Assembly: GCF_002584535.1 (NCBI RefSeq)
Contig: NZ_NUOT01000051.1
Coordinates: 57,324 to 121,323, forward strand
Length of the DNA: 64,000 nucleotides
Source: Bacillus cereus
GTDB taxonomy: Bacteria > Bacillota > Bacilli > Bacillales > Bacillaceae_G
Direction: 5' to 3'
Part shown: positions 1-64,000 of the stretch, piece after piece
How positions within the stretch are numbered: the first letter of the stretch is position 1
How the letters are laid out: each line of letters opens with the position of its first letter
Translations under genes and position numbers: made by a program
Notes under the pieces: generated by a model
The model's database searches: none
Seen by the model: only the letters and a program-made list of their open reading frames with translations
Told to the model about the DNA's origin: nothing

Positions 1-1044
1 GGAAATGACTTTTCATCTGCACAAATATTAAACGACAAACTTCGTCAAGCATTTACGGAAGACGAGATTTATCGTATTGACCATTATCTAGGAAAAGAAA
101 TGGTTCAAAATATTGGTGTCATTCGTTTTGCAAATGCAATATTTGAATCACTATGGAACAATAAGTACATCTCTAATATTCAAGTTACATCCAGTGAATC
201 TTTAGGTGTAGAGGACCGCGGAGGTTATTATGACCATTCTGGTGCTTTAAGAGATATGGTACAAAACCATATGTTACAAATGGTTGCGTTACTGGCGATG
301 GAACCACCAATTCGCTTAACAACAGAAGAAATCCGAAGCGAAAAAATTAAAGTATTGCGTGCACTTCGACCGATAACAGTAGAAGAAGTTGATCAATATT
401 TTGTAAGAAGTCAGTATGGACCAGGAACAATCAATGGAAAAGAAGTTCCTGGGTACAGAAGCGAAAGTAAAGTCGATCCAAACTCAAGAACAGAAACATT
501 TGTAGCAGGTAAATTATTAATAGATAATTTCCGCTGGGCAGGTGTGCCGTTCTACATTCGTACAGGGAAACGCATGCAAGAAAAATCAACAAAAATTGTC
601 ATTCAGTTTAAAGAATTGCCAATGAATTTATATTCTAAATCAGAAAACAACGTTCAGCCAAACCTGCTTATTATTCATATTCAGCCGGATGAAGGGATTT
701 CTCTTGTTTTAAATGGTAAAAAAATTGGTACTTCTGAAAGAACAACACCATTTAAGCTTGATTACTGCAATGACTGCATAGACGGAGTAAATACACCGGA
801 AGCTTACGAGAAACTTCTATATGATGCAATTCAAGGCGATTCAACAAACTTCACTCACTGGGATGAAGTAGCATTGTCATGGAAATTTGTTGATGTTATT
901 TCTAAAGCATGGCAACAGGATGTATCAACAGATTTACTTACTTACGAATCAGGCTCAATGGGACCACAAGCTTCTGATGATTTACTTGCGGAAAATAGCT
1001 TCCAATGGTGGCCTATTTCAGATGATAGTGACTACTCAATCTAA
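1..1044 (+). CDS. zwf: Glucose-6-phosphate 1-dehydrogenase, 3' part (5' end outside window)
   Basis: It oxidises glucose 6-phosphate to 6-phosphogluconolactone with NADP, the first step of the oxidative pentose phosphate pathway. The reading frame is open from base 1, so the gene is cut by the window edge; 347 residues remain of a family usually near 490. The active-site signature RIDHYLGKE is visible at bases 73-99, just before the first in-frame ATG at base 100, so that ATG is internal and not the start. The C-terminal domain is complete and runs to a TAA at 1042. A cyclase-family gene follows after 16 bases, and gnd for the later dehydrogenase of the pathway lies convergently 1 kb on. Confidence 0.97.
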   Translation, partial: GNDFSSAQILNDKLRQAFTEDEIYRIDHYLGKEMVQNIGVIRFANAIFESLWNNKYISNIQVTSSESLGVEDRGGYYDHSGALRDMVQNHMLQMVALLAMEPPIRLTTEEIRSEKIKVLRALRPITVEEVDQYFVRSQYGPGTINGKEVPGYRSESKVDPNSRTETFVAGKLLIDNFRWAGVPFYIRTGKRMQEKSTKIVIQFKELPMNLYSKSENNVQPNLLIIHIQPDEGISLVLNGKKIGTSERTTPFKLDYCNDCIDGVNTPEAYEKLLYDAIQGDSTNFTHWDEVALSWKFVDVISKAWQQDVSTDLLTYESGSMGPQASDDLLAENSFQWWPISDDSDYSI

Positions 1045-1060
1045 GCAAAGGGGAATTCTT

Positions 1061-1672
1061 ATGAAAAAAGTATATGATATTACAGTACCTATTTACGAAG
1101 GAATGCCTGTATATAAAAATAAACCAGAGAAACAGCCTCAACTTTCCAAAGTTACAAACGGTCATGTAACAGAATCCACATTAAAAATGGATGCTCATAC
1201 AGGAACGCATATTGATGCGCCTTTGCACATGATAAATGACGGGGATACGTTTGAAACACTTGATATTGAAAAATTAGTAGGCGAAGCAAAGGTTTTTGAC
1301 TTAACTCATGTTGATAGTGGCATTACTGCTGAAGACCTGAAAGACTTCGATATTCAAAAAGGGGATTTTGTTTTATTTAAAACAAAGAACTCCTTTGATG
1401 AAGGATTTAACTTCGAATTTATTTATTTAGCTGAAAGCGGCGCGAAACTGCTTGCTGAAAAAGGGATTCGCGGTGTGGGCATTGATGCATTAGGTGTTGA
1501 ACGTGCCCAAGAAGGTCACCCAACCCATAAAACACTATTTGCACACGATATTATTGTAATCGAAGGATTAACATTTAAAGAAGTAGAAGCGGGAACATAC
1601 TTTATGGTTGCAGCTCCATTAAAACTAATGGGTACAGATGCATCACCAGCGCGTGTGCTATTATTCCAATAA
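1061..1672 (+). CDS. Cyclase family protein (kynurenine-formamidase-like metal hydrolase)
   Basis: A 203-residue protein of the cyclase/arylformamidase family, metal-dependent hydrolases that open amide or lactone bonds. The family metal motif HxGTHxDxPxH is seen as HTGTHIDAPLH near residue 50. The start is ATG 1061, preceded by AAAGGGGAA at good spacing. A longer in-frame reading back to 887 lies inside zwf and is rejected. It sits 16 bases after zwf and shares its terminator, so the two are probably cotranscribed. The substrate is unknown; a lactonase-like role beside zwf is only a guess from position. Confidence 0.88.
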   Translation: MKKVYDITVPIYEGMPVYKNKPEKQPQLSKVTNGHVTESTLKMDAHTGTHIDAPLHMINDGDTFETLDIEKLVGEAKVFDLTHVDSGITAEDLKDFDIQKGDFVLFKTKNSFDEGFNFEFIYLAESGAKLLAEKGIRGVGIDALGVERAQEGHPTHKTLFAHDIIVIEGLTFKEVEAGTYFMVAAPLKLMGTDASPARVLLFQ

Positions 1673-1708
1673 AAAATGGACCAAGATATCAATCTTGGTC
1701 CATTTTTT
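1673..1708 (+). terminator. Rho-independent terminator after zwf-cyclase
   Basis: A perfect 15-bp stem (AAAATGGACCAAGAT and its complement) with a four-base loop ends in a T run directly after the cyclase stop codon. Confidence 0.93.
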
Positions 1709-1759
1709 ACCGCTATTCGCGGGCAGTAATACTCCCACCTCAAAATTCAGCAAAAGCAT

Positions 1760-1875
1760 TGTCCAGCTCTAGCGGCTAGAATCTCCGGTCGTTTCGCCCC
1801 TCGGACGAGGCAAAAAGCGCCTCTCTGTCGGGGCGTGGGCGTCCTGCGATTCTGAGCGAGCCGCTTCCGCTTTTC
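1760..1875 (+). repeat. Interspersed palindromic repeat, family A copy 1
   Basis: About 115 bases starting TTGTCCAGCTCTAGCGGCTA and ending in GAGCCGCTTCCGC. The ends are partly complementary (AGCGGCTAGAAT with ATTCTGAGCGAGCCGCT), giving a long imperfect hairpin. Related copies are at 1881, 8548 (decayed), 47415 and, inverted, 61107. The gap between the cyclase gene and gnd holds nothing but these two repeats. Confidence 0.8.
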
Positions 1876-1880
1876 TTTAT

Positions 1881-1995
1881 TGTCCAGTTCCAGTGGCTAG
1901 AATATTCGGTGGCTTCGCTTCTTCCTGCGAGGTAAAAAACACCTCTACGTCAGAAGCTCCATCCCCCTCACATTCTGGACGAGCCACTTCCACTT
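1881..1995 (+). repeat. Interspersed palindromic repeat, family A copy 2
   Basis: Second tandem copy, beginning TGTCCAGTTCCAGTGGCTAG and ending GAGCCACTTCCACTTTA. It carries compensating changes relative to copy 1: CGGC is now TGGC on the left arm and GCCG is now GCCA on the right arm, so the hairpin is kept. It stops a few bases before the gnd stop codon. Confidence 0.8.
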
Positions 1996-1999
1996 TATT

Positions 2000-3409
2000 T
2001 TATATCCATTTTGTATGGAATGTACCTTCTTTATCTACTCGTTTATACGTATGTGCTCCAAAATAATCGCGCTGTGCTTGTAACAAGTTTGCAGGTAGTG
2101 TTGCAGTACGATAGCTGTCATAATACGAAATTGCCGCTGAAAATGCAGGAACTGGAATACCTTGTTGTACAGCCACTGCGATAATTTGACGTAATCCGCC
2201 TTGGTATGACTCCACAATTTCTTTAAAGTATGGGTCAAGTAAAAGGTTTGGTAAGTCAGCGTTTGTCTCATAAGCCTCTTTAATGTTTTGTAAAAAGGCT
2301 GCACGAATAATACATCCGCCTCTCCAAAGCATAGAAATGCTGCCAAAATCAAGGTTCCAATCATATTCCTCAGAAGCTGCCTTCAATTGCGTGAATCCTT
2401 GTGCATAAGAACAAATTTTACTCATATATAAAGCTTGGCGCACTGCTTCAATTAATTCGGCTTTTTCAATTCCAAGTGCTGCTTTATCTTTAGGTCCAGA
2501 TAAAACTTTGCTTGCGTTCACACGCTCTTCTTTTAAAGCAGAAATACAACGCGCAAATACAGATTCCGTGATAATAGGGAGAGATATACCTAAATCAAGT
2601 GCGCTTTGGCTTGTCCATTTCCCTGTACCCTTTTGTCCCGCAGTATCAAGAATAACATCCACTAATGGCTTGCCCGTTTCTTCATCTTTCTTCGTGAAGA
2701 TGTCTGCTGTAATCTCGATTAGATAGCTGTTCAGTTCGCCCTTATTCCATTCAGCAAATATTTCATGAAACTCTTCTGCAGTCAAATCCAGTGTTTGTTT
2801 CAAGAAGAAATATGCTTCACAAATTAATTGCATATCTCCATACTCAATACCGTTATGAACCATCTTTACATAGTGGCCTGCCCCATTAGGTCCGATATAA
2901 GAACAACAAGGCTCGTCATTCACTTTTGCAGAGATATTTTCAAGCATATCCTTCACTTTTTCGTATGCATCCTTCTGTCCGCCCGGCATAATAGACGGTC
3001 CCTTCAATGCACCCTCTTCTCCGCCTGACACACCTGCTCCGATGAAATTGATTCCTTCTTCGGCAAGACGTTTGTTTCGGCGAACTGTATCGATAAAGTA
3101 TGTATTACCGCCGTCAATTAAAATATCACCTTTATCAAGGTGAGGAAGCAGAGAATCAATCGCCTTATCTGTAATTTCCCCTGCATTAACCATTAGTAAA
3201 ATCTTTCTAGGTGATTCAAGTGAGTTAACAAACTCTTCAACCATATGAGTACCAACCATGTTTTTACCACGATTTTCCTCAATGATTTCATTTACTTTTT
3301 CCTTTGAAATATCATATAGGGCAACAGAATACCCTTTACTCTCAAAGTTAAGTGCGAGGCTTTTTCCCATAACGCCCACACCAACAACTCCAATTTGTTG
3401 CTTTGGCAT
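2000..3409 (-). CDS. gnd: 6-phosphogluconate dehydrogenase, decarboxylating, NADP-dependent
   Basis: It converts 6-phosphogluconate to ribulose 5-phosphate and CO2 with reduction of NADP. The 469 residues match the long-chain family. An N-terminal Rossmann motif [13 protein letters not shown] is present, the substrate loop [11 protein letters not shown] is near residue 125, and the helical dimer domain follows. The C-terminal tail [14 protein letters not shown] is typical. ATG 3409 follows AAAGGAACG. It faces zwf across the repeat block, so the two dehydrogenases of the pathway are transcribed towards each other from separate promoters. Confidence 0.97.
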
Positions 3410-3635
3410 ATTTCATCGTTCCTTTCTATGCATGTTACTCTGTCTATATTATAGTATATATACCTAAAGTAACACTTTAATCAAATAATCTATCTTATTT
3501 ATTTCAATATGCTCCACCAAGACACGTGCAAAAGGTCATAGGGACATGGCACATCGCCATCAAGTTAAAAAATAATTTTACTCATTTTCCATACCCCACT
3601 TATATCATGAAGATCGCTTATAAAAATATACAAAA

Positions 3636-3676
3636 ACCCCCAATCATGGACTTTTTAAGTGTCCACGATTGGGGGT
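3636..3676 (-). terminator. Strong stem-loop terminator downstream of minJ
   Basis: ACCCCCAATCATGGA at 3636-3650 pairs almost perfectly with TCCACGATTGGGGGT at 3662-3676. The A run before it on the plus strand is a U tract on the minus strand, so it ends transcription coming from minJ, about 130 bases upstream. Apart from this hairpin, the 400-base gap 3410-3809 holds the gnd promoter region and no convincing gene. Confidence 0.8.
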
Positions 3677-3809
3677 ACAGTTCAAAGCTAGATTTCATTC
3701 AGTTTGTATTTTCTGGTTTACTAATTATAGAAAAACGTGCTAATCACAATCACGAAATAGTTCCAATTAATTTTGAAACAATTCTATCTTATTATAAAAA
3801 ATCATAGAA

Positions 3810-5012
3810 TTACACAGCTTCCGTATCCCACTTATGATCTTGCTCCACAAACACAATGCCTAATTCATGATGTCCACCTGCATATAGCGCTGTTTGAGCA
3901 AGGCGAAGCTCACCTTTTGTATCAAGTACTTCTAACTTACAAAATGCCCCTGTCGTCTTGGACTGCAGCGCATCATAAAACTCCTCTGTACTTTTAGGAA
4001 TCACGCCGTTTACTTTCGTAATAACCTCTCCTGGTTTCAGATTCAATTCTGCACCGACTGTATTCGGGATCGTGCCTAACACTACTAATCCATCATCGCG
4101 CGCTGCAAAATATGCTGGACGCGTTTCATCAGCAATTCGTTCTCTCATTGCAATTGTGAATCGTCCAAGCATTGCCGCTCCCATTGCAACAATCGCTACA
4201 ACTGGCCACCAATAGCTCACAACACCTAAAATAAGAACAACAGTCGCTAATCCAAATATACGTCTTCCTGTAAATAATAACGCTTCCTTTGGTTCCTCAC
4301 TTCTAATTGTTCGCATAAAGCCAATTAAAAATGGTACAAGGAATAAGGAATACGTTTGTGAGCCAACAGAAACAACTGGCCACCACGAAACAAATTGTGT
4401 AACAGCATCTCCCGGCACGAGAATAAAAATCGGAACAAGCCATAAACGCTTTGATTCATGCAGTCCAATATTTAAACCGCGCTTTCCTTTACGCATTTTT
4501 GGCGTTGAGTATCGCACTGCATTTTTCGAAATTAATAACCCTTCTACTACTAGCATCAAGCCAAGTAAAATGGCAAGTGATGCGATTGTACTCTTTTCTC
4601 CTTCCCCAAGCTGTAAGAAAGAGATTGGCAGCTTAGAAGACAATATAGCTGCTACAATCGCCGCGCCAAATGTGTAAGCAGCAGATAAATATCTATACTG
4701 AGCAGCTAGTCCAAATACGAGTGTCCAAATTAAAATCATCCATATACTCGCCTCTGATAATACCAACCCTGCTCCAATTGTAATGGCAGATACAAGCAGT
4801 CCGTATCCAACTCCTGCAAACCAAGATGTTCGCAGTTCAAACCAAATATCATATACTTTAAAGGAAAAATCTTTTCTCTCTCGTAATACGCGTAAATATC
4901 CAACAAACACACTGCTTATTAAAAATACATAAACAGCAGGGTGTAAGAAAAAACGCCCAACTGCTCGCATTATTTCAAAAAACCACGCCTCCACGAACTG
5001 TTTCACCACCAT
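3810..5012 (-). CDS. minJ: MinJ-like polytopic membrane PDZ protein (division-site topology factor)
   Basis: A 400-residue protein with several hydrophobic segments through residue ~290, then a PDZ domain (VVLGTIPNTVGAELNLKPGEVITKVNG, about 305-335). Its size and layout, and its place next to ctpB, ftsX and ftsE, match Bacillus subtilis MinJ, which bridges DivIVA and MinD and recruits the Min inhibitor to poles and septa. The neighbouring swarming gene swrA of B. subtilis is absent. ATG 5012 is the only plausible start. The name rests on layout and synteny, not on an alignment. Confidence 0.82.
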   Translation of the reverse strand: MVVKQFVEAWFFEIMRAVGRFFLHPAVYVFLISSVFVGYLRVLRERKDFSFKVYDIWFELRTSWFAGVGYGLLVSAITIGAGLVLSEASIWMILIWTLVFGLAAQYRYLSAAYTFGAAIVAAILSSKLPISFLQLGEGEKSTIASLAILLGLMLVVEGLLISKNAVRYSTPKMRKGKRGLNIGLHESKRLWLVPIFILVPGDAVTQFVSWWPVVSVGSQTYSLFLVPFLIGFMRTIRSEEPKEALLFTGRRIFGLATVVLILGVVSYWWPVVAIVAMGAAMLGRFTIAMRERIADETRPAYFAARDDGLVVLGTIPNTVGAELNLKPGEVITKVNGVIPKSTEEFYDALQSKTTGAFCKLEVLDTKGELRLAQTALYAGGHHELGIVFVEQDHKWDTEAV

Positions 5013-5045
5013 TTATATAATCATTTCTTTTTATCTTATCACAAC

Positions 5046-5064
5046 TAATCAAACGTTTGTTTAA
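5046..5064. promoter_or_regulatory. Operator-like palindrome in the minJ promoter
   Basis: TAATCAAACGTTTGTTTAA is a near-perfect palindrome centred on CAAACGTTTG, 34 bases before the minJ ATG. The same 20-base word, TTAAACAAACGTTTGATTAA in the other orientation, occurs at 50486, 50541 and 61254. It looks like a TetR-type operator; the regulator is not identified. Confidence 0.55.
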
Positions 5065-5071
5065 CACGCAC

Positions 5072-5101
5072 AAAAAAATACAGGCAATAACATGCCTGCA
5101 T
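5072..5101 (-). terminator. Terminator after ctpB
   Basis: On the minus strand GCAGGCA and TGCCTGT form a stem with a TGTTAT loop, followed by a run of seven T, directly after the ctpB stop codon. Confidence 0.85.
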
Positions 5102-5107
5102 TTCTTC

Positions 5108-6544
5108 TTATTTCGCCATTAATTTTAATGCTGCCTGTAATTGCAGATCATTTTCACCAGAGCGAATCTTTTCAATGATTTTATTTTGTAGCGCTTCAGC
5201 TGTCTTTTTATCAAGCTGACCTGTCGCTTCCATTTCATTTGCATTTTGGAAGGCTTTTAGCGCTGATTCCGTTTCCTTACTGAAATAACCATCTTCACGT
5301 CCAGGTACATATCCTAAGCTCTTCAACATCTCTTGTGCATGTTTCACTTGGACATCATTTGAGTTATACGAAAGTGTTTTCTCAATTTGAATTGGCGTTG
5401 CATGATAATAATCTGGCTGTTTCACTTCCACTGTTGGGGCAATTCCTTTTTTATGAATCCAATTGCCGTCTGGTGTAAGCCATTTAAACATTGTCAATTT
5501 AATATTGCTACCATCTTTAAATGGAACAGCTTGCTGAACAGTTCCTTTTCCAAATGTTTTTTCACCAACTAAATCATATCCTTCGCCTTCTTGTAATGCA
5601 CCTGCTAAAATTTCTGAAGCCGATGCACTTCCTTTATCAATTAATACTGAAATCGGGTATGGCTTTCTCTCTTTTAATGAAGTTGAGAATTTCTTTTTCT
5701 CACCATCTCGTTGTTCAACTTGCATCATTGGCTTTTTGTCTGTCATGATTAATCCTAAAATATCTTGTACACTATTTAAGTAACCTCCAGGATTGCCACG
5801 CACATCAATGATAAGGCCTTTTATCTCTTTCTTTTCAAGCTCTTTTAATTGATCTTTAAATTCTTTTGCTGTATTTTCAGAGAAAGATGTAATTTGGATA
5901 TAACCAATATTTTTCCCCTTCTCTTCTTTTACAGAACTAAACACAGTGAAAATTGGGATTTTTTCACGTTTAATTTTAAATTCTAATGGATCTGCCACTC
6001 CTGGACGTTTTATCTCAAGTGTAACGTCCGTTCCCTTCTTACCACGAATTTTCAAGACTGCTTCTTCACGTGATAAATCTTTTACACTGTTTCCATCTAC
6101 CGATAAAATTTGATCGTTCGGTTTAATGCCTGCTTTTTCTGCTGGTGAACCTTTAATTGGAGATACAATAATAAGCTTGCCCTCCGTTTTGTTCACCTCA
6201 GCACCAATACCTTCGAGCTCAGGATCAAGTGATTGCTCAAATTGCTTCGCCGTTTCTTTATCCATATACGTGGAATAAGGGTCCTTCAGCGTAGACAACA
6301 TTCCTTGTATTGCACCCTCAACTAATTTTTCATCCTTCACGTCTTCCACATAACGTGAATCAATCAGTGCATACGCCTCATTAATTTTTGCCAAATTTCC
6401 TTGCTTTGTGCTAGCACTATCGTTTGTTATTGTTTGCGCCACATATGCTGGATTAACCCCAAACATATACATACCCGCAAACATTCCGCCAGCACCAATT
6501 AAAAATGCAACAACCATTCCAATAATCGCAACTCTACGTTTCAA
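5108..6544 (-). CDS. ctpB: Carboxy-terminal processing protease CtpB (S41, secreted/membrane-anchored)
   Basis: A 478-residue S41 serine protease. An N-terminal membrane anchor (RRVAIIGMVVAFLIGAGGMF) is followed by a PDZ domain (GIGAEVNKTEG onward), the protease core with the Ser region KGSASASEILAGAL and the Lys region GEKTFGKGTVQ, and a C-terminal peptidoglycan-binding domain (LKSLGYVPGREDGYFSKETE). In B. subtilis CtpB cuts SpoIVFA in the sigma-K checkpoint of sporulation. I choose the TTG at 6544 because AAAGGGGAA sits just before it. The upstream ATG at 6595 lies inside the terminator hairpin of ftsX and has no ribosome site. It follows ftsX by 118 bases. Confidence 0.93.
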   Translation of the reverse strand: MKRRVAIIGMVVAFLIGAGGMFAGMYMFGVNPAYVAQTITNDSASTKQGNLAKINEAYALIDSRYVEDVKDEKLVEGAIQGMLSTLKDPYSTYMDKETAKQFEQSLDPELEGIGAEVNKTEGKLIIVSPIKGSPAEKAGIKPNDQILSVDGNSVKDLSREEAVLKIRGKKGTDVTLEIKRPGVADPLEFKIKREKIPIFTVFSSVKEEKGKNIGYIQITSFSENTAKEFKDQLKELEKKEIKGLIIDVRGNPGGYLNSVQDILGLIMTDKKPMMQVEQRDGEKKKFSTSLKERKPYPISVLIDKGSASASEILAGALQEGEGYDLVGEKTFGKGTVQQAVPFKDGSNIKLTMFKWLTPDGNWIHKKGIAPTVEVKQPDYYHATPIQIEKTLSYNSNDVQVKHAQEMLKSLGYVPGREDGYFSKETESALKAFQNANEMEATGQLDKKTAEALQNKIIEKIRSGENDLQLQAALKLMAK

Positions 6545-6587
6545 TGCGGAATTCCCCTTTCCAAAGCACACAGGTGGTGTAGCAAAA

Positions 6588-6610
6588 GGCATCACACATT
6601 GTGTGATGCC
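6588..6610. terminator. Stem-loop between ftsX and ctpB
   Basis: GGCATCACAC and GTGTGATGCC form a perfect 10-bp stem with a three-base loop. Only short T runs flank it (TTTT on the minus strand), so it may be a partial terminator that sets ctpB level below ftsEX. Confidence 0.65.
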
Positions 6611-6662
6611 TTTACCTATTTCTACTATATGATAAGCTTGTACGAATTATGTTTGCAACTTT

Positions 6663-7556
6663 TTACACTTTTAAGAAGCGACGAATTGACATTACACTTC
6701 CCCACATACCGATTAATGCACCGATTAACACTAATAAACCGGAAAGTTGGAATACAAACGGACTATATGGAAGCAGCTCGAAAATTGTGCCGCCCAGCTT
6801 CTCGTTAAACACGCCTTGCAGCGAGTTATAAATAGATAAAATCACGACAATTGGAAGGATTGAACCTAGTACCCCTAAGAATAAACCTTCTAATAAGAAC
6901 GGCCAACGGATAAACCAGTTTGTCGCACCTACAAGTTTCATAATTTCAATCTCTGTGCTTCGTGCATAAATTGTAATTTTGATTGTATTAGAGATTAAGA
7001 ACATTGCTGTGAATAACAGACCAGCAATTAACAGAATCCCAATATTACGACCTGTTTTTACAGTATCAAATAATTTTTCAACTTGGCCTTTACCATATTG
7101 AACTGTACTTACAAACTGCATTTTTTCAATTTTTTTCGCGATTGTAGCTGTATCTGTTGGTTCTTTCGCTTTTACAACAAATACGTTTTTAAGTGGATTA
7201 TCTTGCTCAAATAGTTCAAACGTTTTTCCACTGTCACCTAAGCTTTTAATCAAACGTTTTAATTCTTCTTCTTTAGAAGAATATTTAACAGAATCTACTT
7301 TTGCAATTTTATTAATATCTTCTTCCAATTTCTTTTGATCAGCTTCTTTTGCTGCTGGATCAATGTGTACACGAATCTCTACATCTTGCTCCACTTTCGT
7401 TGCAAAGTGGTTCATATTCATAATCGCTGTTAAAAAGACACCTACAAGTAATAGTGTAACTGTTACTGCACTTACAGAAGCAAACGTCATCCATCCGTTA
7501 CGGGATAGATTTTTTACACCTTCTCGCAAATGTCGACTAAGGGTTTTATTCTTCAT
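6663..7556 (-). CDS. ftsX: Cell division ABC transporter permease FtsX
   Basis: A 297-residue FtsX: a cytoplasmic N-terminus (MKNKTLSRHLREGVKNLSRNG), a first membrane span, an extracellular domain of about 120 residues, then three spans. With FtsE it transmits ATP-driven signals that switch on wall hydrolases; in B. subtilis the target is CwlO, and a CwlO-like gene lies 9 kb away in this window. The start is ATG 7556, overlapping the end of ftsE, with GAGGGAGG as ribosome site inside ftsE. A longer reading to 7610 lies wholly within ftsE and is rejected. Confidence 0.95.
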   Translation of the reverse strand: MKNKTLSRHLREGVKNLSRNGWMTFASVSAVTVTLLLVGVFLTAIMNMNHFATKVEQDVEIRVHIDPAAKEADQKKLEEDINKIAKVDSVKYSSKEEELKRLIKSLGDSGKTFELFEQDNPLKNVFVVKAKEPTDTATIAKKIEKMQFVSTVQYGKGQVEKLFDTVKTGRNIGILLIAGLLFTAMFLISNTIKITIYARSTEIEIMKLVGATNWFIRWPFLLEGLFLGVLGSILPIVVILSIYNSLQGVFNEKLGGTIFELLPYSPFVFQLSGLLVLIGALIGMWGSVMSIRRFLKV

Positions 7557-8232
7557 ATCCGTATCCTCCCTCAATCTCATCTCGAACAATTTTTCCGCCT
7601 TCAATCGCAATTACGCGATGACGAATTGTATTTACGATATCTGCGTTATGCGTTGCCATAACAATTGTTGTACCGCGCTCATTAATGCGTTTAAAGATAC
7701 TCATAATATCAAGCGCTGTATCAATATCTAAGTTTCCTGTCGGTTCATCGGCAATTACAACTTTTGGCTTATTTACAATTGCTCTTGCAATCGCCACACG
7801 CTGTTGTTCTCCACCAGAAAGCTCATTTGGAAGTGCATCCGCACGATCTTCAAGACCTACAAGACCCAATACTTCGGTAACACGCTCACGAATTGCTTCA
7901 GGTTCTTCTTCAATTACTTCTAAAGCAAACGCTACATTCTCATATACCGTTAATTTAGGTAGCAATTTAAAGTCTTGGAAAATTACGCCTAGCTGACGAC
8001 GAAAATACGGTACATCTCGCTCTGCTAACGATTCAATTACAAGGCCATTCACATTGATAGATCCTGTTGTTGGTTTTTCTTCACGATACATCATCTTAAT
8101 AAATGTAGATTTCCCGGCTCCACTCGGTCCAACTACGTATACAAATTCACCCTGCTTAATGTTAACTGTGAGTCCATTGATGGCTTTCATACCATTTGGA
8201 TACTCCTTATAAACACTCGTCATTTTTATCAT
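7546..8232 (-). CDS. ftsE: Cell division ATP-binding protein FtsE
   Basis: A 228-residue ABC ATPase with Walker A GPSGAGKST (about 35-43), Q-loop IFQDFKLL, signature LSGGEQQR and Walker B VVIADEPTGNLD. Its partner FtsX is encoded immediately downstream, with coding sequences overlapping by 11 bases, so they are translationally coupled. The 388 bases upstream hold the promoter region and a decayed copy of repeat A. Confidence 0.97.
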   Translation of the reverse strand: MIKMTSVYKEYPNGMKAINGLTVNIKQGEFVYVVGPSGAGKSTFIKMMYREEKPTTGSINVNGLVIESLAERDVPYFRRQLGVIFQDFKLLPKLTVYENVAFALEVIEEEPEAIRERVTEVLGLVGLEDRADALPNELSGGEQQRVAIARAIVNKPKVVIADEPTGNLDIDTALDIMSIFKRINERGTTIVMATHNADIVNTIRHRVIAIEGGKIVRDEIEGGYGYEE

Positions 8233-8547
8233 TATTTATCACCCAATACTTAATGATTTTTTTTCGACATACTTTTTCTGTCTATCTGAACATGAAAGCA
8301 ACAGCTTTCACCCTTACTCACATTCTGTTGTACTACAAATCTTATAGAAGTATTTCTGTTGTTTCAAAATAACAGCGACAGCATTTACAGTCTATCACTG
8401 CTGCTTATGTACATGTTTCAGCAAAATTCTACAAACTACATTGTAACATCATTCAGTTTCCAATTCGGATACATTTTTGTTACAGTTGTGTTACATCACA
8501 AAAGAAATACGAAAAAGGCCATTATCTTGGCCTCTTCCGCTTTTCTT

Positions 8548-8618
8548 TTGTTTAGCTCTAGCAGCTAGAATAGTCGGCAACCTCGCTTCTTCCTATTCTG
8601 AACAAACCGCCTGCGCTT
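8548..8618. repeat. Decayed copy of repeat family A
   Basis: TTAGCTCTAGCAGCTAGAAT followed by ATTCTGAACAAACCGCCTGCGC resembles the ends of the family A repeat, but the middle is deleted. It lies just after the cccB stop codon. Confidence 0.55.
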
Positions 8619-8620
8619 TT

Positions 8621-8944
8621 TTATTTATGTTCTGCTAACCATTCTGATACTTTTTTTGCATCTTCACCTTGAATAAGTCCCGGTGACATTGCCCCGCGCC
8701 CTTTTTGGATAATATTTTCAATCTCCGCCGCGTCGTATTTACCGCCTACTTTTCGTAAATCGGGCCCAGTTGCACCAGATAAATCGTTAGCATGACACCC
8801 TGCACAACTTTTTTTGAAAATTTGCTCTGCACTATCTGTACTTGCAGATTGATTAGAAGACTTATTTTCCTCTTTCTTTCCGCATGCTCCCACAGTAAGA
8901 GCTAATGATGTTCCTAATGCAATAGCCAACAATTTCTTTTTCAT
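8621..8944 (-). CDS. cccB: Cytochrome c-551 lipoprotein
   Basis: A 107-residue precursor. A signal peptide ends in a lipobox (LTVGAC), so the mature protein starts at a lipid-anchored Cys. A low-complexity Ser/Asn linker follows, then a small c-type haem domain with CAGCH as haem ligand motif and a distal Met in MSPGL. It carries electrons on the outer face of the membrane, probably to a terminal oxidase such as caa3. It lies between prfB and ftsE as in B. subtilis. ATG 8944 is preceded by GGGGAGCG. Confidence 0.93.
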
Positions 8945-9275
8945 GTATATCGCTCCCCATTGTTGATATCCTTCTTATTACTGATATAGCCATACTTTCA
9001 TATAGCTCTCACTTGCCATTATAATAATTATCCCTTTATAGAAAAACCATCCTTCATAGGATATTTTTTACAAATCGATTAAGAACCCTATTCATATAAA
9101 GCTTTCACCAATTGTTTCAATTCTGTGAACAAATGTAAATTACTATAAAGATACTGTTTTTACAAAGCAGAAAAGAAAAAACCCTATCTATTTTCCTTAT
9201 CATGTATAGCTCGATTCTTATATTTTCTACTTTTTACAAAACAATATACGGCCTTGTATTATAAAATTAAGCCCA

Positions 9276-9307
9276 TTAAAAAGAGAAGTTGTCACTCAAC
9301 TTCTCTT
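9276..9307 (-). terminator. Terminator downstream of prfB
   Basis: AAGAGAAGTTG at 9281 pairs with CAACTTCTCTT at 9297; on the minus strand it ends in CTTTTT. The rest of the gap 8945-9395 is AT-rich and shows no gene. Confidence 0.75.
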
Positions 9308-9371
9308 CCTCCTTCTCTTATCAATACAGACAAGATATACCTCTTTATACCCTCTATTCCCTCACCGATAG

Positions 9372-9394
9372 GCCAACATTCCGTTGGCTTTTTT
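9372..9394 (+). terminator. Small stem-loop with plus-strand T run next to prfB stop
   Basis: GCCAAC and GTTGGC form a six-bp stem followed by six T on the plus strand. No plus-strand gene reads into it, so it may simply protect the 3' end of prfB or block antisense transcription. Confidence 0.4.
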
Positions 9395-9395
9395 C

Positions 9396-10497
9396 TTAAG
9401 AAATACGAGAGCGTAAATACGCATCAATAAATGGATCAATTTCTCCATCCATAACCGCTTGTACATTACCAACTTCCGTATTTGTACGATGGTCTTTCAC
9501 TAGAGAGTATGGGTGGAATACGTAAGAACGAATTTGACTACCCCAACCAATATCTTTTTGTTCACCACGGATTTCATTCAACTCTGCTTGCTGCTCTTCT
9601 AATTTCTTTTGATATAATTTTGCCTTTAACATTTTCATCGCATGTTCACGGTTTTTAATTTGTGAACGCTCTGATTGACATGTTACAACCGTATTCGTTG
9701 GAGTATGTGTAATACGAACTGCAGAATCTGTCGTATTAACGTGCTGTCCACCCGCACCACTTGCACGGTACGTATCTATTTTTAAATCTTCCGTACGCAC
9801 TTCAATCTCAATATCATCATTAAATTCAGGTACAACTTCACAAGATACGAACGATGTATGACGACGACCTGAAGAATCGAACGGTGAAATCCGCACAAGA
9901 CGATGTACACCTTTCTCCGCTTTCAAATAGCCATATGCATTATGACCTTTAATTAATAATGTTACGCTTTTAATTCCCGCTTCATCCCCTGGTAAATAAT
10001 CAACTGTATCTACTTTAAATCCGCGCTTTTCAGCCCAGCGTGTATACATACGTAATAGCATAGAACCCCAGTCTTGTGATTCTGTTCCACCAGCACCTGG
10101 ATGTAGCTCTAAAATTGCATTATTTTTATCATAAGGATCGCTTAGTAATAGCTGAAGCTCGTACTCATTCATTTCTTGAACTAAAGATTTCACTTCAGAT
10201 TCTAATTCTTCATGTAAATCCTTATCATATTCTTCTTTTAAAAGTTCATGTGTCACTTCTAAATTTTCAAATGTTTCATCTAACTGACGAAACTTCCCAA
10301 CCATTTCTTTTAACGCATTCGCTTCATTAATTACTACTTGTGCACCTTGTTGGTCATCCCAAAAGCCTGCACCCATCATTGTTTCTTCTAATTCTGCAAT
10401 GCGATTTTCTTTTGCAGGAAGGTCAAAGAGACCCCCTAAAAGCCGCTAATCTCTTAGCCATTTTCTCTAATTCTTGCCTAATTTCTACTAGTTCCAT
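9396..10497 (-). CDS. prfB: Peptide chain release factor 2, made by programmed +1 frameshift
   Basis: RF2 ends translation at UAA and UGA. The first 24 codons run from ATG 10497 (site AGAGGTGAAG) to an in-frame TGA at 10425-10423; skipping one T joins them to the main frame, which runs to 9396 and gives 366 residues, the normal RF2 length. Codon-recognition SPF is seen in [12 protein letters not shown] and the peptidyl-hydrolysis GGQ in [10 protein letters not shown] start at the first ATG of the main frame (10379) would lose the N-terminal domain. It lies 173 bases after secA. Confidence 0.97.
10422..10437 (-). promoter_or_regulatory. RF2 autoregulatory frameshift site
   Basis: AGGGGGTCTCTTTGAC: an internal Shine-Dalgarno (AGGGGG) three bases before CTT TGA C. 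When RF2 is scarce the ribosome slips from CTT to TTT and reads GAC, which is the classical feedback control of RF2. Confidence 0.97.
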
Positions 10498-10670
10498 GCT
10501 CTTCACCTCTATGTAATTGCTTTCGCTTTTATATAAAACAAGGGAAACTCCCTCCGCTTGTACAGAGAGAGTTTGTCCCTTTTTATTATATGGATATTCT
10601 TAAAACTTTTCCATTTGGAAAATAAAATTTCATGGAAGATCGATTTTAAACGAGCCGACTTCGCTTTTCT

Positions 10671-13181
10671 TTATTTCCCAATTCCACAGCAGTTTTTATA
10701 TTTTTTGCCGCTACCACATTTGCATAGATCGTTACGTCCGACTTGGTCACCTTTTACAACCGGTTTCTTTTTCACTTCTTCACCGTCATCTTTTGGGTGA
10801 ATCGCTTCGCCTTGTGCTACTTCTTGGCGCTCTAAATTTTGTTCGATTTCTGCTTTTATGATGTAACGAGAAATTTCTTCCTCAATGGAAGCAATCATTG
10901 ATTCAAACATTGCGAACCCTTCCATTTGGTATTCACGAAGTGGGTCAATTTGACCGTAAGCACGTAAATGAATACCTTCACGAAGATGATCCATCGCATC
11001 GATATGATCCATCCATTTCGTATCTACAACGCGGAATACAACAACCTTTTCAAATTCACGCATTTGTTCTTCTGGTAGAAGTTTTTCTTTTTCATCATAA
11101 CGCGCAATTAACTTCGTAATGATCGGTTCACTCATTTCCTCTGGCGCAAGACGACGTAATTCTTCTTCTTTAATATCACCTTCCTCAAGAAGGTTTGTAT
11201 TTAAGTAGTCAATCAGACCTTTAATGTTCCAATCCTCTTCAATTTCATCTTGCGTATGAAGGGCGATAGCACGTTCTACAGTAGATTTCATCATACCTTC
11301 GATAATGCCTCTTAAGTTTTCAGATTCCATTACTTCTTGACGTTGTTTATAAATAACTTCACGTTGTTGGCGAAGTACATCGTCATATTGCAGCAGTTGT
11401 TTACGTGCATCGTAGTTGTTTCCTTCTACGCGTTTTTGCGCAGATTCTACCGCACGAGATACCATTTTACTTTCAATTGGCTGTGAATCATCCATACCAA
11501 GACGATCCATCATTGCTTTCATATTATCAGAACCAAAGCGGCGCATTAGTTCATCTTCCATTGATAAGTAGAACTGCGTCACACCAGGGTCCCCTTGACG
11601 ACCAGCACGACCACGTAACTGATTGTCAATACGACGGCTTTCATGACGTTCTGTACCGATAACCGCTAGGCCTCCAGCTTCTTTTACACCTTCGCCTAAC
11701 TTAATGTCTGTACCACGGCCAGCCATGTTTGTCGCAATCGTTACAGAACCTTTAAATCCTGCTTCTGTAATAATATCAGCTTCACGCGCATGATTTTTCG
11801 CATTCAAGACATTATGACGTACACCTTTACGTGTTAACATATTTGAAATAAGTTCAGATGTTTCAATTGCAACTGTACCAACAAGAACTGGTTGACCTTG
11901 TTTATGGCGTTTTACAATATCCTCAACAACTGCATTGAACTTACCTTCCATCGTTTTAAAAATTAAATCCGCACGGTCATCACGAACAATCGGTCTGTTT
12001 GTTGGGATTACGATAACATTCATATTATAAATGTTACGGAATTCCTCTTCTTCCGTTTTCGCTGTACCAGTCATACCTGATAGCTTTTCGTACATACGGA
12101 AGTAGTTTTGGAACGTAATTGTCGCTAACGTCATACTTTCATTTTGAATGTCAACGCCTTCTTTTGCTTCAATCGCTTGGTGCAAGCCCTCACTATAGCG
12201 ACGACCTTTCATAAGACGACCAGTGAATTGGTCAACAATTACAATTTCACCTTCTTGTACAACATAATCTGTATCGCGGTGCATAACAACGTGTGCACGA
12301 AGCGCTTGATTAATATGATGAAGAAGTGCAACATGTTTTAAATCGAATAAGTTTTCAATATGGAAAGATTTCTCTGCCCTCGTAATCCCGTCTTCTGTCA
12401 ACATGACATTTTTCGTTTTCACGTCAAAGGAGTAATCTTTTTCGTTTTCTAACGTACGAATAAAGGCATTTGCAAAAATATATAGTTCTGTTGATTTTTG
12501 TGCTTGTCCAGAAATGATAAGAGGCGTACGCGCTTCATCCACTAAGATGGAATCGACCTCATCAATAATTGCGAAATGAAGCGGACGCTGAACACACTGT
12601 TCTTTATACAGCACCATATTATCGCGTAAATAGTCAAAACCAAGCTCGTTATTTGTACTATATGTGATATCAGCAGCGTAAGCAGCTTGCTTTTCCTCAC
12701 GTGACATACTATTTAAGTTAATTCCTACTGTTAAACCTAGGAACTCATGAAGTTGTCCCATTTCATTCGCGTCACGCTGTGCTAAGTATTCATTGACTGT
12801 AACAACATGAACACCTTTACCTGTTAAAGCATTCAGATAAACTGGTAAAGTAGAAGTTAATGTTTTACCTTCCCCTGTTTTCATCTCAGAAATATTTCCT
12901 TCATGTAAGGCAATACCACCCATTAATTGGACAGGATAAGGGCGCATACCAAGAACACGTGTCGCCGCTTCACGAACAACCGCAAACGCTTCTGGTAATA
13001 AATCGTCTACTGTCTCACCTTTCGTAAGGCGTTCTTTAAATTCAATTGTTTTCCCTTTTAACTGCTCATCCGTTAATGGTTTAATAGATGATTCTAAACC
13101 TTCTATTTGATCCACAATTTTCTGCATACGTTTAATTTGGCGCTGGTTTACATCAAACACCTTTTTTAAAATACCGATCAT
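10671..13181 (-). CDS. secA: Preprotein translocase ATPase SecA
   Basis: An 836-residue motor that pushes secretory preproteins through SecYEG. Walker A-type MKTGEGKT is near residue 100, DEVD(S) of motif II near 207, and motif VI appears as [13 protein letters not shown]. The C-terminus carries the zinc-binding [13 protein letters not shown] that contacts SecB or lipids. ATG 13181 is preceded by AGGAGCG. It is the main housekeeping SecA by size and by its prfB/hpf neighbours. Confidence 0.98.
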
Positions 13182-13485
13182 AGGAAATACGCTCCTCTTT
13201 TATTAAAATAAAACTTCCGATCGTGCTCTATATTTCTGCTCACGAATCAGTCGTTATAAAGATCTAATTTATTCACTGCCAATTTCTCTCCTAATAAAAA
13301 AACAAATGTATAAACCTAATGATAATTGTAACACTTGTTTTATAACTATGACAACAACTGGCCAAGCGCATGGCCTAAATTAGCTGAAACTTTGATCAAT
13401 AAAGGGGGTTATAGAACGTTTCGATTCCTAGGATAGCTCTTTCCCACAATAACAGAGTAAAGAATGAAAGACTTTCGTATCAAAT

Positions 13486-13517
13486 AAAAAAAACGTAGCC
13501 TTTTACAGCTACGTTTT
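13486..13517 (-). terminator. Terminator after hpf
   Basis: AAACGTAGC at 13491 pairs with GCTACGTTT at 13508, with T-rich flanks on both strands. It lies just after the hpf stop. The 343-base gap to secA also holds a short piece of repeat B at about 13385-13425. Confidence 0.85.
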
Positions 13518-13524
13518 CTATTTA

Positions 13525-14067
13525 TTATTTTGTTTCAATTACTCCATATTTTCCATCTTTACGGCCATATACAACATTTGTTTCATTTGTATCGGCATTT
13601 GTGAAGACGAAGAAGTTATGCCCTAACATATCCATTTGTAAAATAGCTTCTTCTACGTCCATTGGTTTTAAATCAAATCGTTTTGTACGTACAAGTTCTA
13701 ATTCATCCTCTTGCACTTCTTCTTGAGTAGCCGCTGGCTCTGTAAGAATAAATGCAGATTTAACAGAACCTTTTTCACGTAATTTACGATTTACTTTTGT
13801 TTTATGTTTACGAATTTGTCGCTCAATTTTATCAACTACTAAATCAATTGCAGCGTACATATCGCTATGAGTTTCTTCAGCTCGAAGTAATAAATCTGTG
13901 AATGGGATTGTTACCTCGACACGTTGTTTCTCAGAGTATACTTTTAAATTAACTCTAATCTCTGGGAATGCATCAAAATAACGTTCTAATTTGCTAAGTT
14001 TTTTCTCTACATATTCCTTTAATGCTGGAGTTACTTCAATATTTTCACCACGAATGTTGAATTTCAT
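13525..14067 (-). CDS. hpf: Ribosome hibernation promoting factor, long form
   Basis: A 180-residue long HPF. The N-terminal S30AE domain (MKFNIRGENIEVTPALKEYVEKKL onward) binds the ribosomal decoding channel, and a linker near 110-125 leads to the C-terminal dimerisation domain (RTKRFDLKPMDVEEAILQMDMLGHNFFVF). It joins two 70S ribosomes into inactive 100S dimers in stationary phase or stress. ATG 14067 is preceded by GAAAGGAGGAA. A stress-sigma-like promoter lies upstream (14212-14236). In B. subtilis a large late-flagellar cluster follows on this side; here it is absent. Confidence 0.96.
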   Translation of the reverse strand: MKFNIRGENIEVTPALKEYVEKKLSKLERYFDAFPEIRVNLKVYSEKQRVEVTIPFTDLLLRAEETHSDMYAAIDLVVDKIERQIRKHKTKVNRKLREKGSVKSAFILTEPAATQEEVQEDELELVRTKRFDLKPMDVEEAILQMDMLGHNFFVFTNADTNETNVVYGRKDGKYGVIETK

Positions 14068-14211
14068 AGATGAATTCCTCCTTTCAAGCCTATGTATATA
14101 ATTTCGACACCGGCTTAAAAACTCCTTCTAACTTTTTAAAAAAGTTAGCGAAATTGCAATTTATTATCGTTTTTTGTTGAAAAGAAAAGATGCATCGTTT
14201 CTATTTACATT

Positions 14212-14236
14212 TTACCCTATTTGCATCGTAAATAAC
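14212..14236 (-). promoter_or_regulatory. Possible sigma-B promoter of hpf
   Basis: On the minus strand GTTATT and GGGTAA are separated by 13 bases, resembling the sigma-B pattern GTTTAA-N12-14-GGGTAT. It would give a leader of about 140 bases. B. subtilis hpf (yvyD) is known to depend on sigma-B; the assignment here is inference from a two-mismatch pattern. Confidence 0.35.
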
Positions 14237-14311
14237 GAATATAAGTATGGACAATTCGTTACAGAAAAGAAACAACTTTTTGACAACTTTTGTAGCCCCC
14301 TGCCACGCAAC

Positions 14312-14356
14312 AAAAAAAACAGAAAAAGACTCTATAGGTGAAAGCCTCCTTCTGTT
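14312..14356 (-). terminator. Probable terminator of the csp gene
   Basis: On the minus strand AACAGAA pairs with TTCTGTT across a 30-base, partly paired loop, followed by eight T. It is 100 bases downstream of the cold-shock gene. Confidence 0.6.
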
Positions 14357-14457
14357 CTTCATAGCCGCAATTTATATGTTGAAAGTCCAAATTCACTCTA
14401 TATAAACCGTTTCCACAACCGCAGCTCTATGTTTCTCACAAAACTCTTCGTTCAACA

Positions 14458-14655
14458 TTATAATTTCACAACATTCGCTGCCTGTGGTCCACGCGCACCA
14501 TCTACAATATCAAATTCTACTTTTTGCCCCTCTTCTAACGATTTATACCCATCTTGTTGAATTGCAGAAAAATGAACAAAAACATCATCACCTTCTTCAC
14601 GCTCAATAAATCCAAATCCTTTTTCTGCATTAAACCATTTTACTCTTCCTTGCAT
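14458..14655 (-). CDS. Cold-shock protein (CspA family)
   Basis: A 65-residue single cold-shock domain with RNA-binding motifs RNP1 (KGFGFIE) and RNP2 (VFVHF). Such proteins bind single-stranded RNA and DNA and act as RNA chaperones in the cold and during growth. ATG 14655 is preceded by AAGGGAATGG. Bacillus genomes carry several csp paralogues and I cannot tell which letter this one bears. It occupies the junction between hpf and comFC where B. subtilis has flagellar genes. Confidence 0.95.
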
Positions 14656-14781
14656 GTTCGTTCCATTCCCTTCACTCTAAAAATAAGGGCGTTTGCCCCA
14701 CAATTTGACTATAACGACTGACAAGATATCAAGTCAAAGAAGTCTTGTCGTCTTTTTATTGTATCTTTCGACACTCTCATC

Positions 14782-15486
14782 TTACCCACGACAAAGAGTA
14801 AGACTGGAAACAGTTTGGGCACCCGCCTCATACAAACACTCTGCAACTTGTCTAATCGTAATCCCTGTCGTATATACATCATCGATGAGCAAAAGATGCT
14901 GTCCAGTGAATCTTTCTTCTTTTCGAAAGTAAAAAGGATTGGTTCCCCTAAGTCTCTCAATACGTCTTTTTTTACTTTGCTTTTCCGTATTTTTTCTACT
15001 TAAAGATGTTTGTAGAACGAGAAGTGGCAAACAAGATGCCAACAATTCTGCTTGATTAAAACCGCGCTCATATTCCCTCTCCTTGCTAAGCGGAATGGGA
15101 ATAATCGCATGACAATTTGAAAAGTATTTGCGAAATGCAGCTACAAATTTCGCATGAAAAATTTGTACAAGTTCAGCATCCCCGCGAAATTTAAACCGAG
15201 CTAATACTTCCTTCATCCAATCATTATAGACATATACAGATCGATTTTTTATAGGTGAAAACCTGTTTTCTTCCTTCCACCTTACACAATCTCTGCAACA
15301 GTTACCCTCTCTATACTCCAGCGCCAGAAACTCAAAAGGTCTGCTGCAGTCATCACAAATTTCTCCTATAATATAGGAAAGTTTTCGTTCACATCTCTCA
15401 CACATACATCTTCTATCAGACTGAATAAAAAAAGAATACCAGCCCATACTCTCAGAAATAGAATCATCACAAAGTAGACAATGCAT
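14782..15486 (-). CDS. comFC: Competence protein ComFC (phosphoribosyltransferase-like)
   Basis: A 234-residue protein with a four-Cys zinc-finger-like N-terminus (CLLCDD ... CMCERC ... CDDC ... CCRDC) and a C-terminal phosphoribosyltransferase fold carrying the PRPP loop LLLIDDVYTTGIT. It is needed for late steps of DNA uptake in naturally competent relatives. Its start codon overlaps the stop of comFA, so the two are coupled. The comFB gene found between them in B. subtilis is missing. Confidence 0.92.
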   Translation of the reverse strand: MHCLLCDDSISESMGWYSFFIQSDRRCMCERCERKLSYIIGEICDDCSRPFEFLALEYREGNCCRDCVRWKEENRFSPIKNRSVYVYNDWMKEVLARFKFRGDAELVQIFHAKFVAAFRKYFSNCHAIIPIPLSKEREYERGFNQAELLASCLPLLVLQTSLSRKNTEKQSKKRRIERLRGTNPFYFRKEERFTGQHLLLIDDVYTTGITIRQVAECLYEAGAQTVSSLTLCRG

Positions 15487-16832
15487 TAATCAATCAACCC
15501 TTCTCGCTTTGCTCTTTTATTCATAGATTGAATATGCCTTCTCGCTCGTATCATTGCTTCTGTTTTACCATAATGAAAATAAAAGATATCACCATCTGGC
15601 CTACGATGACTTCTACCGGCCCTACCAGCAATTTGTACAAGTGCACTTTCCGAGAAAATAGGTTCTTCCGCTCCTAACACCGCTACTTGCAAATTCTCTA
15701 TCGTCACGCCGCGCTCCAAAATCGTTGTCGTTACTAATAGTGGGATATTTCTTTTTCGAAACGCTGTCACCTTTTCTTTTCGATTTGGATCCTCCGCATG
15801 AACGCCTTCAATTCGATTATCTAGTGTTTTTAACAATATACTTACTTCATCAATATAACGTACGTGGGGAACAAATAGAAAAATAGGAGATTGCTTGAGG
15901 AGGTGATACTTTAACCATTCAAAAACAACAAATGGGATTTCTTTTCGATTTAGTGCCTTTTTCCAATTGCCACACCACCTGAATCTTGGGACTGGCAAAG
16001 GATGCCGATGATAACGTCCTGGAATAATCACACCTTTTTGTTTCCCACTCCATAACTTACGTTTCCATGTTTCTGACGGGGTCGCCGTTAAATAAATTTT
16101 TGCTGCCCTATCTTTACTTGCTCGCTCCACCGCATAATGAAGCATCTTGTCCACTGCATATGGAAAGGCATCAATTTCATCGACAATCATAACATCGAAG
16201 GCCTTGTAATACCGAAGTAACTGATGTGTTGTAGAAACGAGAAGTCTCGCTTCCTTTTCACGATCCAAACTACCACCATATAGTGCAGCAATCGGTACAT
16301 CTGGAAAAACAGTTTGTAAACGAGGAGCCAGCTCTAACACAACATCGGTCCGCGGCGTTGCAATACAAACCCGCTCTCCTTTTTGGAGTGCCTCTTCTAT
16401 ACCATAAAAAAGCATCTCCGTCTTACCAGCTCCGCATACTGCCCATATAAAAAAAGATTCTTTTTGGCGTACTGCTTCTGTTACTCCGTTAGCTGCTCTT
16501 TCCTGTCCAGGTGATAATTGCCCCTCCCATCGTAAAGAATTCGACAAAACTTCCCATTCTACATCCCGTATACCTCTAACGAGCACTGTACACTCTCCCA
16601 CTCGTCCCATCGTAATGCACTTTCGGCAATACGTGCACATTTGATTGCATCGCTTACATAAAAACGAAGCGAATAACCGCCCTTCCATATTTCCACAGCG
16701 CTGGCATACATAGCGTAAAGATTTCTTTATGACACCTCTTTCCAAAGAAATATCCCCTTGTCTTTCCAAATGATCTAATTCATCCTTTGAAAATGAAAGT
16801 TCTTCTAACAGCACTTGTCTTCCTGCTAGCAT
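15486..16832 (-). CDS. comFA: Competence DNA translocase ComFA (DEAD-like helicase)
   Basis: A 448-residue helicase-like ATPase that drives single-stranded DNA import with ComEC. An N-terminal four-Cys zinc motif (CQRCGNMEGRLFASFLCKRC) is followed by Walker A AVCGAGKTEM near 132, DEAD-like DEIDAF near 217, SATP-type LTATPSE, and the C-terminal helicase motif QIAGRAGRS. All key motifs are intact. ATG 16832 lacks a strong ribosome site but is the only plausible start. Natural transformation has not generally been seen in the B. cereus group, yet the gene looks functional. Confidence 0.94.
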   Translation of the reverse strand: MLAGRQVLLEELSFSKDELDHLERQGDISLERGVIKKSLRYVCQRCGNMEGRLFASFLCKRCNQMCTYCRKCITMGRVGECTVLVRGIRDVEWEVLSNSLRWEGQLSPGQERAANGVTEAVRQKESFFIWAVCGAGKTEMLFYGIEEALQKGERVCIATPRTDVVLELAPRLQTVFPDVPIAALYGGSLDREKEARLLVSTTHQLLRYYKAFDVMIVDEIDAFPYAVDKMLHYAVERASKDRAAKIYLTATPSETWKRKLWSGKQKGVIIPGRYHRHPLPVPRFRWCGNWKKALNRKEIPFVVFEWLKYHLLKQSPIFLFVPHVRYIDEVSILLKTLDNRIEGVHAEDPNRKEKVTAFRKRNIPLLVTTTILERGVTIENLQVAVLGAEEPIFSESALVQIAGRAGRSHRRPDGDIFYFHYGKTEAMIRARRHIQSMNKRAKREGLID

Positions 16833-16886
16833 AGTAAAGCACCCCTGGCTTTACTATAACCCTTTCTCTTTCTCTCGTAAAAACTC

Positions 16887-16930
16887 AAAAAAGCCGATAA
16901 CCTACTTTTAAAATAGTAAGCTATCGACTT
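16887..16930 (-). terminator. Terminator after the cwlO-like gene
   Basis: CCGATAACCTACTT and AGTAAGCTATCGAC form an imperfect stem; the minus strand ends in GGCTTTTTT. It separates the wall hydrolase from comFA. Confidence 0.7.
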
Positions 16931-16959
16931 TATACACATGTTTTATATGATTCAAAATC

Positions 16960-18255
16960 CTAGAATCTACCGTAACCTAAGAAATGTTTTTGATTATAGC
17001 TGCTGTTAATATCACCGTATGCAATACCTTTATCACTAGCATGAATCATTTGGCCATTACCAACGTAAATACCGATATGAGAAGGGCCTGCTTTATAAGT
17101 ACCTTGGAAGAATACTAAATCTCCAGGTTGTGGGCTACTTACTTTAGAAACTGAGTTCCAATAACCCGCAACATCTTGACGACCTACACCAAAAATATAA
17201 GAAATGAAACCACTGCAATCAAAACCACCATTTGATGGAGATGCACTTCCCCATACATATGGAAGACCAAGGTATTGTTGTGCTTTACCAATTACGCCAC
17301 CTTTATTTGGTGCTGGTGCTGGTGCTGGTTGAGGTGTTGGCGCTGGCTTTGGAGCTGGTTTAGTTTCTTCTTTTTTAGCTTGTCCACCATTATTTGCTGG
17401 TGCTGGTGCAGCTTGTTGCGGAGCTGCTTCTTGTGCTGGTGCTGGCGCTGGTTGCTGAGCTTTCTCTGCTTGTTGCTTTGCAGCCTCTTCTTGTGCTGCC
17501 TTCTCTTTTGCTTCTTCTTCAGCCATGCGTTGTAATTGTAGCGCTTGTTTTTCAAGATCTTTTAATTGATCTTCTGTGCTTGTCATATTGTTTACAACCG
17601 TATCCATTTTACCGCTTAAGTCGTTTACTGCTTCTTGTTTTTTCGCTTTTTCAGTATCAAGATCTTTCTTTACAACTTCAATCTTTGCTTGTGCTTCTTT
17701 TAATTCTTTTTGTTTTTCTTTTACCGTTTCAACATCTTTTTTCACAGTTGCTTGCTCTTCTTGTTGCGTTTTCATGATATCTTCATCAGATTCAAGAATT
17801 CTAGAAACAGAAGTTAAACGATCTACTAGATCAGCAATGTTTTTAGAGTTTACAACAACCTCTGTTACAACGTTCGTGTTCGGTTGCTCTTGAAGTGCTA
17901 CTAAACGTTTTCTTAACAAATCTTCACGCTTTGCAATTTTCGTTTGTAATTCTGCAATGTTTTTATTCTTCTTCTCAATTAATGCTTGTGTTTCTTCAAC
18001 TTTTTTCATTGTTTCGTCAAGTTTCGCTGCATTTTCTTGAACAGACTTATCTAAACCTTCAACCGTTTTATTTAAGTCATTCATTTGTTTTTGAAGCTCA
18101 TCACGTTCTTGTTGTTGTTTATGTAAAGTATCATTTTGTGCGTTAATTTGTGTTTTTACGTCCTCAATCTTTTCTGCGAATACATTTGGTGTTACTACTG
18201 AAAACATCATAAATCCTGCAGCCAATGCGCAAGATGCAATTTTTAATTTTTTCAT
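16960..18255 (-). CDS. CwlO-like secreted NlpC/P60 endopeptidase with coiled-coil N-terminus
   Basis: A 431-residue secreted protein. A signal peptide (MKKLKIASCALAAGFMMFSV ... VFA) is followed by about 230 residues of coiled coil rich in Lys, Glu and Gln, an Ala/Pro/Gln-rich linker, and a C-terminal NlpC/P60 cysteine peptidase (catalytic Cys in GGFDCSGF, His in PSHIGIYVG). This is the layout of B. subtilis CwlO, a D,L-endopeptidase that cuts peptidoglycan during elongation and is switched on by FtsEX through its coiled coil. I prefer ATG 18255 to the longer reading at 18294, because the signal peptide then starts properly. A WalR box lies upstream. Confidence 0.88.
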   Translation of the reverse strand: MKKLKIASCALAAGFMMFSVVTPNVFAEKIEDVKTQINAQNDTLHKQQQERDELQKQMNDLNKTVEGLDKSVQENAAKLDETMKKVEETQALIEKKNKNIAELQTKIAKREDLLRKRLVALQEQPNTNVVTEVVVNSKNIADLVDRLTSVSRILESDEDIMKTQQEEQATVKKDVETVKEKQKELKEAQAKIEVVKKDLDTEKAKKQEAVNDLSGKMDTVVNNMTSTEDQLKDLEKQALQLQRMAEEEAKEKAAQEEAAKQQAEKAQQPAPAPAQEAAPQQAAPAPANNGGQAKKEETKPAPKPAPTPQPAPAPAPNKGGVIGKAQQYLGLPYVWGSASPSNGGFDCSGFISYIFGVGRQDVAGYWNSVSKVSSPQPGDLVFFQGTYKAGPSHIGIYVGNGQMIHASDKGIAYGDINSSYNQKHFLGYGRF

Positions 18256-18351
18256 TTTGTTTTTACACCGCTTTCTTTTTTTCTTTTCCGACATATAATC
18301 TATTAAAATTTATACCATATTTCGTAAGATTTTTTCTCAATGTTACGCTTT

Positions 18352-18368
18352 TGTAAAATAAATGTAAT
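18352..18368. promoter_or_regulatory. WalR box upstream of the cwlO-like gene
   Basis: TGTAAAATAAATGTAAT fits the WalR consensus TGTWAH-N5-TGTWAH exactly. It is about 97 bases before the start and 37 bases upstream of an extended -10 (TGGTATAAA on the minus strand) with no good -35, the layout expected for activation by the wall-sensing WalKR system. Confidence 0.7.
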
Positions 18369-18473
18369 ATTGCGCTTGTGATTTCCTGACATTTTCCTTC
18401 TAATCCTGTATTTTCTTGTAGAATTTTAAGAAAATGACACTGTTTTTTTATACACTTGTCATACATTTGTTAT

Positions 18474-18510
18474 AAAAAAATCACAAGGAAAACTCCTTGT
18501 GATTTTTTCT
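18474..18510. terminator. Bidirectional terminator between hxlR gene and cwlO-like gene
   Basis: AAAAAATCACAAGGA and its complement form a perfect stem around a four-base loop; T runs occur on both strands. Confidence 0.88.
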
Positions 18511-18531
18511 CCCTATCCATGGATTACTTTA

Positions 18532-18846
18532 TTATTTCACCCATTTTTCAGCCCAGTTTTGGACTTCATTCATAACACTTTCTAATGCTTTTCCTTTGTC
18601 TGTTAAACCATATTCGATTCTAACAGGTACCTCTGGATAAACATTCCGAACAACTACCCCTTCACTCTCCAATTCCTTTAAACGTTCTGACAGCATACGA
18701 TCACTCATATTTGGGATAATATCCGCGATTTCTCTAAATCGTTTCGGTTCTTCTAACAGAGATTTAATAATTAAACCCGTCCACTTTTTACTAAGCAGTG
18801 TAAAAGCCGACTCAAACTTTGGACATAAACAAGAATTATGCTCCAT
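18532..18846 (-). CDS. HxlR-family winged-helix regulator
   Basis: A 104-residue single-domain HxlR regulator: CPKFESAFTLLSKKWTGLIIKSLLEEPKRFREI shows the typical N-terminal Cys and the first helices, and MLSERLKELESEGVV the recognition helix region. Some family members sense aldehydes or quinones through the Cys. ATG 18846 is chosen for AAAGGAGAGGTGAAA just upstream; the longer reading to 18912 covers this site. No target gene is adjacent in a divergent position, so its regulon is unknown. Confidence 0.9.
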   Translation of the reverse strand: MEHNSCLCPKFESAFTLLSKKWTGLIIKSLLEEPKRFREIADIIPNMSDRMLSERLKELESEGVVVRNVYPEVPVRIEYGLTDKGKALESVMNEVQNWAEKWVK

Positions 18847-18976
18847 ATGTTTCACCTCTCCTTTATTATAAAATAGTTTCTTATAAAAAGTAAGCAATAA
18901 AACTTTCCTCATTTTAGGTTATGTATCATTTTATCACTTCCAAATATTAACTTGTCAATTCAATGTGGATATCCGT

Positions 18977-19008
18977 AAAAAAACTCTCTACAAAAAGAGA
19001 GCTTTTAC
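18977..19008 (-). terminator. Terminator after degV
   Basis: CTCTCT and AGAGAG form a stem ending in a T run on the minus strand, just after the degV stop. Confidence 0.8.
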
Positions 19009-19015
19009 ATTACTA

Positions 19016-19858
19016 TTATTTTGTATACCAACCTAGACCTAGTGCTCCCTCTCCTAAATGCGTTCCAATTACAGCACCAAAATAACTGATGCGAATTGTA
19101 ACATGAGGGTATTTTTCCGCTAATTCTTGCTGCCATTCTTTCGCTTCCTCTTCACGATTTGCATGAATGATAACAGCTTCCATTGGCATACCTTTACTCG
19201 CTTGCTCATCAAAGATTTCAACAATACGCTTTAGCGCCTTTTTGCGCGTGCGAATTTTTTCAAACGGAATGATAACTTTATCTCTAAAGTATAAAACCGG
19301 CTTTACTTGTAATAAGCTACCGATAAATGCTTGTGCACTATTTAAGCGACCACCACGCTGCAAATGATGCAAGTCATCCACAACAAAATAAGCATCTATA
19401 GTTTGTTTCATTTCATCAAATCTAGCTAAAATTTCTGCTGGCATCTTTCCTTCGCTTGCCATTTTTGCACCTTCACGCACATAAAACCCTTGTACTTCAC
19501 AACTAATTTCAGAATCATACGTATATACGTCTATTCCCTCGACCATTTGCCCAGCTGTCGTTGCTGTTTGATATGTGCCACTAATCCCGCTTGAAAGATG
19601 GATACTAATAACCGCATCGTATTCTTTTGATAATTCTTCAAATAGCTCCACAAATTTTCCAATTGCTGGTTGAGAAGTTTTTGGAAGTTCTTCATGTTCA
19701 CGTACTTTTACATAAAAATCATCCGCTGTAATTTCTGCTTCTTCTTGGGAAGAATTCGCCCCAAAAATTACATCTAATGGGATCATATGTATATTGAGTT
19801 CTTCACGAATATGCTTCGGTATATATGCTGTACTATCCGTAACAATAGCTGTTCTCAT
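19016..19858 (-). CDS. DegV family fatty-acid-binding protein
   Basis: A 280-residue DegV protein. IVTDSTAYIP at the N-terminus, SSGISGTYQTA near 90 and RGGRLNSAQAFIGSLL near 165 are the lipid-pocket signatures. FakB-type members carry fatty acids to the kinase FakA for phosphorylation and phospholipid synthesis. In B. subtilis degV (yviA) lies between comFA and degU; the degSU two-component genes are not present here, and an HxlR gene and a wall hydrolase occupy the space. Whether this member works with FakA is not shown by sequence. Confidence 0.92.
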   Translation of the reverse strand: MRTAIVTDSTAYIPKHIREELNIHMIPLDVIFGANSSQEEAEITADDFYVKVREHEELPKTSQPAIGKFVELFEELSKEYDAVISIHLSSGISGTYQTATTAGQMVEGIDVYTYDSEISCEVQGFYVREGAKMASEGKMPAEILARFDEMKQTIDAYFVVDDLHHLQRGGRLNSAQAFIGSLLQVKPVLYFRDKVIIPFEKIRTRKKALKRIVEIFDEQASKGMPMEAVIIHANREEEAKEWQQELAEKYPHVTIRISYFGAVIGTHLGEGALGLGWYTK

Positions 19859-20098
19859 TTTCGTACCTGCCTTATAAAAAAGTTTTTATTTCCTAATTTT
19901 ACACGAAAATTGGAAAAGGTGCATTAGTGTATGAAAAATGCTGATTTAAGATTATAATCAACACTAGGGAAATTTACAACAAAAACATTAAATTTATAAT
20001 AGAATTTGCCACCTTGCTATAAAAAATGTTTGAATCTGAAAACTCCCCATTTTACAATAAAGAGTACTAGTAATTTTGAAAGGTAGGAGCGTATACTA

Positions 20099-20740
20099 TT
20101 GCTATTACAATATTTAACAATCAAGGGATACGGTGAACACGAAATTGTCATTCAAAAATCACGTTTCATTTGCTATATAAGCCGAGCGAAAACAGAAAAA
20201 GAAGCACAGGAATTTATTCAAAAAATAAAAAAACAACACTGGAACGCGACGCATAACTGTTCAGCCTATTTAATCGGGGAACAAGATCAAATTCAAAAGG
20301 CAAATGACGATGGTGAACCAAGCGGTACAGCTGGTGTGCCTATGCTAGAAGTATTGAAAAAACGTGGACTGAAAGATACTGTCGTTGTCGTCACACGATA
20401 TTTTGGTGGCATTAAACTTGGTGCTGGTGGTTTAATTCGTGCATATGGAAAATGTACAAGTGAAGGACTTAACCATGTAGGTGTTGTTGAACGAAAATTA
20501 ATGCGGGTTATGAAGACAGAAGTTGAATATACACTACTTGGGAAAATTGAAAATGAATTACGCCACTCGAAATATGTGATTAAAGAGATACATTACCTAG
20601 AAAATGTGACATTTGACACTTATGTGGAAGAAGATCAAAAACAAACTTTCACAAATTGGATGATTGAATTAACAAATGGGCAATGTACAATACAAGAGGA
20701 TGACATGCTCTATTTAGAGCATGACGTTGTTCAACAATAA
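20099..20740 (+). CDS. yvyE: YigZ/IMPACT family protein YvyE
   Basis: A 213-residue protein of the YigZ/IMPACT family. FICYISRAKTEKEAQEFI and DDGEPSGTAGVPMLEVL are the conserved N-terminal blocks, followed by VVVTRYFGGIKLGAGGL. The role in bacteria is unclear; eukaryotic IMPACT modulates translational stress signalling. The start is TTG 20099, placed nine bases after GGAG; no ATG fits. It is followed by the LCP gene after 25 bases, and the order yvyE-LCP-tagO matches B. subtilis. Confidence 0.92.
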   Translation: MLLQYLTIKGYGEHEIVIQKSRFICYISRAKTEKEAQEFIQKIKKQHWNATHNCSAYLIGEQDQIQKANDDGEPSGTAGVPMLEVLKKRGLKDTVVVVTRYFGGIKLGAGGLIRAYGKCTSEGLNHVGVVERKLMRVMKTEVEYTLLGKIENELRHSKYVIKEIHYLENVTFDTYVEEDQKQTFTNWMIELTNGQCTIQEDDMLYLEHDVVQQ

Positions 20741-20765
20741 CATATTGATTAAAGGGAGATTATGT

Positions 20766-21902
20766 ATGGAAGAGCGTTATCATCATCTCCAGAAGAGAAG
20801 AATTAAAAAAAAGCGCAGACGTAGATTTTTCATCTATCTCATTATTATAGGCCTAATTAGTAGTGTAGGACTTTATGTATTTAATTCTTATTCGTCACTT
20901 ATGGAGATGTATAGTGGTTTTACTCGCGATAAATCAAAATTACGTGCGGTAAATGTAGAAATTACAAAAGAACCTTTCAGCGTCCTGATTATGGGAATTG
21001 AAGATTATGCAACAGATGGACAAAATGGACGAACAGATTCTCTCATGTTCGCAACAATTAATCCAAAAACACAAAATGTTTCAATTATGAGTATTCCACG
21101 TGACTCACGTGTTACAATTGCTGGAAAAAATAAAAAAGATAAAATTAACGCCGCACATGCTTATGGTGGAGAAAAAATGGCATTAGAAACCGTAGAAGGT
21201 TTTTTAGGCGTGCCTGTTGACCATTATGTTAAAATTGATTTCAAAGGCTTTAAAGGAATTGTTGATGCTGTTGGCGGTATTACAGTCGATGTTCCGTTCG
21301 ATTTCGAGGAACGATCTGATATAGATTACTACAAGCTAATTCAATTTAAACAAGGAAAACAAGAATTAAATGGTGAAGAAGCGCTCGCTTATGTCCGAAT
21401 GCGGAAACAAGATCCGAACGGAGACCACGGCCGTGCTGATAGACAACGACAAGTACTTGCTGCGGTTGCTAGTAAGCTAAATTCCACTTCCACCGTCTTT
21501 AAGATTAAAGAATTAGCAGAGGTTGTTGGAAAATATATAAAAACTGATATACCTGTATCTGACGGCCTTGCCCTATACACTAAGTTATCTGGATTCGATC
21601 CTTCTAACATACAGACGATTCAATTAAAAGGTGAAGATAAAAAACTAAACGATATTTATTACTTTATTCCAGATGAAGTAGGCTTACAAGATGTTCGTAA
21701 TACAATTTTAGCAAACTTGGGTAAAGAAAAAATAAACACGAATTCAACAACCAATAATGATTCTGGTTCTAGTTCTAGTTCTAGTTCTAGTTCTAATTCT
21801 GGTTCTAATACAAATTCATCAAATTCCTCTACTAAGACGAAAACAGAGGAACCTCCATCTACGAATGCGAATGCGGAATGGTTAATGCGCAATCATCAGT
21901 AG
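20766..21902 (+). CDS. LytR-CpsA-Psr (LCP) family wall-polymer ligase
   Basis: A 378-residue membrane protein that transfers lipid-linked anionic polymers or secondary wall polysaccharide to peptidoglycan. The very basic N-terminus (RRIKKKRRRRFF) precedes one membrane span, then the LCP domain: LIMGIEDYATDGQNGRTDSL, IPRDSRV, and the Arg-rich YVRMRKQDPNGDHGRADRQRQV that holds the pyrophosphate. The C-terminus is a Ser/Asn/Gly tail encoded partly by a hexamer repeat (21761-21808). ATG 20766 is chosen for GGGAG upstream. TagO and the epimerase nearby support a role in linkage-unit chemistry. Confidence 0.92.
   Translation: MEERYHHLQKRRIKKKRRRRFFIYLIIIGLISSVGLYVFNSYSSLMEMYSGFTRDKSKLRAVNVEITKEPFSVLIMGIEDYATDGQNGRTDSLMFATINPKTQNVSIMSIPRDSRVTIAGKNKKDKINAAHAYGGEKMALETVEGFLGVPVDHYVKIDFKGFKGIVDAVGGITVDVPFDFEERSDIDYYKLIQFKQGKQELNGEEALAYVRMRKQDPNGDHGRADRQRQVLAAVASKLNSTSTVFKIKELAEVVGKYIKTDIPVSDGLALYTKLSGFDPSNIQTIQLKGEDKKLNDIYYFIPDEVGLQDVRNTILANLGKEKINTNSTTNNDSGSSSSSSSSSNSGSNTNSSNSSTKTKTEEPPSTNANAEWLMRNHQ
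21761..21808 (+). repeat. In-frame hexanucleotide tandem repeat in the LCP gene
   Basis: Eight units of TTCTRR (consensus TTCTAG, four exact in the middle) encode alternating Ser with Ser, Gly or Asn. Units are multiples of three, so slippage would change tail length without a frameshift. Confidence 0.92.
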
Positions 21903-21909
21903 AGCATAA

Positions 21910-21957
21910 AAAAAGAGACTTTTCCTATACTAATAAAAATAGGAAAAGTCTCTTTTT
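21910..21957. terminator. Bidirectional terminator between LCP gene and mnaA
   Basis: AAAAAGAGACTTTTCCTAT pairs with ATAGGAAAAGTCTCTTTTT around a ten-base loop. It serves two convergent genes. Confidence 0.93.
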
Positions 21958-21959
21958 AC

Positions 21960-23078
21960 TTACTTTTGATTAAAGTATTGTAAAATCGCTTCTACAATAC
22001 GCTCTGAAGCAAGGCCATCACCGTAAGGATTAGACGCTTGTGCCATTTTATTATGTGCTTCTTCGTTAGATAACAAGTCATCCGCAAGCGTGAAAATCGT
22101 CTCTTCATCTGTACCCGCTAATTTTAATGTACCTGCTTCAATGCCTTCTGGACGTTCTGTCGTATCACGAAGAACAAGAACCGGCACCCCAAGGGAAGGC
22201 GCTTCCTCTTGCACACCACCAGAGTCTGTTAATATTAAGTATGAACGTGCTGCAACGTTATGGAAATCAATTACATCTAGTGGTTCAATTAAGTGAATAC
22301 GATTATGATCTCCCAAAATATCATTCGCTGTTTCACGCACAACAGGGTTCATATGTACTGGATATACAACTTGTACATCTTCATACTTGTCAACAAGGCG
22401 TTTAATTGCACGGAACATATTACGCATTGGTTCCCCTAAATTTTCACGACGATGCGCCGTCATAAGTACAAGTCGGTCATTTCCAAGCTTCTCAAGTACT
22501 GGATGACTATATTCTTCTTTTACTGTCGTTTTTAGCGCATCAATTGCTGTATTTCCTGTTACGAAAATACGTGCTTCATCTTTATTCTCTTGTTGCAAGT
22601 TCGTTGCTGATTTTGCTGTAGGAGAGAAATGAAGATCTGCCATTACACCTGTTAATTGACGGTTCATTTCTTCCGGGTATGGAGAATATTTATCCCATGT
22701 GCGAAGTCCAGCTTCAACATGACCGATTGGAATTTGATTATAGAAAGCAGCAAGACTTGCAATAAAAGTAGTTGTTGTATCACCATGTACAAGAACGATA
22801 TGCGGCTTTGCTTCCTTCATTACTTTATCTAGACCCTCTAAACCACGTGTTGTAATATCAATTAATGTTTGACGGTCTTTCATGATATTTAAATCAAAAT
22901 CTGGTTTAATACCGAAAATATCCAATACTTGATCTAGCATTTGGCGATGTTGCGCTGTCACTGTCACAATTGATTCAATTTGCTCAGGATGTTTTTGCAA
23001 TTCTAATACAAGAGGTGCCATTTTAATCGCTTCCGGACGTGTTCCAAAAATTGTCATCACTTTTAAACGTTTAGTCAT
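21960..23078 (-). CDS. mnaA: UDP-N-acetylglucosamine 2-epimerase, non-hydrolysing
   Basis: A 372-residue GT-B-fold epimerase that interconverts UDP-GlcNAc and UDP-ManNAc. GTRPEAIKMAPLV opens the protein, HRQMLDQVL and VHGDTTT follow, and the C-terminal half holds LTDSGGVQEEAPSLGVPVLVLRDTTERPE. UDP-ManNAc is needed for the GlcNAc-ManNAc linkage unit that TagO begins; B. cereus-group genomes carry two such enzymes (known as GneY and GneZ in B. anthracis). ATG 23078 is preceded by AAAAGAGGCAGTGAA. The neighbouring LCP, Ugd and TagO genes support the role. Confidence 0.95.
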   Translation of the reverse strand: MTKRLKVMTIFGTRPEAIKMAPLVLELQKHPEQIESIVTVTAQHRQMLDQVLDIFGIKPDFDLNIMKDRQTLIDITTRGLEGLDKVMKEAKPHIVLVHGDTTTTFIASLAAFYNQIPIGHVEAGLRTWDKYSPYPEEMNRQLTGVMADLHFSPTAKSATNLQQENKDEARIFVTGNTAIDALKTTVKEEYSHPVLEKLGNDRLVLMTAHRRENLGEPMRNMFRAIKRLVDKYEDVQVVYPVHMNPVVRETANDILGDHNRIHLIEPLDVIDFHNVAARSYLILTDSGGVQEEAPSLGVPVLVLRDTTERPEGIEAGTLKLAGTDEETIFTLADDLLSNEEAHNKMAQASNPYGDGLASERIVEAILQYFNQK

Positions 23079-23139
23079 TTCACTGCCTCTTTTCTTTCAC
23101 TAATTACAATCTACGAAAAGCTAACATAAAATCTCTCCT

Positions 23140-23233
23140 TTTGAGTGGGAGAGCGCGTCCAGCTATGCATAGAAACGGTCAAATCTTCTTTTAGCTCCAC
23201 GCCAAGTAAAACAAAAGGAGAAAACGAGCGAAG
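23140..23233 (-). repeat. Interspersed repeat family C, inverted copy
   Basis: Read on the minus strand it contains TTTTGTTTTACTTGGCGTGG, CGTTTCTATGC and CGCTCTCCCACTC, matching the copies at 43712 and 51725. Its ends, CTCCTTTT and AAAAGGAG, are complementary. Confidence 0.65.
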
Positions 23234-23348
23234 ATCTCCTTTTATTTTCATAGCCGCTATTTAGATACAGCTTCTCAACATGGATTTATATAGTATTGTT
23301 ACACCCACCATTATATAGGAGAGTATACAAGGACAAAAGAGAACCTTC

Positions 23349-24674
23349 TTAATAGACCGTAGAAACTTTCCTATTACAAATACTTTTTCTGCCAACAGAA
23401 TAGTAATCCATTCTATGCTTTTCAACATCTTTCCCAGTATAACAATTTCTACCATCAAATAAAATAGGTTCACGCATAAGCTTCACATACTTCTCTAATG
23501 GATACGTTCGTATGCATTCCCATTCGGTTACAATAAACGCTGCATCTCCTTCTGTAATTGCCTCATCTAAATTGGTTGTATATTTTATTTCGTCTCCAAA
23601 CAACTGTTGTACATGCAATAGAGCTTGCGGGTCATATACAATTACATTTGCTTCCATCTCTAATAACTCTTTTATAATGAGAAGAGACGGCGCTTCCCTA
23701 ATATCATCTGTATTTGGCTTAAAGGCCACTCCTAATACCGCAACCTTCTTTCCCCTCATGTTCATTACACTTCTAGCTTTCCGAACAAGCAACATCTGTT
23801 GTTTATTATTCACTTCAATTACCGCTTTGAGTAGCCTAAAATCATGCGCAACATTACCTGCGATTTGAACAAGAGCATCCGTATCTTTTGGGAAACATGA
23901 ACCTCCATAACCGATACCTGCCTGTAAGAAATGTGGACCGATTCGTCGATCTATTCCCATGCCACCTGCTACTTCTAACACATCTGCGCCCACTTTTTCA
24001 CATATATTAGAAATTTCATTGATGAAGCTAATTTTCGTAGCTAAAAAAGCATTGGAGGCATATTTAATCATCTCAGCACTGCGGGTATCTGTAACAAACG
24101 TTTCCATTCGTAGCTTGCTGTATAACCCCTCTACTTTCTGTGCGATTTCTTCTGTTTCGGCTCCTATGACAATACGATCACCATGGAAAAAGTCATGTAT
24201 ACCCGATCCTTCACGTAAAAACTCTGGATTGGATACCATATGTATGATATGCCGTCCTTGTAACTTCTCCTGAATCCATTCCTTCATTTGATCGTTCGTA
24301 CCTACAGGAACCGTACTTTTGGTAACCACAATTACATCTGAATTTGCATATATCCCAATTTCATAACAACTATTACGAATATATGTTAAATCTGCCGTCC
24401 CATCCGGTAAAGAAGGTGTTCCCACTGCTACAAATATAAAATCTACATGTTTAAATGCCTCTGCTTGACTTGATGTAAATACTAGTCTTTTTTCTTGGAC
24501 AGCTGCATTGACTAATTGTCCTAAACCTGGTTCATAAATTGGCATTTCTCCTTGCTTCATTCGTGCTATTTTTCCTTGATCTATATCAAAACAAGTAACT
24601 GAATGACCTAATGTGGCTAATCCTACTCCAGTAATTAATCCAACATATCCAGTACCTATCACTGTAATTTTCAT
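23349..24674 (-). CDS. ugd: UDP-glucose/UDP-hexose 6-dehydrogenase
   Basis: A 441-residue dehydrogenase that oxidises a UDP-hexose twice to the uronic acid. The N-terminal NAD motif ITVIGTGYVGLITGVGLA, the central YGGSCFPKDTDAL with the catalytic Cys, and the C-terminal substrate domain (LGVAFKPNTDDIREAPS) are all present. ATG 24674 is chosen: the longer GTG start six codons earlier has a ribosome site too close. UDP-GlcA is the likely product, but UDP-GlcNAc or ManNAc oxidation cannot be excluded from sequence. The last ~20 residues (SICNRKVSTVY) are not conserved-looking. Confidence 0.9.
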   Translation of the reverse strand: MKITVIGTGYVGLITGVGLATLGHSVTCFDIDQGKIARMKQGEMPIYEPGLGQLVNAAVQEKRLVFTSSQAEAFKHVDFIFVAVGTPSLPDGTADLTYIRNSCYEIGIYANSDVIVVTKSTVPVGTNDQMKEWIQEKLQGRHIIHMVSNPEFLREGSGIHDFFHGDRIVIGAETEEIAQKVEGLYSKLRMETFVTDTRSAEMIKYASNAFLATKISFINEISNICEKVGADVLEVAGGMGIDRRIGPHFLQAGIGYGGSCFPKDTDALVQIAGNVAHDFRLLKAVIEVNNKQQMLLVRKARSVMNMRGKKVAVLGVAFKPNTDDIREAPSLLIIKELLEMEANVIVYDPQALLHVQQLFGDEIKYTTNLDEAITEGDAAFIVTEWECIRTYPLEKYVKLMREPILFDGRNCYTGKDVEKHRMDYYSVGRKSICNRKVSTVY

Positions 24675-25259
24675 TAGATGTTCCGCACACACTACCTAAC
24701 ATTATATTTTAGGTATTTTTGTGCTTCCCCCTTTCATACGAAGAATGAATATAGGACAATCCCTTTAAGAGTTTCTTTTCCTCTGTATTAAGACATGGAA
24801 TATACAGAAGAGATAACATGCCATCTCTCACCCCTTATTATATGAACCGTCTTCTCTTTCATTTTTTAAGATTTTGTAAAATACCATCATTACATTTGAA
24901 CATATTTGTTTACAAACTGTTCCATTATCAACACATTGAACAGTTCCATATTTTAACACGAAACGTACATGTTTGAACGTGCAACACTTATAGTAAAGAG
25001 ATTCATTATCGGCCACATCGTATCGTATGTAAATGTTATAAGCTATACTAAATGATACGATATATTGTAACCTTCTTGTGGGACATTATATTTATCATAA
25101 ATTTGTCATATTTTTATCTGTTTCCAATTACGTTGAACGAGAAAAAAGATTGAATTCTAATCTTTTTGTGATACCATATGTTATGAGCCTGCAAATAAAC
25201 ATCTTAATTTTCAGATAATTATTGAAAAACTACGTTAAAATATAAAAGGTGGGGTATTA
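24675..25259. other. 585-base intergenic region between ugd and tagO
   Basis: This AT-rich gap between divergent genes holds their promoters. A 62-codon minus-strand reading (25016-24828) begins with GTG and lacks a ribosome site, so I do not accept it. AAAGGTGGGG precedes tagO. No clear repeat or RNA structure was seen. Confidence 0.5.
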
Positions 25260-26333
25260 ATGGACTCACAAGTGATTTATGCAGTTTTGGCATCTTTCAT
25301 TACCGTATTAGTCGTTACTCCTTTCGTCATCAAATTAGCATTTAAGATCGGAGCAACTGATAAGCCAAACGCACGTAAAGTACACCAAAAAATTATGCCT
25401 CGCCTAGGTGGACTGGCAATTTTCATCGGTGTAGCTGTAGGATTCATTGTTAGTGGATTATATGAACAAAGAATGCTATCCATTAGTTTAGGGGCTGTCA
25501 TCATTGTCATTATCGGTATTTTAGATGACATGTATGAATTATCGGCAAAAGTAAAGTTCGGTGGACAACTAGTAGTTGCCGCATTCATCGTAAAAAGTGG
25601 ATTATTAGTTCAGGTGTTATACATTCCATTCCTAGGAGATACTGAGCTTGGTCTACTTGCATATCCAATTACAATATTCTGGATTGTCGGTATTACAAAC
25701 GCCATTAACTTAATTGATGGATTAGATGGATTATCCGCTGGTATTTCATCCATCGTTCTTGCAACGTTAGCATATATGGCCTTTACTAGTCCGATTGGTA
25801 CTGGTGCTGTCATTATTCTACCATTAGCACTTATTGCACTTGCAAGTACACTTGGGTTTTTATTCTATAACTTCCATCCAGCAAAAATTTTCATGGGAGA
25901 TACAGGTGCACTGTTTTTAGGATACTGTATTTCTGTTATATCCTTACTTGGATTGTACAAAAGCGTAACGTTATTCAGCTTCGTTGTTCCAATTATTATT
26001 TTAGGTGTACCAGTGTTCGATACAACCTTTGCAATTATTCGACGTGTTGTAAACAAAAAGCCAATTTCTGCACCAGATAAATCACATTTACATCATCGGC
26101 TGTTAGCAATGGGCTTCTCTCATCGTACAACGGTACTTATCATTTATGCATTCGGCATTTTCTTTAGCGTAAATGCAATTATATTCACTAGCGCAACATT
26201 ATGGTTATCCATTATCCTTCTGTTCGCTTTAATCTTCTTTACTGAACTCATAGCAGAAGTAATTGGTCTTGTGCACGAGCGTTATAAACCAATTATTTCC
26301 TTCTATAAAAAAGTGAAAAAACGCGAAGACTAA
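25260..26333 (+). CDS. tagO: Undecaprenyl-phosphate N-acetylglucosamine 1-phosphate transferase
   Basis: A 357-residue polytopic MraY/WecA-family enzyme with about ten spans. It moves GlcNAc-1-P onto undecaprenyl phosphate, the first step of teichoic acid or secondary wall polysaccharide synthesis. Visible signatures are ARKVHQKIMPRLGGLAIF near 40, the catalytic aspartates in ILDDMYELSAKVKF and NLIDGLDGLSAG, KIFMGDTGALFLGY, and the C-terminal SHLHHRLLAMGFSHR. ATG 25260 follows AAAGGTGGGG. It has its own terminator. MnaA and the LCP ligase act on the same lipid-linked polymer. Confidence 0.96.
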   Translation: MDSQVIYAVLASFITVLVVTPFVIKLAFKIGATDKPNARKVHQKIMPRLGGLAIFIGVAVGFIVSGLYEQRMLSISLGAVIIVIIGILDDMYELSAKVKFGGQLVVAAFIVKSGLLVQVLYIPFLGDTELGLLAYPITIFWIVGITNAINLIDGLDGLSAGISSIVLATLAYMAFTSPIGTGAVIILPLALIALASTLGFLFYNFHPAKIFMGDTGALFLGYCISVISLLGLYKSVTLFSFVVPIIILGVPVFDTTFAIIRRVVNKKPISAPDKSHLHHRLLAMGFSHRTTVLIIYAFGIFFSVNAIIFTSATLWLSIILLFALIFFTELIAEVIGLVHERYKPIISFYKKVKKRED

Positions 26334-26366
26334 TTATAGTATCGTCTTTACTAGCAAAGAATATTC

Positions 26367-26403
26367 AAATAGCACTCTTTCTTTTTAAGAAAGAGTGCTA
26401 TTT
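26367..26403 (+). terminator. Terminator after tagO
   Basis: AAATAGCACTCTTTCT and its complement form a perfect stem ending in a T run. Confidence 0.93.
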
Positions 26404-26525
26404 TTATTTCCAAAATATAGTTTGTTTGAGAGTTCTTCTATTGGAGCAAGATATACATATAAAGGGAATCATGAGAATATAATCTTAATTCCTTCTTCAC
26501 GACTGTTAGATTGAGGGTGAGTATA

Positions 26526-27263
26526 ATGATAAAGCAAATGTTTCTATGTATTATTATATTTTTGAGTATTACTACATGTTCGATATCTTATACTGAAGCA
26601 GCCGCTAACTCCCCACTTATACAGCAATCTCCGGCTCAGGACACGGCTCTTCCGTCCAAAATTGCATACTTAACATTTGATGATGGACCAAACAAGTACA
26701 CATCACAAATTTTAAACATCTTAAAACAAAAACAAGGAAAAGCAACCTTCTTTGTAATTGGTAGCAAGGCTTCACATTACCCCCAAATAATGAAACGTTT
26801 CATACAAGAAGGTCATTATATCGGTCTTCATAGCATGTCCCATGACGTAAAACGTCTATATACTGGTGATCCATCCACTTTAATTACTGAAATGGAACAG
26901 ACCCGCTCAATTGTCCGTCGCACCGCAAACTTGGATACACACCTTGTTCGCGTTCCATATGGTAGTATGCCTTATTTAAAAAAGAATTATCGTGATGCGC
27001 TTGTTTCTGCTCAGTATAAAATGTGGGATTGGACAATCGATACATATGACTGGAAAAGTTATCATAATCCTTCGGCTGTACTAGAGCGTGTTATGAACCA
27101 AAACGATGAACAAGTTGAAGTTATTTTAATGCATGATTCTAGCGTTACCGTACAAATTCTTCCAAAGGTAATTGATTACCTCAAAGCAAAAGGGTACACA
27201 CTTCTTCCTTATAATCCTTCCTCACATTTAGAAGTTAACTTTTGGAAGGACACAAGATTGTAA
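26526..27263 (+). CDS. Secreted polysaccharide deacetylase (NodB fold)
   Basis: A 245-residue carbohydrate esterase family 4 protein with a signal peptide (MIKQMFLCIIIFLSITTCS). The metal and catalytic motifs are YLTFDDGPN (motif 1), HSMSHD (motif 2, two His) and VRVPYGS (motif 3). These enzymes remove acetyl groups from GlcNAc or MurNAc in peptidoglycan or other polymers. B. cereus has many paralogues and the substrate of this one is unknown. ATG 26526 follows GAGGGTGAG; the TTG five codons earlier is part of that ribosome site. Confidence 0.92.
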   Translation: MIKQMFLCIIIFLSITTCSISYTEAAANSPLIQQSPAQDTALPSKIAYLTFDDGPNKYTSQILNILKQKQGKATFFVIGSKASHYPQIMKRFIQEGHYIGLHSMSHDVKRLYTGDPSTLITEMEQTRSIVRRTANLDTHLVRVPYGSMPYLKKNYRDALVSAQYKMWDWTIDTYDWKSYHNPSAVLERVMNQNDEQVEVILMHDSSVTVQILPKVIDYLKAKGYTLLPYNPSSHLEVNFWKDTRL

Positions 27264-27300
27264 CAGCTTTAGTATATATACTAGGGCTGTTTCGTCTTTT
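27262..27300 (+). terminator. Terminator after the deacetylase gene
   Basis: AACAGC, TTAGTAT, ATACTA and GCTGTT form a stem with a bulge, followed by TTCGTCTTTTT. It overlaps the stop codon by one base. Confidence 0.7.
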
Positions 27301-27367
27301 TCTCTTCCCACACTTCCTATTTTTGTGTAAAATTTTAAATAGCGACGAAGTTTCGAGGTGAAGAAAA

Positions 27368-30043
27368 ATGAAACGAATGGACCTCATTTATAATGTAATA
27401 AAGAAAGGGAATTACTCAGAAGGTGTAACAGCATCTGAACTCGCTACCTTTCTACAGCTAGACCGTGCAAATGTAAGCAGCGATTTAAATAAGCTGGTGA
27501 AAGAGGGTCGTTTATCTAAAACAGGGACACGCCCTGTCCGTTTTTATTTAGGAGTTAACTCTCATATGGAAACGCATTCAGAAAATGACACTTCACTCGA
27601 TACCTTTGCAAAAGAGAACACAAGCCTCAAAATTGCGATTGAAAAAGCAAAGGCCGCTGTACTCTATCCGCCAAATGGTATGCATACATTACTACTTGGA
27701 GAAACAGGTGTCGGGAAATCTATGTTTGCCTCTTTAATGCATGAATACGCAATTGAAGTTAATCGGCTCCCAAAAGATGCACCGTTTATCGTCTTTAACT
27801 GTGCGGACTACGCAAATAATCCACAGCTCTTACTTGGGCAGCTTTTCGGGATAAAGAGAGGTGCTTACACTGGTGCAAGTGACCAAAAGGGATTAATTGA
27901 AAAAGCTCATGAAGGCATTCTCTTTCTAGATGAAATACACCGCCTTCCGCCAGAAGGACAAGAAATGCTATTCACATTTATTGACCGGGGTGTGTATCGT
28001 CGCCTTGGAGAAACAGAGAACGAGCGCCGAGCACAAGTATTAATTATTACCGCAACAACAGAAGAACCAAACTCGTTTTTACTGAAAACATTTACACGGC
28101 GAATTCCAATGACCGTAACGCTTCCACCACTTCGTGAACGAACACATCAGGAACGCTTTTCACTATTGCAGCTCTTTTTTACAAATGAAGCGATTCGCCT
28201 ACGAAAAGGAATTCATGTCAGCCCAAATACAATGCGCGCATTCGTCTTTTATCAATGTCCAAACAATATCGGACAATTAAAAACCGATGTACAAATCGCC
28301 TGCGCAAAAGCCTATTCTGATTTCGTAACAAAAAAGAGAGATTCTGTACGTGTTTCTAGCACTGACTTACCATGGTACATGAAGGAAGGCTTATTTATCG
28401 AAAGAAAAAGTCGCCATCTGTATCAAGTACCAAACGAAACTTTTGTGTTTACGAGTGACGAAGGATGGAGTAGACATAAAACAGAAGATACACGCTCTTC
28501 CATTTATAATTACATCGATCATAAATATGAAGAACTCCAAGCACGCGGGATTGAAGAAGAAGAATTAGAATTATTAATAGACAATGATATCCAAAGCTTT
28601 TTCGTTCATTATTTTAATCAAATGTCCAAAAAGACAAATCATGAAAACGTCTTTAAAATCGTCGATCGTAATATTGTTTCTGTTTGCGAAAAAATCGCTG
28701 AACTAGCAGAAAAACATTTATCTAAGACATTCGATGAAAAAGTCTTTCTCGCTTTAAGTTTACATGTACAGACAACTTTACAACGTTTACAAGGCGGGAA
28801 ACAAATTCATCACCCACAGCTGAATCAAATTCGTACGAAATATAAAGAAGCTTTCTCCGTTGCCATGCAATGTATCCAGCTGTTAGAAGAAGAATTACAA
28901 ATAACGATGCCGATTGATGAAGCTGGATTCTTAACGATGTTTTTTGTTGTTGATCCCATCCCAGCTTCCCAAACAGAAGTAAAAGTATTAATTTTGGCTC
29001 ATGGCAATGGTATCGCAACAGAAATGGCAAATGTATCCAATGAACTTCTCGGTATCGATGAAGTAACAGGAATTGATATGCCCCTTCATGAATCGCCGAA
29101 AGATTTCTTAGAACGAGTAAAAATGTACATGAAAACACTAGGACATATAAATGGACTTCTCTTACTTGTCGATATGGGGTCACTTGCTTATATCGGAGAT
29201 ATACTAGAGACGGAATTCCATATCCCTGTACGCGTTCTCTCGATGACAAGTACGCCGCACGTACTCGAAGCAGCGCGAAAAGCCCAGCTCGGTTACTCAT
29301 TAGATACGTTATATGAAACCGTGAAAAATTTAACACCGTTTTACTTGAACGTACAAGAAGAAAAGAAAAAGCCACTCGCTCCAATGAAATCAGTCATTTT
29401 AACAGCTTGTTTAACAGGAGAAGGAAGCGCACTGGCCATTCAAAAAATGCTTGAAAACTATTTGCGATTCGATAAGGATTTAATAGAAATTATTCCGATT
29501 AGTATCGTTCATGAAAAAGATTTAACAAAAATGATCGAAAATATAAAGAAAGAACGCAATATGATTTGTATTGTTACAAACTTTGATGTACAAGTACCAT
29601 GTTTAACTTATCATTTCCAAGATATTATAAACTACAAAGCCATTCAACCGATTCAAGAATTAATTACGTATGAAGAAACATATGCAAAAATGGCTGATAT
29701 TCTCGGGCAACAAATGCAACGCGAAGATGGAGCACTGATGATTAAAACAATACGGTACGCGCTCAATACAATTCAAGAGCTCATCTCTTTACAGTTAAAC
29801 CCTGATAGTTTAATGGGAGTTATTTTGCATATGAGCTGTATGATTGATCGGCTGCAAAAGGGAGAAAAACTCCTCCCTTACCCTGACAAAGAAGCACGTA
29901 GACAAGATGAATACTGGATGTATATGAAAGTAAAAAAAACGCTGCAACCGATTGAAAATACGTTTGACGTACAAATTCCAGATGATGAAGTATTTTATGT
30001 AATGGACTTCTTCATAAAGAATCAACCAGAAAAAAAAGAATAA
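27368..30043 (+). CDS. Sigma-54-dependent PRD/EIIA transcriptional activator of LevR/CelR type
   Basis: An 891-residue PTS-controlled enhancer-binding protein. In order: an N-terminal helix-turn-helix (residues 1-60); an AAA+ domain with Walker A GETGVGKS (111-118), the sigma-54 contact loop GAYTGA (165-170, the common Tyr form of GAFTGA) and Walker B FLDEIH (186-191); PRD1 (about 450-545); a mannose-type EIIA domain with LILAHGNGIATEM carrying the phosphorylatable His; an EIIB-like region; and PRD2 at the C-terminus. HPr or EIIB phosphorylation sets its activity. The nearest PTS operon, 5.6 kb away, has a sigma-54 promoter, so it is the likely target. Confidence 0.92.
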   Translation: MKRMDLIYNVIKKGNYSEGVTASELATFLQLDRANVSSDLNKLVKEGRLSKTGTRPVRFYLGVNSHMETHSENDTSLDTFAKENTSLKIAIEKAKAAVLYPPNGMHTLLLGETGVGKSMFASLMHEYAIEVNRLPKDAPFIVFNCADYANNPQLLLGQLFGIKRGAYTGASDQKGLIEKAHEGILFLDEIHRLPPEGQEMLFTFIDRGVYRRLGETENERRAQVLIITATTEEPNSFLLKTFTRRIPMTVTLPPLRERTHQERFSLLQLFFTNEAIRLRKGIHVSPNTMRAFVFYQCPNNIGQLKTDVQIACAKAYSDFVTKKRDSVRVSSTDLPWYMKEGLFIERKSRHLYQVPNETFVFTSDEGWSRHKTEDTRSSIYNYIDHKYEELQARGIEEEELELLIDNDIQSFFVHYFNQMSKKTNHENVFKIVDRNIVSVCEKIAELAEKHLSKTFDEKVFLALSLHVQTTLQRLQGGKQIHHPQLNQIRTKYKEAFSVAMQCIQLLEEELQITMPIDEAGFLTMFFVVDPIPASQTEVKVLILAHGNGIATEMANVSNELLGIDEVTGIDMPLHESPKDFLERVKMYMKTLGHINGLLLLVDMGSLAYIGDILETEFHIPVRVLSMTSTPHVLEAARKAQLGYSLDTLYETVKNLTPFYLNVQEEKKKPLAPMKSVILTACLTGEGSALAIQKMLENYLRFDKDLIEIIPISIVHEKDLTKMIENIKKERNMICIVTNFDVQVPCLTYHFQDIINYKAIQPIQELITYEETYAKMADILGQQMQREDGALMIKTIRYALNTIQELISLQLNPDSLMGVILHMSCMIDRLQKGEKLLPYPDKEARRQDEYWMYMKVKKTLQPIENTFDVQIPDDEVFYVMDFFIKNQPEKKE

Positions 30044-30089
30044 AGTAAATATGCCCATGAATGTTAACATTCATGGGCATATTTACTTA
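30044..30089. terminator. Perfect 46-base palindromic terminator between convergent genes
   Basis: AAGTAAATATGCCCATGAAT followed by GTTAAC and the exact complement back. It includes the stop codon of the CHRD gene and follows the PRD activator stop by one base. Confidence 0.85.
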
Positions 30090-30512
30090 ACGGCTTATCG
30101 ATCGGCTATACCCCTTTATCTTTCCACGTATTTCTCCTCTTGCATATGCTCTTGTATGAACATTTACATATGCATTCATTTCTTCGATTGCCTGCACAAG
30201 ATTTTCGAACGTCTTCCCTTGCAAAGGCCCTTCTAGATCTTCAGTGGACACCATACCTGTTATCGTTCCTTCATTTACACTAATTCCATGCTTCACAGGT
30301 CCATATAAAAACATTACCACTGGTCCTGTCTGATTCCCTTTGCCTAAGTGAATTTGGCAAGATGTTATCTTCTCAATATTCTTCAATATGATCCTATAAT
30401 GTAGTTTTGTAAAATTGCTATTGAAAATAAGTTCAGCTACCCCATAAGCCTTTGTTTCTACAGGAGGTAATTCATTACCACCTTTTAGCTTAGCAACAAA
30501 ATGTTTTGTCAT
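30087..30512 (-). CDS. CHRD domain-containing protein
   Basis: A 141-residue protein made of one CHRD domain: FVAKLKGGNELPPVETKAYGVAELIF is the start of the fold, and QIHLGKGNQTGPVVMFLY its central motif. The domain was named from chordin; in Bacillus it is found in small proteins of unknown role, some of them spore or surface associated. No signal peptide is seen. The ribosome site AAGGAG is 12 bases before ATG 30512, a little far. Confidence 0.85.
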   Translation of the reverse strand: MTKHFVAKLKGGNELPPVETKAYGVAELIFNSNFTKLHYRIILKNIEKITSCQIHLGKGNQTGPVVMFLYGPVKHGISVNEGTITGMVSTEDLEGPLQGKTFENLVQAIEEMNAYVNVHTRAYARGEIRGKIKGYSRSISR

Positions 30513-30736
30513 ACGAGCAACATTCTCCTTATATAAATTTCAATTTGAATAGCTGGCATCTCTTTAACTAATTTATTGCTGGGACACGATTAATTATGAC
30601 TTTTTCAGAGGCGCTTTTTCATGAGGATTATTCCACTCAAGAAATCTTTACAAAAACATTACATCATAGCCATTCCCTTTGCTTAGGTCCTCCTTGTATA
30701 ATGCACATAGACTTTAAATTTCTTTAGGAGGCCACC

Positions 30737-31897
30737 TTGAAAACGATAATAGAAATCTTTCTCGTATCACTTAAACTAGGTCTTACCTCTTTCGGAGGTC
30801 CTGTAGCTCATCTTGGGTACTTCCATCACGAATACGTACAAAAGCGAAAATGGATGGATGAGCGAAGCTATGGCGATTTAGTAGCACTCTGTCAATTCCT
30901 TCCTGGCCCTGCAAGCAGTCAAGTTGGAATTGGCATCGGTTTATCACGCGGAGGACTCCTTGGAGCTATAGCCGCTTGGACTGGATTTACACTCCCATCC
31001 GTTCTTGTACTTGTCTTTTTTGCTTCACTGCTCCAGCAATTTCATGTGACGGATGCTGGCTGGATTCATGGTTTAAAGCTTGTAGCAGTAGCAATTGTCG
31101 CCCATGCAATATGGGGAATGGCTCAGAAATTAACACCGGATCGAAACCGAGCAACCATTGCAATCATCACTGCTGCAATCGCATTATTATTTCCAAGTAC
31201 ATGGACACAAGTTGCACTTATTCTACTTGCTGGTTTTATCGGTTGGCTCTTATATCGTAAGTATGAAGTTCCATCTGCTAGCAAAATACATATTCCTATT
31301 TCACGTATAACAGCCATCTTATGCCTTTTACTATTCCTTAGTTTATTATTCTTGTTACCCATCTTACGACCATTTTCACACTGGATTGCCATGTTTGATA
31401 GTTTCTATCGCTCCGGCTCACTCGTGTTTGGCGGGGGACATGTCGTTCTTCCTCTTCTTGAAAATGAATTTGTACTAAATGGCATGATGACAAAAGAACA
31501 GTTTCTAGCAGGATACGGTCTAACACAAGCCGTTCCAGGTCCTCTTTTTACATTTGCATCTTACATAGGAGCTGTGCTGGATGGAACGCTAGGAGCCATT
31601 CTTGCAACAATTGCTATCTTTCTTCCTGCATTCTTGCTTGTCATTGGTTTACTGCCATTTTGGGATCAAGTTAGACGCTTGTCTTATGTACAAGGCGCAC
31701 TCCTTGGTATTAATGCTGCTGTTGTTGGCATTTTACTAGCTGCTTTTTACAATCCAATTTGGACAAGCTCCATCATAAGTACGCCTGACTTTGTTATCGC
31801 CTCTCTCCTATTTTGTCTATTAGCATTTTGGAAAGCACCACCATGGATCATAGTTGTTCTTGGCGCCGTTAGTGGCTATATTCTTTCTATTATCTAG
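30737..31897 (+). CDS. chrA: Chromate transporter, long-chain CHR family
   Basis: A 386-residue bidomain CHR transporter with about ten spans. Each half shows the family motif: FGGPVAHLGYFHHEYVQKRKWM with QFLPGPASSQ in the first, and FGGGHVVLPLLENEFV with QAVPGPLFTFASYIGA in the second. Such proteins export chromate or act on sulfate-like anions. The start is TTG 30737, seven bases after AGGAGG. It stands alone with its own terminator; no chrB-like or regulator gene is adjacent. Confidence 0.92.
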   Translation: MKTIIEIFLVSLKLGLTSFGGPVAHLGYFHHEYVQKRKWMDERSYGDLVALCQFLPGPASSQVGIGIGLSRGGLLGAIAAWTGFTLPSVLVLVFFASLLQQFHVTDAGWIHGLKLVAVAIVAHAIWGMAQKLTPDRNRATIAIITAAIALLFPSTWTQVALILLAGFIGWLLYRKYEVPSASKIHIPISRITAILCLLLFLSLLFLLPILRPFSHWIAMFDSFYRSGSLVFGGGHVVLPLLENEFVLNGMMTKEQFLAGYGLTQAVPGPLFTFASYIGAVLDGTLGAILATIAIFLPAFLLVIGLLPFWDQVRRLSYVQGALLGINAAVVGILLAAFYNPIWTSSIISTPDFVIASLLFCLLAFWKAPPWIIVVLGAVSGYILSII

Positions 31898-31904
31898 CCA
31901 TACA

Positions 31905-31936
31905 AAAAGACGGTCTTAATAAACCGTCTTTTTTAA
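31905..31936 (+). terminator. Terminator after chrA
   Basis: AAAGACGGT and ACCGTCTTT form the stem, followed by a T run. Confidence 0.88.
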
Positions 31937-32047
31937 AATCTCACAAGTTCTATCCCCTCTGGCAACTCACTTTCCGTTAAAACCCGTAGTTCCTTCACGC
32001 GTTCCATTACATAAAATGAAAAAAGCGTGCCTTGTCAGCGCCGCTTT

Positions 32048-33373
32048 TTATTTCTCTACTTTTGTGAAGAACTGCGGAAGATAGTCTTTATGTGCTTCCA
32101 ACATTTCATCTAAAATTTGTTTTGCTACTTTATCTGATGGTACAAGTGGATTAATTGTCATAGCTAGCAGCGCTTTATGATAATCCCCTGTAACAGCAGC
32201 TTCAATTGATGTGCGCTCAAATGATTTGATTTGCTGAACTAAACCGCAAACAGAAACCGGTAAGTCTCCTACCGCAATCGGCTTCGGACCATCTTTTGTA
32301 ATGGTACAGTTCACTTCAACAACTGAATCATGTGGCAAGCTTGCAATTGTACCGTTATTTCTTGTATTAACAGGTTGAATATCACCTTTATTATTATAAA
32401 TGGATGTAATTAAGCTACATGCTGCATCACTGTAATACGCCCCTCCGCGTTTTTCTAACTGCGGTGGCTTAATATCTAAATTCGGATCTTTATATAACTC
32501 GAATAAATCGTCTTCTAATTGTTTCACCACTTCTGCACGTGTTCCTTTTTTAATAGAAGCTTGTTTTTCTTCTTCTAGCATTTCACGTGTTTTATAATAG
32601 TAACGATGGTATGGACATGGAATTGCACGCAGAGCGCGGATGAACTCTGGCTCCCAATCTAGCGCAGCGATGTTTTCCATCGTAATTTGCTTTTCTGGGT
32701 CTGTTACAAGTTCTATTACTTGATCCATCACACTTACTCCATCTAAATACACATTTAATCCGTAGGCCATATGATTTAAGCCGGCAAAGTCAACATGAAC
32801 GCGGCTTGCATCTACTTCAAGCAACCTTGCAAGCCCCATACGAATACCAATTGGAACATTACATAATCCCACTACTTTTTGAATGCTTGTATAACGAAGT
32901 ACAGCCTCTGTTACCATGCCAGCTGGATTTGTGAAATTAATGAGCCAAGCATCTGGACAAAGCTCTTCCATGTCTTTACAAATATCTAAAATAACCGGAA
33001 TCGTTCTCAATGCTTTGAATAATCCACCTGGTCCATTCGTTTCTTGACCGATTACATCATATTTTAATGGAATCGCCTCATCTTTCGTACGTGCCTCTAA
33101 TAAACCAACGCGAAGCTGTGTTGTTACAAAGTCAGCATCCTTAAGTGCAGCGCGGCGATCAAGTGTTAAGTGAATATCAATTGGTAGACCAGCTTTTTTC
33201 ACCATACGTTTCGCTAAATTCCCAACGATCTCTAACTTTTCTTTTCCTTCTTCAATATCAACGAGCCAAATTTCGCGAACTGGAAGCTCATCATAGCGCT
33301 TAATAAATCCTTCAATTAACTCTGGTGTATAACTAGATCCACCGCCGATTGTAGCAATTTTAATTCCGCTCAT
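32048..33373 (-). CDS. celF: 6-phospho-beta-glucosidase (glycoside hydrolase family 4)
   Basis: A 441-residue GH4 enzyme that uses NAD and a divalent metal to split 6-phosphocellobiose and related disaccharide phosphates. The NAD loop IATIGGGSSYTPELIEGF is N-terminal, NPAG and LCNVPIG (metal-ligand Cys) are central, and GLNHM follows. It is the last gene of the PTS operon and starts three bases after the IIA stop, with AAAGGAGAA overlapping that stop. The operon order IIB-IIC-IIA-hydrolase equals that of licBCAH in B. subtilis. Confidence 0.95.
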   Translation of the reverse strand: MSGIKIATIGGGSSYTPELIEGFIKRYDELPVREIWLVDIEEGKEKLEIVGNLAKRMVKKAGLPIDIHLTLDRRAALKDADFVTTQLRVGLLEARTKDEAIPLKYDVIGQETNGPGGLFKALRTIPVILDICKDMEELCPDAWLINFTNPAGMVTEAVLRYTSIQKVVGLCNVPIGIRMGLARLLEVDASRVHVDFAGLNHMAYGLNVYLDGVSVMDQVIELVTDPEKQITMENIAALDWEPEFIRALRAIPCPYHRYYYKTREMLEEEKQASIKKGTRAEVVKQLEDDLFELYKDPNLDIKPPQLEKRGGAYYSDAACSLITSIYNNKGDIQPVNTRNNGTIASLPHDSVVEVNCTITKDGPKPIAVGDLPVSVCGLVQQIKSFERTSIEAAVTGDYHKALLAMTINPLVPSDKVAKQILDEMLEAHKDYLPQFFTKVEK

Positions 33374-33376
33374 ACC

Positions 33377-33700
33377 TTATTCTCCTTTCGCATCAAGTTT
33401 TTTATAAAGGTCAATAAATTCTGCTGCTAATTCTTTTACAGTCATTGAATTCATTAAATGGTCTTGTGCATGAATTAAAAGAACACTAATTTCTGTTTTT
33501 TCTCCTCTTGCTTCTGATTGTATAAGCTCTGTTTGGAAATGATGTGCTTCATTAATGGCTTCTTTCGCTTTTGCCATCGCTTCATCTGCTTCTAACAATC
33601 TCCCCTGTTTCGCATATTGCAGTGCCTCCATCGCATAACTTCTTGCGTTACCGCTGTGTAAAATTAATTGGAATGGAATTTGTTCTGCTGTAGTCATCAT
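33377..33700 (-). CDS. celC: PTS lactose/cellobiose-family IIA component
   Basis: A 107-residue all-helical IIA protein (QLILHSGNARSYAMEALQYA ... [22 protein letters not shown]). The phosphorylated His is in HAQDHLM. It passes phosphate from HPr to the IIB protein encoded upstream. ATG 33700 or the next codon, 33697, could be used. A 332-base gap with a repeat and a hairpin separates it from the IIC gene. A paralogue lies at 37590-37907. Confidence 0.93.
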   Translation of the reverse strand: MMTTAEQIPFQLILHSGNARSYAMEALQYAKQGRLLEADEAMAKAKEAINEAHHFQTELIQSEARGEKTEISVLLIHAQDHLMNSMTVKELAAEFIDLYKKLDAKGE

Positions 33701-33730
33701 AAATACCGCCCTCTCTATAAAGTGAAACTT

Positions 33731-33880
33731 TAATCAGCAGGGGCTTTTTCCCACTGATTATTAGCCCTCGCCAATCGGGCATTTACAGGTAGTTGTCTCC
33801 ACCTAACTTCTTTGCTTTTACCGATTTTTCAGGTAGGAGGCTTACTCCCCTTTAATGCGGGGTAAAGTTCAATCGATTGA
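33731..33880 (+). repeat. Interspersed repeat family B, inside the cellobiose operon
   Basis: Contains ATTATTAGCCCTCGCCAATC, CAGTTGT-like and CACCTAACTTCTTTGC blocks and the closing AGGTAGGAGGCTTACTCCCC. Similar blocks are at 47848 and, decayed, at 62155; a short piece is at about 13385. It occupies the gap between the IIC and IIA genes. Confidence 0.7.
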
Positions 33881-33990
33881 AATACCCCCTCAGTTTGAAC
33901 GCGTCTATTAAAATTAAACTATTATTTTAGTTGTATATTTTTAGTGTTCTTCCAGATATGTGCCATTTTTCTGAACATGATATAAAGGTA

Positions 33991-34025
33991 TTGTCCTCAC
34001 GATCTAGCACCGCCCGTGAGAACAA
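33991..34025 (-). terminator. Hairpin after the IIC gene
   Basis: TTGTCCTCACG pairs with CGTGAGAACAA across a 13-base loop, seven bases past the IIC stop. No T run follows, so it is more likely an mRNA-stabilising or attenuating hairpin than a full terminator. Confidence 0.5.
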
Positions 34026-34032
34026 TCATGTA

Positions 34033-35340
34033 TTACATAGGTACAGATTGATCGTTTCCTTGTGCTGCAGCTTTTTCAGTTTTAACAATAGAACGGTCAC
34101 ATAATACAACGAATGGATAGTAAATTACCATTGCAATTACAAAGTTGAGTAACTGGAGAATTGCACCTGAAATATGTCCACCTGTTACAAGGTAACCACT
34201 AATAATTGGTGGTGTTGCCCACGGAATCATCGCAACTGTTTTGGGCACCATTCCTAAAGAAATCGCTGTATAAGAAGTAATTACTAATACAATTGGTGTC
34301 ACAATAAATGGAATAAATAAAATTGGATTTAAAATAATCGGTGTACCAAAGATTACTGGTTCATTAATGTTAAATGCACCTGGTCCAATTGATAATCGGG
34401 ATACGCCACGCATTTGTGCGCTTTTCGCTACAATTAATACAACTACTAAGAATGCTAATGTTGCACCAGAACCACCAAGATATACGAATGTATCAAAGAA
34501 TGGCTTGGTAATAATGTTTGGAACATCAAATGCAGACACACCATCTTGGAATAATTTTATATTTTTTTCTAACGCTGGTAAGTATAACGGCTCGATGATA
34601 CCACCAACGATGTTTGGACCGTGTAAACCAAAGAACCAAAGAAGATGAACAAGAATTACAATAACAATTGCACTTGGTAATGTACCCGCTAAACCTTGTA
34701 ATGGTAATTGAATTGTATTAAAGATAAATTCATGAACACTTGTACCTGCTAATTTCACAGCTAATTGAATACCTGCAACTACTGTCAAAATCACAAATGC
34801 TGGAACTAACGCTGCAAAAGAGCGAAGAACAGCTGGTGGTACTCCATCTGGCATTTTGAAAGTAATCTCTCTTTGTACAAAGAAACGGAATGCTTCCGTA
34901 ACAAGAAGTGCTACAATGATTGCTACGAATAAACCTTGTGCTCCTGTCCAAACTAAATTTAATCCGCCCTCTTTTGGTGTTGTTGGTGTAAGAATAATTA
35001 ACGCACCAAATGAAATAATACCTGCAGACAATCCATCAACACCGTAAGATTTTGCTAAGTTGTAACTTGTTGTAAATGCTATAATTAATGCTAAAATTGC
35101 GAAAGAACCAGTCCACATTCCTCCGCCTATCTGCTTCCACGTTTCACCAAACAAACCTTTCATGAAACTTTGAAAAGCTTCAGATGGAAAGCCATTAACA
35201 AGCGACGCTAGGGCACCAACTAAGATAAGCGGCATAACTGCAATAAATCCATCACGGATCGCAGCTAAATGACGTTGTGATCCGATTTTACCAGCGACTG
35301 GAACAATATACTTTTCCATAAATGCAATAAACTTTTGCAT
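34033..35340 (-). CDS. celB: PTS cellobiose-family IIC permease
   Basis: A 435-residue membrane permease with about ten spans that moves the beta-glucoside while IIB phosphorylates it. Signatures include RDGFIAVMPLILVGAL near 28, LLWFFGLHGPNIVGGIIEPLY in the middle and FNINEPVIFGTPIILNP with the conserved Glu of the substrate site. ATG 35340 follows GGGGGGAAGAA. IIB is encoded 17 bases upstream. Confidence 0.95.
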   Translation of the reverse strand: MQKFIAFMEKYIVPVAGKIGSQRHLAAIRDGFIAVMPLILVGALASLVNGFPSEAFQSFMKGLFGETWKQIGGGMWTGSFAILALIIAFTTSYNLAKSYGVDGLSAGIISFGALIILTPTTPKEGGLNLVWTGAQGLFVAIIVALLVTEAFRFFVQREITFKMPDGVPPAVLRSFAALVPAFVILTVVAGIQLAVKLAGTSVHEFIFNTIQLPLQGLAGTLPSAIVIVILVHLLWFFGLHGPNIVGGIIEPLYLPALEKNIKLFQDGVSAFDVPNIITKPFFDTFVYLGGSGATLAFLVVVLIVAKSAQMRGVSRLSIGPGAFNINEPVIFGTPIILNPILFIPFIVTPIVLVITSYTAISLGMVPKTVAMIPWATPPIISGYLVTGGHISGAILQLLNFVIAMVIYYPFVVLCDRSIVKTEKAAAQGNDQSVPM

Positions 35341-35357
35341 TCTTTCTTCCCCCCTAA

Positions 35358-35660
35358 TTATTTTTTAAGTGTTAATGCGTGATCTAAAACTGCCTCTCCA
35401 TTCATCATGCCGTAGTGCATTGGATTGATAACGTCGATACCAACATTCCTCTCATCAGCAAGCGCTTTCATTGAAGAGAGCATATAACGAACTTGTGGTC
35501 CTAGTAATAATACATCTGCTTCATCAATGTTGTTTTTTACTGCATCCCCAGATACAGCCCAGATCTTTCCTTCTAGACCGCGAGCTTTTGCAGCCTCTTC
35601 CATTTTTGTAACTAGTAAGCTTGTAGACATTCCTGCTGAACAACAAAGTAAAATATTCAT
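35358..35660 (-). CDS. celA: PTS cellobiose-family IIB component
   Basis: A 100-residue cytoplasmic IIB with the phosphorylated Cys in [13 protein letters not shown] at its N-terminus (Cys6 or Cys7) and [10 protein letters not shown] later. It is the first gene of the operon. ATG 35660 is preceded by AGGGGGAC. A sigma-54 promoter lies about 57 bases before the expected leader start, with an activator site array behind it. Confidence 0.94.
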
Positions 35661-35728
35661 TAATAAGTCCCCCTATGCATGTAAACTATTTTTGTTATTT
35701 ATTTTTCTTTCTTTACACCTTTTATTAT

Positions 35729-35745
35729 TGCAATTGCCGTGCCAA
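35729..35745 (-). promoter_or_regulatory. Sigma-54 (-24/-12) promoter of the cellobiose operon
   Basis: On the minus strand TTGGCACGGCAATTGCA matches TGGCAC-N5-TTGCW without a mismatch. Transcription would start near 35717 and give a leader of about 57 bases before the IIB gene. Confidence 0.92.
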
Positions 35746-35791
35746 CTTTTCAAACTGCCTAAAATCAACATTCTCCTAAGTGTTTTTTATT

Positions 35792-35866
35792 GTGTGTTAT
35801 CGCTTTCAAAAAGTGTGTTATTTAAAATATCGGTAGTGTGTTATAAAACAACACGCTTTTAACACA
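35792..35866. promoter_or_regulatory. Phased upstream activator array for the sigma-54 promoter
   Basis: GTGTGTTAT occurs at 35792, 35813 and 35836, steps of 21 and 23 bases, and an inverted form TAACACA is at 35860. Steps of two helical turns place all sites on one face of the DNA, about 50 to 120 bases behind the -24 box, the expected place for an enhancer-binding protein. Confidence 0.75.
35795..35808 (-). promoter_or_regulatory. Catabolite-responsive element (cre)
   Basis: TGAAAGCGATAACA on the minus strand fits the CcpA consensus TGWNANCGNTNWCA exactly. It overlaps the nearest activator half-site, so CcpA could block the activator when glucose is present. Confidence 0.8.
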
Positions 35867-36065
35867 TATCTGTATGAAAATAGATTAGTGTTTAGTTGTC
35901 TAGTCGTGTGGGAAAACAAAAAATAAAATATTTTTACAAATAAATTTTATATTGGCTTTTCACTTTGTAATAAACTAGTGTTTCATATTCCAAAAGAATA
36001 GATTGTCCAATCTAACTTCTATTTCTTTACATAAAATAAGATAAAACATTTTTTATACAAGAAGT

Positions 36066-36438
36066 ATGGAACATGCCACATTCGGCAGACATATAATTGT
36101 AGATTTGTAGAAAATAGATTTTTTCTCTATTAAATGCTTGTGAATTTTTAGAACAACATTTAATAACTGCATCTGTTATATGTGGTGCTACTGTTCTATC
36201 TGTAAGCGAAAAAATATTTCACCCATATGGCGTTACTATATTAATTCTACTAGCAGAGAGCCACATCTCTATTCACACATATCCAGAAAAGGGCTTCGCA
36301 GCAATCGCCTATTATACATGCGGTACAGCCGTTGATCCACAAAAAGCGATTAACTATATATTAGACATTTTAAAACCGAAGCGATTTTATATAAAAAAAT
36401 TGCTTCGAGGTATAGGAGAAATAACGAATATGAGCTAA
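36066..36438 (+). pseudogene. speD: S-adenosylmethionine decarboxylase proenzyme, broken
   Basis: The C-terminal part reads cleanly as SpeD (CGATVLSV near the middle, the self-cleavage site LAESHISIHTYPEKGF, then YYTCGTAVDP and KKLLRGIGE). The N-terminus is also clear (MEHATFGRHIIVDL) but then meets TAG at 36108 where the family has Trp, and a six-T run at 36119-36124 shifts the frame by one; removing one T restores DFSLLNA. Two independent lesions make it a pseudogene. The catalytic Ser region is intact, so the decay is recent. The normal SpeD supplies decarboxylated SAM for spermidine. Confidence 0.88.
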
Positions 36439-36485
36439 TTCTTATTTTTATTCTTCTACTAAAAGGAGGTTACGCTACAATAACA

Positions 36486-36515
36486 GGACCATCAGTGATA
36501 ATCCACTGATGGTCC
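36486..36515. terminator. Perfect stem-loop after the speD remnant
   Basis: GGACCATCAGTG and CACTGATGGTCC form a 12-bp stem with a six-base loop. There is no T run on either strand, so termination is weak or absent. Confidence 0.5.
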
Positions 36516-36582
36516 ACACCCATCTATCATTCAAATATTGGCGATTCGAAAACCTACAATAAAGAATTAACCTCCTGTAAAC

Positions 36583-36999
36583 CTACTTCAATCCACTATT
36601 CAATCCCTCAATTTTTTTCTTCCAATACATTGTCATTGTAAACCAGATAATGAAGTAAATAACGATAAAGCTACCTATGCAAATCAGAATGGGAACAAGT
36701 TGACTTGGAACCCAACCAATCCAAATTGCAATCGGTAAGAATGTTCCTAGTAAAATGATAAAGTGAATCATCGTTTGCTTCAAAATGCTCCATTCTTCTC
36801 TCTCAAACACAAAGGAAGCAAACGAAAAGATCATCCCTACAATATTTGCTGTTACAAGGTGGGTAAGTAATGTCTTTGTCTCTAATACATCCATTCCATT
36901 TGCATAACCGATTCCTAAAAACAATAAGCTATACACCATCGCCATCGCCATTCCTGCAATCACTTTAGCGCCTATTCTATCAAACAATGTAATCATCAT
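36583..36999 (-). CDS. DUF3021 four-span membrane protein, partner of the LytTR regulator
   Basis: A 138-residue protein with four membrane spans: VIAGMAMAMVYSLLFLGIGY, the region around LLTHLVTANIVGMIFSF, MIHFIILLGTFLPIAIWIGW and the IYFIIWFTMTMYW end. It fits the DUF3021 family, which is commonly encoded next to LytTR-domain proteins. The gene begins six bases after the LytTR stop codon, and its ribosome site GGAGG lies within that gene, so they are coupled. By analogy with LytTR regulatory systems of streptococci it may hold the regulator inactive; that is inference. Confidence 0.85.
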   Translation of the reverse strand: MMITLFDRIGAKVIAGMAMAMVYSLLFLGIGYANGMDVLETKTLLTHLVTANIVGMIFSFASFVFEREEWSILKQTMIHFIILLGTFLPIAIWIGWVPSQLVPILICIGSFIVIYFIIWFTMTMYWKKKIEGLNSGLK

Positions 37000-37005
37000 A
37001 TATCT

Positions 37006-37455
37006 CTAACCTCCTCCTATATTCAATGCTTCTTTAATAAGCGGCACATATTTTCTTGAAACATACTCTTTCATTCCATTTGAAAAGTGTGCACACATAC
37101 TGCCACTAAAAGACATTTCAAAACTTGTTACATACTGCAAGTTAGCTAATGTAGACTTTGAGAATCTCACAAAGCGATCACCCTGTAATTTTGTTTCTAA
37201 CTCATACAAACGTGATTTCACTTCAAGACTTCCTTTCGTCGTTTGCGCCATTATCTTTCGACCCTCTGCATAAAACCAATAAATATCTTTCGGTTCTAAC
37301 AAATAATATTGCTGTTCCGAAATTCCAACAATTTGCTTCACACCTCCACCTTCTATCCTTTTTAAAAGATGCTGAACTTCGTCTGTTACTTCTTTTGTCT
37401 TTACAATAATCTCTATTTCATCTTGTGATGGATCTAATTCAAGGTGAATCTTCAC
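37006..37455 (-). CDS. LytTR-domain DNA-binding regulator (no receiver domain)
   Basis: A 149-residue protein. The first ~50 residues (VKIHLELDPSQDEIEIIVKT ... LLKRIEGGGV) precede a LytTR domain from about 55 (YYLLEPKDIYWFYAEGRKIMA ... FVRFSKSTLANLQYVTSFEM). It lacks a response-regulator receiver domain. The start is GTG 37455, preceded by GGAGGTGGAGGTA; the longer reading to 37593 would run through its own promoter and is rejected. It is cotranscribed with the DUF3021 gene. Phased direct repeats lie upstream. Confidence 0.88.
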   Translation of the reverse strand: MKIHLELDPSQDEIEIIVKTKEVTDEVQHLLKRIEGGGVKQIVGISEQQYYLLEPKDIYWFYAEGRKIMAQTTKGSLEVKSRLYELETKLQGDRFVRFSKSTLANLQYVTSFEMSFSGSMCAHFSNGMKEYVSRKYVPLIKEALNIGGG

Positions 37456-37517
37456 TACCTCCACCTCCCTTACACTTTTATTGTTACATATATTTGGAAA
37501 AAATAAATAGATTGCTA

Positions 37518-37546
37518 CATAAGTGGTATCACCCTCGACATAACTG
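37518..37546 (-). promoter_or_regulatory. Two-turn direct repeat upstream of the LytTR gene
   Basis: On the minus strand CAGTTATG and CACTTATG are 21 bases apart, the spacing reported for LytTR dimer sites. They lie about 63-91 bases before the GTG start and suggest autoregulation. Confidence 0.5.
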
Positions 37547-37566
37547 ACACTTTTTCGTACATAAAA

Positions 37567-37590
37567 AAAGACCTTGCATAAGCAAGGCCT
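37567..37590 (-). terminator. Terminator at the end of the orphan IIA gene
   Basis: CCTTGC, a TTAT loop, GCAAGG and then TCTTTTTTT on the minus strand. The stem begins in the stop codon. Confidence 0.82.
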
Positions 37591-37907
37591 CATTCTTTCG
37601 CTAACATTTTCTTATATAATCCTACAAATTCACTCGCTAATTCCTTCACCGTTATAGCATTCATTAAATGGTCTTGTGCATGAACCATGAGCAGGGTAAT
37701 CTCCGTCTTTCCCCCCGCAGCTTCCCTCTGTATCAAATCTGTTTGCAAACGATGCGCTTCTTGTAATTCTTGAAGCGCATCCTGTAGTTTAGCGTCCGCC
37801 TCTTCAAACTTTCCTCGCTTTGCATAATCAATCGCTTCCATCGCACTGCTTCTCGCATTTCCTCCATGTAAAATTAAATGAAAAGCTTGTGTCTCTAATG
37901 TATCCAT
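37590..37907 (-). CDS. Orphan PTS lactose/cellobiose-family IIA component
   Basis: A 105-residue IIA ([20 protein letters not shown] ... [23 protein letters not shown]) close in sequence to the operon IIA at 33377. The active His in HAQDHLM is kept. There is no IIB or IIC gene with it, and it has its own terminator. It may serve the cellobiose permease, another one elsewhere, or act as a regulator of a PRD protein. ATG 37907 has only a weak ribosome site (GGGGAGTAAAGAGAT). Confidence 0.9.
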
Positions 37908-38386
37908 TTTATCTCTTTACTCCCCTTTTTCTTACGCTACTTTTTGCTTATCCTACACTCTCAAAAATGGTAAATAAAGAATACCATCGTAGCCCCAAAA
38001 CTTTCTGCACAGATTCATAATTATCATATTTGTTATATCTTTCTTTGCTTGAAAAACGCTGCAGGTTTTAATCCATTCGTGATAATTAAATTGAACCCAT
38101 GACACCGCCCACCATGGCTCGTCATGAATTCCACATGGACAATAATGAATACTACTAATACATCCACTTTATGTTGTTTCTCAAACCTGTAAGCGATTCC
38201 AATAAAACCTATTAAAGACATTATATTAAATGTTGCACTAACTGGATACCCGAACACTTCCTTACAATTACCTCCAAATAAAATAACACTTTATTTGCCA
38301 CAAATTTGTTATAACTTTCACAAAGTTTCCACAGCGCTTTCTCTTCCTTCGTACTATAATCATGTATGGAAAAGGAGATGGAAACT
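37908..38386. other. Eroded intergenic stretch with possible gene fragments
   Basis: On the minus strand, two overlapping frames at 38260-37950 give protein-like runs, one of them reading CPCGIHDEPWWAVSWVQFNY near 38120. Neither has a ribosome site, and a frameshift or stop separates them. It could be a gene fossil of unknown family. A TATAAT at 38354 probably serves the acyltransferase gene. Confidence 0.35.
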
Positions 38387-39535
38387 ATGACACAAAACGC
38401 CCCGGAATTTAAAGTTTTGCAAAGCATAGCATTTCTTGCTGTTGTTTTGCAAAGTTCCTTACTATATACAATGAATCAAGGACATATTCTACTAGAACAA
38501 TCTCTTATTATGGGAATGCTATTTAATCTCGCAAAATTTTCAGCACCAGCATTCATCTTCATTGTTGGATTCCATTTAATTCGGCAATACACAAAACAAA
38601 TGGTTTATACAGAATACCTCTATGAAAAAACAACACACTTACTTGCTCCTTATTTCTTCTGGTCCGTCGTATACCTATTTACAACAAATCAAGTCGTTAC
38701 AGTGCAAAGCGGAATAAAAAGCCTATTTCTCGGAACAGCCGCACCCCATCTTTGGTACGTCATCATGATGTTCCAAATTCATTTGTTGTTCCCACTGCTA
38801 TGCGGATTGTTCTATTGGTTTCAAAAGCGAACACACAATCAGCAAGATATATACCGGTACATGGCCGTTTTCGCTAGCATGTATTTTCTCTTAATGTGGT
38901 ATTCTTCTCATTATATTTTTAACGGTGAAGTCTTAACTAGATCAACTGTTTTGCATTATACAGATCGATCCTTCTTCTTTTATTCATTTTACTTTGTCAT
39001 GGGAGGAATCGCAGCTGTAGCACTTCAAGCTTGGCGTTTATTTGTAATGAAACATATACCGCTCATAACAATCTTATTTTTTATTCTATTCTTATTCATT
39101 AACTATGAACTATTTAGCTTTTATGGTGTAGATTCCATTCACCTTACTGTATCTACCTATTTAAAGCCATCCATGTTTCTGTACATTGTATGTGAAATTT
39201 TAATATTATACGTACTATCTATCATGATTGTACAGCGACGAGGTTTGTTATATAAAACATTACGTTTTATCGGAAACTACACGTACGGGGCCTATTTAGC
39301 GCACTTTTTCTTTTTACAGCTAATTACGAAATTACTATCTCTATTTACATTACAAGCAAATACAATTCTATATAGTCTATCACTATTTCTTTTGACGGTA
39401 ACATTTTCTATCATCACAATGGTTATATGTAGCACGGTTCCATTCCATACATGGATTACAGGACCTTCTCCCACGCCTGTATTAAAATGGCCTACATTTA
39501 TACCTTTACTATCGTTAGTAAGAAGTAAAAAATAA
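38387..39535 (+). CDS. Membrane acyltransferase (acyltransferase 3 family)
   Basis: A 382-residue protein with about ten membrane spans. The early part (AFLAVVLQSSLLYTMNQGH ... SAPAFIFIVGFHLI) and the mid segment HLWYVIMMFQIHLLFPLL fit the acyltransferase 3 / IcaC-like family, which O-acetylates or succinylates surface polysaccharides. ATG 38387 follows AAAAGGAGATGG; two upstream ATGs, at 38366 and 38378, lie before or in that site. No sugar-polymer genes are adjacent, so its substrate is open. Confidence 0.85.
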   Translation: MTQNAPEFKVLQSIAFLAVVLQSSLLYTMNQGHILLEQSLIMGMLFNLAKFSAPAFIFIVGFHLIRQYTKQMVYTEYLYEKTTHLLAPYFFWSVVYLFTTNQVVTVQSGIKSLFLGTAAPHLWYVIMMFQIHLLFPLLCGLFYWFQKRTHNQQDIYRYMAVFASMYFLLMWYSSHYIFNGEVLTRSTVLHYTDRSFFFYSFYFVMGGIAAVALQAWRLFVMKHIPLITILFFILFLFINYELFSFYGVDSIHLTVSTYLKPSMFLYIVCEILILYVLSIMIVQRRGLLYKTLRFIGNYTYGAYLAHFFFLQLITKLLSLFTLQANTILYSLSLFLLTVTFSIITMVICSTVPFHTWITGPSPTPVLKWPTFIPLLSLVRSKK

Positions 39536-39573
39536 GAAGAAGCTGCCTCCGCAAAGAGGCAGCTTCTTCTTGT
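39536..39573 (+). terminator. Terminator after the acyltransferase gene
   Basis: GAAGAAGCTGCCTC pairs with GAGGCAGCTTCTTC around a six-base loop and ends in TTGTCC; the T run is short. Confidence 0.75.
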
Positions 39574-39650
39574 CCAGAAACCTGTTGATTTTTCTTTCTT
39601 CTAATATAACAAGGCCATCTACAATAACTGCAGGAGCCACTATCATCCTC

Positions 39651-40736
39651 TTACTTCTTATCCATTTTCAATTCCGTCTCAGCTAATAGCGGCAACACGT
39701 TATCAAAAATATGCGTGTTGTCCTCTTTCCCAACTACATATCCACCATAAAACCTGCTAAATACGTTGTCATTCCGAAATTCACTCATCCGATTGTATAA
39801 TTCCTTAGCAAACTTTATATCTCCCGTTTGCAACACATATAGAATGGTTAGCCCATATGCCGCTGGTGATTCAAAATCTACTACTGGTTTTCCTGTATCT
39901 AAATCATAACGACCGTATAGCTTTCCATCTTTATGGAATGCTTTTTTGATAAAATCTAAATAGGCTTCGGAAGCAATGCCGCCTAAACTCCGATGATAAG
40001 CAACATACGATTGATCAATCAGATTCACCTGTTTTTCATATGTGAACGTGCCATCTGCTTTATATTCTTTCGGGAATGCCCAGCCGCGCCTCGGATAATC
40101 CGCTAAAAATTGAATAACTCCTTGATATTGCGTTTCTGAAATTTTTCCGTACTTTTTCATATAAGAGAATGCACTTGGATTTATGTAGGATGTCGTTAAT
40201 ATATTGTGTTGCATCTCCTTATCCGCATCATAATAATCAACATAGATGTTTCCTCTCTTATTATAACGAAGTACAGCATCACTCACTTGATCCGCAAGAT
40301 GTTTATACCGCTCTTCTTTATACATTTCATAGGCACGATATAGCTGTTCGATAATGCGAAGATCATCAATGAGAGCGTTCGTAGCTGCTTGTCTTTCTCC
40401 TGTTTCAGAAATTTTCCATAAAACAATATGGACTGGATGTATAAAATAATTTTGGATAACCTTTACTTGTTCATCAAACAATGATTGATTGTCCATATCA
40501 AGTGTATATTGTAGCCATAGTCCTGCTGATTCTGATAATGCTTCACGACCGATTGCCTCGTCCGTTCCTTCCTCTGAATCAGCTATTCGATATGTTGCGA
40601 GCGTCCCATTCTCGTTTATCATATGTCTCAAAATAAAATATTCTGTTCGATTCCCTTGTAGTGCAGCCCAAAAAACAATCCCTCCTAAAACCATAAATAA
40701 AACTAACGCCACCCATATATACAAATGTTTCCGCAC
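39651..40736 (-). CDS. Membrane-anchored glycosidase-like protein (YdaJ-like, GH8-type fold)
   Basis: A 361-residue protein with an N-terminal anchor (YIWVALVLFMVLGGIVFWAAL) and an extracellular domain rich in aromatic and acidic helices (SAGLWLQYTLDMDN, VDYYDADKEMQHN, YPRRGWAFPKEY, DFESPAAYGLTILYVL), consistent with an alpha/alpha barrel glycosidase. In B. subtilis YdaJ is of this kind and is encoded with the c-di-GMP-controlled polymer genes ydaKLMN. Here ydaK- and ydaM-like genes lie 19 kb away at 59064-61108. The family call is from pattern only; catalytic residues are not assigned. Confidence 0.62.
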   Translation of the reverse strand: MRKHLYIWVALVLFMVLGGIVFWAALQGNRTEYFILRHMINENGTLATYRIADSEEGTDEAIGREALSESAGLWLQYTLDMDNQSLFDEQVKVIQNYFIHPVHIVLWKISETGERQAATNALIDDLRIIEQLYRAYEMYKEERYKHLADQVSDAVLRYNKRGNIYVDYYDADKEMQHNILTTSYINPSAFSYMKKYGKISETQYQGVIQFLADYPRRGWAFPKEYKADGTFTYEKQVNLIDQSYVAYHRSLGGIASEAYLDFIKKAFHKDGKLYGRYDLDTGKPVVDFESPAAYGLTILYVLQTGDIKFAKELYNRMSEFRNDNVFSRFYGGYVVGKEDNTHIFDNVLPLLAETELKMDKK

Positions 40737-40842
40737 GTTTTCTCACCTCTATAATAAGGCTAACCGTAATCTTGGCAGAACATACGGAAACATTTAAAAG
40801 ACAATCCTTTAGATTGCCCTTACTTTTTATTCTTTACATACG

Positions 40843-40986
40843 TTAGTTAGCCTCTTTCGCAGGACGATACAGTAATTGCACAAGGCGATCATATTCACGC
40901 CGTGTAATTTCTTTATTGTATAACTTTAATAATAAATCTTTATGCTCTTTCGAAAACGCCATTTTTCTAATGACTTCAGGATACAT
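40843..40986 (-). CDS. Small 47-residue protein of unknown function
   Basis: MYPEVIRKMAFSKEHKDLLL begins a soluble, highly charged, helical sequence that ends YRPAKEAN. ATG 40986 is nine bases after GGAGGGG, one of the strongest ribosome sites in the window, and the frame is free of rare features. It lies between the glycosidase-like gene and cydA, transcribed away from cydA. I do not recognise a family. Confidence 0.68.
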   Translation of the reverse strand: MYPEVIRKMAFSKEHKDLLLKLYNKEITRREYDRLVQLLYRPAKEAN

Positions 40987-41256
40987 ACAAGGATCCCCCT
41001 CCGTTTCACATGAACCTCTTCATTCTGTTGGTCTCAACCTCAGGAACAGAACTAACGTTCGTATAAGCATTATAAAAGATTTTGTTCTGAAATACAAATG
41101 CAATTACATTCCTTCCCTATTTTTTATCTTTTCTAAAGATTTCGAAATTATAATATCATACTCACTTTTTAAATACATATATATTTTTGGCAGTTTTTTG
41201 AATAAATTTTCCAGTTCAATCAGAAAATAATGGCAAAAATGAAGAGGAGTAGAGTT

Positions 41257-42612
41257 ATGGATACTGTTACATTGTCACGGGCTTTCTTTGGATCATCATT
41301 AGCATTCCACATTATTTTTGCAACTCTTGGAATCGGACTATCCTTAATGATTTTTATAAGCGAAATATTATATCACTGGAAGAGGGATTCAGATTATGCT
41401 GTTATGGCAAAAAGATGGACAAAAGCTTTTGCCATCCTTCTTGGTGTAGCAATTCCTACTGGAACAATTGTCGGTGTACAAATTTCACTTCTTTGGCCCG
41501 GTTTCGCCAAAATTGTCGGTCAAGTCATATCTGTTCCATTCCAGATTGAGATTTTCGCATTCTTCTTAGAAGCTTTATTTATGTCCATTTACGTATATGC
41601 AGCAGATAAATTACCACCATTCATGAGATTAATCTCACTCTTTTTTGTCATGCTTGGTGCCACGGCATCTGCCGTGTTAATTACTTCAGCAAACACATGG
41701 ATGAATACACCGGCAGGCTTTTCTATGAACCCTGATGGCTCTGTCTTTAACGTTGATCCGTGGAAGGCATTCTTTAATCCAAGCTTTTTCACAAGCTCCC
41801 TTCACGTGGTCATTACGGCTTACGCAACAGGTGCAGCAGTCATTGCTTCTATCGCTGGATTTAAATTATTAAAACGAAATATAAGCCCACGGGAAATTGC
41901 TTATCATAAAAAAGGACTATTTTTAGGCCTCGTCGTCACGTTTATTACAGGTGCAACAATGTGGCTTTCTGGACATGAATCAGCAATTGCCTTGCATGAA
42001 CATTCTCCGGAAAAATTAGCAGCGGCTGAAGCATTATTTCATACAACATCACATGCTCCTCTTGCAATTGGTGGTTTTGTTGATCCTGCAACACATGAGC
42101 TAAACTACGCCCTTGAAATCCCAAATATGCTAAGCATGTTAGTTGGATTTAATCCTAATACCGTTGTAAAGGGATTAAATGAATTTCCACAAGAAACGTG
42201 GCCACCATTTTATACGCATACGTTCTTTAATTTAATGGTCGGTACAGCTGCATTCACTTTTGCTGTAGCAGCAATCGCTCTTTTATATTGGTACTTTATC
42301 TATCGAAAAAAAGGGACAGAATTACCAAAGTGGCTTCTGTGGGCTACTGCTGCATGCGGACCGATTATGATGCTTGGCATTGAATTTGGATGGGTTTTCA
42401 GTTGTAGCGGCCGTCAGCCTTGGACGATTTATGGGATGCAGCGCACAATGGATGCTGCTACGCGGGCTGATTTCGTCGGGCCCTTATTTATTTTATTCAT
42501 CATCTTATATGTCGGTCTTGGCGCTTTAACGATTTTCGTACTACGAACGTTCTTTAGAAGACATCCATTAAAAAACGATCTAGGACAGCAAGGAGGAGAT
42601 CCTCGTGCATGA
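41257..42612 (+). CDS. cydA: Cytochrome bd oxidase subunit I
   Basis: A 451-residue polytopic subunit of the high-affinity quinol oxidase. The N-terminal LSRAFFGSSLAFHIIFATLG holds the haem b595 ligand His, and the Q-loop is short as in Firmicutes. GRQPWTIYGMQRT near the C-terminus is a family signature. ATG 41257 is preceded by GAGGAG. The stop codon overlaps the start of cydB. cydCD, which follow in B. subtilis, are not adjacent here. No clear Rex or Fnr site was found upstream. Confidence 0.96.
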   Translation: MDTVTLSRAFFGSSLAFHIIFATLGIGLSLMIFISEILYHWKRDSDYAVMAKRWTKAFAILLGVAIPTGTIVGVQISLLWPGFAKIVGQVISVPFQIEIFAFFLEALFMSIYVYAADKLPPFMRLISLFFVMLGATASAVLITSANTWMNTPAGFSMNPDGSVFNVDPWKAFFNPSFFTSSLHVVITAYATGAAVIASIAGFKLLKRNISPREIAYHKKGLFLGLVVTFITGATMWLSGHESAIALHEHSPEKLAAAEALFHTTSHAPLAIGGFVDPATHELNYALEIPNMLSMLVGFNPNTVVKGLNEFPQETWPPFYTHTFFNLMVGTAAFTFAVAAIALLYWYFIYRKKGTELPKWLLWATAACGPIMMLGIEFGWVFSCSGRQPWTIYGMQRTMDAATRADFVGPLFILFIILYVGLGALTIFVLRTFFRRHPLKNDLGQQGGDPRA

Positions 42613-43630
42613 GGAAAGTATTGCGATTATCATCTTATGGGCCATTATCTTCGTATACAGTATTTTAGGTTCCATTGATTTTGGGGCTGGATTTTGGGGC
42701 ATGGTATACGCGAAGCACCCGACGCTAGCCGGAAAGCTTGCCAATCGTTATCTATCACCAACATGGGAAGTCACGAATACATTTCTTGTCTTTGTCGTTG
42801 TCGCATTTCTTGGCTTCTTTCCGAAAGCAGCTTTTACACTCGCAACAGTCATGTTCGTTCCTGTAACATTAATTTTAGTTCTCGTTGCTATTCGTAGTAC
42901 CTTTATGGTGTTTGCTTACTCTGTACCAAAATATGAACACGTCCTGCGCCTCATTTCTGGTATTACTGGGCTCTTAATTCCTGCCTTATTAATTACAGTT
43001 TTGCCAGTAACAGAAGGTGCCTATATTACAACCTCTGGTGGAAAAGAAGTTTTATTATATGGGAAACTTCTATCAAGCCCTGTAATCTATTGGTATATGT
43101 TGTTCGGATTAACTTCTGAGCTATTCTTATCCTCTCTGTTTCTAGCTGATTTTGCGAGAGAACAGCGCTCAGAAGATACATATCGAATTTACAGACGTAA
43201 TGCCATCATACTCGGCCCAGCAACACTCGTTACTGCCATCATCGCCCTTGTTGTTATGGACCCAGAAACCCATTGGCTCATGCAAGGATTAATTAAACAG
43301 TTTCCGTGGTTCACAGTCTCCATTATTTTATTTGTAATCGGGTATTCTTCCCTTTGGTGGACAAACAAAAAACACGGTTCACTTGGCTGGCCTCGCATCG
43401 CTGTGTTAGCAGTTGTTGCACAATATGCATTTGCAAGTTACGCTTATGGCGTTGCACATTTACCGTATATTATCTATCCGGACGTTACCGTATTTACAAG
43501 CTTTACAACGAAAGAAACATTCTATGCGCTGCTCATCCTCTATGCAATTGGCATCGCGATCTTACTTCCGGGCTTTATTTTCTTCTGGAATTTATTCTTA
43601 AAAGATCGAACATTCCTCAAAGAAAAATAG
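42605..43630 (+). CDS. cydB: Cytochrome bd oxidase subunit II
   Basis: A 341-residue membrane subunit with eight or nine spans that pairs with CydA. LWAIIFVYSILGSIDFGAGFW is the conserved first block and NRYLSPTWEVTNTFLVF the second. The start is GTG 42605, eight bases inside cydA's end, with AGGAGGAGA upstream; this gives tight translational coupling. A long terminator follows. Confidence 0.96.
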   Translation: MHEESIAIIILWAIIFVYSILGSIDFGAGFWGMVYAKHPTLAGKLANRYLSPTWEVTNTFLVFVVVAFLGFFPKAAFTLATVMFVPVTLILVLVAIRSTFMVFAYSVPKYEHVLRLISGITGLLIPALLITVLPVTEGAYITTSGGKEVLLYGKLLSSPVIYWYMLFGLTSELFLSSLFLADFAREQRSEDTYRIYRRNAIILGPATLVTAIIALVVMDPETHWLMQGLIKQFPWFTVSIILFVIGYSSLWWTNKKHGSLGWPRIAVLAVVAQYAFASYAYGVAHLPYIIYPDVTVFTSFTTKETFYALLILYAIGIAILLPGFIFFWNLFLKDRTFLKEK

Positions 43631-43636
43631 CAATTA

Positions 43637-43700
43637 AAAAAGAAGCTACTCCAAACATTTACTGAAAATAGAGATGTTTGGAGACCAGCTTCTTTTTTTA
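43637..43700 (+). terminator. Long terminator after cydAB
   Basis: AAAGAAGCT, CTCCAAACAT, then ATGTTTGGAG and AGCTTCTTTTTTT form a two-part stem with a T run. Confidence 0.85.
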
Positions 43701-43711
43701 TGATCATAAAA

Positions 43712-43800
43712 AAGTGACCTACTCTTTGTTTTAAACTGGGCATGGGGTTAAACCGCTTCTATGCTTGAGCAGATGCTCTCTCTCCCACTTTAAAATGGTT
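43712..43800 (+). repeat. Interspersed repeat family C, copy 2
   Basis: CTACTCTTTGTTTTAAACTG, AACCGCTTCTATGCTTGAGC and ATGCTCTCTCTCCCACTT are shared with 51725 and, inverted, with 23140. The rest of this 390-base gap before the transporter gene is AT-rich and empty. Confidence 0.7.
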
Positions 43801-44023
43801 CTATATTATTTGTTCATTTTTTATTTATGCAGGCACTTCTCTCTATCAAAAAGCACTAGTTATCTCTCTCGTATCTATATTTGCCTTTTAACATCAAATA
43901 CACATATTCACTAGATTCAGATACATACCTAGTTCTACTTGTCTTTCTTTGAATATACTACTGTATAAACTTGAGACAAGCTTACATCTATTTGTTCAAG
44001 TAAAAAAGAAAGGTAGGCTAACA

Positions 44024-45382
44024 ATGAGTACAGAAATATTGGTTACTATCGTCGTCTTCTTCTTAACCATGATTATCATCTTTTGGCGACCACGTGGATT
44101 GAATGAAGCATGGCCCGCTGCAATTGGCGCCGGTATCATTCTCCTTACAGGGCTTGTATCAAAACCGGACGTCATGGATATTATTAGTAAAATAGGAGGC
44201 GCCTCCATAACGATCTTAGCAACCATTGTTATGGCGGTTATACTAGAAAGCTTCGGCTTTTTCCATTGGTCGGCTGCAAAACTGGCAAACTTAGCAAAAG
44301 GTTCCGGCCGCCGTTTATACTGGTACATTCAATTATTATGCTTCCTCATGACACTTCTATTTAACAATGATGGCAGTATCTTAATTACGACTCCAATTCT
44401 AATTTTACTTCTTAAAAACCTTCGATTAAAACCACATGAGCAAATCCCATATTTACTAAGCGGTGCTTTAATTGCTACTGCTTCAAGTGCACCAATTGGT
44501 GTAAGTAATATCGTAAACTTAATCGCATTAAATATCGTAAACATGACACTTTATATGCACACTGCAATGATGTTTGTTCCGGCAACGCTAGGATTACTAT
44601 TTATGTCATGGCTCATGTACACTGTGTTAAAGAAAAAATTACCAGAAAGATTACCTGTTTCCTCTTATGATATTGAAGAAATTTTCTTCACAAAAAACTT
44701 TCATCCTCTAAAAGGGAGAAATCCCGTAGATACAAAACAAAAACGGACAAAATTCATGTTAAAAGTATTACTTTTCGTATTCCTTATGCGCTGTCTTCTC
44801 TTCGTCGCTTCCTTCCTATCCATACCGATTGAAATTGTAGCTGTACTGGGTTCATGCATTCTTCTTGTGTGGAGATGGTACTATTTACGTACAAATCCTG
44901 TCGATATCTTAAAAAAGACACCTTGGCATATCCTAATCTTCGCTTTCTCTATGTATGTTATCATCTACGGCTTGCACAATGCAGGATTAACAGAGTTGCT
45001 GGTAAAATGGTGCGAACCCATTGTAAACCAACATCTTCTTTATGCGAGCTTTACAATGGGCGGATTGGTTTCTATCCTCTCTAACATCTTTAACAATCAC
45101 CCTGCTCTCATGATTGGTACCATTACATTAACTGAGATGGGACTTGATCCAGTCACTCTAAAAACAATCTATCTTGCAAACATTATTGGTAGTGACATGG
45201 GATCATTATTATTACCAATCGGTACACTTGCTTCCCTCATTTGGATGTACATCCTAAGACAAAATAAAATTAAAGTGAAATGGAAAGATTATTTAAGCGT
45301 ATCACTTATTGTCATTCCGCTCTCAACAATCGTAACATTATTCCTCTTATTCTACTGGGTACAACTTTTCTTCTCCCTCTAA
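44024..45382 (+). CDS. ArsB/NhaD-type ion transporter superfamily permease
   Basis: A 452-residue protein with about eleven spans of the ion-transporter superfamily (arsenite pump, NhaD, citrate-type carriers). FLTMIIIFWRPRGLNEAWPA and LLFNNDGSILITTPILILLL are the first conserved blocks and NIFNNHPALMIGTITL, with GSDMGSLLLPIGTLASLIW, the second-half match. ATG 44024 follows AGAAAGGTAGG; the earlier ATG at 43949 has no site. No arsR or arsC is nearby, so arsenite is not the assured substrate; di-/tricarboxylate or sodium is possible. Confidence 0.85.
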   Translation: MSTEILVTIVVFFLTMIIIFWRPRGLNEAWPAAIGAGIILLTGLVSKPDVMDIISKIGGASITILATIVMAVILESFGFFHWSAAKLANLAKGSGRRLYWYIQLLCFLMTLLFNNDGSILITTPILILLLKNLRLKPHEQIPYLLSGALIATASSAPIGVSNIVNLIALNIVNMTLYMHTAMMFVPATLGLLFMSWLMYTVLKKKLPERLPVSSYDIEEIFFTKNFHPLKGRNPVDTKQKRTKFMLKVLLFVFLMRCLLFVASFLSIPIEIVAVLGSCILLVWRWYYLRTNPVDILKKTPWHILIFAFSMYVIIYGLHNAGLTELLVKWCEPIVNQHLLYASFTMGGLVSILSNIFNNHPALMIGTITLTEMGLDPVTLKTIYLANIIGSDMGSLLLPIGTLASLIWMYILRQNKIKVKWKDYLSVSLIVIPLSTIVTLFLLFYWVQLFFSL

Positions 45383-45390
45383 AAAATAAT

Positions 45391-45431
45391 AGCCTCCTTT
45401 GCTACCGTCTTAGCAAAAGAGGCTTCTTCTA
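45391..45431 (+). terminator. Terminator after the ArsB/NhaD-like gene
   Basis: GCCTCCTTTGCTA pairs with TAGCAAAAGAGGC and is followed by TTCTTCT. Confidence 0.75.
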
Positions 45432-45533
45432 TATTTAAATTAGGTACACGTGATCAATCAAGTAAAAAGGTGCTCGGAAATCATACATATCTCCCGCTAT
45501 CCGCGGGCACTCTTAGCCTCATCTCAAATTCAA

Positions 45534-47321
<1,788 letters not shown>

Positions 47322-47414
47322 TCAGGCAAATCTAACTTGCACCGAATCTTGAGCCAATTTCTGTGCAACTCGATTCTCACTTCAGCGACGTTTCGCCGCT
47401 TTCGCTTTACTTAA

Positions 47415-47531
47415 GATCCAGCTTGAGTGGCTAGAATGATCGTTGGCTTCGTTTCTTCAACTGAGGTAAAACACACCTCTTCGGCTGAAGCTCCATCCCC
47501 CTCCCATTCTGAACGAGCCGCTTTCGCCTTA
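47415..47531 (+). repeat. Interspersed palindromic repeat, family A copy in the thiC leader
   Basis: GATCCAGCTTGAGTGGCTAG to CATTCTGAACGAGCCGCTTT, clearly related to the copies at 1760 and 1881. It lies between the riboswitch terminator and the thiC ribosome site, so it is transcribed as part of the leader. Confidence 0.78.
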
Positions 47532-47570
47532 CTTGTGACAAGGACAAGAACTAGTGGCCAGCGCATGCCA

Positions 47571-47614
47571 AAATAAAAAGAGCCAGGTCCATAGTAAAAC
47601 AAGGACCTGGCTCA
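47571..47614 (-). terminator. Riboswitch-controlled terminator of thiC
   Basis: GAGCCAGGTCC and GGACCTGGCTC form a perfect stem with a 12-base loop and a U-rich tail on the minus strand. The first arm can also pair with the conserved GGACCTG and GGCTC of the riboswitch, giving a plausible antiterminator. Confidence 0.88.
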
Positions 47615-47634
47615 TAAAGACATAGTTATGTAAA

Positions 47635-47738
47635 GCCGTTAACTTCCCTACGCTGGTACGAGCCAGATCAGGTCCAAAGGGTTAAGAAGTTATCGCGCTT
47701 CTCTCTCAGCCTAAGCATTACTTAGGCACCCCTAGTTT
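47635..47738 (-). ncRNA. TPP riboswitch (THI element)
   Basis: On the minus strand the conserved blocks occur in order: CTAGGGGTGCC, GCTGAGAGAG, CCTTTGGACCTGATCTGG and CGTACCAGCGTAGGGAAG. It binds thiamine pyrophosphate and turns off thiC. Confidence 0.97.
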
Positions 47739-47847
47739 ATCACTGATTTAATTTTCAATACTTTCCCATCATACACGATAATCAGAAAAATGCAAAGGCA
47801 TGAGTTGCAATTTTTATCTATCGTTTTTTTGTCTGCCAATCGATATA

Positions 47848-47960
47848 CCTGATAGAACCAATGATTATTAGCCCTCACCAATCGGGTTCTTATGGGCAGT
47901 TGATCTATCACCTAGCTTCTTTGTTTCCACTAAATTTTGAGGTGGGAGCCAAAACTTATT
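47848..47960 (+). repeat. Interspersed repeat family B, copy 2
   Basis: ATGATTATTAGCCCTCACCA, then CAGTTGATC, CACCTAGCTTCTTTGTTTCC and GAGGTGGGAGCC. It lies 110 bases upstream of the thiC riboswitch. Confidence 0.7.
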
Positions 47961-48179
47961 CATGTTCAAATAAAATCATACCATCCGTCTACAATTAATA
48001 GAGATTTCTACTTATTACACGGATTATAATACGGTTTCGTGTTATAATTTTCTAAAAATTACTATTTTTATATATTTTATTTATAAGAACAATTCAGTTA
48101 AAGTCAAAACACATAAAAAATTAGTCATATTATTTATGCACATATATCAAGTATAGTTTAGATCAGGAGTGAAATTATA

Positions 48180-48482
48180 ATGGGGTGTTTTGGGTCTATC
48201 TTCAGGTTTATATTTTGCGCAATATGTATTATTTTTGTCTTTTGGTTTGGAGGCACGTCAATTATGGCCTTTTTTTCTGCTCTGTTTGGGGGCAGTTGGA
48301 TGCGCTTCTGGACATTATTTTCTATCTGGGTTGTTGCCAATTACGGAATCGGTTGGCTGTTTGAAGTTCACTGGAAAGATGAGGACGCGGGCGACGAATT
48401 CTTTTTAAATTTTATTCTTTTTATCAGCATACTTATTTATAGGGGAGTTAATAAACTTGGGAGAGTGTTTATCCGAGGATGA
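48180..48482 (+). CDS. Small membrane protein of unknown function
   Basis: A 100-residue protein with three likely spans: SIFRFIFCAICIIFVFWFGG, the region around FWTLFSIWVVANYGIGWLF, and NFILFISILIYRG. A short acidic loop (HWKDEDAGDE) separates the last two. ATG 48180 is eight bases after AGGAGTGA. A second ORF in another frame over the same bases is weaker. No family recognised; its terminator is shared with lctP from the other side. Confidence 0.72.
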   Translation: MGCFGSIFRFIFCAICIIFVFWFGGTSIMAFFSALFGGSWMRFWTLFSIWVVANYGIGWLFEVHWKDEDAGDEFFLNFILFISILIYRGVNKLGRVFIRG

Positions 48483-48517
48483 ATAGTCTCTCAGCGTAAC
48501 CATTTAGTTAAGATTAT

Positions 48518-48553
48518 GAAACAAGCCAGGTGCTTTCAGCACCTGGCTTGTTT
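48518..48553. terminator. Bidirectional terminator between convergent genes
   Basis: ACAAGCCAGGTGCT and its perfect complement enclose a three-base loop. Confidence 0.82.
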
Positions 48554-48587
48554 GTGTTAAGTTGACGGCTTATACCCACCTAAAAGC

Positions 48588-50249
48588 TTACGGTATCATC
48601 CACGTTAAATAGTAGGCTTGTACATATGTCATAATCCCAACAATCACTACAAAGAATAGACTATGTTTTACTGTAAAGCGGAATAAATCAGATTCTTTTC
48701 CAGCAAGTCCTACTGCTGCACACGCGATTGCAATCGATTGCGGAGAAATCATTTTACCCGTTACACCACCTGTTGTATTTGCCGCAACAAGCAGTACTTC
48801 TTTTACACCAACTTGCTGCGCTGTAATCGCTTGTAAGTTGGAGAATAGTGCATTTGCTGATGTATCTGATCCTGTTAAGAATACACCTAGCCAACCAAGG
48901 AATGGTGAGAAGAACGGGAATAATCCACCTGTTCCCGCTAACGCTAACGCAAGTGTTGACGATAAACCAGAATAGTTTGCGATGAATGCGAATCCTAATA
49001 CTAAACCGATAGATAGAATCGGCATCTTTAATTCTTGTAATGTTTCTGCAAATGTTTCTACAGCCTGTTTTGCACTCATTTTTAGTACAAGGATAGAAAT
49101 AATACATGCAATTAAAATCGCTGTTCCTGTTGCTGACAAGATATCAAGCTTTAATATCGCCTCATAGGGTGTTGGTTTATTTACAATTGGCTCTGCTTTC
49201 ATTACTAAATTGTGCAGACCTGGAATTTGGAACTTAAAGACAAGACTTTCTAATGCCCCACCTGGAGCAAATAATGCTTTGAAGAAACTTTGACTCCAAA
49301 TAACTACCATCACTGTCAAAATAATAAATGGTGACCAAGCTTTTACAACTTTTCCTGCTGTTAATTTCGGCATAGATGCAACTGTCATTGCTGCTGCCAC
49401 TTCATTATTTTCTTGATTAGATTGATAGATTTCTTTCGGCTGCCATACTTTTAGGAATAACGATAAACATATTAAACTCACAAGCGCTGATGTAATATCC
49501 GGAAGTTCTGGCCCTAAAAACGTTGCTGTAATAAATTGTGTAATTGCAAATGAACTACCTGCTACAAATAACGCAGGCCATGTTTGTTTTATACCTTTGA
49601 AGCCATCCATTAAAAATACGATAAAGAATGGAACAAATAGTGATAAGAATGGTAATTGGTGCCCAGCCATTTGGCCGATTTTGTGAGGATCAATACCCGT
49701 TACTTGCCCCGCAACTGTAATCGGAATCCCCATTGCTCCAAACGCTACTGGTGCTGTATTGGCAATTAAGCACAGTCCAGCTGCATATAGCGGATTTAAA
49801 CCAAGACCAGCAAGAAGTGCTGCCGTAATTGCTACCGGTGCGCCAAATCCTGCTGCCCCTTCTAAAAATGCACCAAATGAAAAACCAATTAAAATAACAA
49901 GTAAACGATGATCATTTGTAATCGATAGTACGGATGCACGGATGATATCAAATTGTCCTGTTTTTACTGAAATTTTATATAAAAATACCGACATTACAAT
50001 AATCCATGCAATTGGCCATAATCCATATAAAAATCCATATCCGGTTGCAGCCATCGCCATTGTAAACGGCATTTTATACGCAAATAGCGCAACTAGAATT
50101 GTCAATACAACCGTAATAAATCCTGCCACATAACCCTTCATACGAAAAACTGCTAAAGCCAAGAAAAAAAAGATAATTGGAATAAGTGCTACCGCTGCAG
50201 AAATCCAAATGTTACCGAACGGATCGTAAACTTGTGTCCATGTGCCCAT
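48588..50249 (-). CDS. lctP: L-lactate permease
   Basis: A 553-residue LctP-family carrier with about 13 spans that imports lactate with protons. [20 protein letters not shown] is the family hallmark near residue 125, and [16 protein letters not shown] with [16 protein letters not shown] lie near the end. ATG 50249 follows GGGGAGAGG. Upstream are two overlapping cre-like sites and two copies of a 20-base palindrome, so the gene is probably under catabolite and specific control. Confidence 0.95.
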
Positions 50250-50338
50250 TGTCCTCTCCCCTTCTGTAATCCCCTGTTTTAAAATTCTTATAGTCCTATC
50301 AATAGACTACCTGGTCATCATACCTTTAAGCCTAAAAT

Positions 50339-50365
50339 AAAAAACGTTTTCAGAAAACGTTTTCA
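50339..50365 (-). promoter_or_regulatory. Two abutting cre-like sites upstream of lctP
   Basis: On the minus strand TGAAAACGTTTTCT and TGAAAACGTTTTTT share one end base; they differ from the CcpA consensus by one and two positions. They lie about 90-116 bases before the lctP ATG. Confidence 0.6.
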
Positions 50366-50485
50366 TTAACTATATTTATACTTTACCATATCATTTTCTT
50401 TTAAAAAAGATTTTTCTGATTATTTTCCGTTTCGTTACACGTTTATAAATAGGAAAAAAAGTAAGTTTCATTCTTCCTTCATTTT

Positions 50486-50505
50486 TTAAACAAACGTTTG
50501 ATTAA
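50486..50505. promoter_or_regulatory. Operator-like palindrome D, copy 1 upstream of lctP
   Basis: TTAAACAAACGTTTGATTAA, identical to 50541-50560 and 61254-61273. The two copies here are 55 bases apart, start to start. Confidence 0.6.
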
Positions 50506-50540
50506 TGCAAAAAAAGAATATCATATCAATGCATTTCACT

Positions 50541-50560
50541 TTAAACAAACGTTTGATTAA
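50541..50560. promoter_or_regulatory. Operator-like palindrome D, copy 2 upstream of lctP
   Basis: Second identical 20-base copy. The region 50366-50620 between the genes contains no ORF, only these sites and AT-rich DNA. Confidence 0.6.
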
Positions 50561-50620
50561 AAGTCTTATATTCCGTTCTACATAATAAAAAAGAAAAAAC
50601 ACTCGCAATTTGCAAGTGCC

Positions 50621-51115
50621 TTACCTCCTTCGTTTTCTCTTCTTTCGCCCTATAAGCCTTTTCCGGCGCGTGTTCAATCGATCCGCTATAATATGAAGTG
50701 CACTCGCAGCAATGACTCCAATTACAAATGTTGTTAAAGCAACATCATATTCCTTTGCAATCTCGAGCAACCTTCCGTCTAATACCGTTTTATTTAATAT
50801 GTATAGGAATGGAGAAAAGACGAGAAGCATATACAATATACGAATAAGATCCCCGATTACTAGCGTGTGCGTCAAAAAAGAACGATGTGGCATCACACAT
50901 TGATACGGATACCAAAAAATACGAAGCAACCCCCATTTATTATAGGCGCTACTATGAATATCCAAATCTGGTGTTAAGAAAAACGTGCCAATTAAAAATC
51001 CTATGGCAAAAGTGAGTAAAAAATCAAAATTTGTTAGTCCATACGAAACAAGCATAAACAAAACGATCGGAAGAGAAAGTAAGTTTATTTTCGTATGTGT
51101 TTTTCCTGATGGCAT
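50621..51115 (-). CDS. DUF2227-like metal-binding membrane protein
   Basis: A 164-residue protein with three or four spans and scattered metal ligands: GKTHTKIN at the start, PDLDIHS, MPHRSFLTH in the middle and LHIIADRLN late, as in DUF2227/YdjM-like putative metal-dependent hydrolases. The C-terminus is strongly basic (RRKRLIGRKKRKRRR). ATG 51115 is preceded by AGTGAGG; the longer reading to 51130 begins within that site. It follows the YkvA gene by 15 bases and is likely cotranscribed. Function unknown. Confidence 0.8.
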   Translation of the reverse strand: MPSGKTHTKINLLSLPIVLFMLVSYGLTNFDFLLTFAIGFLIGTFFLTPDLDIHSSAYNKWGLLRIFWYPYQCVMPHRSFLTHTLVIGDLIRILYMLLVFSPFLYILNKTVLDGRLLEIAKEYDVALTTFVIGVIAASALHIIADRLNTRRKRLIGRKKRKRRR

Positions 51116-51130
51116 AGTACACTTCCTCAC

Positions 51131-51496
51131 TTACTGATCTAACTTTTGATCGATAAACGATGTGTCTATATCCGAACCAAACCAATCCACTAACTTTATC
51201 CGTGCTTTTTCTTTTACATCTTCATTTACATACATAGATGCTTGCAAAAGTGCAGCTATTAAAGCACCTAAATCATCCGTATAACCAATTCCAGCGAAAA
51301 AGTCCGGAATCGCATCAATCGGCGCAATAAAGTAAGCAAGTGCTCCAATAATAATTGCCTTTACTCGCTTCGGAACATCCGGTCTTTGCATAACGTAAAA
51401 CAGCAATAAGCTCGCATAAATAACCGATTGTCCCGCTTGTTTCGCTACATGTTTCACTTTATTCCAAAACGCTTCAACTGAAAATTTCCGTTCCAT
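51131..51496 (-). CDS. YkvA family (DUF1232) membrane protein
   Basis: A 121-residue protein with the DUF1232 core KAIIIGALAYFIAPIDAIPDFFAGIGYTDDLGALIAAL, whose PxDxIPD block is the family hallmark. The flanks are helical and basic or acidic. ATG 51496 follows GGGGG; the longer reading to 51571 has no ribosome site. Role unknown; the adjacent DUF2227 gene shares the transcript. Confidence 0.88.
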   Translation of the reverse strand: MERKFSVEAFWNKVKHVAKQAGQSVIYASLLLFYVMQRPDVPKRVKAIIIGALAYFIAPIDAIPDFFAGIGYTDDLGALIAALLQASMYVNEDVKEKARIKLVDWFGSDIDTSFIDQKLDQ

Positions 51497-51724
51497 ATAA
51501 AGGCCCCCATGTTTTGTTTTTTTATTATACGCAAAAAGTAAATACACCTTCAAAAAGAAAAACAGCCTCATTAGTCAATAAAAAGTTCATCAAATATACA
51601 CATAACCGATCCATGAAAACTTATTGTAACAGACAATAGCAAAAAGAACAAGTGTTCGTAATTATTTTCCTCTATTAATTCTAACTTTAGTAAGGTTTTT
51701 AACATATAAACCACAGCTATGAAA

Positions 51725-51835
51725 ACAAAAGGAAACCTACTCTCTTTCCCTCATTTTGTTTTAAACTTGGCATCGGGCTGAACCGCTTCTATGCTCAGGC
51801 GGATGCTCTCTCCTCTCTAAAAAGAAAGTGGATTT
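51725..51835 (+). repeat. Interspersed repeat family C, copy 3
   Basis: CTCATTTTGTTTTAAACTTG, CTGAACCGCTTCTATGCTCA and CGGATGCTCTCTCCTCTC match the copies at 43712 and (inverted) 23140. The remaining bases of this 700-base gap hold the ltaS promoter and leader. Confidence 0.7.
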
Positions 51836-52070
51836 CAATATTTCTCAATATATAATGTTCTATTTCTCTTACTATTCTTTATTATCTTTGTTATATTTTC
51901 TAGTTGACGAGCATATAAACCAATGTTAAAGTTTTCTCTGGCAGCAACAATAAAAAATACAAAAAATGTAAAATGTTATAGTGTTTCTAAGAATTGAATT
52001 TTGTTGTATAATACAAAAATGACGTTATACTTATGTATCAACAAACAAAATGGCAGGAAACCAAAAGGGT

Positions 52071-52144
52071 ATGCATAGTTAAAGTCGTATATGAGAGATA
52101 TAGAAACCTCTACTCATGGCCAAGAAAACTATGTATTTTTTATT
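52071..52144 (+). promoter_or_regulatory. Hairpin with T tract in the ltaS leader (possible attenuator)
   Basis: ATGCATAGTT at 52071 pairs with AACTATGTAT at 52127, and inside it ATGAG (52091) pairs with CTCAT (52113). It is followed at once by TTTTTTATTTTA. A -10 TATAAT at 52006 would start the transcript near 52018, so this terminator-like element stands between promoter and gene. Confidence 0.5.
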
Positions 52145-52199
52145 TTAGCACTTTTCGCTCAAAAATCGACCAAGCCTGATAGAGAAAGGGTGGAAATGG

Positions 52200-54128
52200 A
52201 TGAAGGAATCTTTAAAGTCACAATTTCTTAATGTGCGCTTTACTTTGTTCGTTGCTTTGGCTGTATGGCTAAAAACTTACATCATAACGCGTACAAGTTT
52301 TGATTTGAAACTTGAATCTTTCATGCAAGAATTTATCTTATTCATTAGTCCATTAGCAGCATCATTACTGCTTGTGGGTCTTGCATTATTCGCAAAAGGA
52401 AAGAAACGTAATTATATAGCACTTGGAATTGATTTTATTTTAACAATCGTTCTTGTTGGTAACGTAATGTTCTACGGGTTCTACAATGACTTCGTTACTT
52501 TACCGGTACTTGGGCAAACATCCAACTTCGGACAGCTCGGTTCTAGTGTGAAAGAACTATTTAATTACAAAATCATCGTTGCATTTGCTGATATTATCAT
52601 CTTCTCTGTTCTATTAAAGAAAAAGAAGAACTTTGCAAGAACTGAGCGCGTATCACGTCCAATGCGTTCTTTATACTTCGTATCAACGATCGCTGTTTTC
52701 TTTGCAAACTTAGGTCTTGCAGAAACTGAGCGTCCAGAACTATTAACACGTTCATTTGACCGCGTTATGCTTGTAAAAAACTTAGGTTTATATACTCACC
52801 AATTATACGATCTTGGCTTACAAGCAAAATCAAGTTCACAAAAGGCATTTGCTGATGGTAGCAAATTACAAGAAGCAGAAAACTATGTGAAAACAAACAA
52901 AACGAAACCGGATCCAAATATGTTTGGTGCTGCGAAAGGGAAAAACGTAATCGTCGTTTCTCTTGAATCCTTGCAAACATTCTTAATTGGTGCACAAGTA
53001 AATGGTCAAGAAGTTACACCATTCTTAAACCAATTTGCAAAGGAAAGTTATTACTTCGATAACTTCTTCCATCAAACTGGACAAGGGAAAACATCGGATG
53101 CTGAATTCTTAGTAGATACATCTCTATATCCGTTAGACCGCGGTGCTGTATTCTTTACACATGGTAATAACGAATATACTGCAACACCAGAAATTCTGCG
53201 TCAGCAAGGGTATTACACAGCTGTATTCCACGCAAACAACGCAACATTCTGGAACCGTAACATCATGTATCCTGCACTTGGTTACGATCGTTACTATAAT
53301 GAGCTTGACTACAAAATCACACCAGAAACAAAGTTAAACTGGGGATTAAAAGATATCGAGTATTTTGATCAATCAGTGGATATGTTAAAACAAGTGAAGA
53401 AGCCATTCTATACTCGCTTCCTTAGTTTAACCAACCACTATCCATTTACGTATGACGATAGCACAAAATTAATCGAACCTTACAACTCTGGTGACGGAGT
53501 GTTTGACCGTTACATGGTAACAGCTCGTTACTTGGATGAAGCACTGAAAAACTTTATTGAACGCCTAAAAGCAGAAGGGCTATATGATAACTCTGTTATC
53601 GTCTTCTACGGTGACCATTACGGTATTTCTGAAAACCATAACCGCGCAATGGCACAATTCTTAGGCAAAGAAGAAATTACAACATTTGATCATATGAACT
53701 TACAACGTACACCGATGTACATTCATGTTCCAGGTCAAAAAGAAGGTAAAACAATTTCAAAACCAACAGGTGAAATTGATATTAAACCAACAATTCTAAA
53801 CTTACTTGGTGTTGATTCAAGCAATGACATTAGCTTTGGTCATGATGTATTCTCACCAGATTATAAATCATTCGTTGTTCTTCGCGATGGAAGCTTTATA
53901 ACAGAAAAATATATGTACACAAACAATACATTCTATGATCGCATGACAGGCGAAGTTGTAGAAGTACCAAAAGAAGAAGCTCAAGCAATGATTGATCGTG
54001 CACAAAATGAACTGCGCATGTCTGATAAACTCATTGAGGGCGACCTACTCCGCTTCTCTGAAAGTAACAAAATTAAAACAGGCGAAGTAAAAACGGCTAT
54101 TAAAGAAGACAAAAAAGACGCTGAGTAA
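52200..54128 (+). CDS. ltaS: Lipoteichoic acid synthase family protein
   Basis: A 642-residue LtaS-type enzyme. Five N-terminal spans (about 10-190) are followed by an extracellular sulfatase-fold domain. VIVVSLESLQTFLIG holds the first metal Glu, GQGKTSDAEF the nucleophile Thr, and VIVFYGDHYGI further metal ligands. It transfers glycerol phosphate from phosphatidylglycerol to the growing polymer. ATG 52200 follows AAAGGGTGG. B. cereus-group genomes hold several paralogues; the size suggests a main synthase but I cannot say which. It has its own terminator. Confidence 0.93.
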   Translation: MKESLKSQFLNVRFTLFVALAVWLKTYIITRTSFDLKLESFMQEFILFISPLAASLLLVGLALFAKGKKRNYIALGIDFILTIVLVGNVMFYGFYNDFVTLPVLGQTSNFGQLGSSVKELFNYKIIVAFADIIIFSVLLKKKKNFARTERVSRPMRSLYFVSTIAVFFANLGLAETERPELLTRSFDRVMLVKNLGLYTHQLYDLGLQAKSSSQKAFADGSKLQEAENYVKTNKTKPDPNMFGAAKGKNVIVVSLESLQTFLIGAQVNGQEVTPFLNQFAKESYYFDNFFHQTGQGKTSDAEFLVDTSLYPLDRGAVFFTHGNNEYTATPEILRQQGYYTAVFHANNATFWNRNIMYPALGYDRYYNELDYKITPETKLNWGLKDIEYFDQSVDMLKQVKKPFYTRFLSLTNHYPFTYDDSTKLIEPYNSGDGVFDRYMVTARYLDEALKNFIERLKAEGLYDNSVIVFYGDHYGISENHNRAMAQFLGKEEITTFDHMNLQRTPMYIHVPGQKEGKTISKPTGEIDIKPTILNLLGVDSSNDISFGHDVFSPDYKSFVVLRDGSFITEKYMYTNNTFYDRMTGEVVEVPKEEAQAMIDRAQNELRMSDKLIEGDLLRFSESNKIKTGEVKTAIKEDKKDAE

Positions 54129-54144
54129 TCTCAGCGTCTTTTTT
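54111..54144 (+). terminator. Terminator embracing the ltaS stop codon
   Basis: AAAAAAGACGCTGAG and CTCAGCGTCTTTTTT pair with the TAA stop in the four-base loop. Confidence 0.93.
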
Positions 54145-54222
54145 CTACATTTGTATGATAAAATTACACAATCTTCACCAAATATTTACATAAAATTCAT
54201 AATACATCTCTATAATAAAACT

Positions 54223-54466
54223 TGTAAACAATGTTCTGCCTATCCCCCGCCTATCATTTCACAGCTTTGTGAAAAGTCCCCTTGAGGGAGTAACAGAATC
54301 ATTTGTGTAACAATGCCTTTGGTGTTACTTTGAAGTAACACTCATTGTCTTAGTAAAGCCGATCGATCGGTTTACCATTTACCTTTCTAGGCTATGCCAA
54401 GACAATATCCCTATGAAATGAGCTACCCTCCTTATGCGACATTCTATATGAATGTCGCTTTTTTTA
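54223..54466 (+). ncRNA. Candidate structured RNA with intrinsic terminator (unassigned)
   Basis: A 245-base region with no ORF starts after TATAAT at 54211 and ends in a clean terminator (GCGACATTC, GAATGTCGC, then eight T). Hairpins between: TTTCACA/TTGTGAAA, GTGTTACTT/AAGTAACAC, GTAAAGCCGAT/ATCGGTTTAC. CATTGTCTT near 54343 can pair either with the upstream ACAATG or with the downstream AAGACAAT, a switch-like choice. GAGGGAGTAAC and a distal GCTACCCTC could close the fold. I do not recognise the class; it may be a leader or a free small RNA. The gene dat begins 189 bases later. Confidence 0.6.
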
Positions 54467-54654
54467 TTTCTAAAAAGCAGGATTCTTATTTCTCATTTAC
54501 GAATTGATATATGCGAAATGCATTAAGGTGGAAATTCTATCATTTTTTCATCTTCCGCTAATGGAATATCCTCACCAATCGTTTTATTACAACTATCACC
54601 TACAAACGATTCACCACTCATCATTCAAACAATTAAGAAAGGATGGGAAGTAAA

Positions 54655-55527
54655 ATGGCGTACGAAAGATTTGTATTATGGAATGATCAAATTATTGATA
54701 CAAATAAAACAGAGCCGTACATACAATTAGAAGAACGCGGCTTACAATTTGGAGATGGGGTCTATGAAGTAATTCGTATTTACAAAGGAAACATTCATTT
54801 ATTAGACCCACATTTAACAAGATTATACCGTTCAATGGATGAAATAGAATTAACATTACCTTTCTCTAAAGCAGAACTTATTACCTTGCTTTACAAATTA
54901 CTTGAAAATAATACATTCCAAGAAGATGGTACGATCTACTTACAAGTTTCTCGAGGAGTACAACATCGTGTACACACATTTTCTTTTGATGTAACCCCAA
55001 CAATCTATGCTTATATCTCCAAAAAAGAACGACCCGCTTTATGGATTGAATATGGAGTACGTGCTATCTCAGAACCTGATACACGTTGGCTCCGCTGTGA
55101 CATTAAATCCTTAAATTTATTGCCAAATATACTGGCTGCCACAAAAGCAGAACGTAAAGGGTGTAAAGAAGCCCTTCTCGTGCGTAATGGAATTGTTACA
55201 GAGGGTAGTTGCTCGAATTTTTTCCTAGTAAAAAAAGGGATTCTTTATACACACCCTGCCAACCATTTAATCTTAAACGGGATTGTCCGCCAATACATTC
55301 TCTCTTTAGCAAACAAACTACAACTTCCTGTACAAGAAGGACTATTCAGCATTCGTGATGTCTATAATGCTGACGAATGCTTCTTCACAGGAACAACTGT
55401 AGAAGTTTTGCCTATGACGCATCTTGATGGAACTGCTATCCAAGATGGCCAAGTTGGACGAATTACCAAATTACTACAAAAAACATTTATGCAGAGCTTT
55501 TCAACTTCTAACATCTCATTACCTTAA
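54655..55527 (+). CDS. dat: D-amino-acid aminotransferase (fold-type IV PLP enzyme)
   Basis: A 290-residue branched-chain/D-amino-acid transaminase. LEERGLQFGDGVYEVIRIYKG is the N-terminal family motif, LRCDIKSLNLLPNILAATKA holds the PLP Lys, and EGSCSNFFLV and FFTGTTVEVLPM contact phosphate and substrate. It makes D-Glu and D-Ala interconvertible for wall peptides. ATG 54655 is chosen over 54643, whose ribosome site would touch the codon. It lies downstream of the structured RNA candidate and its terminator; a promoter of its own is likely. Confidence 0.9.
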   Translation: MAYERFVLWNDQIIDTNKTEPYIQLEERGLQFGDGVYEVIRIYKGNIHLLDPHLTRLYRSMDEIELTLPFSKAELITLLYKLLENNTFQEDGTIYLQVSRGVQHRVHTFSFDVTPTIYAYISKKERPALWIEYGVRAISEPDTRWLRCDIKSLNLLPNILAATKAERKGCKEALLVRNGIVTEGSCSNFFLVKKGILYTHPANHLILNGIVRQYILSLANKLQLPVQEGLFSIRDVYNADECFFTGTTVEVLPMTHLDGTAIQDGQVGRITKLLQKTFMQSFSTSNISLP

Positions 55528-55576
55528 ACACGGACGATGTCATATTAACTATACATTAATATATGTGTTTTCATTT

Positions 55577-55610
55577 AAAATCAAGGTGAAGAATACACCT
55601 TGATTTTTTT
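55577..55610 (+). terminator. Terminator after dat
   Basis: AAAATCAAGGTG and CACCTTGATTTT form a stem with a T run. Confidence 0.92.
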
Positions 55611-55736
55611 TGTAATACTTTTGACATATTCAGATTCCCGCATAAACCTTGACAGTAATCGACATGCCTTTTAGAATTTTTAACAGTTGGTAAATATTTC
55701 ATCACTATATCACAGACAGAAAGGAATCGACAAAAC

Positions 55737-57419
55737 ATGAAAAAATATCTTGCCGGTCTTGCGGCAGTGTCTGTAGCGGGAGGCGCAGCCCCGACATTAG
55801 ATAGCGTTCAAGCTGCCCCTGAAAACACTCAGAAACCTGCTGCACAAGCTGTTCAAGCTGCACCACAAAACAATTCAAACTACACAGTAACTGCTGACGT
55901 ACTACACGTGCGCTCAGGGTCCAGTACTTCTCACGACATCATCTCTCGCGTATACGAGGGACAAACATTAAACGTAATCGGTGAAGAAAACGGTTGGGTT
56001 AAAATTAGCCATAATGGTAAAACAGGTTATGTAAGCGGAGAATTTGTATCCAAAAATGGTGCAAAACCAAACGTAAGCACAGGTGGTAAAAACAAAGTTA
56101 CTGCTGACGTATTACGTGTTCGCACAAGCCCAGATCCTTCTAGTTCTATTATGGGACGTGTATACGAGGGACAAACATTAAACGTAATCGGTGAAGAAAA
56201 TGGTTGGGTTAAAATTAGCCATAATGGTAAAACAGGTTATGTAAGCGGAGAATTTGTATCTGGCGCTTCTTCAAATAATGGAACAGCGGTTAAACCTACA
56301 AACGGAAATTATACTGTAAGCGTATCTTCCCTTCGTGTTCGTACAGGCCCTAGTATTTCTCATACAGTTTTAGGATCTGTTCATAAAGGACAAGTTGTAC
56401 AAGTTGTTGGCGAAGTTCAAGATTGGCTCAAAATTAACTACGCAGGACAAACAGCATATATTAGCAAAAACTACGTAACAAAAGGCGGTTCTAGTAACAA
56501 TACTAACCAAGGTAACAATGAGCAAGAAAATAACAATACAACTGTTCGAACTGATGGTACTTACGTTGTTAACGCAACATCTTTACGTGTTCGTACAGGT
56601 CCAGCTGAATACCATGGTGTGCTTGGTGGCGTATTAAATGGGCAAACATTAAACGTAATTGGCGCAGAGAATGGCTGGTTCAAAATCAATCATCACGGTA
56701 AAACGGGTTATGTGAGCAGCAAGTATGTGACATTCGTTAAAGGCGGCACAACTACACCCGAAAAACCACAGCAACCACAAACAACTGTTGGCGAATACTA
56801 CATTAACGTAGCCGCATTAAATGTACGTAGCGGCGAAGGTACAAATTACAGCGTAATTGGTGCTCTTCCACAAGGCCAAAAAGTGCAAGTTATTTCTGAA
56901 CATTACGGCTGGAGCAAAATTAACTACAACGGTCGCACTGGCTATGTAGGAACTCGCTACCTATCTAAAACACCAGTTGGTGGCGCTGTAAACAATAAGC
57001 CTAACAACAATAACAACCAAAATAACAATAATAATAACAATACAGGTAACACAAGTGGCGATATGTCTTCTATCCTTGCATATGCAAAATCCATGCAAGG
57101 TGTACCATATGTATGGGGCGGTACTTCTGCTAATGGCGTTGACTGTAGTGGTTACATTTTCCACGTATATAACAAATTCGGTCATAACATTAGCCGTCAA
57201 AGCGTTGCAGGATATTGGAGTAGCTTACCAAAGACTTCAAATCCACAACCAGGTGACTTAATTTATTTCCAAAACACTTATAAGCCGGGTCCTTCGCATA
57301 TGGGTATTTACCTTGGTGGTGGATCATTCATTCAAGCTGGCGACAACGGCGTAAAAATTGTTTCAGTAAATAATTCTTATTGGAGCAGCCACCTCTTAGG
57401 ATATACAAAAGCACCTTAA
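55737..57419 (+). CDS. Secreted five-SH3 NlpC/P60 wall endopeptidase
   Basis: A 560-residue secreted hydrolase. After a signal peptide (MKKYLAGLAAVSVAGGAAPT) come five bacterial SH3 domains (each with LxVRxGPS-like, GQxxxVIGExxGW and GKTGYVSxxFV blocks), an Asn-rich linker near 425-440, and a C-terminal NlpC/P60 peptidase (Cys in GVDCSGYIF, His in PSHMGIYLG). The SH3 domains bind peptidoglycan; the peptidase cuts stem peptides. It resembles the EntFM/CwpFM family, tied in B. cereus to motility, adhesion and virulence. ATG 55737 has only GAAAGGAATC upstream. Domains one and two are near-identical in DNA. Confidence 0.92.
   Translation: MKKYLAGLAAVSVAGGAAPTLDSVQAAPENTQKPAAQAVQAAPQNNSNYTVTADVLHVRSGSSTSHDIISRVYEGQTLNVIGEENGWVKISHNGKTGYVSGEFVSKNGAKPNVSTGGKNKVTADVLRVRTSPDPSSSIMGRVYEGQTLNVIGEENGWVKISHNGKTGYVSGEFVSGASSNNGTAVKPTNGNYTVSVSSLRVRTGPSISHTVLGSVHKGQVVQVVGEVQDWLKINYAGQTAYISKNYVTKGGSSNNTNQGNNEQENNNTTVRTDGTYVVNATSLRVRTGPAEYHGVLGGVLNGQTLNVIGAENGWFKINHHGKTGYVSSKYVTFVKGGTTTPEKPQQPQTTVGEYYINVAALNVRSGEGTNYSVIGALPQGQKVQVISEHYGWSKINYNGRTGYVGTRYLSKTPVGGAVNNKPNNNNNQNNNNNNNTGNTSGDMSSILAYAKSMQGVPYVWGGTSANGVDCSGYIFHVYNKFGHNISRQSVAGYWSSLPKTSNPQPGDLIYFQNTYKPGPSHMGIYLGGGSFIQAGDNGVKIVSVNNSYWSSHLLGYTKAP
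55951..56050 (+). repeat. Direct repeat within SH3 domain 1
   Basis: One hundred bases nearly identical (one C/T difference) to 56161-56260; the two are exactly 210 bases apart, start to start. Confidence 0.95.
56161..56260 (+). repeat. Direct repeat within SH3 domain 2
   Basis: Second copy of the 100-base unit. The 210-base step is a multiple of three, so loss or gain would keep the frame. Confidence 0.95.
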
Positions 57420-57430
57420 GTCATAGTTTC

Positions 57431-57464
57431 AGAGTCTTCTAGAATACTAGAAGGCTCTTTTTTA
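57431..57464 (+). terminator. Terminator after the NlpC/P60 gene
   Basis: AGAGTCTTCTAG and CTAGAAGGCTCT form the stem, then TTTTTTAG. The rest of the 326-base gap before nupC shows no clear site. Confidence 0.88.
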
Positions 57465-57745
57465 GTTTTATAGATTTTAAATGTGCAGCCTTCTTCTCAT
57501 TTCATACACTACATTCTACGAAAACATTCTAAAACGTCACAATAATGATGCATTTTTTTTAACATAACCAAATTCTTTATTTTAGGATAGATATGTGTTT
57601 TTTAACAAAATCTTCTTTCTATTTAAACTTTTCGGTAGACGTTTGACCTCTGATGTCCTGTGTGATAAGTTACTTAAGATGCTATTTTCGTATAAGTATA
57701 TCTGTTAATTATACTTTTTTACTATGAGAGAGGAGACTACACTGC

Positions 57746-58957
57746 ATGAATGTTTTATGGGGAATTGGCGGTGTGATTGGAATTTTAGCAGTTGCTTTTT
57801 TACTATCTTCCAACCGCAAAGCTATAAATTGGCGCACAATTTTAATCGCGCTAGCATTACAAATTACGTTTTCTTTCATCGTGTTACGATGGGATGCTGG
57901 AAAAGCAGGTTTAAAAATTGCTTCTGACGGTGTTCAAGGTTTAATCAATTTTTCTTATGAGGGAATTAAATTCGTCTCTGGTAACTTATTAGATAAAGAT
58001 GGCCCTTGGGGATTCGTCTTCGTAATTCAAGCACTACTTCCAATTGTATTTATTAGTTCTTTAGTAGCAATATTATATTATTTAGGTATTATGCAATGGT
58101 TCGTTAGTATTATTGGTGGGGCATTAAGTAAACTTCTTGGAACTTCTAAGGCAGAAAGTTTAAATGCAGTAACGACTGTTTTCTTAGGACAAACAGAAGC
58201 ACCAATTTTAATTAAACCGTACTTAGCACGTTTAACAAACAGTGAATTCTTTGCCATTATGGTAAGCGGTATGACAGCGGTTGCTGGCTCTGTTCTTGTT
58301 GGTTATGCAGCGATGGGAATTCCGTTAGAGCATTTATTAGCAGCTGCAATCATGGCAGCACCATCAAGCTTATTAATTGCAAAATTAATTATGCCAGAAA
58401 CAGAAACACCAGATAACAATGTTCAACTTTCTACAGAACGTGAAGATGCTAACGTTATCGATGCAGCTGCACGCGGAGCTTCGGAAGGAATGCAGCTTGT
58501 TATTAACGTGGCAGCAATGTTAATGGCATTCATCGCGTTAATCGCTGTATTAAACGGCCTACTAGGATGGATTGGATCTTGGTTCGATATTAAACTTAGC
58601 CTTGATTTAATCTTGGGATATCTTCTATCTCCATTTGCTGTTCTAATCGGTGTTTCACCAAACGAAGCTATACAAGCAGCTGGCTTTATCGGACAAAAAC
58701 TTGCAATCAACGAATTCGTTGCTTATGCAAACTTAGGTCCACACATGGCAGAGCTGTCTGATAAAACAAATATGATCTTGACATTTGCAATCTGTGGCTT
58801 TGCAAACTTCTCTTCTATCGCAATCCAATTAGGTGTAACAGGGACACTTGCTCCTTCTCGCCGTAAGCAAATTGCACAGTTAGGGATTAAAGCAGTAATC
58901 GCTGGTACTCTAGCGAACTTCTTAAATGCAGCAGTTGCAGGTATGATGTTCCTTTAA
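57746..58957 (+). CDS. nupC: Concentrative nucleoside transporter (NupC family)
   Basis: A 403-residue polytopic carrier that imports nucleosides with protons or sodium. The gate motif is GPWGFVFVIQALLPIVFISSL near 85-105, followed by FLGQTEAPILIKPYLARLT and the C-terminal ICGFANFSSIAIQLGV. All signatures are intact. ATG 57746 follows GAGAGGAG with ten bases of spacing. It is a single-gene unit with its own terminator. Confidence 0.93.
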   Translation: MNVLWGIGGVIGILAVAFLLSSNRKAINWRTILIALALQITFSFIVLRWDAGKAGLKIASDGVQGLINFSYEGIKFVSGNLLDKDGPWGFVFVIQALLPIVFISSLVAILYYLGIMQWFVSIIGGALSKLLGTSKAESLNAVTTVFLGQTEAPILIKPYLARLTNSEFFAIMVSGMTAVAGSVLVGYAAMGIPLEHLLAAAIMAAPSSLLIAKLIMPETETPDNNVQLSTEREDANVIDAAARGASEGMQLVINVAAMLMAFIALIAVLNGLLGWIGSWFDIKLSLDLILGYLLSPFAVLIGVSPNEAIQAAGFIGQKLAINEFVAYANLGPHMAELSDKTNMILTFAICGFANFSSIAIQLGVTGTLAPSRRKQIAQLGIKAVIAGTLANFLNAAVAGMMFL

Positions 58958-58967
58958 ATAATACAAG

Positions 58968-58997
58968 AGCTGATCCGAACTTCGGGTCAGCTTTTTT
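58968..58997 (+). terminator. Terminator after nupC
   Basis: AGCTGATCCGAA and TTCGGGTCAGCT form a stem followed by six T. Confidence 0.9.
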
Positions 58998-59063
58998 ATG
59001 AATGCATCCTCCCCCTTCTAGCACATATTACATATAACAACCTATTTGTTAGGAGGTACACTA

Positions 59064-59816
59064 ATGAAGAAAACTCCCAATCAAATCATACTGTTATGGA
59101 TGGCTCAAATTTTATTCTATTTCACCACAATCCATACAAACTCCTATCCTTATGCTTTTTTCTTCACAATTATTTATGTACTCATCAACTTACTATTTCT
59201 ATTCATTTCAAATAAATTCGCTTTTATTTTATTTATTGCCGGCACTCTCCTCTCCGTCTTCTATTTATTTTATGAAGCATGGTTATATTTATGGAGTACT
59301 TCCACACAATTTTCCTATATCATTGCTCATTTCCTAACAACCGCAAATTTCTTTCTTATTTATATATCGACCTATATGTTAAAAAAACTCGTGAATGAAA
59401 ATAAACGCCTGCGAAAGCAAGTTCAAAAGCTCGAACAATACATTGGAGAGACAAAGCTATTAACAAGACAAGAATTTGAAAAACGTGGTTTATTGCTCGA
59501 AACTGCTATGAAAAGACGTAGTGAAACGGGAATGCTCATCTACTTTTCGTTTTCCTCTTTTAGTAGCTATACGCGACAAAGCGTCATGGATCACGTTGCC
59601 TCCCTCCTACTCGATACAGTGCTAAGTGATTTTGATTTAGTTGGAAAATATGATGATAATACATTGGTCATTTTACTTCAAAATATAAATGAAGTTGGTG
59701 TAAATATCGTCCTGAAGCGTCTTGAACATAAATGGGAAGAATGGTTCACAGAAGAGGCTATTTCAAAAATCAAAATAAAACAAGAACAGCTTGGAGGGAA
59801 GGGATTAACAATATGA
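59064..59816 (+). CDS. Degenerate-GGDEF membrane protein (YdaK-like)
   Basis: A 250-residue protein. Four spans fill residues 1-115, a coiled segment (NENKRLRKQVQKLEQYIGE) follows, then a short GGDEF-like domain (LLTRQEFEKRGLLLETAMKRR ... DFDLVGKYDDNTLVILLQ). Aligned by eye, DDNTL stands where the active site GGDEF should be, so it cannot make c-di-GMP, and the inhibitory RxxD is SDFD, with the Arg lost. B. subtilis YdaK is such a receptor controlling YdaM/YdaN polymer synthesis. ATG 59064 follows AGGAGG, and its end overlaps the glycosyltransferase start. Confidence 0.75.
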   Translation: MKKTPNQIILLWMAQILFYFTTIHTNSYPYAFFFTIIYVLINLLFLFISNKFAFILFIAGTLLSVFYLFYEAWLYLWSTSTQFSYIIAHFLTTANFFLIYISTYMLKKLVNENKRLRKQVQKLEQYIGETKLLTRQEFEKRGLLLETAMKRRSETGMLIYFSFSSFSSYTRQSVMDHVASLLLDTVLSDFDLVGKYDDNTLVILLQNINEVGVNIVLKRLEHKWEEWFTEEAISKIKIKQEQLGGKGLTI

Positions 59817-61108
59817 TGACCCTTATTCTTCTTCTGTTATTTCTTCTATTTTGTCTGCTTGTTTTTTGGATTAGTACTATTTTTTCTATTAAATATGTAC
59901 TTATTTTTACAGCCTTCTTATTTTCAGGCTTACTCGTCTACTATTCCTTACTAACAATCGCTGGCCTTATTCATCGACAGCGTAAATTAAAGGATCGTAC
60001 ATTAGAACATTATCCAAGCGTAGATATTCTGATTCCTGCTCATAATGAAGGCGTTGTTATTATGGATACGTTAGCCGCGATGGCAAATATTGAATATCCC
60101 GGAAAACTTACGATTTATTTATTAAATGACAATTCCAAAGATGAAACCGGAGAAATTAGCGATGAATACGATAAGGCATATGCTCATATAAGGCATATTC
60201 GCGTACCACCTGGGGAACCGAAAGGAAAATCACGCGTATTAAACTATGGACTTAGCATATCAAATGGAAAATACTTTTGTGTATACGATGCCGATAATCA
60301 GCCAGAACCTCATGCTCTTCGCATGCTTGTTGAATACGCAGAAACGACAAAAGATGCTGTCGGTGCTGTCGGCCATGTGCGTACTGTTAATGAAAAACGA
60401 AATTGGCTTACAAGGATGATTTCTCTTGAGTTTCAAATCTTCCAGCTACTCATGCAATCTGGCCGTTGGCTCCTATTCCAAACCGGCTCATTAACAGGAA
60501 CAAACATGCTCCTTCGCCGCTCTGCACTTGAAGAACTTGGCGGCTATGACCCTTATGCCATTGCGGAGGATGCAGAACTCACATTACGAATTACACAAAA
60601 AGGCTATCTATTACCAATCGTACCGGAATCCATTACATGGGAACAAGAACCTGAACATTTAAACATCCTAATTAAACAACGAACGCGCTGGCTCCAAGGA
60701 AACTTATACATTTTAGAAAAGATGTTTTCCTCCTTCAGCTTCTTTAAAGGAAAACTACTCGTTCATTCACTGCAGCAAGTATTAGTATACATTGTCTTTT
60801 GGCTATTCTTAATCATTTCAAATGTATGGTTGATCATCGGTCTACTAGGCCTGTTTCAAATCAACTATGCAATCCCGCTGCTATTTACGTGGTACGTCGC
60901 CTACATTACGTACACCTCGCAGCTCTTTAGTGCACAAAGTGTCGAAAACACATTCACACCGCTAAACATTTTTATCAGCATCATCATGTATTTCACATAC
61001 GCCCAGCTCTTTACGTACTTATTTATCAGAAGCCTCATCCTATACTTGCGTGCTAAAGGTAAAAAACAAATTATCGGATGGGACAAAACAGTACGGTTTA
61101 AAAAATAA
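59813..61108 (+). CDS. Processive family-2 glycosyltransferase (YdaM-like)
   Basis: A 431-residue membrane glycosyltransferase. Two N-terminal spans precede a GT-A domain with VDILIPAHNEGVVIMDTLAA, the metal motif YDADNQ, the catalytic AEDAELTLRI and the processivity motif KQRTRWLQGN (QxxRW). Three or four spans follow. This is the cellulose/poly-GlcNAc synthase layout. The start overlaps the YdaK-like stop (ATGATGA), so the two are coupled. The ydaL- and ydaN-like partners are not in this window; a YdaJ-like gene is at 39651. The polymer made is unknown. Confidence 0.88.
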   Translation: MMTLILLLLFLLFCLLVFWISTIFSIKYVLIFTAFLFSGLLVYYSLLTIAGLIHRQRKLKDRTLEHYPSVDILIPAHNEGVVIMDTLAAMANIEYPGKLTIYLLNDNSKDETGEISDEYDKAYAHIRHIRVPPGEPKGKSRVLNYGLSISNGKYFCVYDADNQPEPHALRMLVEYAETTKDAVGAVGHVRTVNEKRNWLTRMISLEFQIFQLLMQSGRWLLFQTGSLTGTNMLLRRSALEELGGYDPYAIAEDAELTLRITQKGYLLPIVPESITWEQEPEHLNILIKQRTRWLQGNLYILEKMFSSFSFFKGKLLVHSLQQVLVYIVFWLFLIISNVWLIIGLLGLFQINYAIPLLFTWYVAYITYTSQLFSAQSVENTFTPLNIFISIIMYFTYAQLFTYLFIRSLILYLRAKGKKQIIGWDKTVRFKK

Positions 61109-61223
61109 AAGCGGAAGCGGCTCGTTCAGAACAGGAGGGCGTTGGAACTCCTGAATCAGAGGCGCTCTTTGCCTCAGGTGAAGGAGTGAAACGACCGACT
61201 GTTCTAGCCGCTGGAGCTGGATA
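61107..61223 (-). repeat. Interspersed palindromic repeat, family A, inverted copy
   Basis: Begins AAAGCGGAAGCGGCTCGTTC and ends CTAGCCGCTGGAGCTGGATA, i.e. the family A repeat on the minus strand, directly after the glycosyltransferase stop. A second, truncated piece (AGCGCATGCGGCTAGAAT) follows at 61232. Confidence 0.78.
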
Positions 61224-61253
61224 TCAATAAAAGCGCATGCGGCTAGAATGAAA

Positions 61254-61273
61254 TTAAACAAACGTTTGATTAA
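61254..61273. promoter_or_regulatory. Operator-like palindrome D, copy 4
   Basis: Identical to the two copies upstream of lctP, but here it adjoins a terminator and no gene starts nearby. Confidence 0.5.
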
Positions 61274-61316
61274 AAAAATAAGCACAGAGCGCCGTATGCT
61301 CTGTGCTTATTTTTAC
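61273..61316. terminator. Bidirectional terminator after the glycosyltransferase gene
   Basis: ATAAGCACAGAGC and GCTCTGTGCTTAT form a perfect stem with T runs on both sides. Confidence 0.88.
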
Positions 61317-61418
61317 TATAAAATCTATATATCGGACAATACCCCTTAGTCGAAAGCAATTTTCACGTCCATCCCCCAACGAACGATCTACTTTCATTTA
61401 TATACGAAAAAGTGACTG

Positions 61419-61553
61419 CTATTTTTGTAAAACCAATTGCTTCTCTTGTTGTTCTTTAGATACCTCAGTCTTTGGTTCCGTGTTTGCTTGAACACTACGA
61501 TGTGCCACACGTTTCAAACAAATATGCTTCCACTTTCTTTCGTAACGCTTCAT
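61419..61553 (-). CDS. Small basic 44-residue protein of unknown function
   Basis: MKRYERKWKHICLKRVAHRS begins a strongly charged peptide ending QQEKQLVLQK. ATG 61553 follows AAGGGGG at a slightly long 12 bases. Lys/Arg, Glu and Gln dominate and there is no membrane span. It is plausible as a real small gene, but nothing around it supports a role. Confidence 0.45.
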   Translation of the reverse strand: MKRYERKWKHICLKRVAHRSVQANTEPKTEVSKEQQEKQLVLQK

Positions 61554-61734
61554 TATTCTAGTTGTCCCCCTTGAATACGCTTAAAAACCATTTGAAATCG
61601 CTTACAAGAAATAATATAGCACATATACGGAAAAGTGACAACACATTTCCGACAAATTTTTGACACAAATTTGGATTATGTTTGTCAATATATCAATAGT
61701 TTACACATTACAGCAAATATCCGACAATATGCGA

Positions 61735-62030
61735 CAAATTAAATAAAATCACAAACCCTGTCAAATAACTATAATTTGGTTTATCGTCCTCATTCCCTAA
61801 ACGGATTGAACCATATTTTGAAAAGATTAAAAAGATAGCTAAACCTAAGAAAATAGAAACAGAAATAATAGAGAACCAAACTTACTTACTAACGCCGTTT
61901 GGATTGTAGCTGTTACATTTCCTAAACTACCTTTTCCAATAACAGACTCAGGAATAATCCCCCATGCGATACATAATGTTAATGAGATAAATCGGATAAA
62001 CAACAATTTTAGTGAGTGGGTTTTCTTCAT
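61735..62030 (-). pseudogene. BCCT-family betaine/choline transporter, N-terminal remnant
   Basis: From ATG 62030 the frame reads MKKTHSLKLLFIRFISLTLC and then WGIIPESVIGKGSLGNVTATIQTALVSKFG, the first span and loop of BCCT carriers. A frameshift near 61875 moves it into SVSIFLGLAIFLIFSKYGSI, then RLGNEDDKPNYSYLTGF, again typical, after which the similarity ends about 100 codons in. The remaining ~400 codons are gone. It is a truncated, frameshifted fossil of an OpuD-like osmolyte transporter. Confidence 0.8.
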
Positions 62031-62154
62031 TCCACACTGATAATTTTCTCTCATCAATCAAGCTTTTATAGAGATATCTTCTCTAAATATTGAGATGCAC
62101 ATATTGCTATTCACAAATAGCTGGATAAAATGAAATATTTCTTGTGGTGATTTT

Positions 62155-62240
62155 CTTAAGCCCCGCGAAAATGAGCCTTCACCAATTGAGCTCTTGATAG
62201 ACAGTTCCTTCCTCCTTATTCCCTTTAAGAATGGAAAAGA
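62155..62240. repeat. Decayed repeat of family B
   Basis: GAGCCTTCACCAATTGAGCT and TTGATAGACAGTTCCTTCCTCC align with the core blocks of the copies at 33731 and 47848. A 119-codon minus-strand reading over it is not gene-like. Confidence 0.5.
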
Positions 62241-62732
62241 AGAGTATGACTGTCCGTTGGTATGAGATAGATGCGAATGGAAAAGTGTGTTTTTCCAAAA
62301 AAATGATGTGTTACAGTTGTAAAAAAGGCACATGCACGGATTGCGCCCCTTTCTTTTTGTAACAATTATGCGGTTGTTTTTGTAGGATATAGCACTTCTT
62401 TGTGAGCAAATAAACAAATTGTTTATGTTTATATAACTATTTTAGTTATATATCGACGAATTACTCAAGGAATGTAACCTTTTAGTAACCATGTCGTAAC
62501 GATTGCGCAACATTATTATCTTAATCGAAAAACATCCTTTGAGTTACAAATAATAGAGATATCTACTAAACCTCCGAAAAACATGGAACGAAAACCGCTT
62601 TCTATTATTTTTTTCTATATTACAGAGTATTAATGATTTGTTACGAATGGTTTGTAATTGTGTGTTTTCCCAAATTCCGAAAAAAACTGTTGCTATAATG
62701 AGGACACGAAAACAAACGCAATGGAGGCTATC

Positions 62733-63605
62733 ATGAAAAAATTAATTGGTATAGCAACAGCAGCAGTTTTTGGTCTTGGGATTTTCACTACTTCTGCACA
62801 AGCAGAAACTGTTGTAACAACAGACGTATTAAATGTACGAGAGAACCCAACTACTGGATCACAAGTTGTAGGCAAAGTATTAAATGGTCATAAACTAGAT
62901 GTTACAAATACAGAAAACGGATGGTCAAAAATCAAATTAGATGGTAAAGACGCATTCGTAAATGCAGAATTCACAAAAAGCATCTATTACGTAACAGCAA
63001 ACGTATTAAACGTACGTGCTGAAGCGAACACAAACTCAGAAATTCTTGGTACGCTTAAGAAAGACGATATGATTGAAACAACGAACCAAGTACAAAATGA
63101 GTGGTTACAATTCGAATATAATGGGAAAACAGCTTACGTTCATGTTCCTTTCTTAACAGGTACAGCACCTGTTATTGAAAAACAAGAAACGCCTGTACCT
63201 GCTAAAGCAGAAGCGCCTGCTAAAACTACAGCACCTGCTAAAGCAGAAGCACCAGTAGCACAAGTAAAAGCAGCAGAAACAAACGCTCCTTCTGGTGGCC
63301 GTGAACTAACAGTTGTAGCGACTGCATATACAGCTCATCCGAGCGAAAATGGCGGCACATATGGTGGCCGTGTATTAACTGCAATGGGTCATGACTTAAC
63401 AGCGAATCCAAACATGAAGATGATCGCTGTTGATCCGAAAGTGATTCCACTAGGATCAAAAGTATGGGTAGAAGGATATGGAGAAGCAATTGCTGGTGAC
63501 ACTGGCGGTGCAATTAAAGGTAACCGTATCGACGTTCTAGTTGGCTCTGATTCAGCTGCTGATAAATGGGGACGTAAAACTGTAAAAGTGAAAATTTTAA
63601 AATAA
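62733..63605 (+). CDS. Secreted SH3-SH3-3D domain wall protein (YocH-like)
   Basis: A 290-residue secreted protein: a signal peptide (MKKLIGIATAAVFGLGIFTT ... AQA), two SH3 domains (about 28-85 and 90-148), a Lys/Ala/Pro-rich linker with AKAEAP repeats, and a C-terminal 3D domain (VVATAYTAHPSENGGTYGG ... GDTGGAIKGNRIDVLVG) with the three Asp that give it its name. 3D proteins such as YocH and resuscitation-type factors act on peptidoglycan as lytic transglycosylase-like enzymes. ATG 62733 follows GGAGG; earlier in-frame codons have no site. A TATAAT is at 62694. Confidence 0.9.
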   Translation: MKKLIGIATAAVFGLGIFTTSAQAETVVTTDVLNVRENPTTGSQVVGKVLNGHKLDVTNTENGWSKIKLDGKDAFVNAEFTKSIYYVTANVLNVRAEANTNSEILGTLKKDDMIETTNQVQNEWLQFEYNGKTAYVHVPFLTGTAPVIEKQETPVPAKAEAPAKTTAPAKAEAPVAQVKAAETNAPSGGRELTVVATAYTAHPSENGGTYGGRVLTAMGHDLTANPNMKMIAVDPKVIPLGSKVWVEGYGEAIAGDTGGAIKGNRIDVLVGSDSAADKWGRKTVKVKILK

Positions 63606-63625
63606 TCAATTACTGCTAAAAATTC

Positions 63626-63663
63626 AGCCAGTCCTCTTATTATTTGAGGGCTGGCTTTTATTT
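63626..63663 (+). terminator. Terminator after the 3D-domain gene
   Basis: GCCAGTCCTC and GAGGGCTGGC form the stem, followed by a T-rich run. Confidence 0.9.
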
Positions 63664-63692
63664 TTTTATAATAACAATAAGGAGGTTACAAT

Positions 63693-63965
63693 ATGAACCT
63701 GAATGCAAAAATAGATTGGATTGGTACACCAAAGCCCCATCATGATGGGACAACAATTGATTTTTCACTTGAGCATGATGACAATCGCTATAAATTAATC
63801 GTGCTCAATTACGATCAATCGGTTCAGTATAAGTTCGTGCAATACGGGATTAAGCCAGGATCACAAAAACCATTTCCAATTGATATACCATTTCAAGAAG
63901 AAATGCTTCCATTAATAGAAAGAATTCTACAGGATCCATATGTACAAGCTTTTCGTATTTTTTAG
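63693..63965 (+). CDS. Conserved-looking hypothetical protein
   Basis: A 90-residue soluble protein (MNLNAKIDWIGTPKPHHDGT ... QAFRIF) with a beta-rich, charged sequence and no span or signal. ATG 63693 is seven bases after AAGGAGG, so translation is likely. I do not recognise the family. It stands apart from the 3D gene behind a terminator. Confidence 0.8.
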   Translation: MNLNAKIDWIGTPKPHHDGTTIDFSLEHDDNRYKLIVLNYDQSVQYKFVQYGIKPGSQKPFPIDIPFQEEMLPLIERILQDPYVQAFRIF

Positions 63966-64000
63966 AATTGGCGATATATCATGCGAAAAGACTATCTCTT

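What the first reader, a model, noticed from the sequence alone, without database searches (positions are those of the whole stretch)
54211..54466. Unassigned structured RNA ending in a terminator, between ltaS and dat
The 245 bases carry three strong hairpins, a promoter-like TATAAT at the start and a clean terminator at the end, with no ORF. CATTGTCTT at about 54343 has two mutually exclusive partners, ACAATG upstream and AAGACAAT downstream, which is how switches work. Some pieces (GGGAGTA near the 5' side, GCCAAGAC and GCTACCCTCC near the 3' side) loosely recall the manganese-sensing yybP-ykoY class, but the diagnostic core is not clear to me and no metal-transport gene follows. It may be an RNA regulating the aminotransferase or a free small RNA.
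Basis: partly seen in the sequence, partly recalled or inferred. Interest (0 to 1): 0.75.

Follow-up and report, generated by a model that had tools for sequence, protein, structure and literature searches.

The report
Uncatalogued small RNA with anti-ribosome-site loop
Between two cell-wall genes of a Bacillus lies what looks like a separate small RNA gene, matching no catalogued RNA family tested, whose conserved part is a short C-rich loop that could block the start sites of messenger RNAs.

Summary
Window 54225-54468 folds far better than shuffles (z -5.4), ends in a good terminator, has no credible ORF and matches no Rfam family. The interpretation needs changing. The two alternative pairings exist, but one is favoured by 3.8 kcal/mol and neither touches the terminator, so this is not a terminator switch.

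By synteny I found a matching unit upstream of dat in two Ectobacillus-like genomes (2 of the 5 with ltaS near dat). What survives there is a -10 box and RNA start, plus ACCCTC(C/T)TTATG before a terminator. In all three RNAs the CCCUC core, complementary to Shine-Dalgarno sites, sits in a predicted hairpin loop. A promoter-like element lies before dat in 6 of 6 loci, so dat probably has its own promoter.

Best reading: an independent small RNA acting in trans on ribosome-binding sites, like RoxS/RsaE but not a member of that family. Transcription and targets are untested; B. cereus-group chromosomes appear not to be held, so covariation could not be measured.

The parts
52200..54128 (+). ltaS-like lipoteichoic acid synthase gene, upstream neighbour (context)
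   Evidence: NCBIfam LtaS model E 2.7e-229 (762.9 bits, below its curated cut-off of 970); Pfam Sulfatase
54111..54144 (.). terminator after ltaS, symmetrical; separates ltaS transcription from the RNA
   Evidence: 15-pair stem reported on the minus strand; a T-run also follows on the plus strand
54211..54216 (+). TATAAT, likely -10 box of the RNA gene; TATACT in G005 and G001, followed there by AAAC(T/C)TGT
   Evidence: not part of a two-hexamer match; promoter piece alone weak against shuffles (window vs G005 50 of 500, vs G001 166 of 500)
54224..54467 (+). predicted small RNA, about 244 nt (start inferred from the -10 box, end from the U-run)
54228..54306 (+). 5' domain ACAATGTTCTG...CAGAATCATTTGT; not in the two relatives
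54321..54342 (+). hairpin GGTGTTACTT/AAGTAACACT; not in the two relatives
54344..54406 (+). long hairpin ATTGTCTT...AAGACAAT, with the competing partner ACAATG at 54310-54315
54425..54436 (+). ACCCTCCTTATG, the most conserved element; contains the complement of Shine-Dalgarno AAGGAGG; CCCTC predicted in a hairpin loop (arms 54418-54422 and 54431-54435)
54436..54465 (+). intrinsic terminator GCGACATTC-TATAT-GAATGTCGC-TTTTTTT
54477..54504 (+). GCAGGATTC-N12-TACGAAT, promoter-like element of dat (resembles sigma-H; that consensus is recalled); counterparts in the five relatives have nAAT one base nearer
54655..55527 (+). dat, D-amino-acid transaminase, downstream neighbour (context)
   Evidence: NF009066 E 2.1e-181; Aminotran_4

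Best explanation
This is an independent small RNA gene. It is transcribed from its own -10 box at 54211 and ended by its own terminator at 54436-54465. The functional core is compact: a short 5' end plus a C-rich ACCCUC(C/U)UUAUG element shown in a hairpin loop just before the terminator. The loop is complementary to Shine-Dalgarno sequences, so the RNA most likely binds ribosome-binding sites of other mRNAs in trans and represses their translation. The three big hairpins between 5' end and seed are a lineage-specific addition that the RNA tolerates; they may stabilise it or tune seed exposure. Shown: the fold, the terminator, recurrence of the C-rich element and terminator in two relatives, loop position by prediction, no Rfam match. 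Inferred: transcription, start point, trans action, targets, repression.
For: Fold z -5.4 and terminator. Same arrangement before dat in G005 and G001. Window 54391-54470 vs G005 (repeat taken out): 0 of 500 shuffles as good; vs G001: 14 of 500; G001 vs G005 over -10 box and 5' end: 0 of 500. G005's middle is a dispersed repeat with sharp ends, 35 other near-full copies among 46 matches, so the RNA without it is about 77 nt. P(CCCTC in hairpin loop) is 0.59 window, 1.00 G005 empty site, 0.78 G001, against means of 0.15, 0.14 and 0.10 with flanks shuffled (9, 0 and 5 of 100 as good). The linker pairs better with the 51 window gene starts (mean -11.7 kcal/mol) than shuffled linkers (0 of 50 as strong) or than with coding control stretches (-8.2). 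Promoter-like element before dat, 6 of 6 loci. Precedent: RoxS/RsaE C-rich regions that can pair with Shine-Dalgarno sites (PMC4409812, passages).
Against: No expression data seen. No canonical -35, and promoter-like sites in the region are no more than chance. The window's promoter piece resembles the relatives only weakly (50 and 166 of 500 shuffles). In the whole-gap comparison the best window-G001 alignment lies over the terminator tail and the dat element, not over the C-rich element. In G005 a piece just upstream of the -10 box (query 17-49) also recurs beside other repeat copies (4 rows), so part of that promoter region may be repeat-derived. Only three sequences, with 5' arms too different to align, so no covariation could be counted. 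Three of the five linked genomes lack the RNA at this place. Any C-rich stretch matches ribosome sites, so the pairing result is partly built in. In the window the hairpin-loop presentation is only mildly better than chance (9 of 100; 20 of 100 for the 3' part alone).
Confidence: 0.55

Rival explanations
1. A cis-acting leader of dat: transcription from 54211 reads through the terminator under some condition and the RNA controls dat by attenuation or by covering its ribosome site.
For: In all three cases the RNA lies directly upstream of dat on the same strand, even where another gene separates it from ltaS (G001). dat's ribosome site AAAGGATGGG can pair with the linker (-13.9 kcal/mol).
Against: Neither of the two foldings opens the terminator. 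dat has a promoter-like element in 6 of 6 loci, after the terminator where the RNA is present. dat ranks 12 of 51 for pairing. G002, G004 and G006 keep dat without the RNA.
Confidence: 0.17
2. The hairpins are a mobile or interspersed repeat of the B. cereus group (such as one of bcr1-bcr18) that landed in an ordinary intergenic region or small RNA gene; its structure is a property of the repeat, not of a regulator.
For: In G005 the middle of the corresponding unit is such a repeat. The window middle has palindromes and its two edges resemble each other (ACAATGTTCTGCCTAT and ACAATATCCCTAT, read by eye). The bcr families are described for this group, and 84 of 165 and 62 of 155 copies in two strains were part of a transcript (PMC3446304, passages).
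Against: No second copy in the 64-kb window; in plasmids no match at E 1e-5 and three weak ones at E 2 or more; none in viral contigs for the 54321 hairpin pattern. It does not explain the C-rich element and terminator shared with relatives. The bcr sequences themselves could not be compared here.
Confidence: 0.18
3. A riboswitch or other known structured RNA class missed by Rfam thresholds, for example yybP-ykoY.
For: Three hairpins, alternative pairing, terminator.
Against: yybP-ykoY is not among the 23 matches at E<=10 for 54000-54700, and all 23 are below their gathering scores. No shared multi-stem core in relatives.
Confidence: 0.04
4. A tiny ORF or dual-function RNA: AUG AUG Uyy CUA at the 5' end (5 codons in G001, 13 codons from AUG UUC in the window) is translated.
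For: GATGATGTYCCTA is shared by G001 and G005.
Against: No Shine-Dalgarno site seen, lengths and codons differ, start codon a few bases from the predicted 5' end (by eye).
Confidence: 0.04

Closest known systems
RoxS / RsaE small RNA family of Firmicutes
   Same: Non-coding, with C-rich regions that can pair with Shine-Dalgarno sites to block translation (PMC4409812, passages).
   Different: No Rfam match to it at E<=10; one clearly conserved C-rich loop here, against four numbered C-rich regions in RoxS.
Interspersed repeats bcr1-bcr18 of the B. cereus group
   Same: Intergenic elements of the same bacteria, some transcribed or with conserved secondary structure (PMC3446304, passages).
   Different: Single copy in the window; carries a -10 box, a C-rich element shared with another genus and a terminator. 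Direct sequence comparison was not possible.
XrrA/XrrB small RNAs of B. anthracis
   Same: Trans-acting small RNAs in this bacterial group (PMC7843513, abstract and passages).
   Different: Those are encoded on plasmid pXO1; sequences were not compared.
yybP-ykoY manganese riboswitch
   Different: No covariance-model match, the gene that follows is dat and not a metal transporter, relatives lack the stems.

Membership tests
yybP-ykoY riboswitch | Match to the Rfam covariance model | tested here: not met
   none at gathering or at E<=10
Transcription-terminating riboswitch (any class) | Alternative fold that removes the terminator stem | tested here: not met
   terminator present in the MFE and in both forced upstream folds
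Transcription-terminating riboswitch (any class) | Conserved ligand-binding core across relatives | tested here: not met
   only 5' end and C-rich element with terminator shared, three sequences
RoxS/RsaE family | Match to the family's covariance model (its presence in Rfam is recalled) | tested here: not met
   no such row at E<=10; relatives, no such row at E<=1
RoxS/RsaE family | C-rich unpaired motif complementary to Shine-Dalgarno | tested here: met
   (prediction only)
Trans-acting small RNA (general kind) | Own promoter and terminator, no ORF | tested here: inconclusive
   terminator strong, no credible ORF, promoter only a -10 box
Trans-acting small RNA (general kind) | Transcribed and pairs with target mRNAs in vivo | not testable with these tools
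   no expression or interaction data
bcr interspersed repeats | Several copies per B. cereus-group genome | tested here: inconclusive
   one copy in 64 kb, none convincing in plasmids; chromosomes of the group not found in the collections

The most novel reading that the evidence does not exclude
The gene is an insertion-tolerant small-RNA chassis: a conserved 5' end and a C-rich seed plus terminator, between which different lineages have independently accepted a structured element (a 198-bp dispersed repeat in one relative, roughly 155-170 bp of hairpins in the window). In the window the insert has been domesticated into a folding domain whose two competing helices set how fast or how fully the seed is exposed.
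Probability: 0.12. Interest if true: 0.65.

Novelty: new member of a known kind. Interest (0 to 1): 0.38.

Why it matters
If transcribed, it adds a likely regulator of translation next to two cell-wall genes in what appears to be a Bacillus cereus-group genome. One survey predicted 860 unique small RNAs in B. cereus ATCC 14579 (PMC6704327, whole text); this candidate has a core shared with another genus. The relatives point to which twelve bases to test, and suggest that the conspicuous hairpins are not the essential part, which would mislead a structure-first study. The G005 case, where a dispersed repeat sits between 5' end and seed, offers a test of how small RNAs survive or exploit insertions.

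Tried and rejected
Rfam at gathering and permissive thresholds, window and relatives: nothing relevant. The best-scoring rows lie over the ltaS terminator, mostly on the minus strand, not on this RNA.

Direct homology searches with the gap, parts of it, or dat: plasmids, phages, viral contigs, 3 and 19 genomes: no convincing homologue. One search's only hit (1 of 19) is 35 nt over the terminator; one search gave three hits at E 2-8.

Dat in genome contigs: none. LtaS in genome contigs: 27 loci, best 78% (Ectobacillus funiculus); no B. cereus-group title, so I take that group to be absent there. A megablast of window 30000-50000 against plasmids also named no B. cereus-group record.

Pattern for CCTA plus the C-rich element in 19 genomes: G001, and G009 inside what reads by eye as a protease gene. 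Pattern for the 5' end in 397 order genomes: only G001 itself (G005 is not among the handles listed, so it was not tested there). C-rich element plus nearby T-run in 19 genomes: the G005 locus (three overlapping rows) and four other hits (G001 C60, G007, G008, G015) that I judged from the matched letters alone not to be hairpin-terminators; two reversed-control hits; G001's own RNA is not caught because its T-run is further off. G001 RNA in 19 genomes: itself and G005.

Dat as a target: rank 12 of 51. One search was a first version with the anti-Shine-Dalgarno string in the wrong direction for choosing start codons (dat ranked 13 of 51); one search replaces it.

The three-way gap alignment was made with the G005 repeat still in place and is partly misaligned; not used for counts. 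No covariance model was built: the 5' arms of the seed hairpin do not align.

Literature searches for this locus, for B. cereus-group small RNAs or for the bcr repeats: no listed title or abstract describes this locus. Supplements could not be opened, so tables of predicted or mapped transcripts (PMC6704327, whole text read; PMC3446304, passages; PMC2863060, passages) may contain it unnamed. The sigma-H consensus was sought and not found; it is recalled.

Full report
What is there. Window 54129-54654 separates an ltaS-like gene from dat, a D-amino-acid transaminase. The ltaS unit ends in its own terminator at 54111-54144. Then follow a TATAAT at 54211, about 244 bases with strong hairpins, and a second terminator at 54436-54465. 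The fold is far stronger than chance (-66.1 vs -42.7 +/- 4.3 kcal/mol, z -5.39, 0 of 200 shuffles). Over the whole window the only Rfam match at gathering score is a TPP riboswitch at 47628-47743; over 54000-54700 none of the 23 matches at E<=10 reaches its gathering score. The promoter scan does not use the TATAAT; its one plus-strand site nearby (TTCACC-N18-CATAAT, 54174-54203) and its total of 2 sites are no more than chance (3.1 expected).

The switch idea. CATTGTCTT (54343) can pair with ACAATG at 54310 (forced fold -62.7) or with AAGACAAT at 54399 (-66.5, the MFE, ensemble probability 0.93). Transcripts cut at 54352, 54370 or 54395 use the first, those cut at 54410 or later the second. 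So there is a transient helix that refolds during synthesis. But the terminator stem is intact in every full-length fold, so this is not how a termination switch works.

Finding relatives. No whole genome is held for the window, and the collections appear to hold no B. cereus-group chromosome: dat found nothing in genome contigs, and the best LtaS there is 78% identical, in Ectobacillus funiculus. In the 19 genomes held for that family, ltaS and dat lie close together in five (G001, G002, G004, G005, G006). I read the gap in all five. G002 has about 140 bases between the matched ends of the two genes. G004 and G006 have an opposite-strand gene (by eye an aldo/keto reductase, not tested) and no such RNA. 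G005 and, beyond the same opposite-strand gene, G001 have a unit with the window's layout: TATACT, AAAC(T/C)TGTCTAGATGATGT(C/T)CCTA, a middle, ACCCTC(C/T)TTATG, a hairpin and a T-run.

Is the resemblance real? With 500 dinucleotide shuffles each, and G005 taken without its repeat: whole gaps, window vs G005 35 (1 of 500 as good, over the C-rich element, terminator and dat element), window vs G001 36 (0 of 500, but over the terminator tail and dat element), G005 vs G001 56 (0 of 500, over the -10 box and 5' end). Pieces: the window's 54391-54470 against G005 scores 27 (0 of 500), over TACCCTCCTTATG and ACATTC; against G001 23 (14 of 500). The window's promoter piece alone is weak (50 of 500 against G005, 166 of 500 against G001). 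So the C-rich element with terminator is the firm link; the promoter is consistent but not proven.

The middle is an insert in G005. Searching G005's RNA in the family gave 46 matches in G005: the locus itself, 35 nearly full copies of query positions 82-279 (189-208 bases, 90-97%), and 10 shorter pieces. Only 36 of 397 candidates were scored, so the copy number is a lower bound. I fetched 20 of these places with flanks. The left end TATATAAG is kept in 19 of 20 and the right end TATATA in 20 of 20; most flanks are unrelated, but one copy (L113) abuts another, and in four rows a piece upstream of G005's -10 box (query 17-49) recurs beside a copy, so part of that upstream region is itself repetitive. 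Joining the flanks gives an empty site of 77 nt from the inferred start to the T-run, close to G001's 90 nt. I could not show that they are a repeat: no second copy in the window and none convincing in plasmids.

The C-rich loop. In all three RNAs CCCUC is in a hairpin loop of the MFE, with arms that differ in sequence: AUGAG/CUUAU (window), GUGCUAUA/UGUAGCAC (G005), GCAUGAA/UUUAUGC (G001). Probability of CCCUC in a hairpin loop: 0.59, 1.00 (empty site), 0.78; with the motif kept and flanks shuffled the means are 0.15, 0.14, 0.10, and 9, 0 and 5 of 100 shuffles do as well. For G005 with its insert the value is 0.99 (2 of 100), and for the window's 3' part alone 0.52 (20 of 100). ACCCUCCUUAUG contains the complement of AAGGAGG. 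The linker pairs with 51 window gene starts (ORFs of 100 aa or more, starts chosen by script) better than 50 shuffled versions do (mean -11.7 vs -9.8, 0 of 50) and better than with coding control stretches (-8.2). This is what an anti-Shine-Dalgarno seed would show, and it is partly expected from base composition. The strongest pairing in the window is a CHRD-domain protein gene at 30087-30512 (-19.8), a lead only.

Relation to dat. Before dat, all six sequences examined (window, G001, G002, G004, G005, G006) have (G)(A/C)AGGA(T/G)T(T/C); 12 bases later come TACGAAT (window), GCTAATG (G005), CCTAATT (G001), TCTAATG (G006), TCTAATG (G004) and GCCAATT (G002). So AAT follows at one fixed distance in five and one base further in the window. 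The window's form occurs once on each strand of the 64 kb; the five-genome form does not occur in the window. The pattern was chosen after seeing the sequences. It resembles a sigma-H promoter (RnAGGAwww-N11-12-RnnGAAT, recalled), with GAAT only in the window and TAAT or CAAT elsewhere. It is present also where the RNA is absent. So dat most likely has its own promoter and the RNA is a separate unit, though in all three cases next to dat.

Mechanism and rank. Most likely an independent trans-acting small RNA using its C-rich loop against ribosome sites, as described for RoxS/RsaE (PMC4409812, passages), but not a member of that family by covariance model. Rivals: a dat leader, a structured interspersed repeat, a known riboswitch, a tiny ORF. 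None is excluded by experiment.

Verdict. Observation confirmed, interpretation partly supported. A plausible new small RNA of a known kind, with the added point that its visible structure is the least conserved part of it. Interest 0.38.

Noticed in passing
L079 (G005) and L105-L124: A 198-bp dispersed repeat with ends TATATAAG...CATTTATATA, 35 other near-full copies at 90-97% identity (lower bound) in one Ectobacillus-like genome; nothing near an Rfam gathering score in the two copies scanned (L079, L105). Looks like a miniature mobile element.
   Followed up: partly
window 54477-54504: Promoter-like element upstream of dat in 6 of 6 loci, resembling sigma-H (consensus recalled); would suggest that D-amino-acid transaminase is expressed around the start of sporulation or in stationary phase.
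   Followed up: partly
window 47628-47743 (minus strand): TPP riboswitch at 78.5 bits; window 45666-46835 nearby matches thiC records at about 77%, so it looks ordinary.
   Followed up: no
L080, L081, L082: An opposite-strand gene, by eye an aldo/keto reductase, sits between ltaS and dat in three of five Ectobacillus-like genomes; the RNA persists beside it in one and is absent in two.
   Followed up: partly
window 30087-30512 (minus strand): CHRD-domain protein gene whose ribosome site TATAAGGAGAATG gives the strongest predicted pairing (-19.8 kcal/mol) with the C-rich linker among 51 window genes.
   Followed up: no
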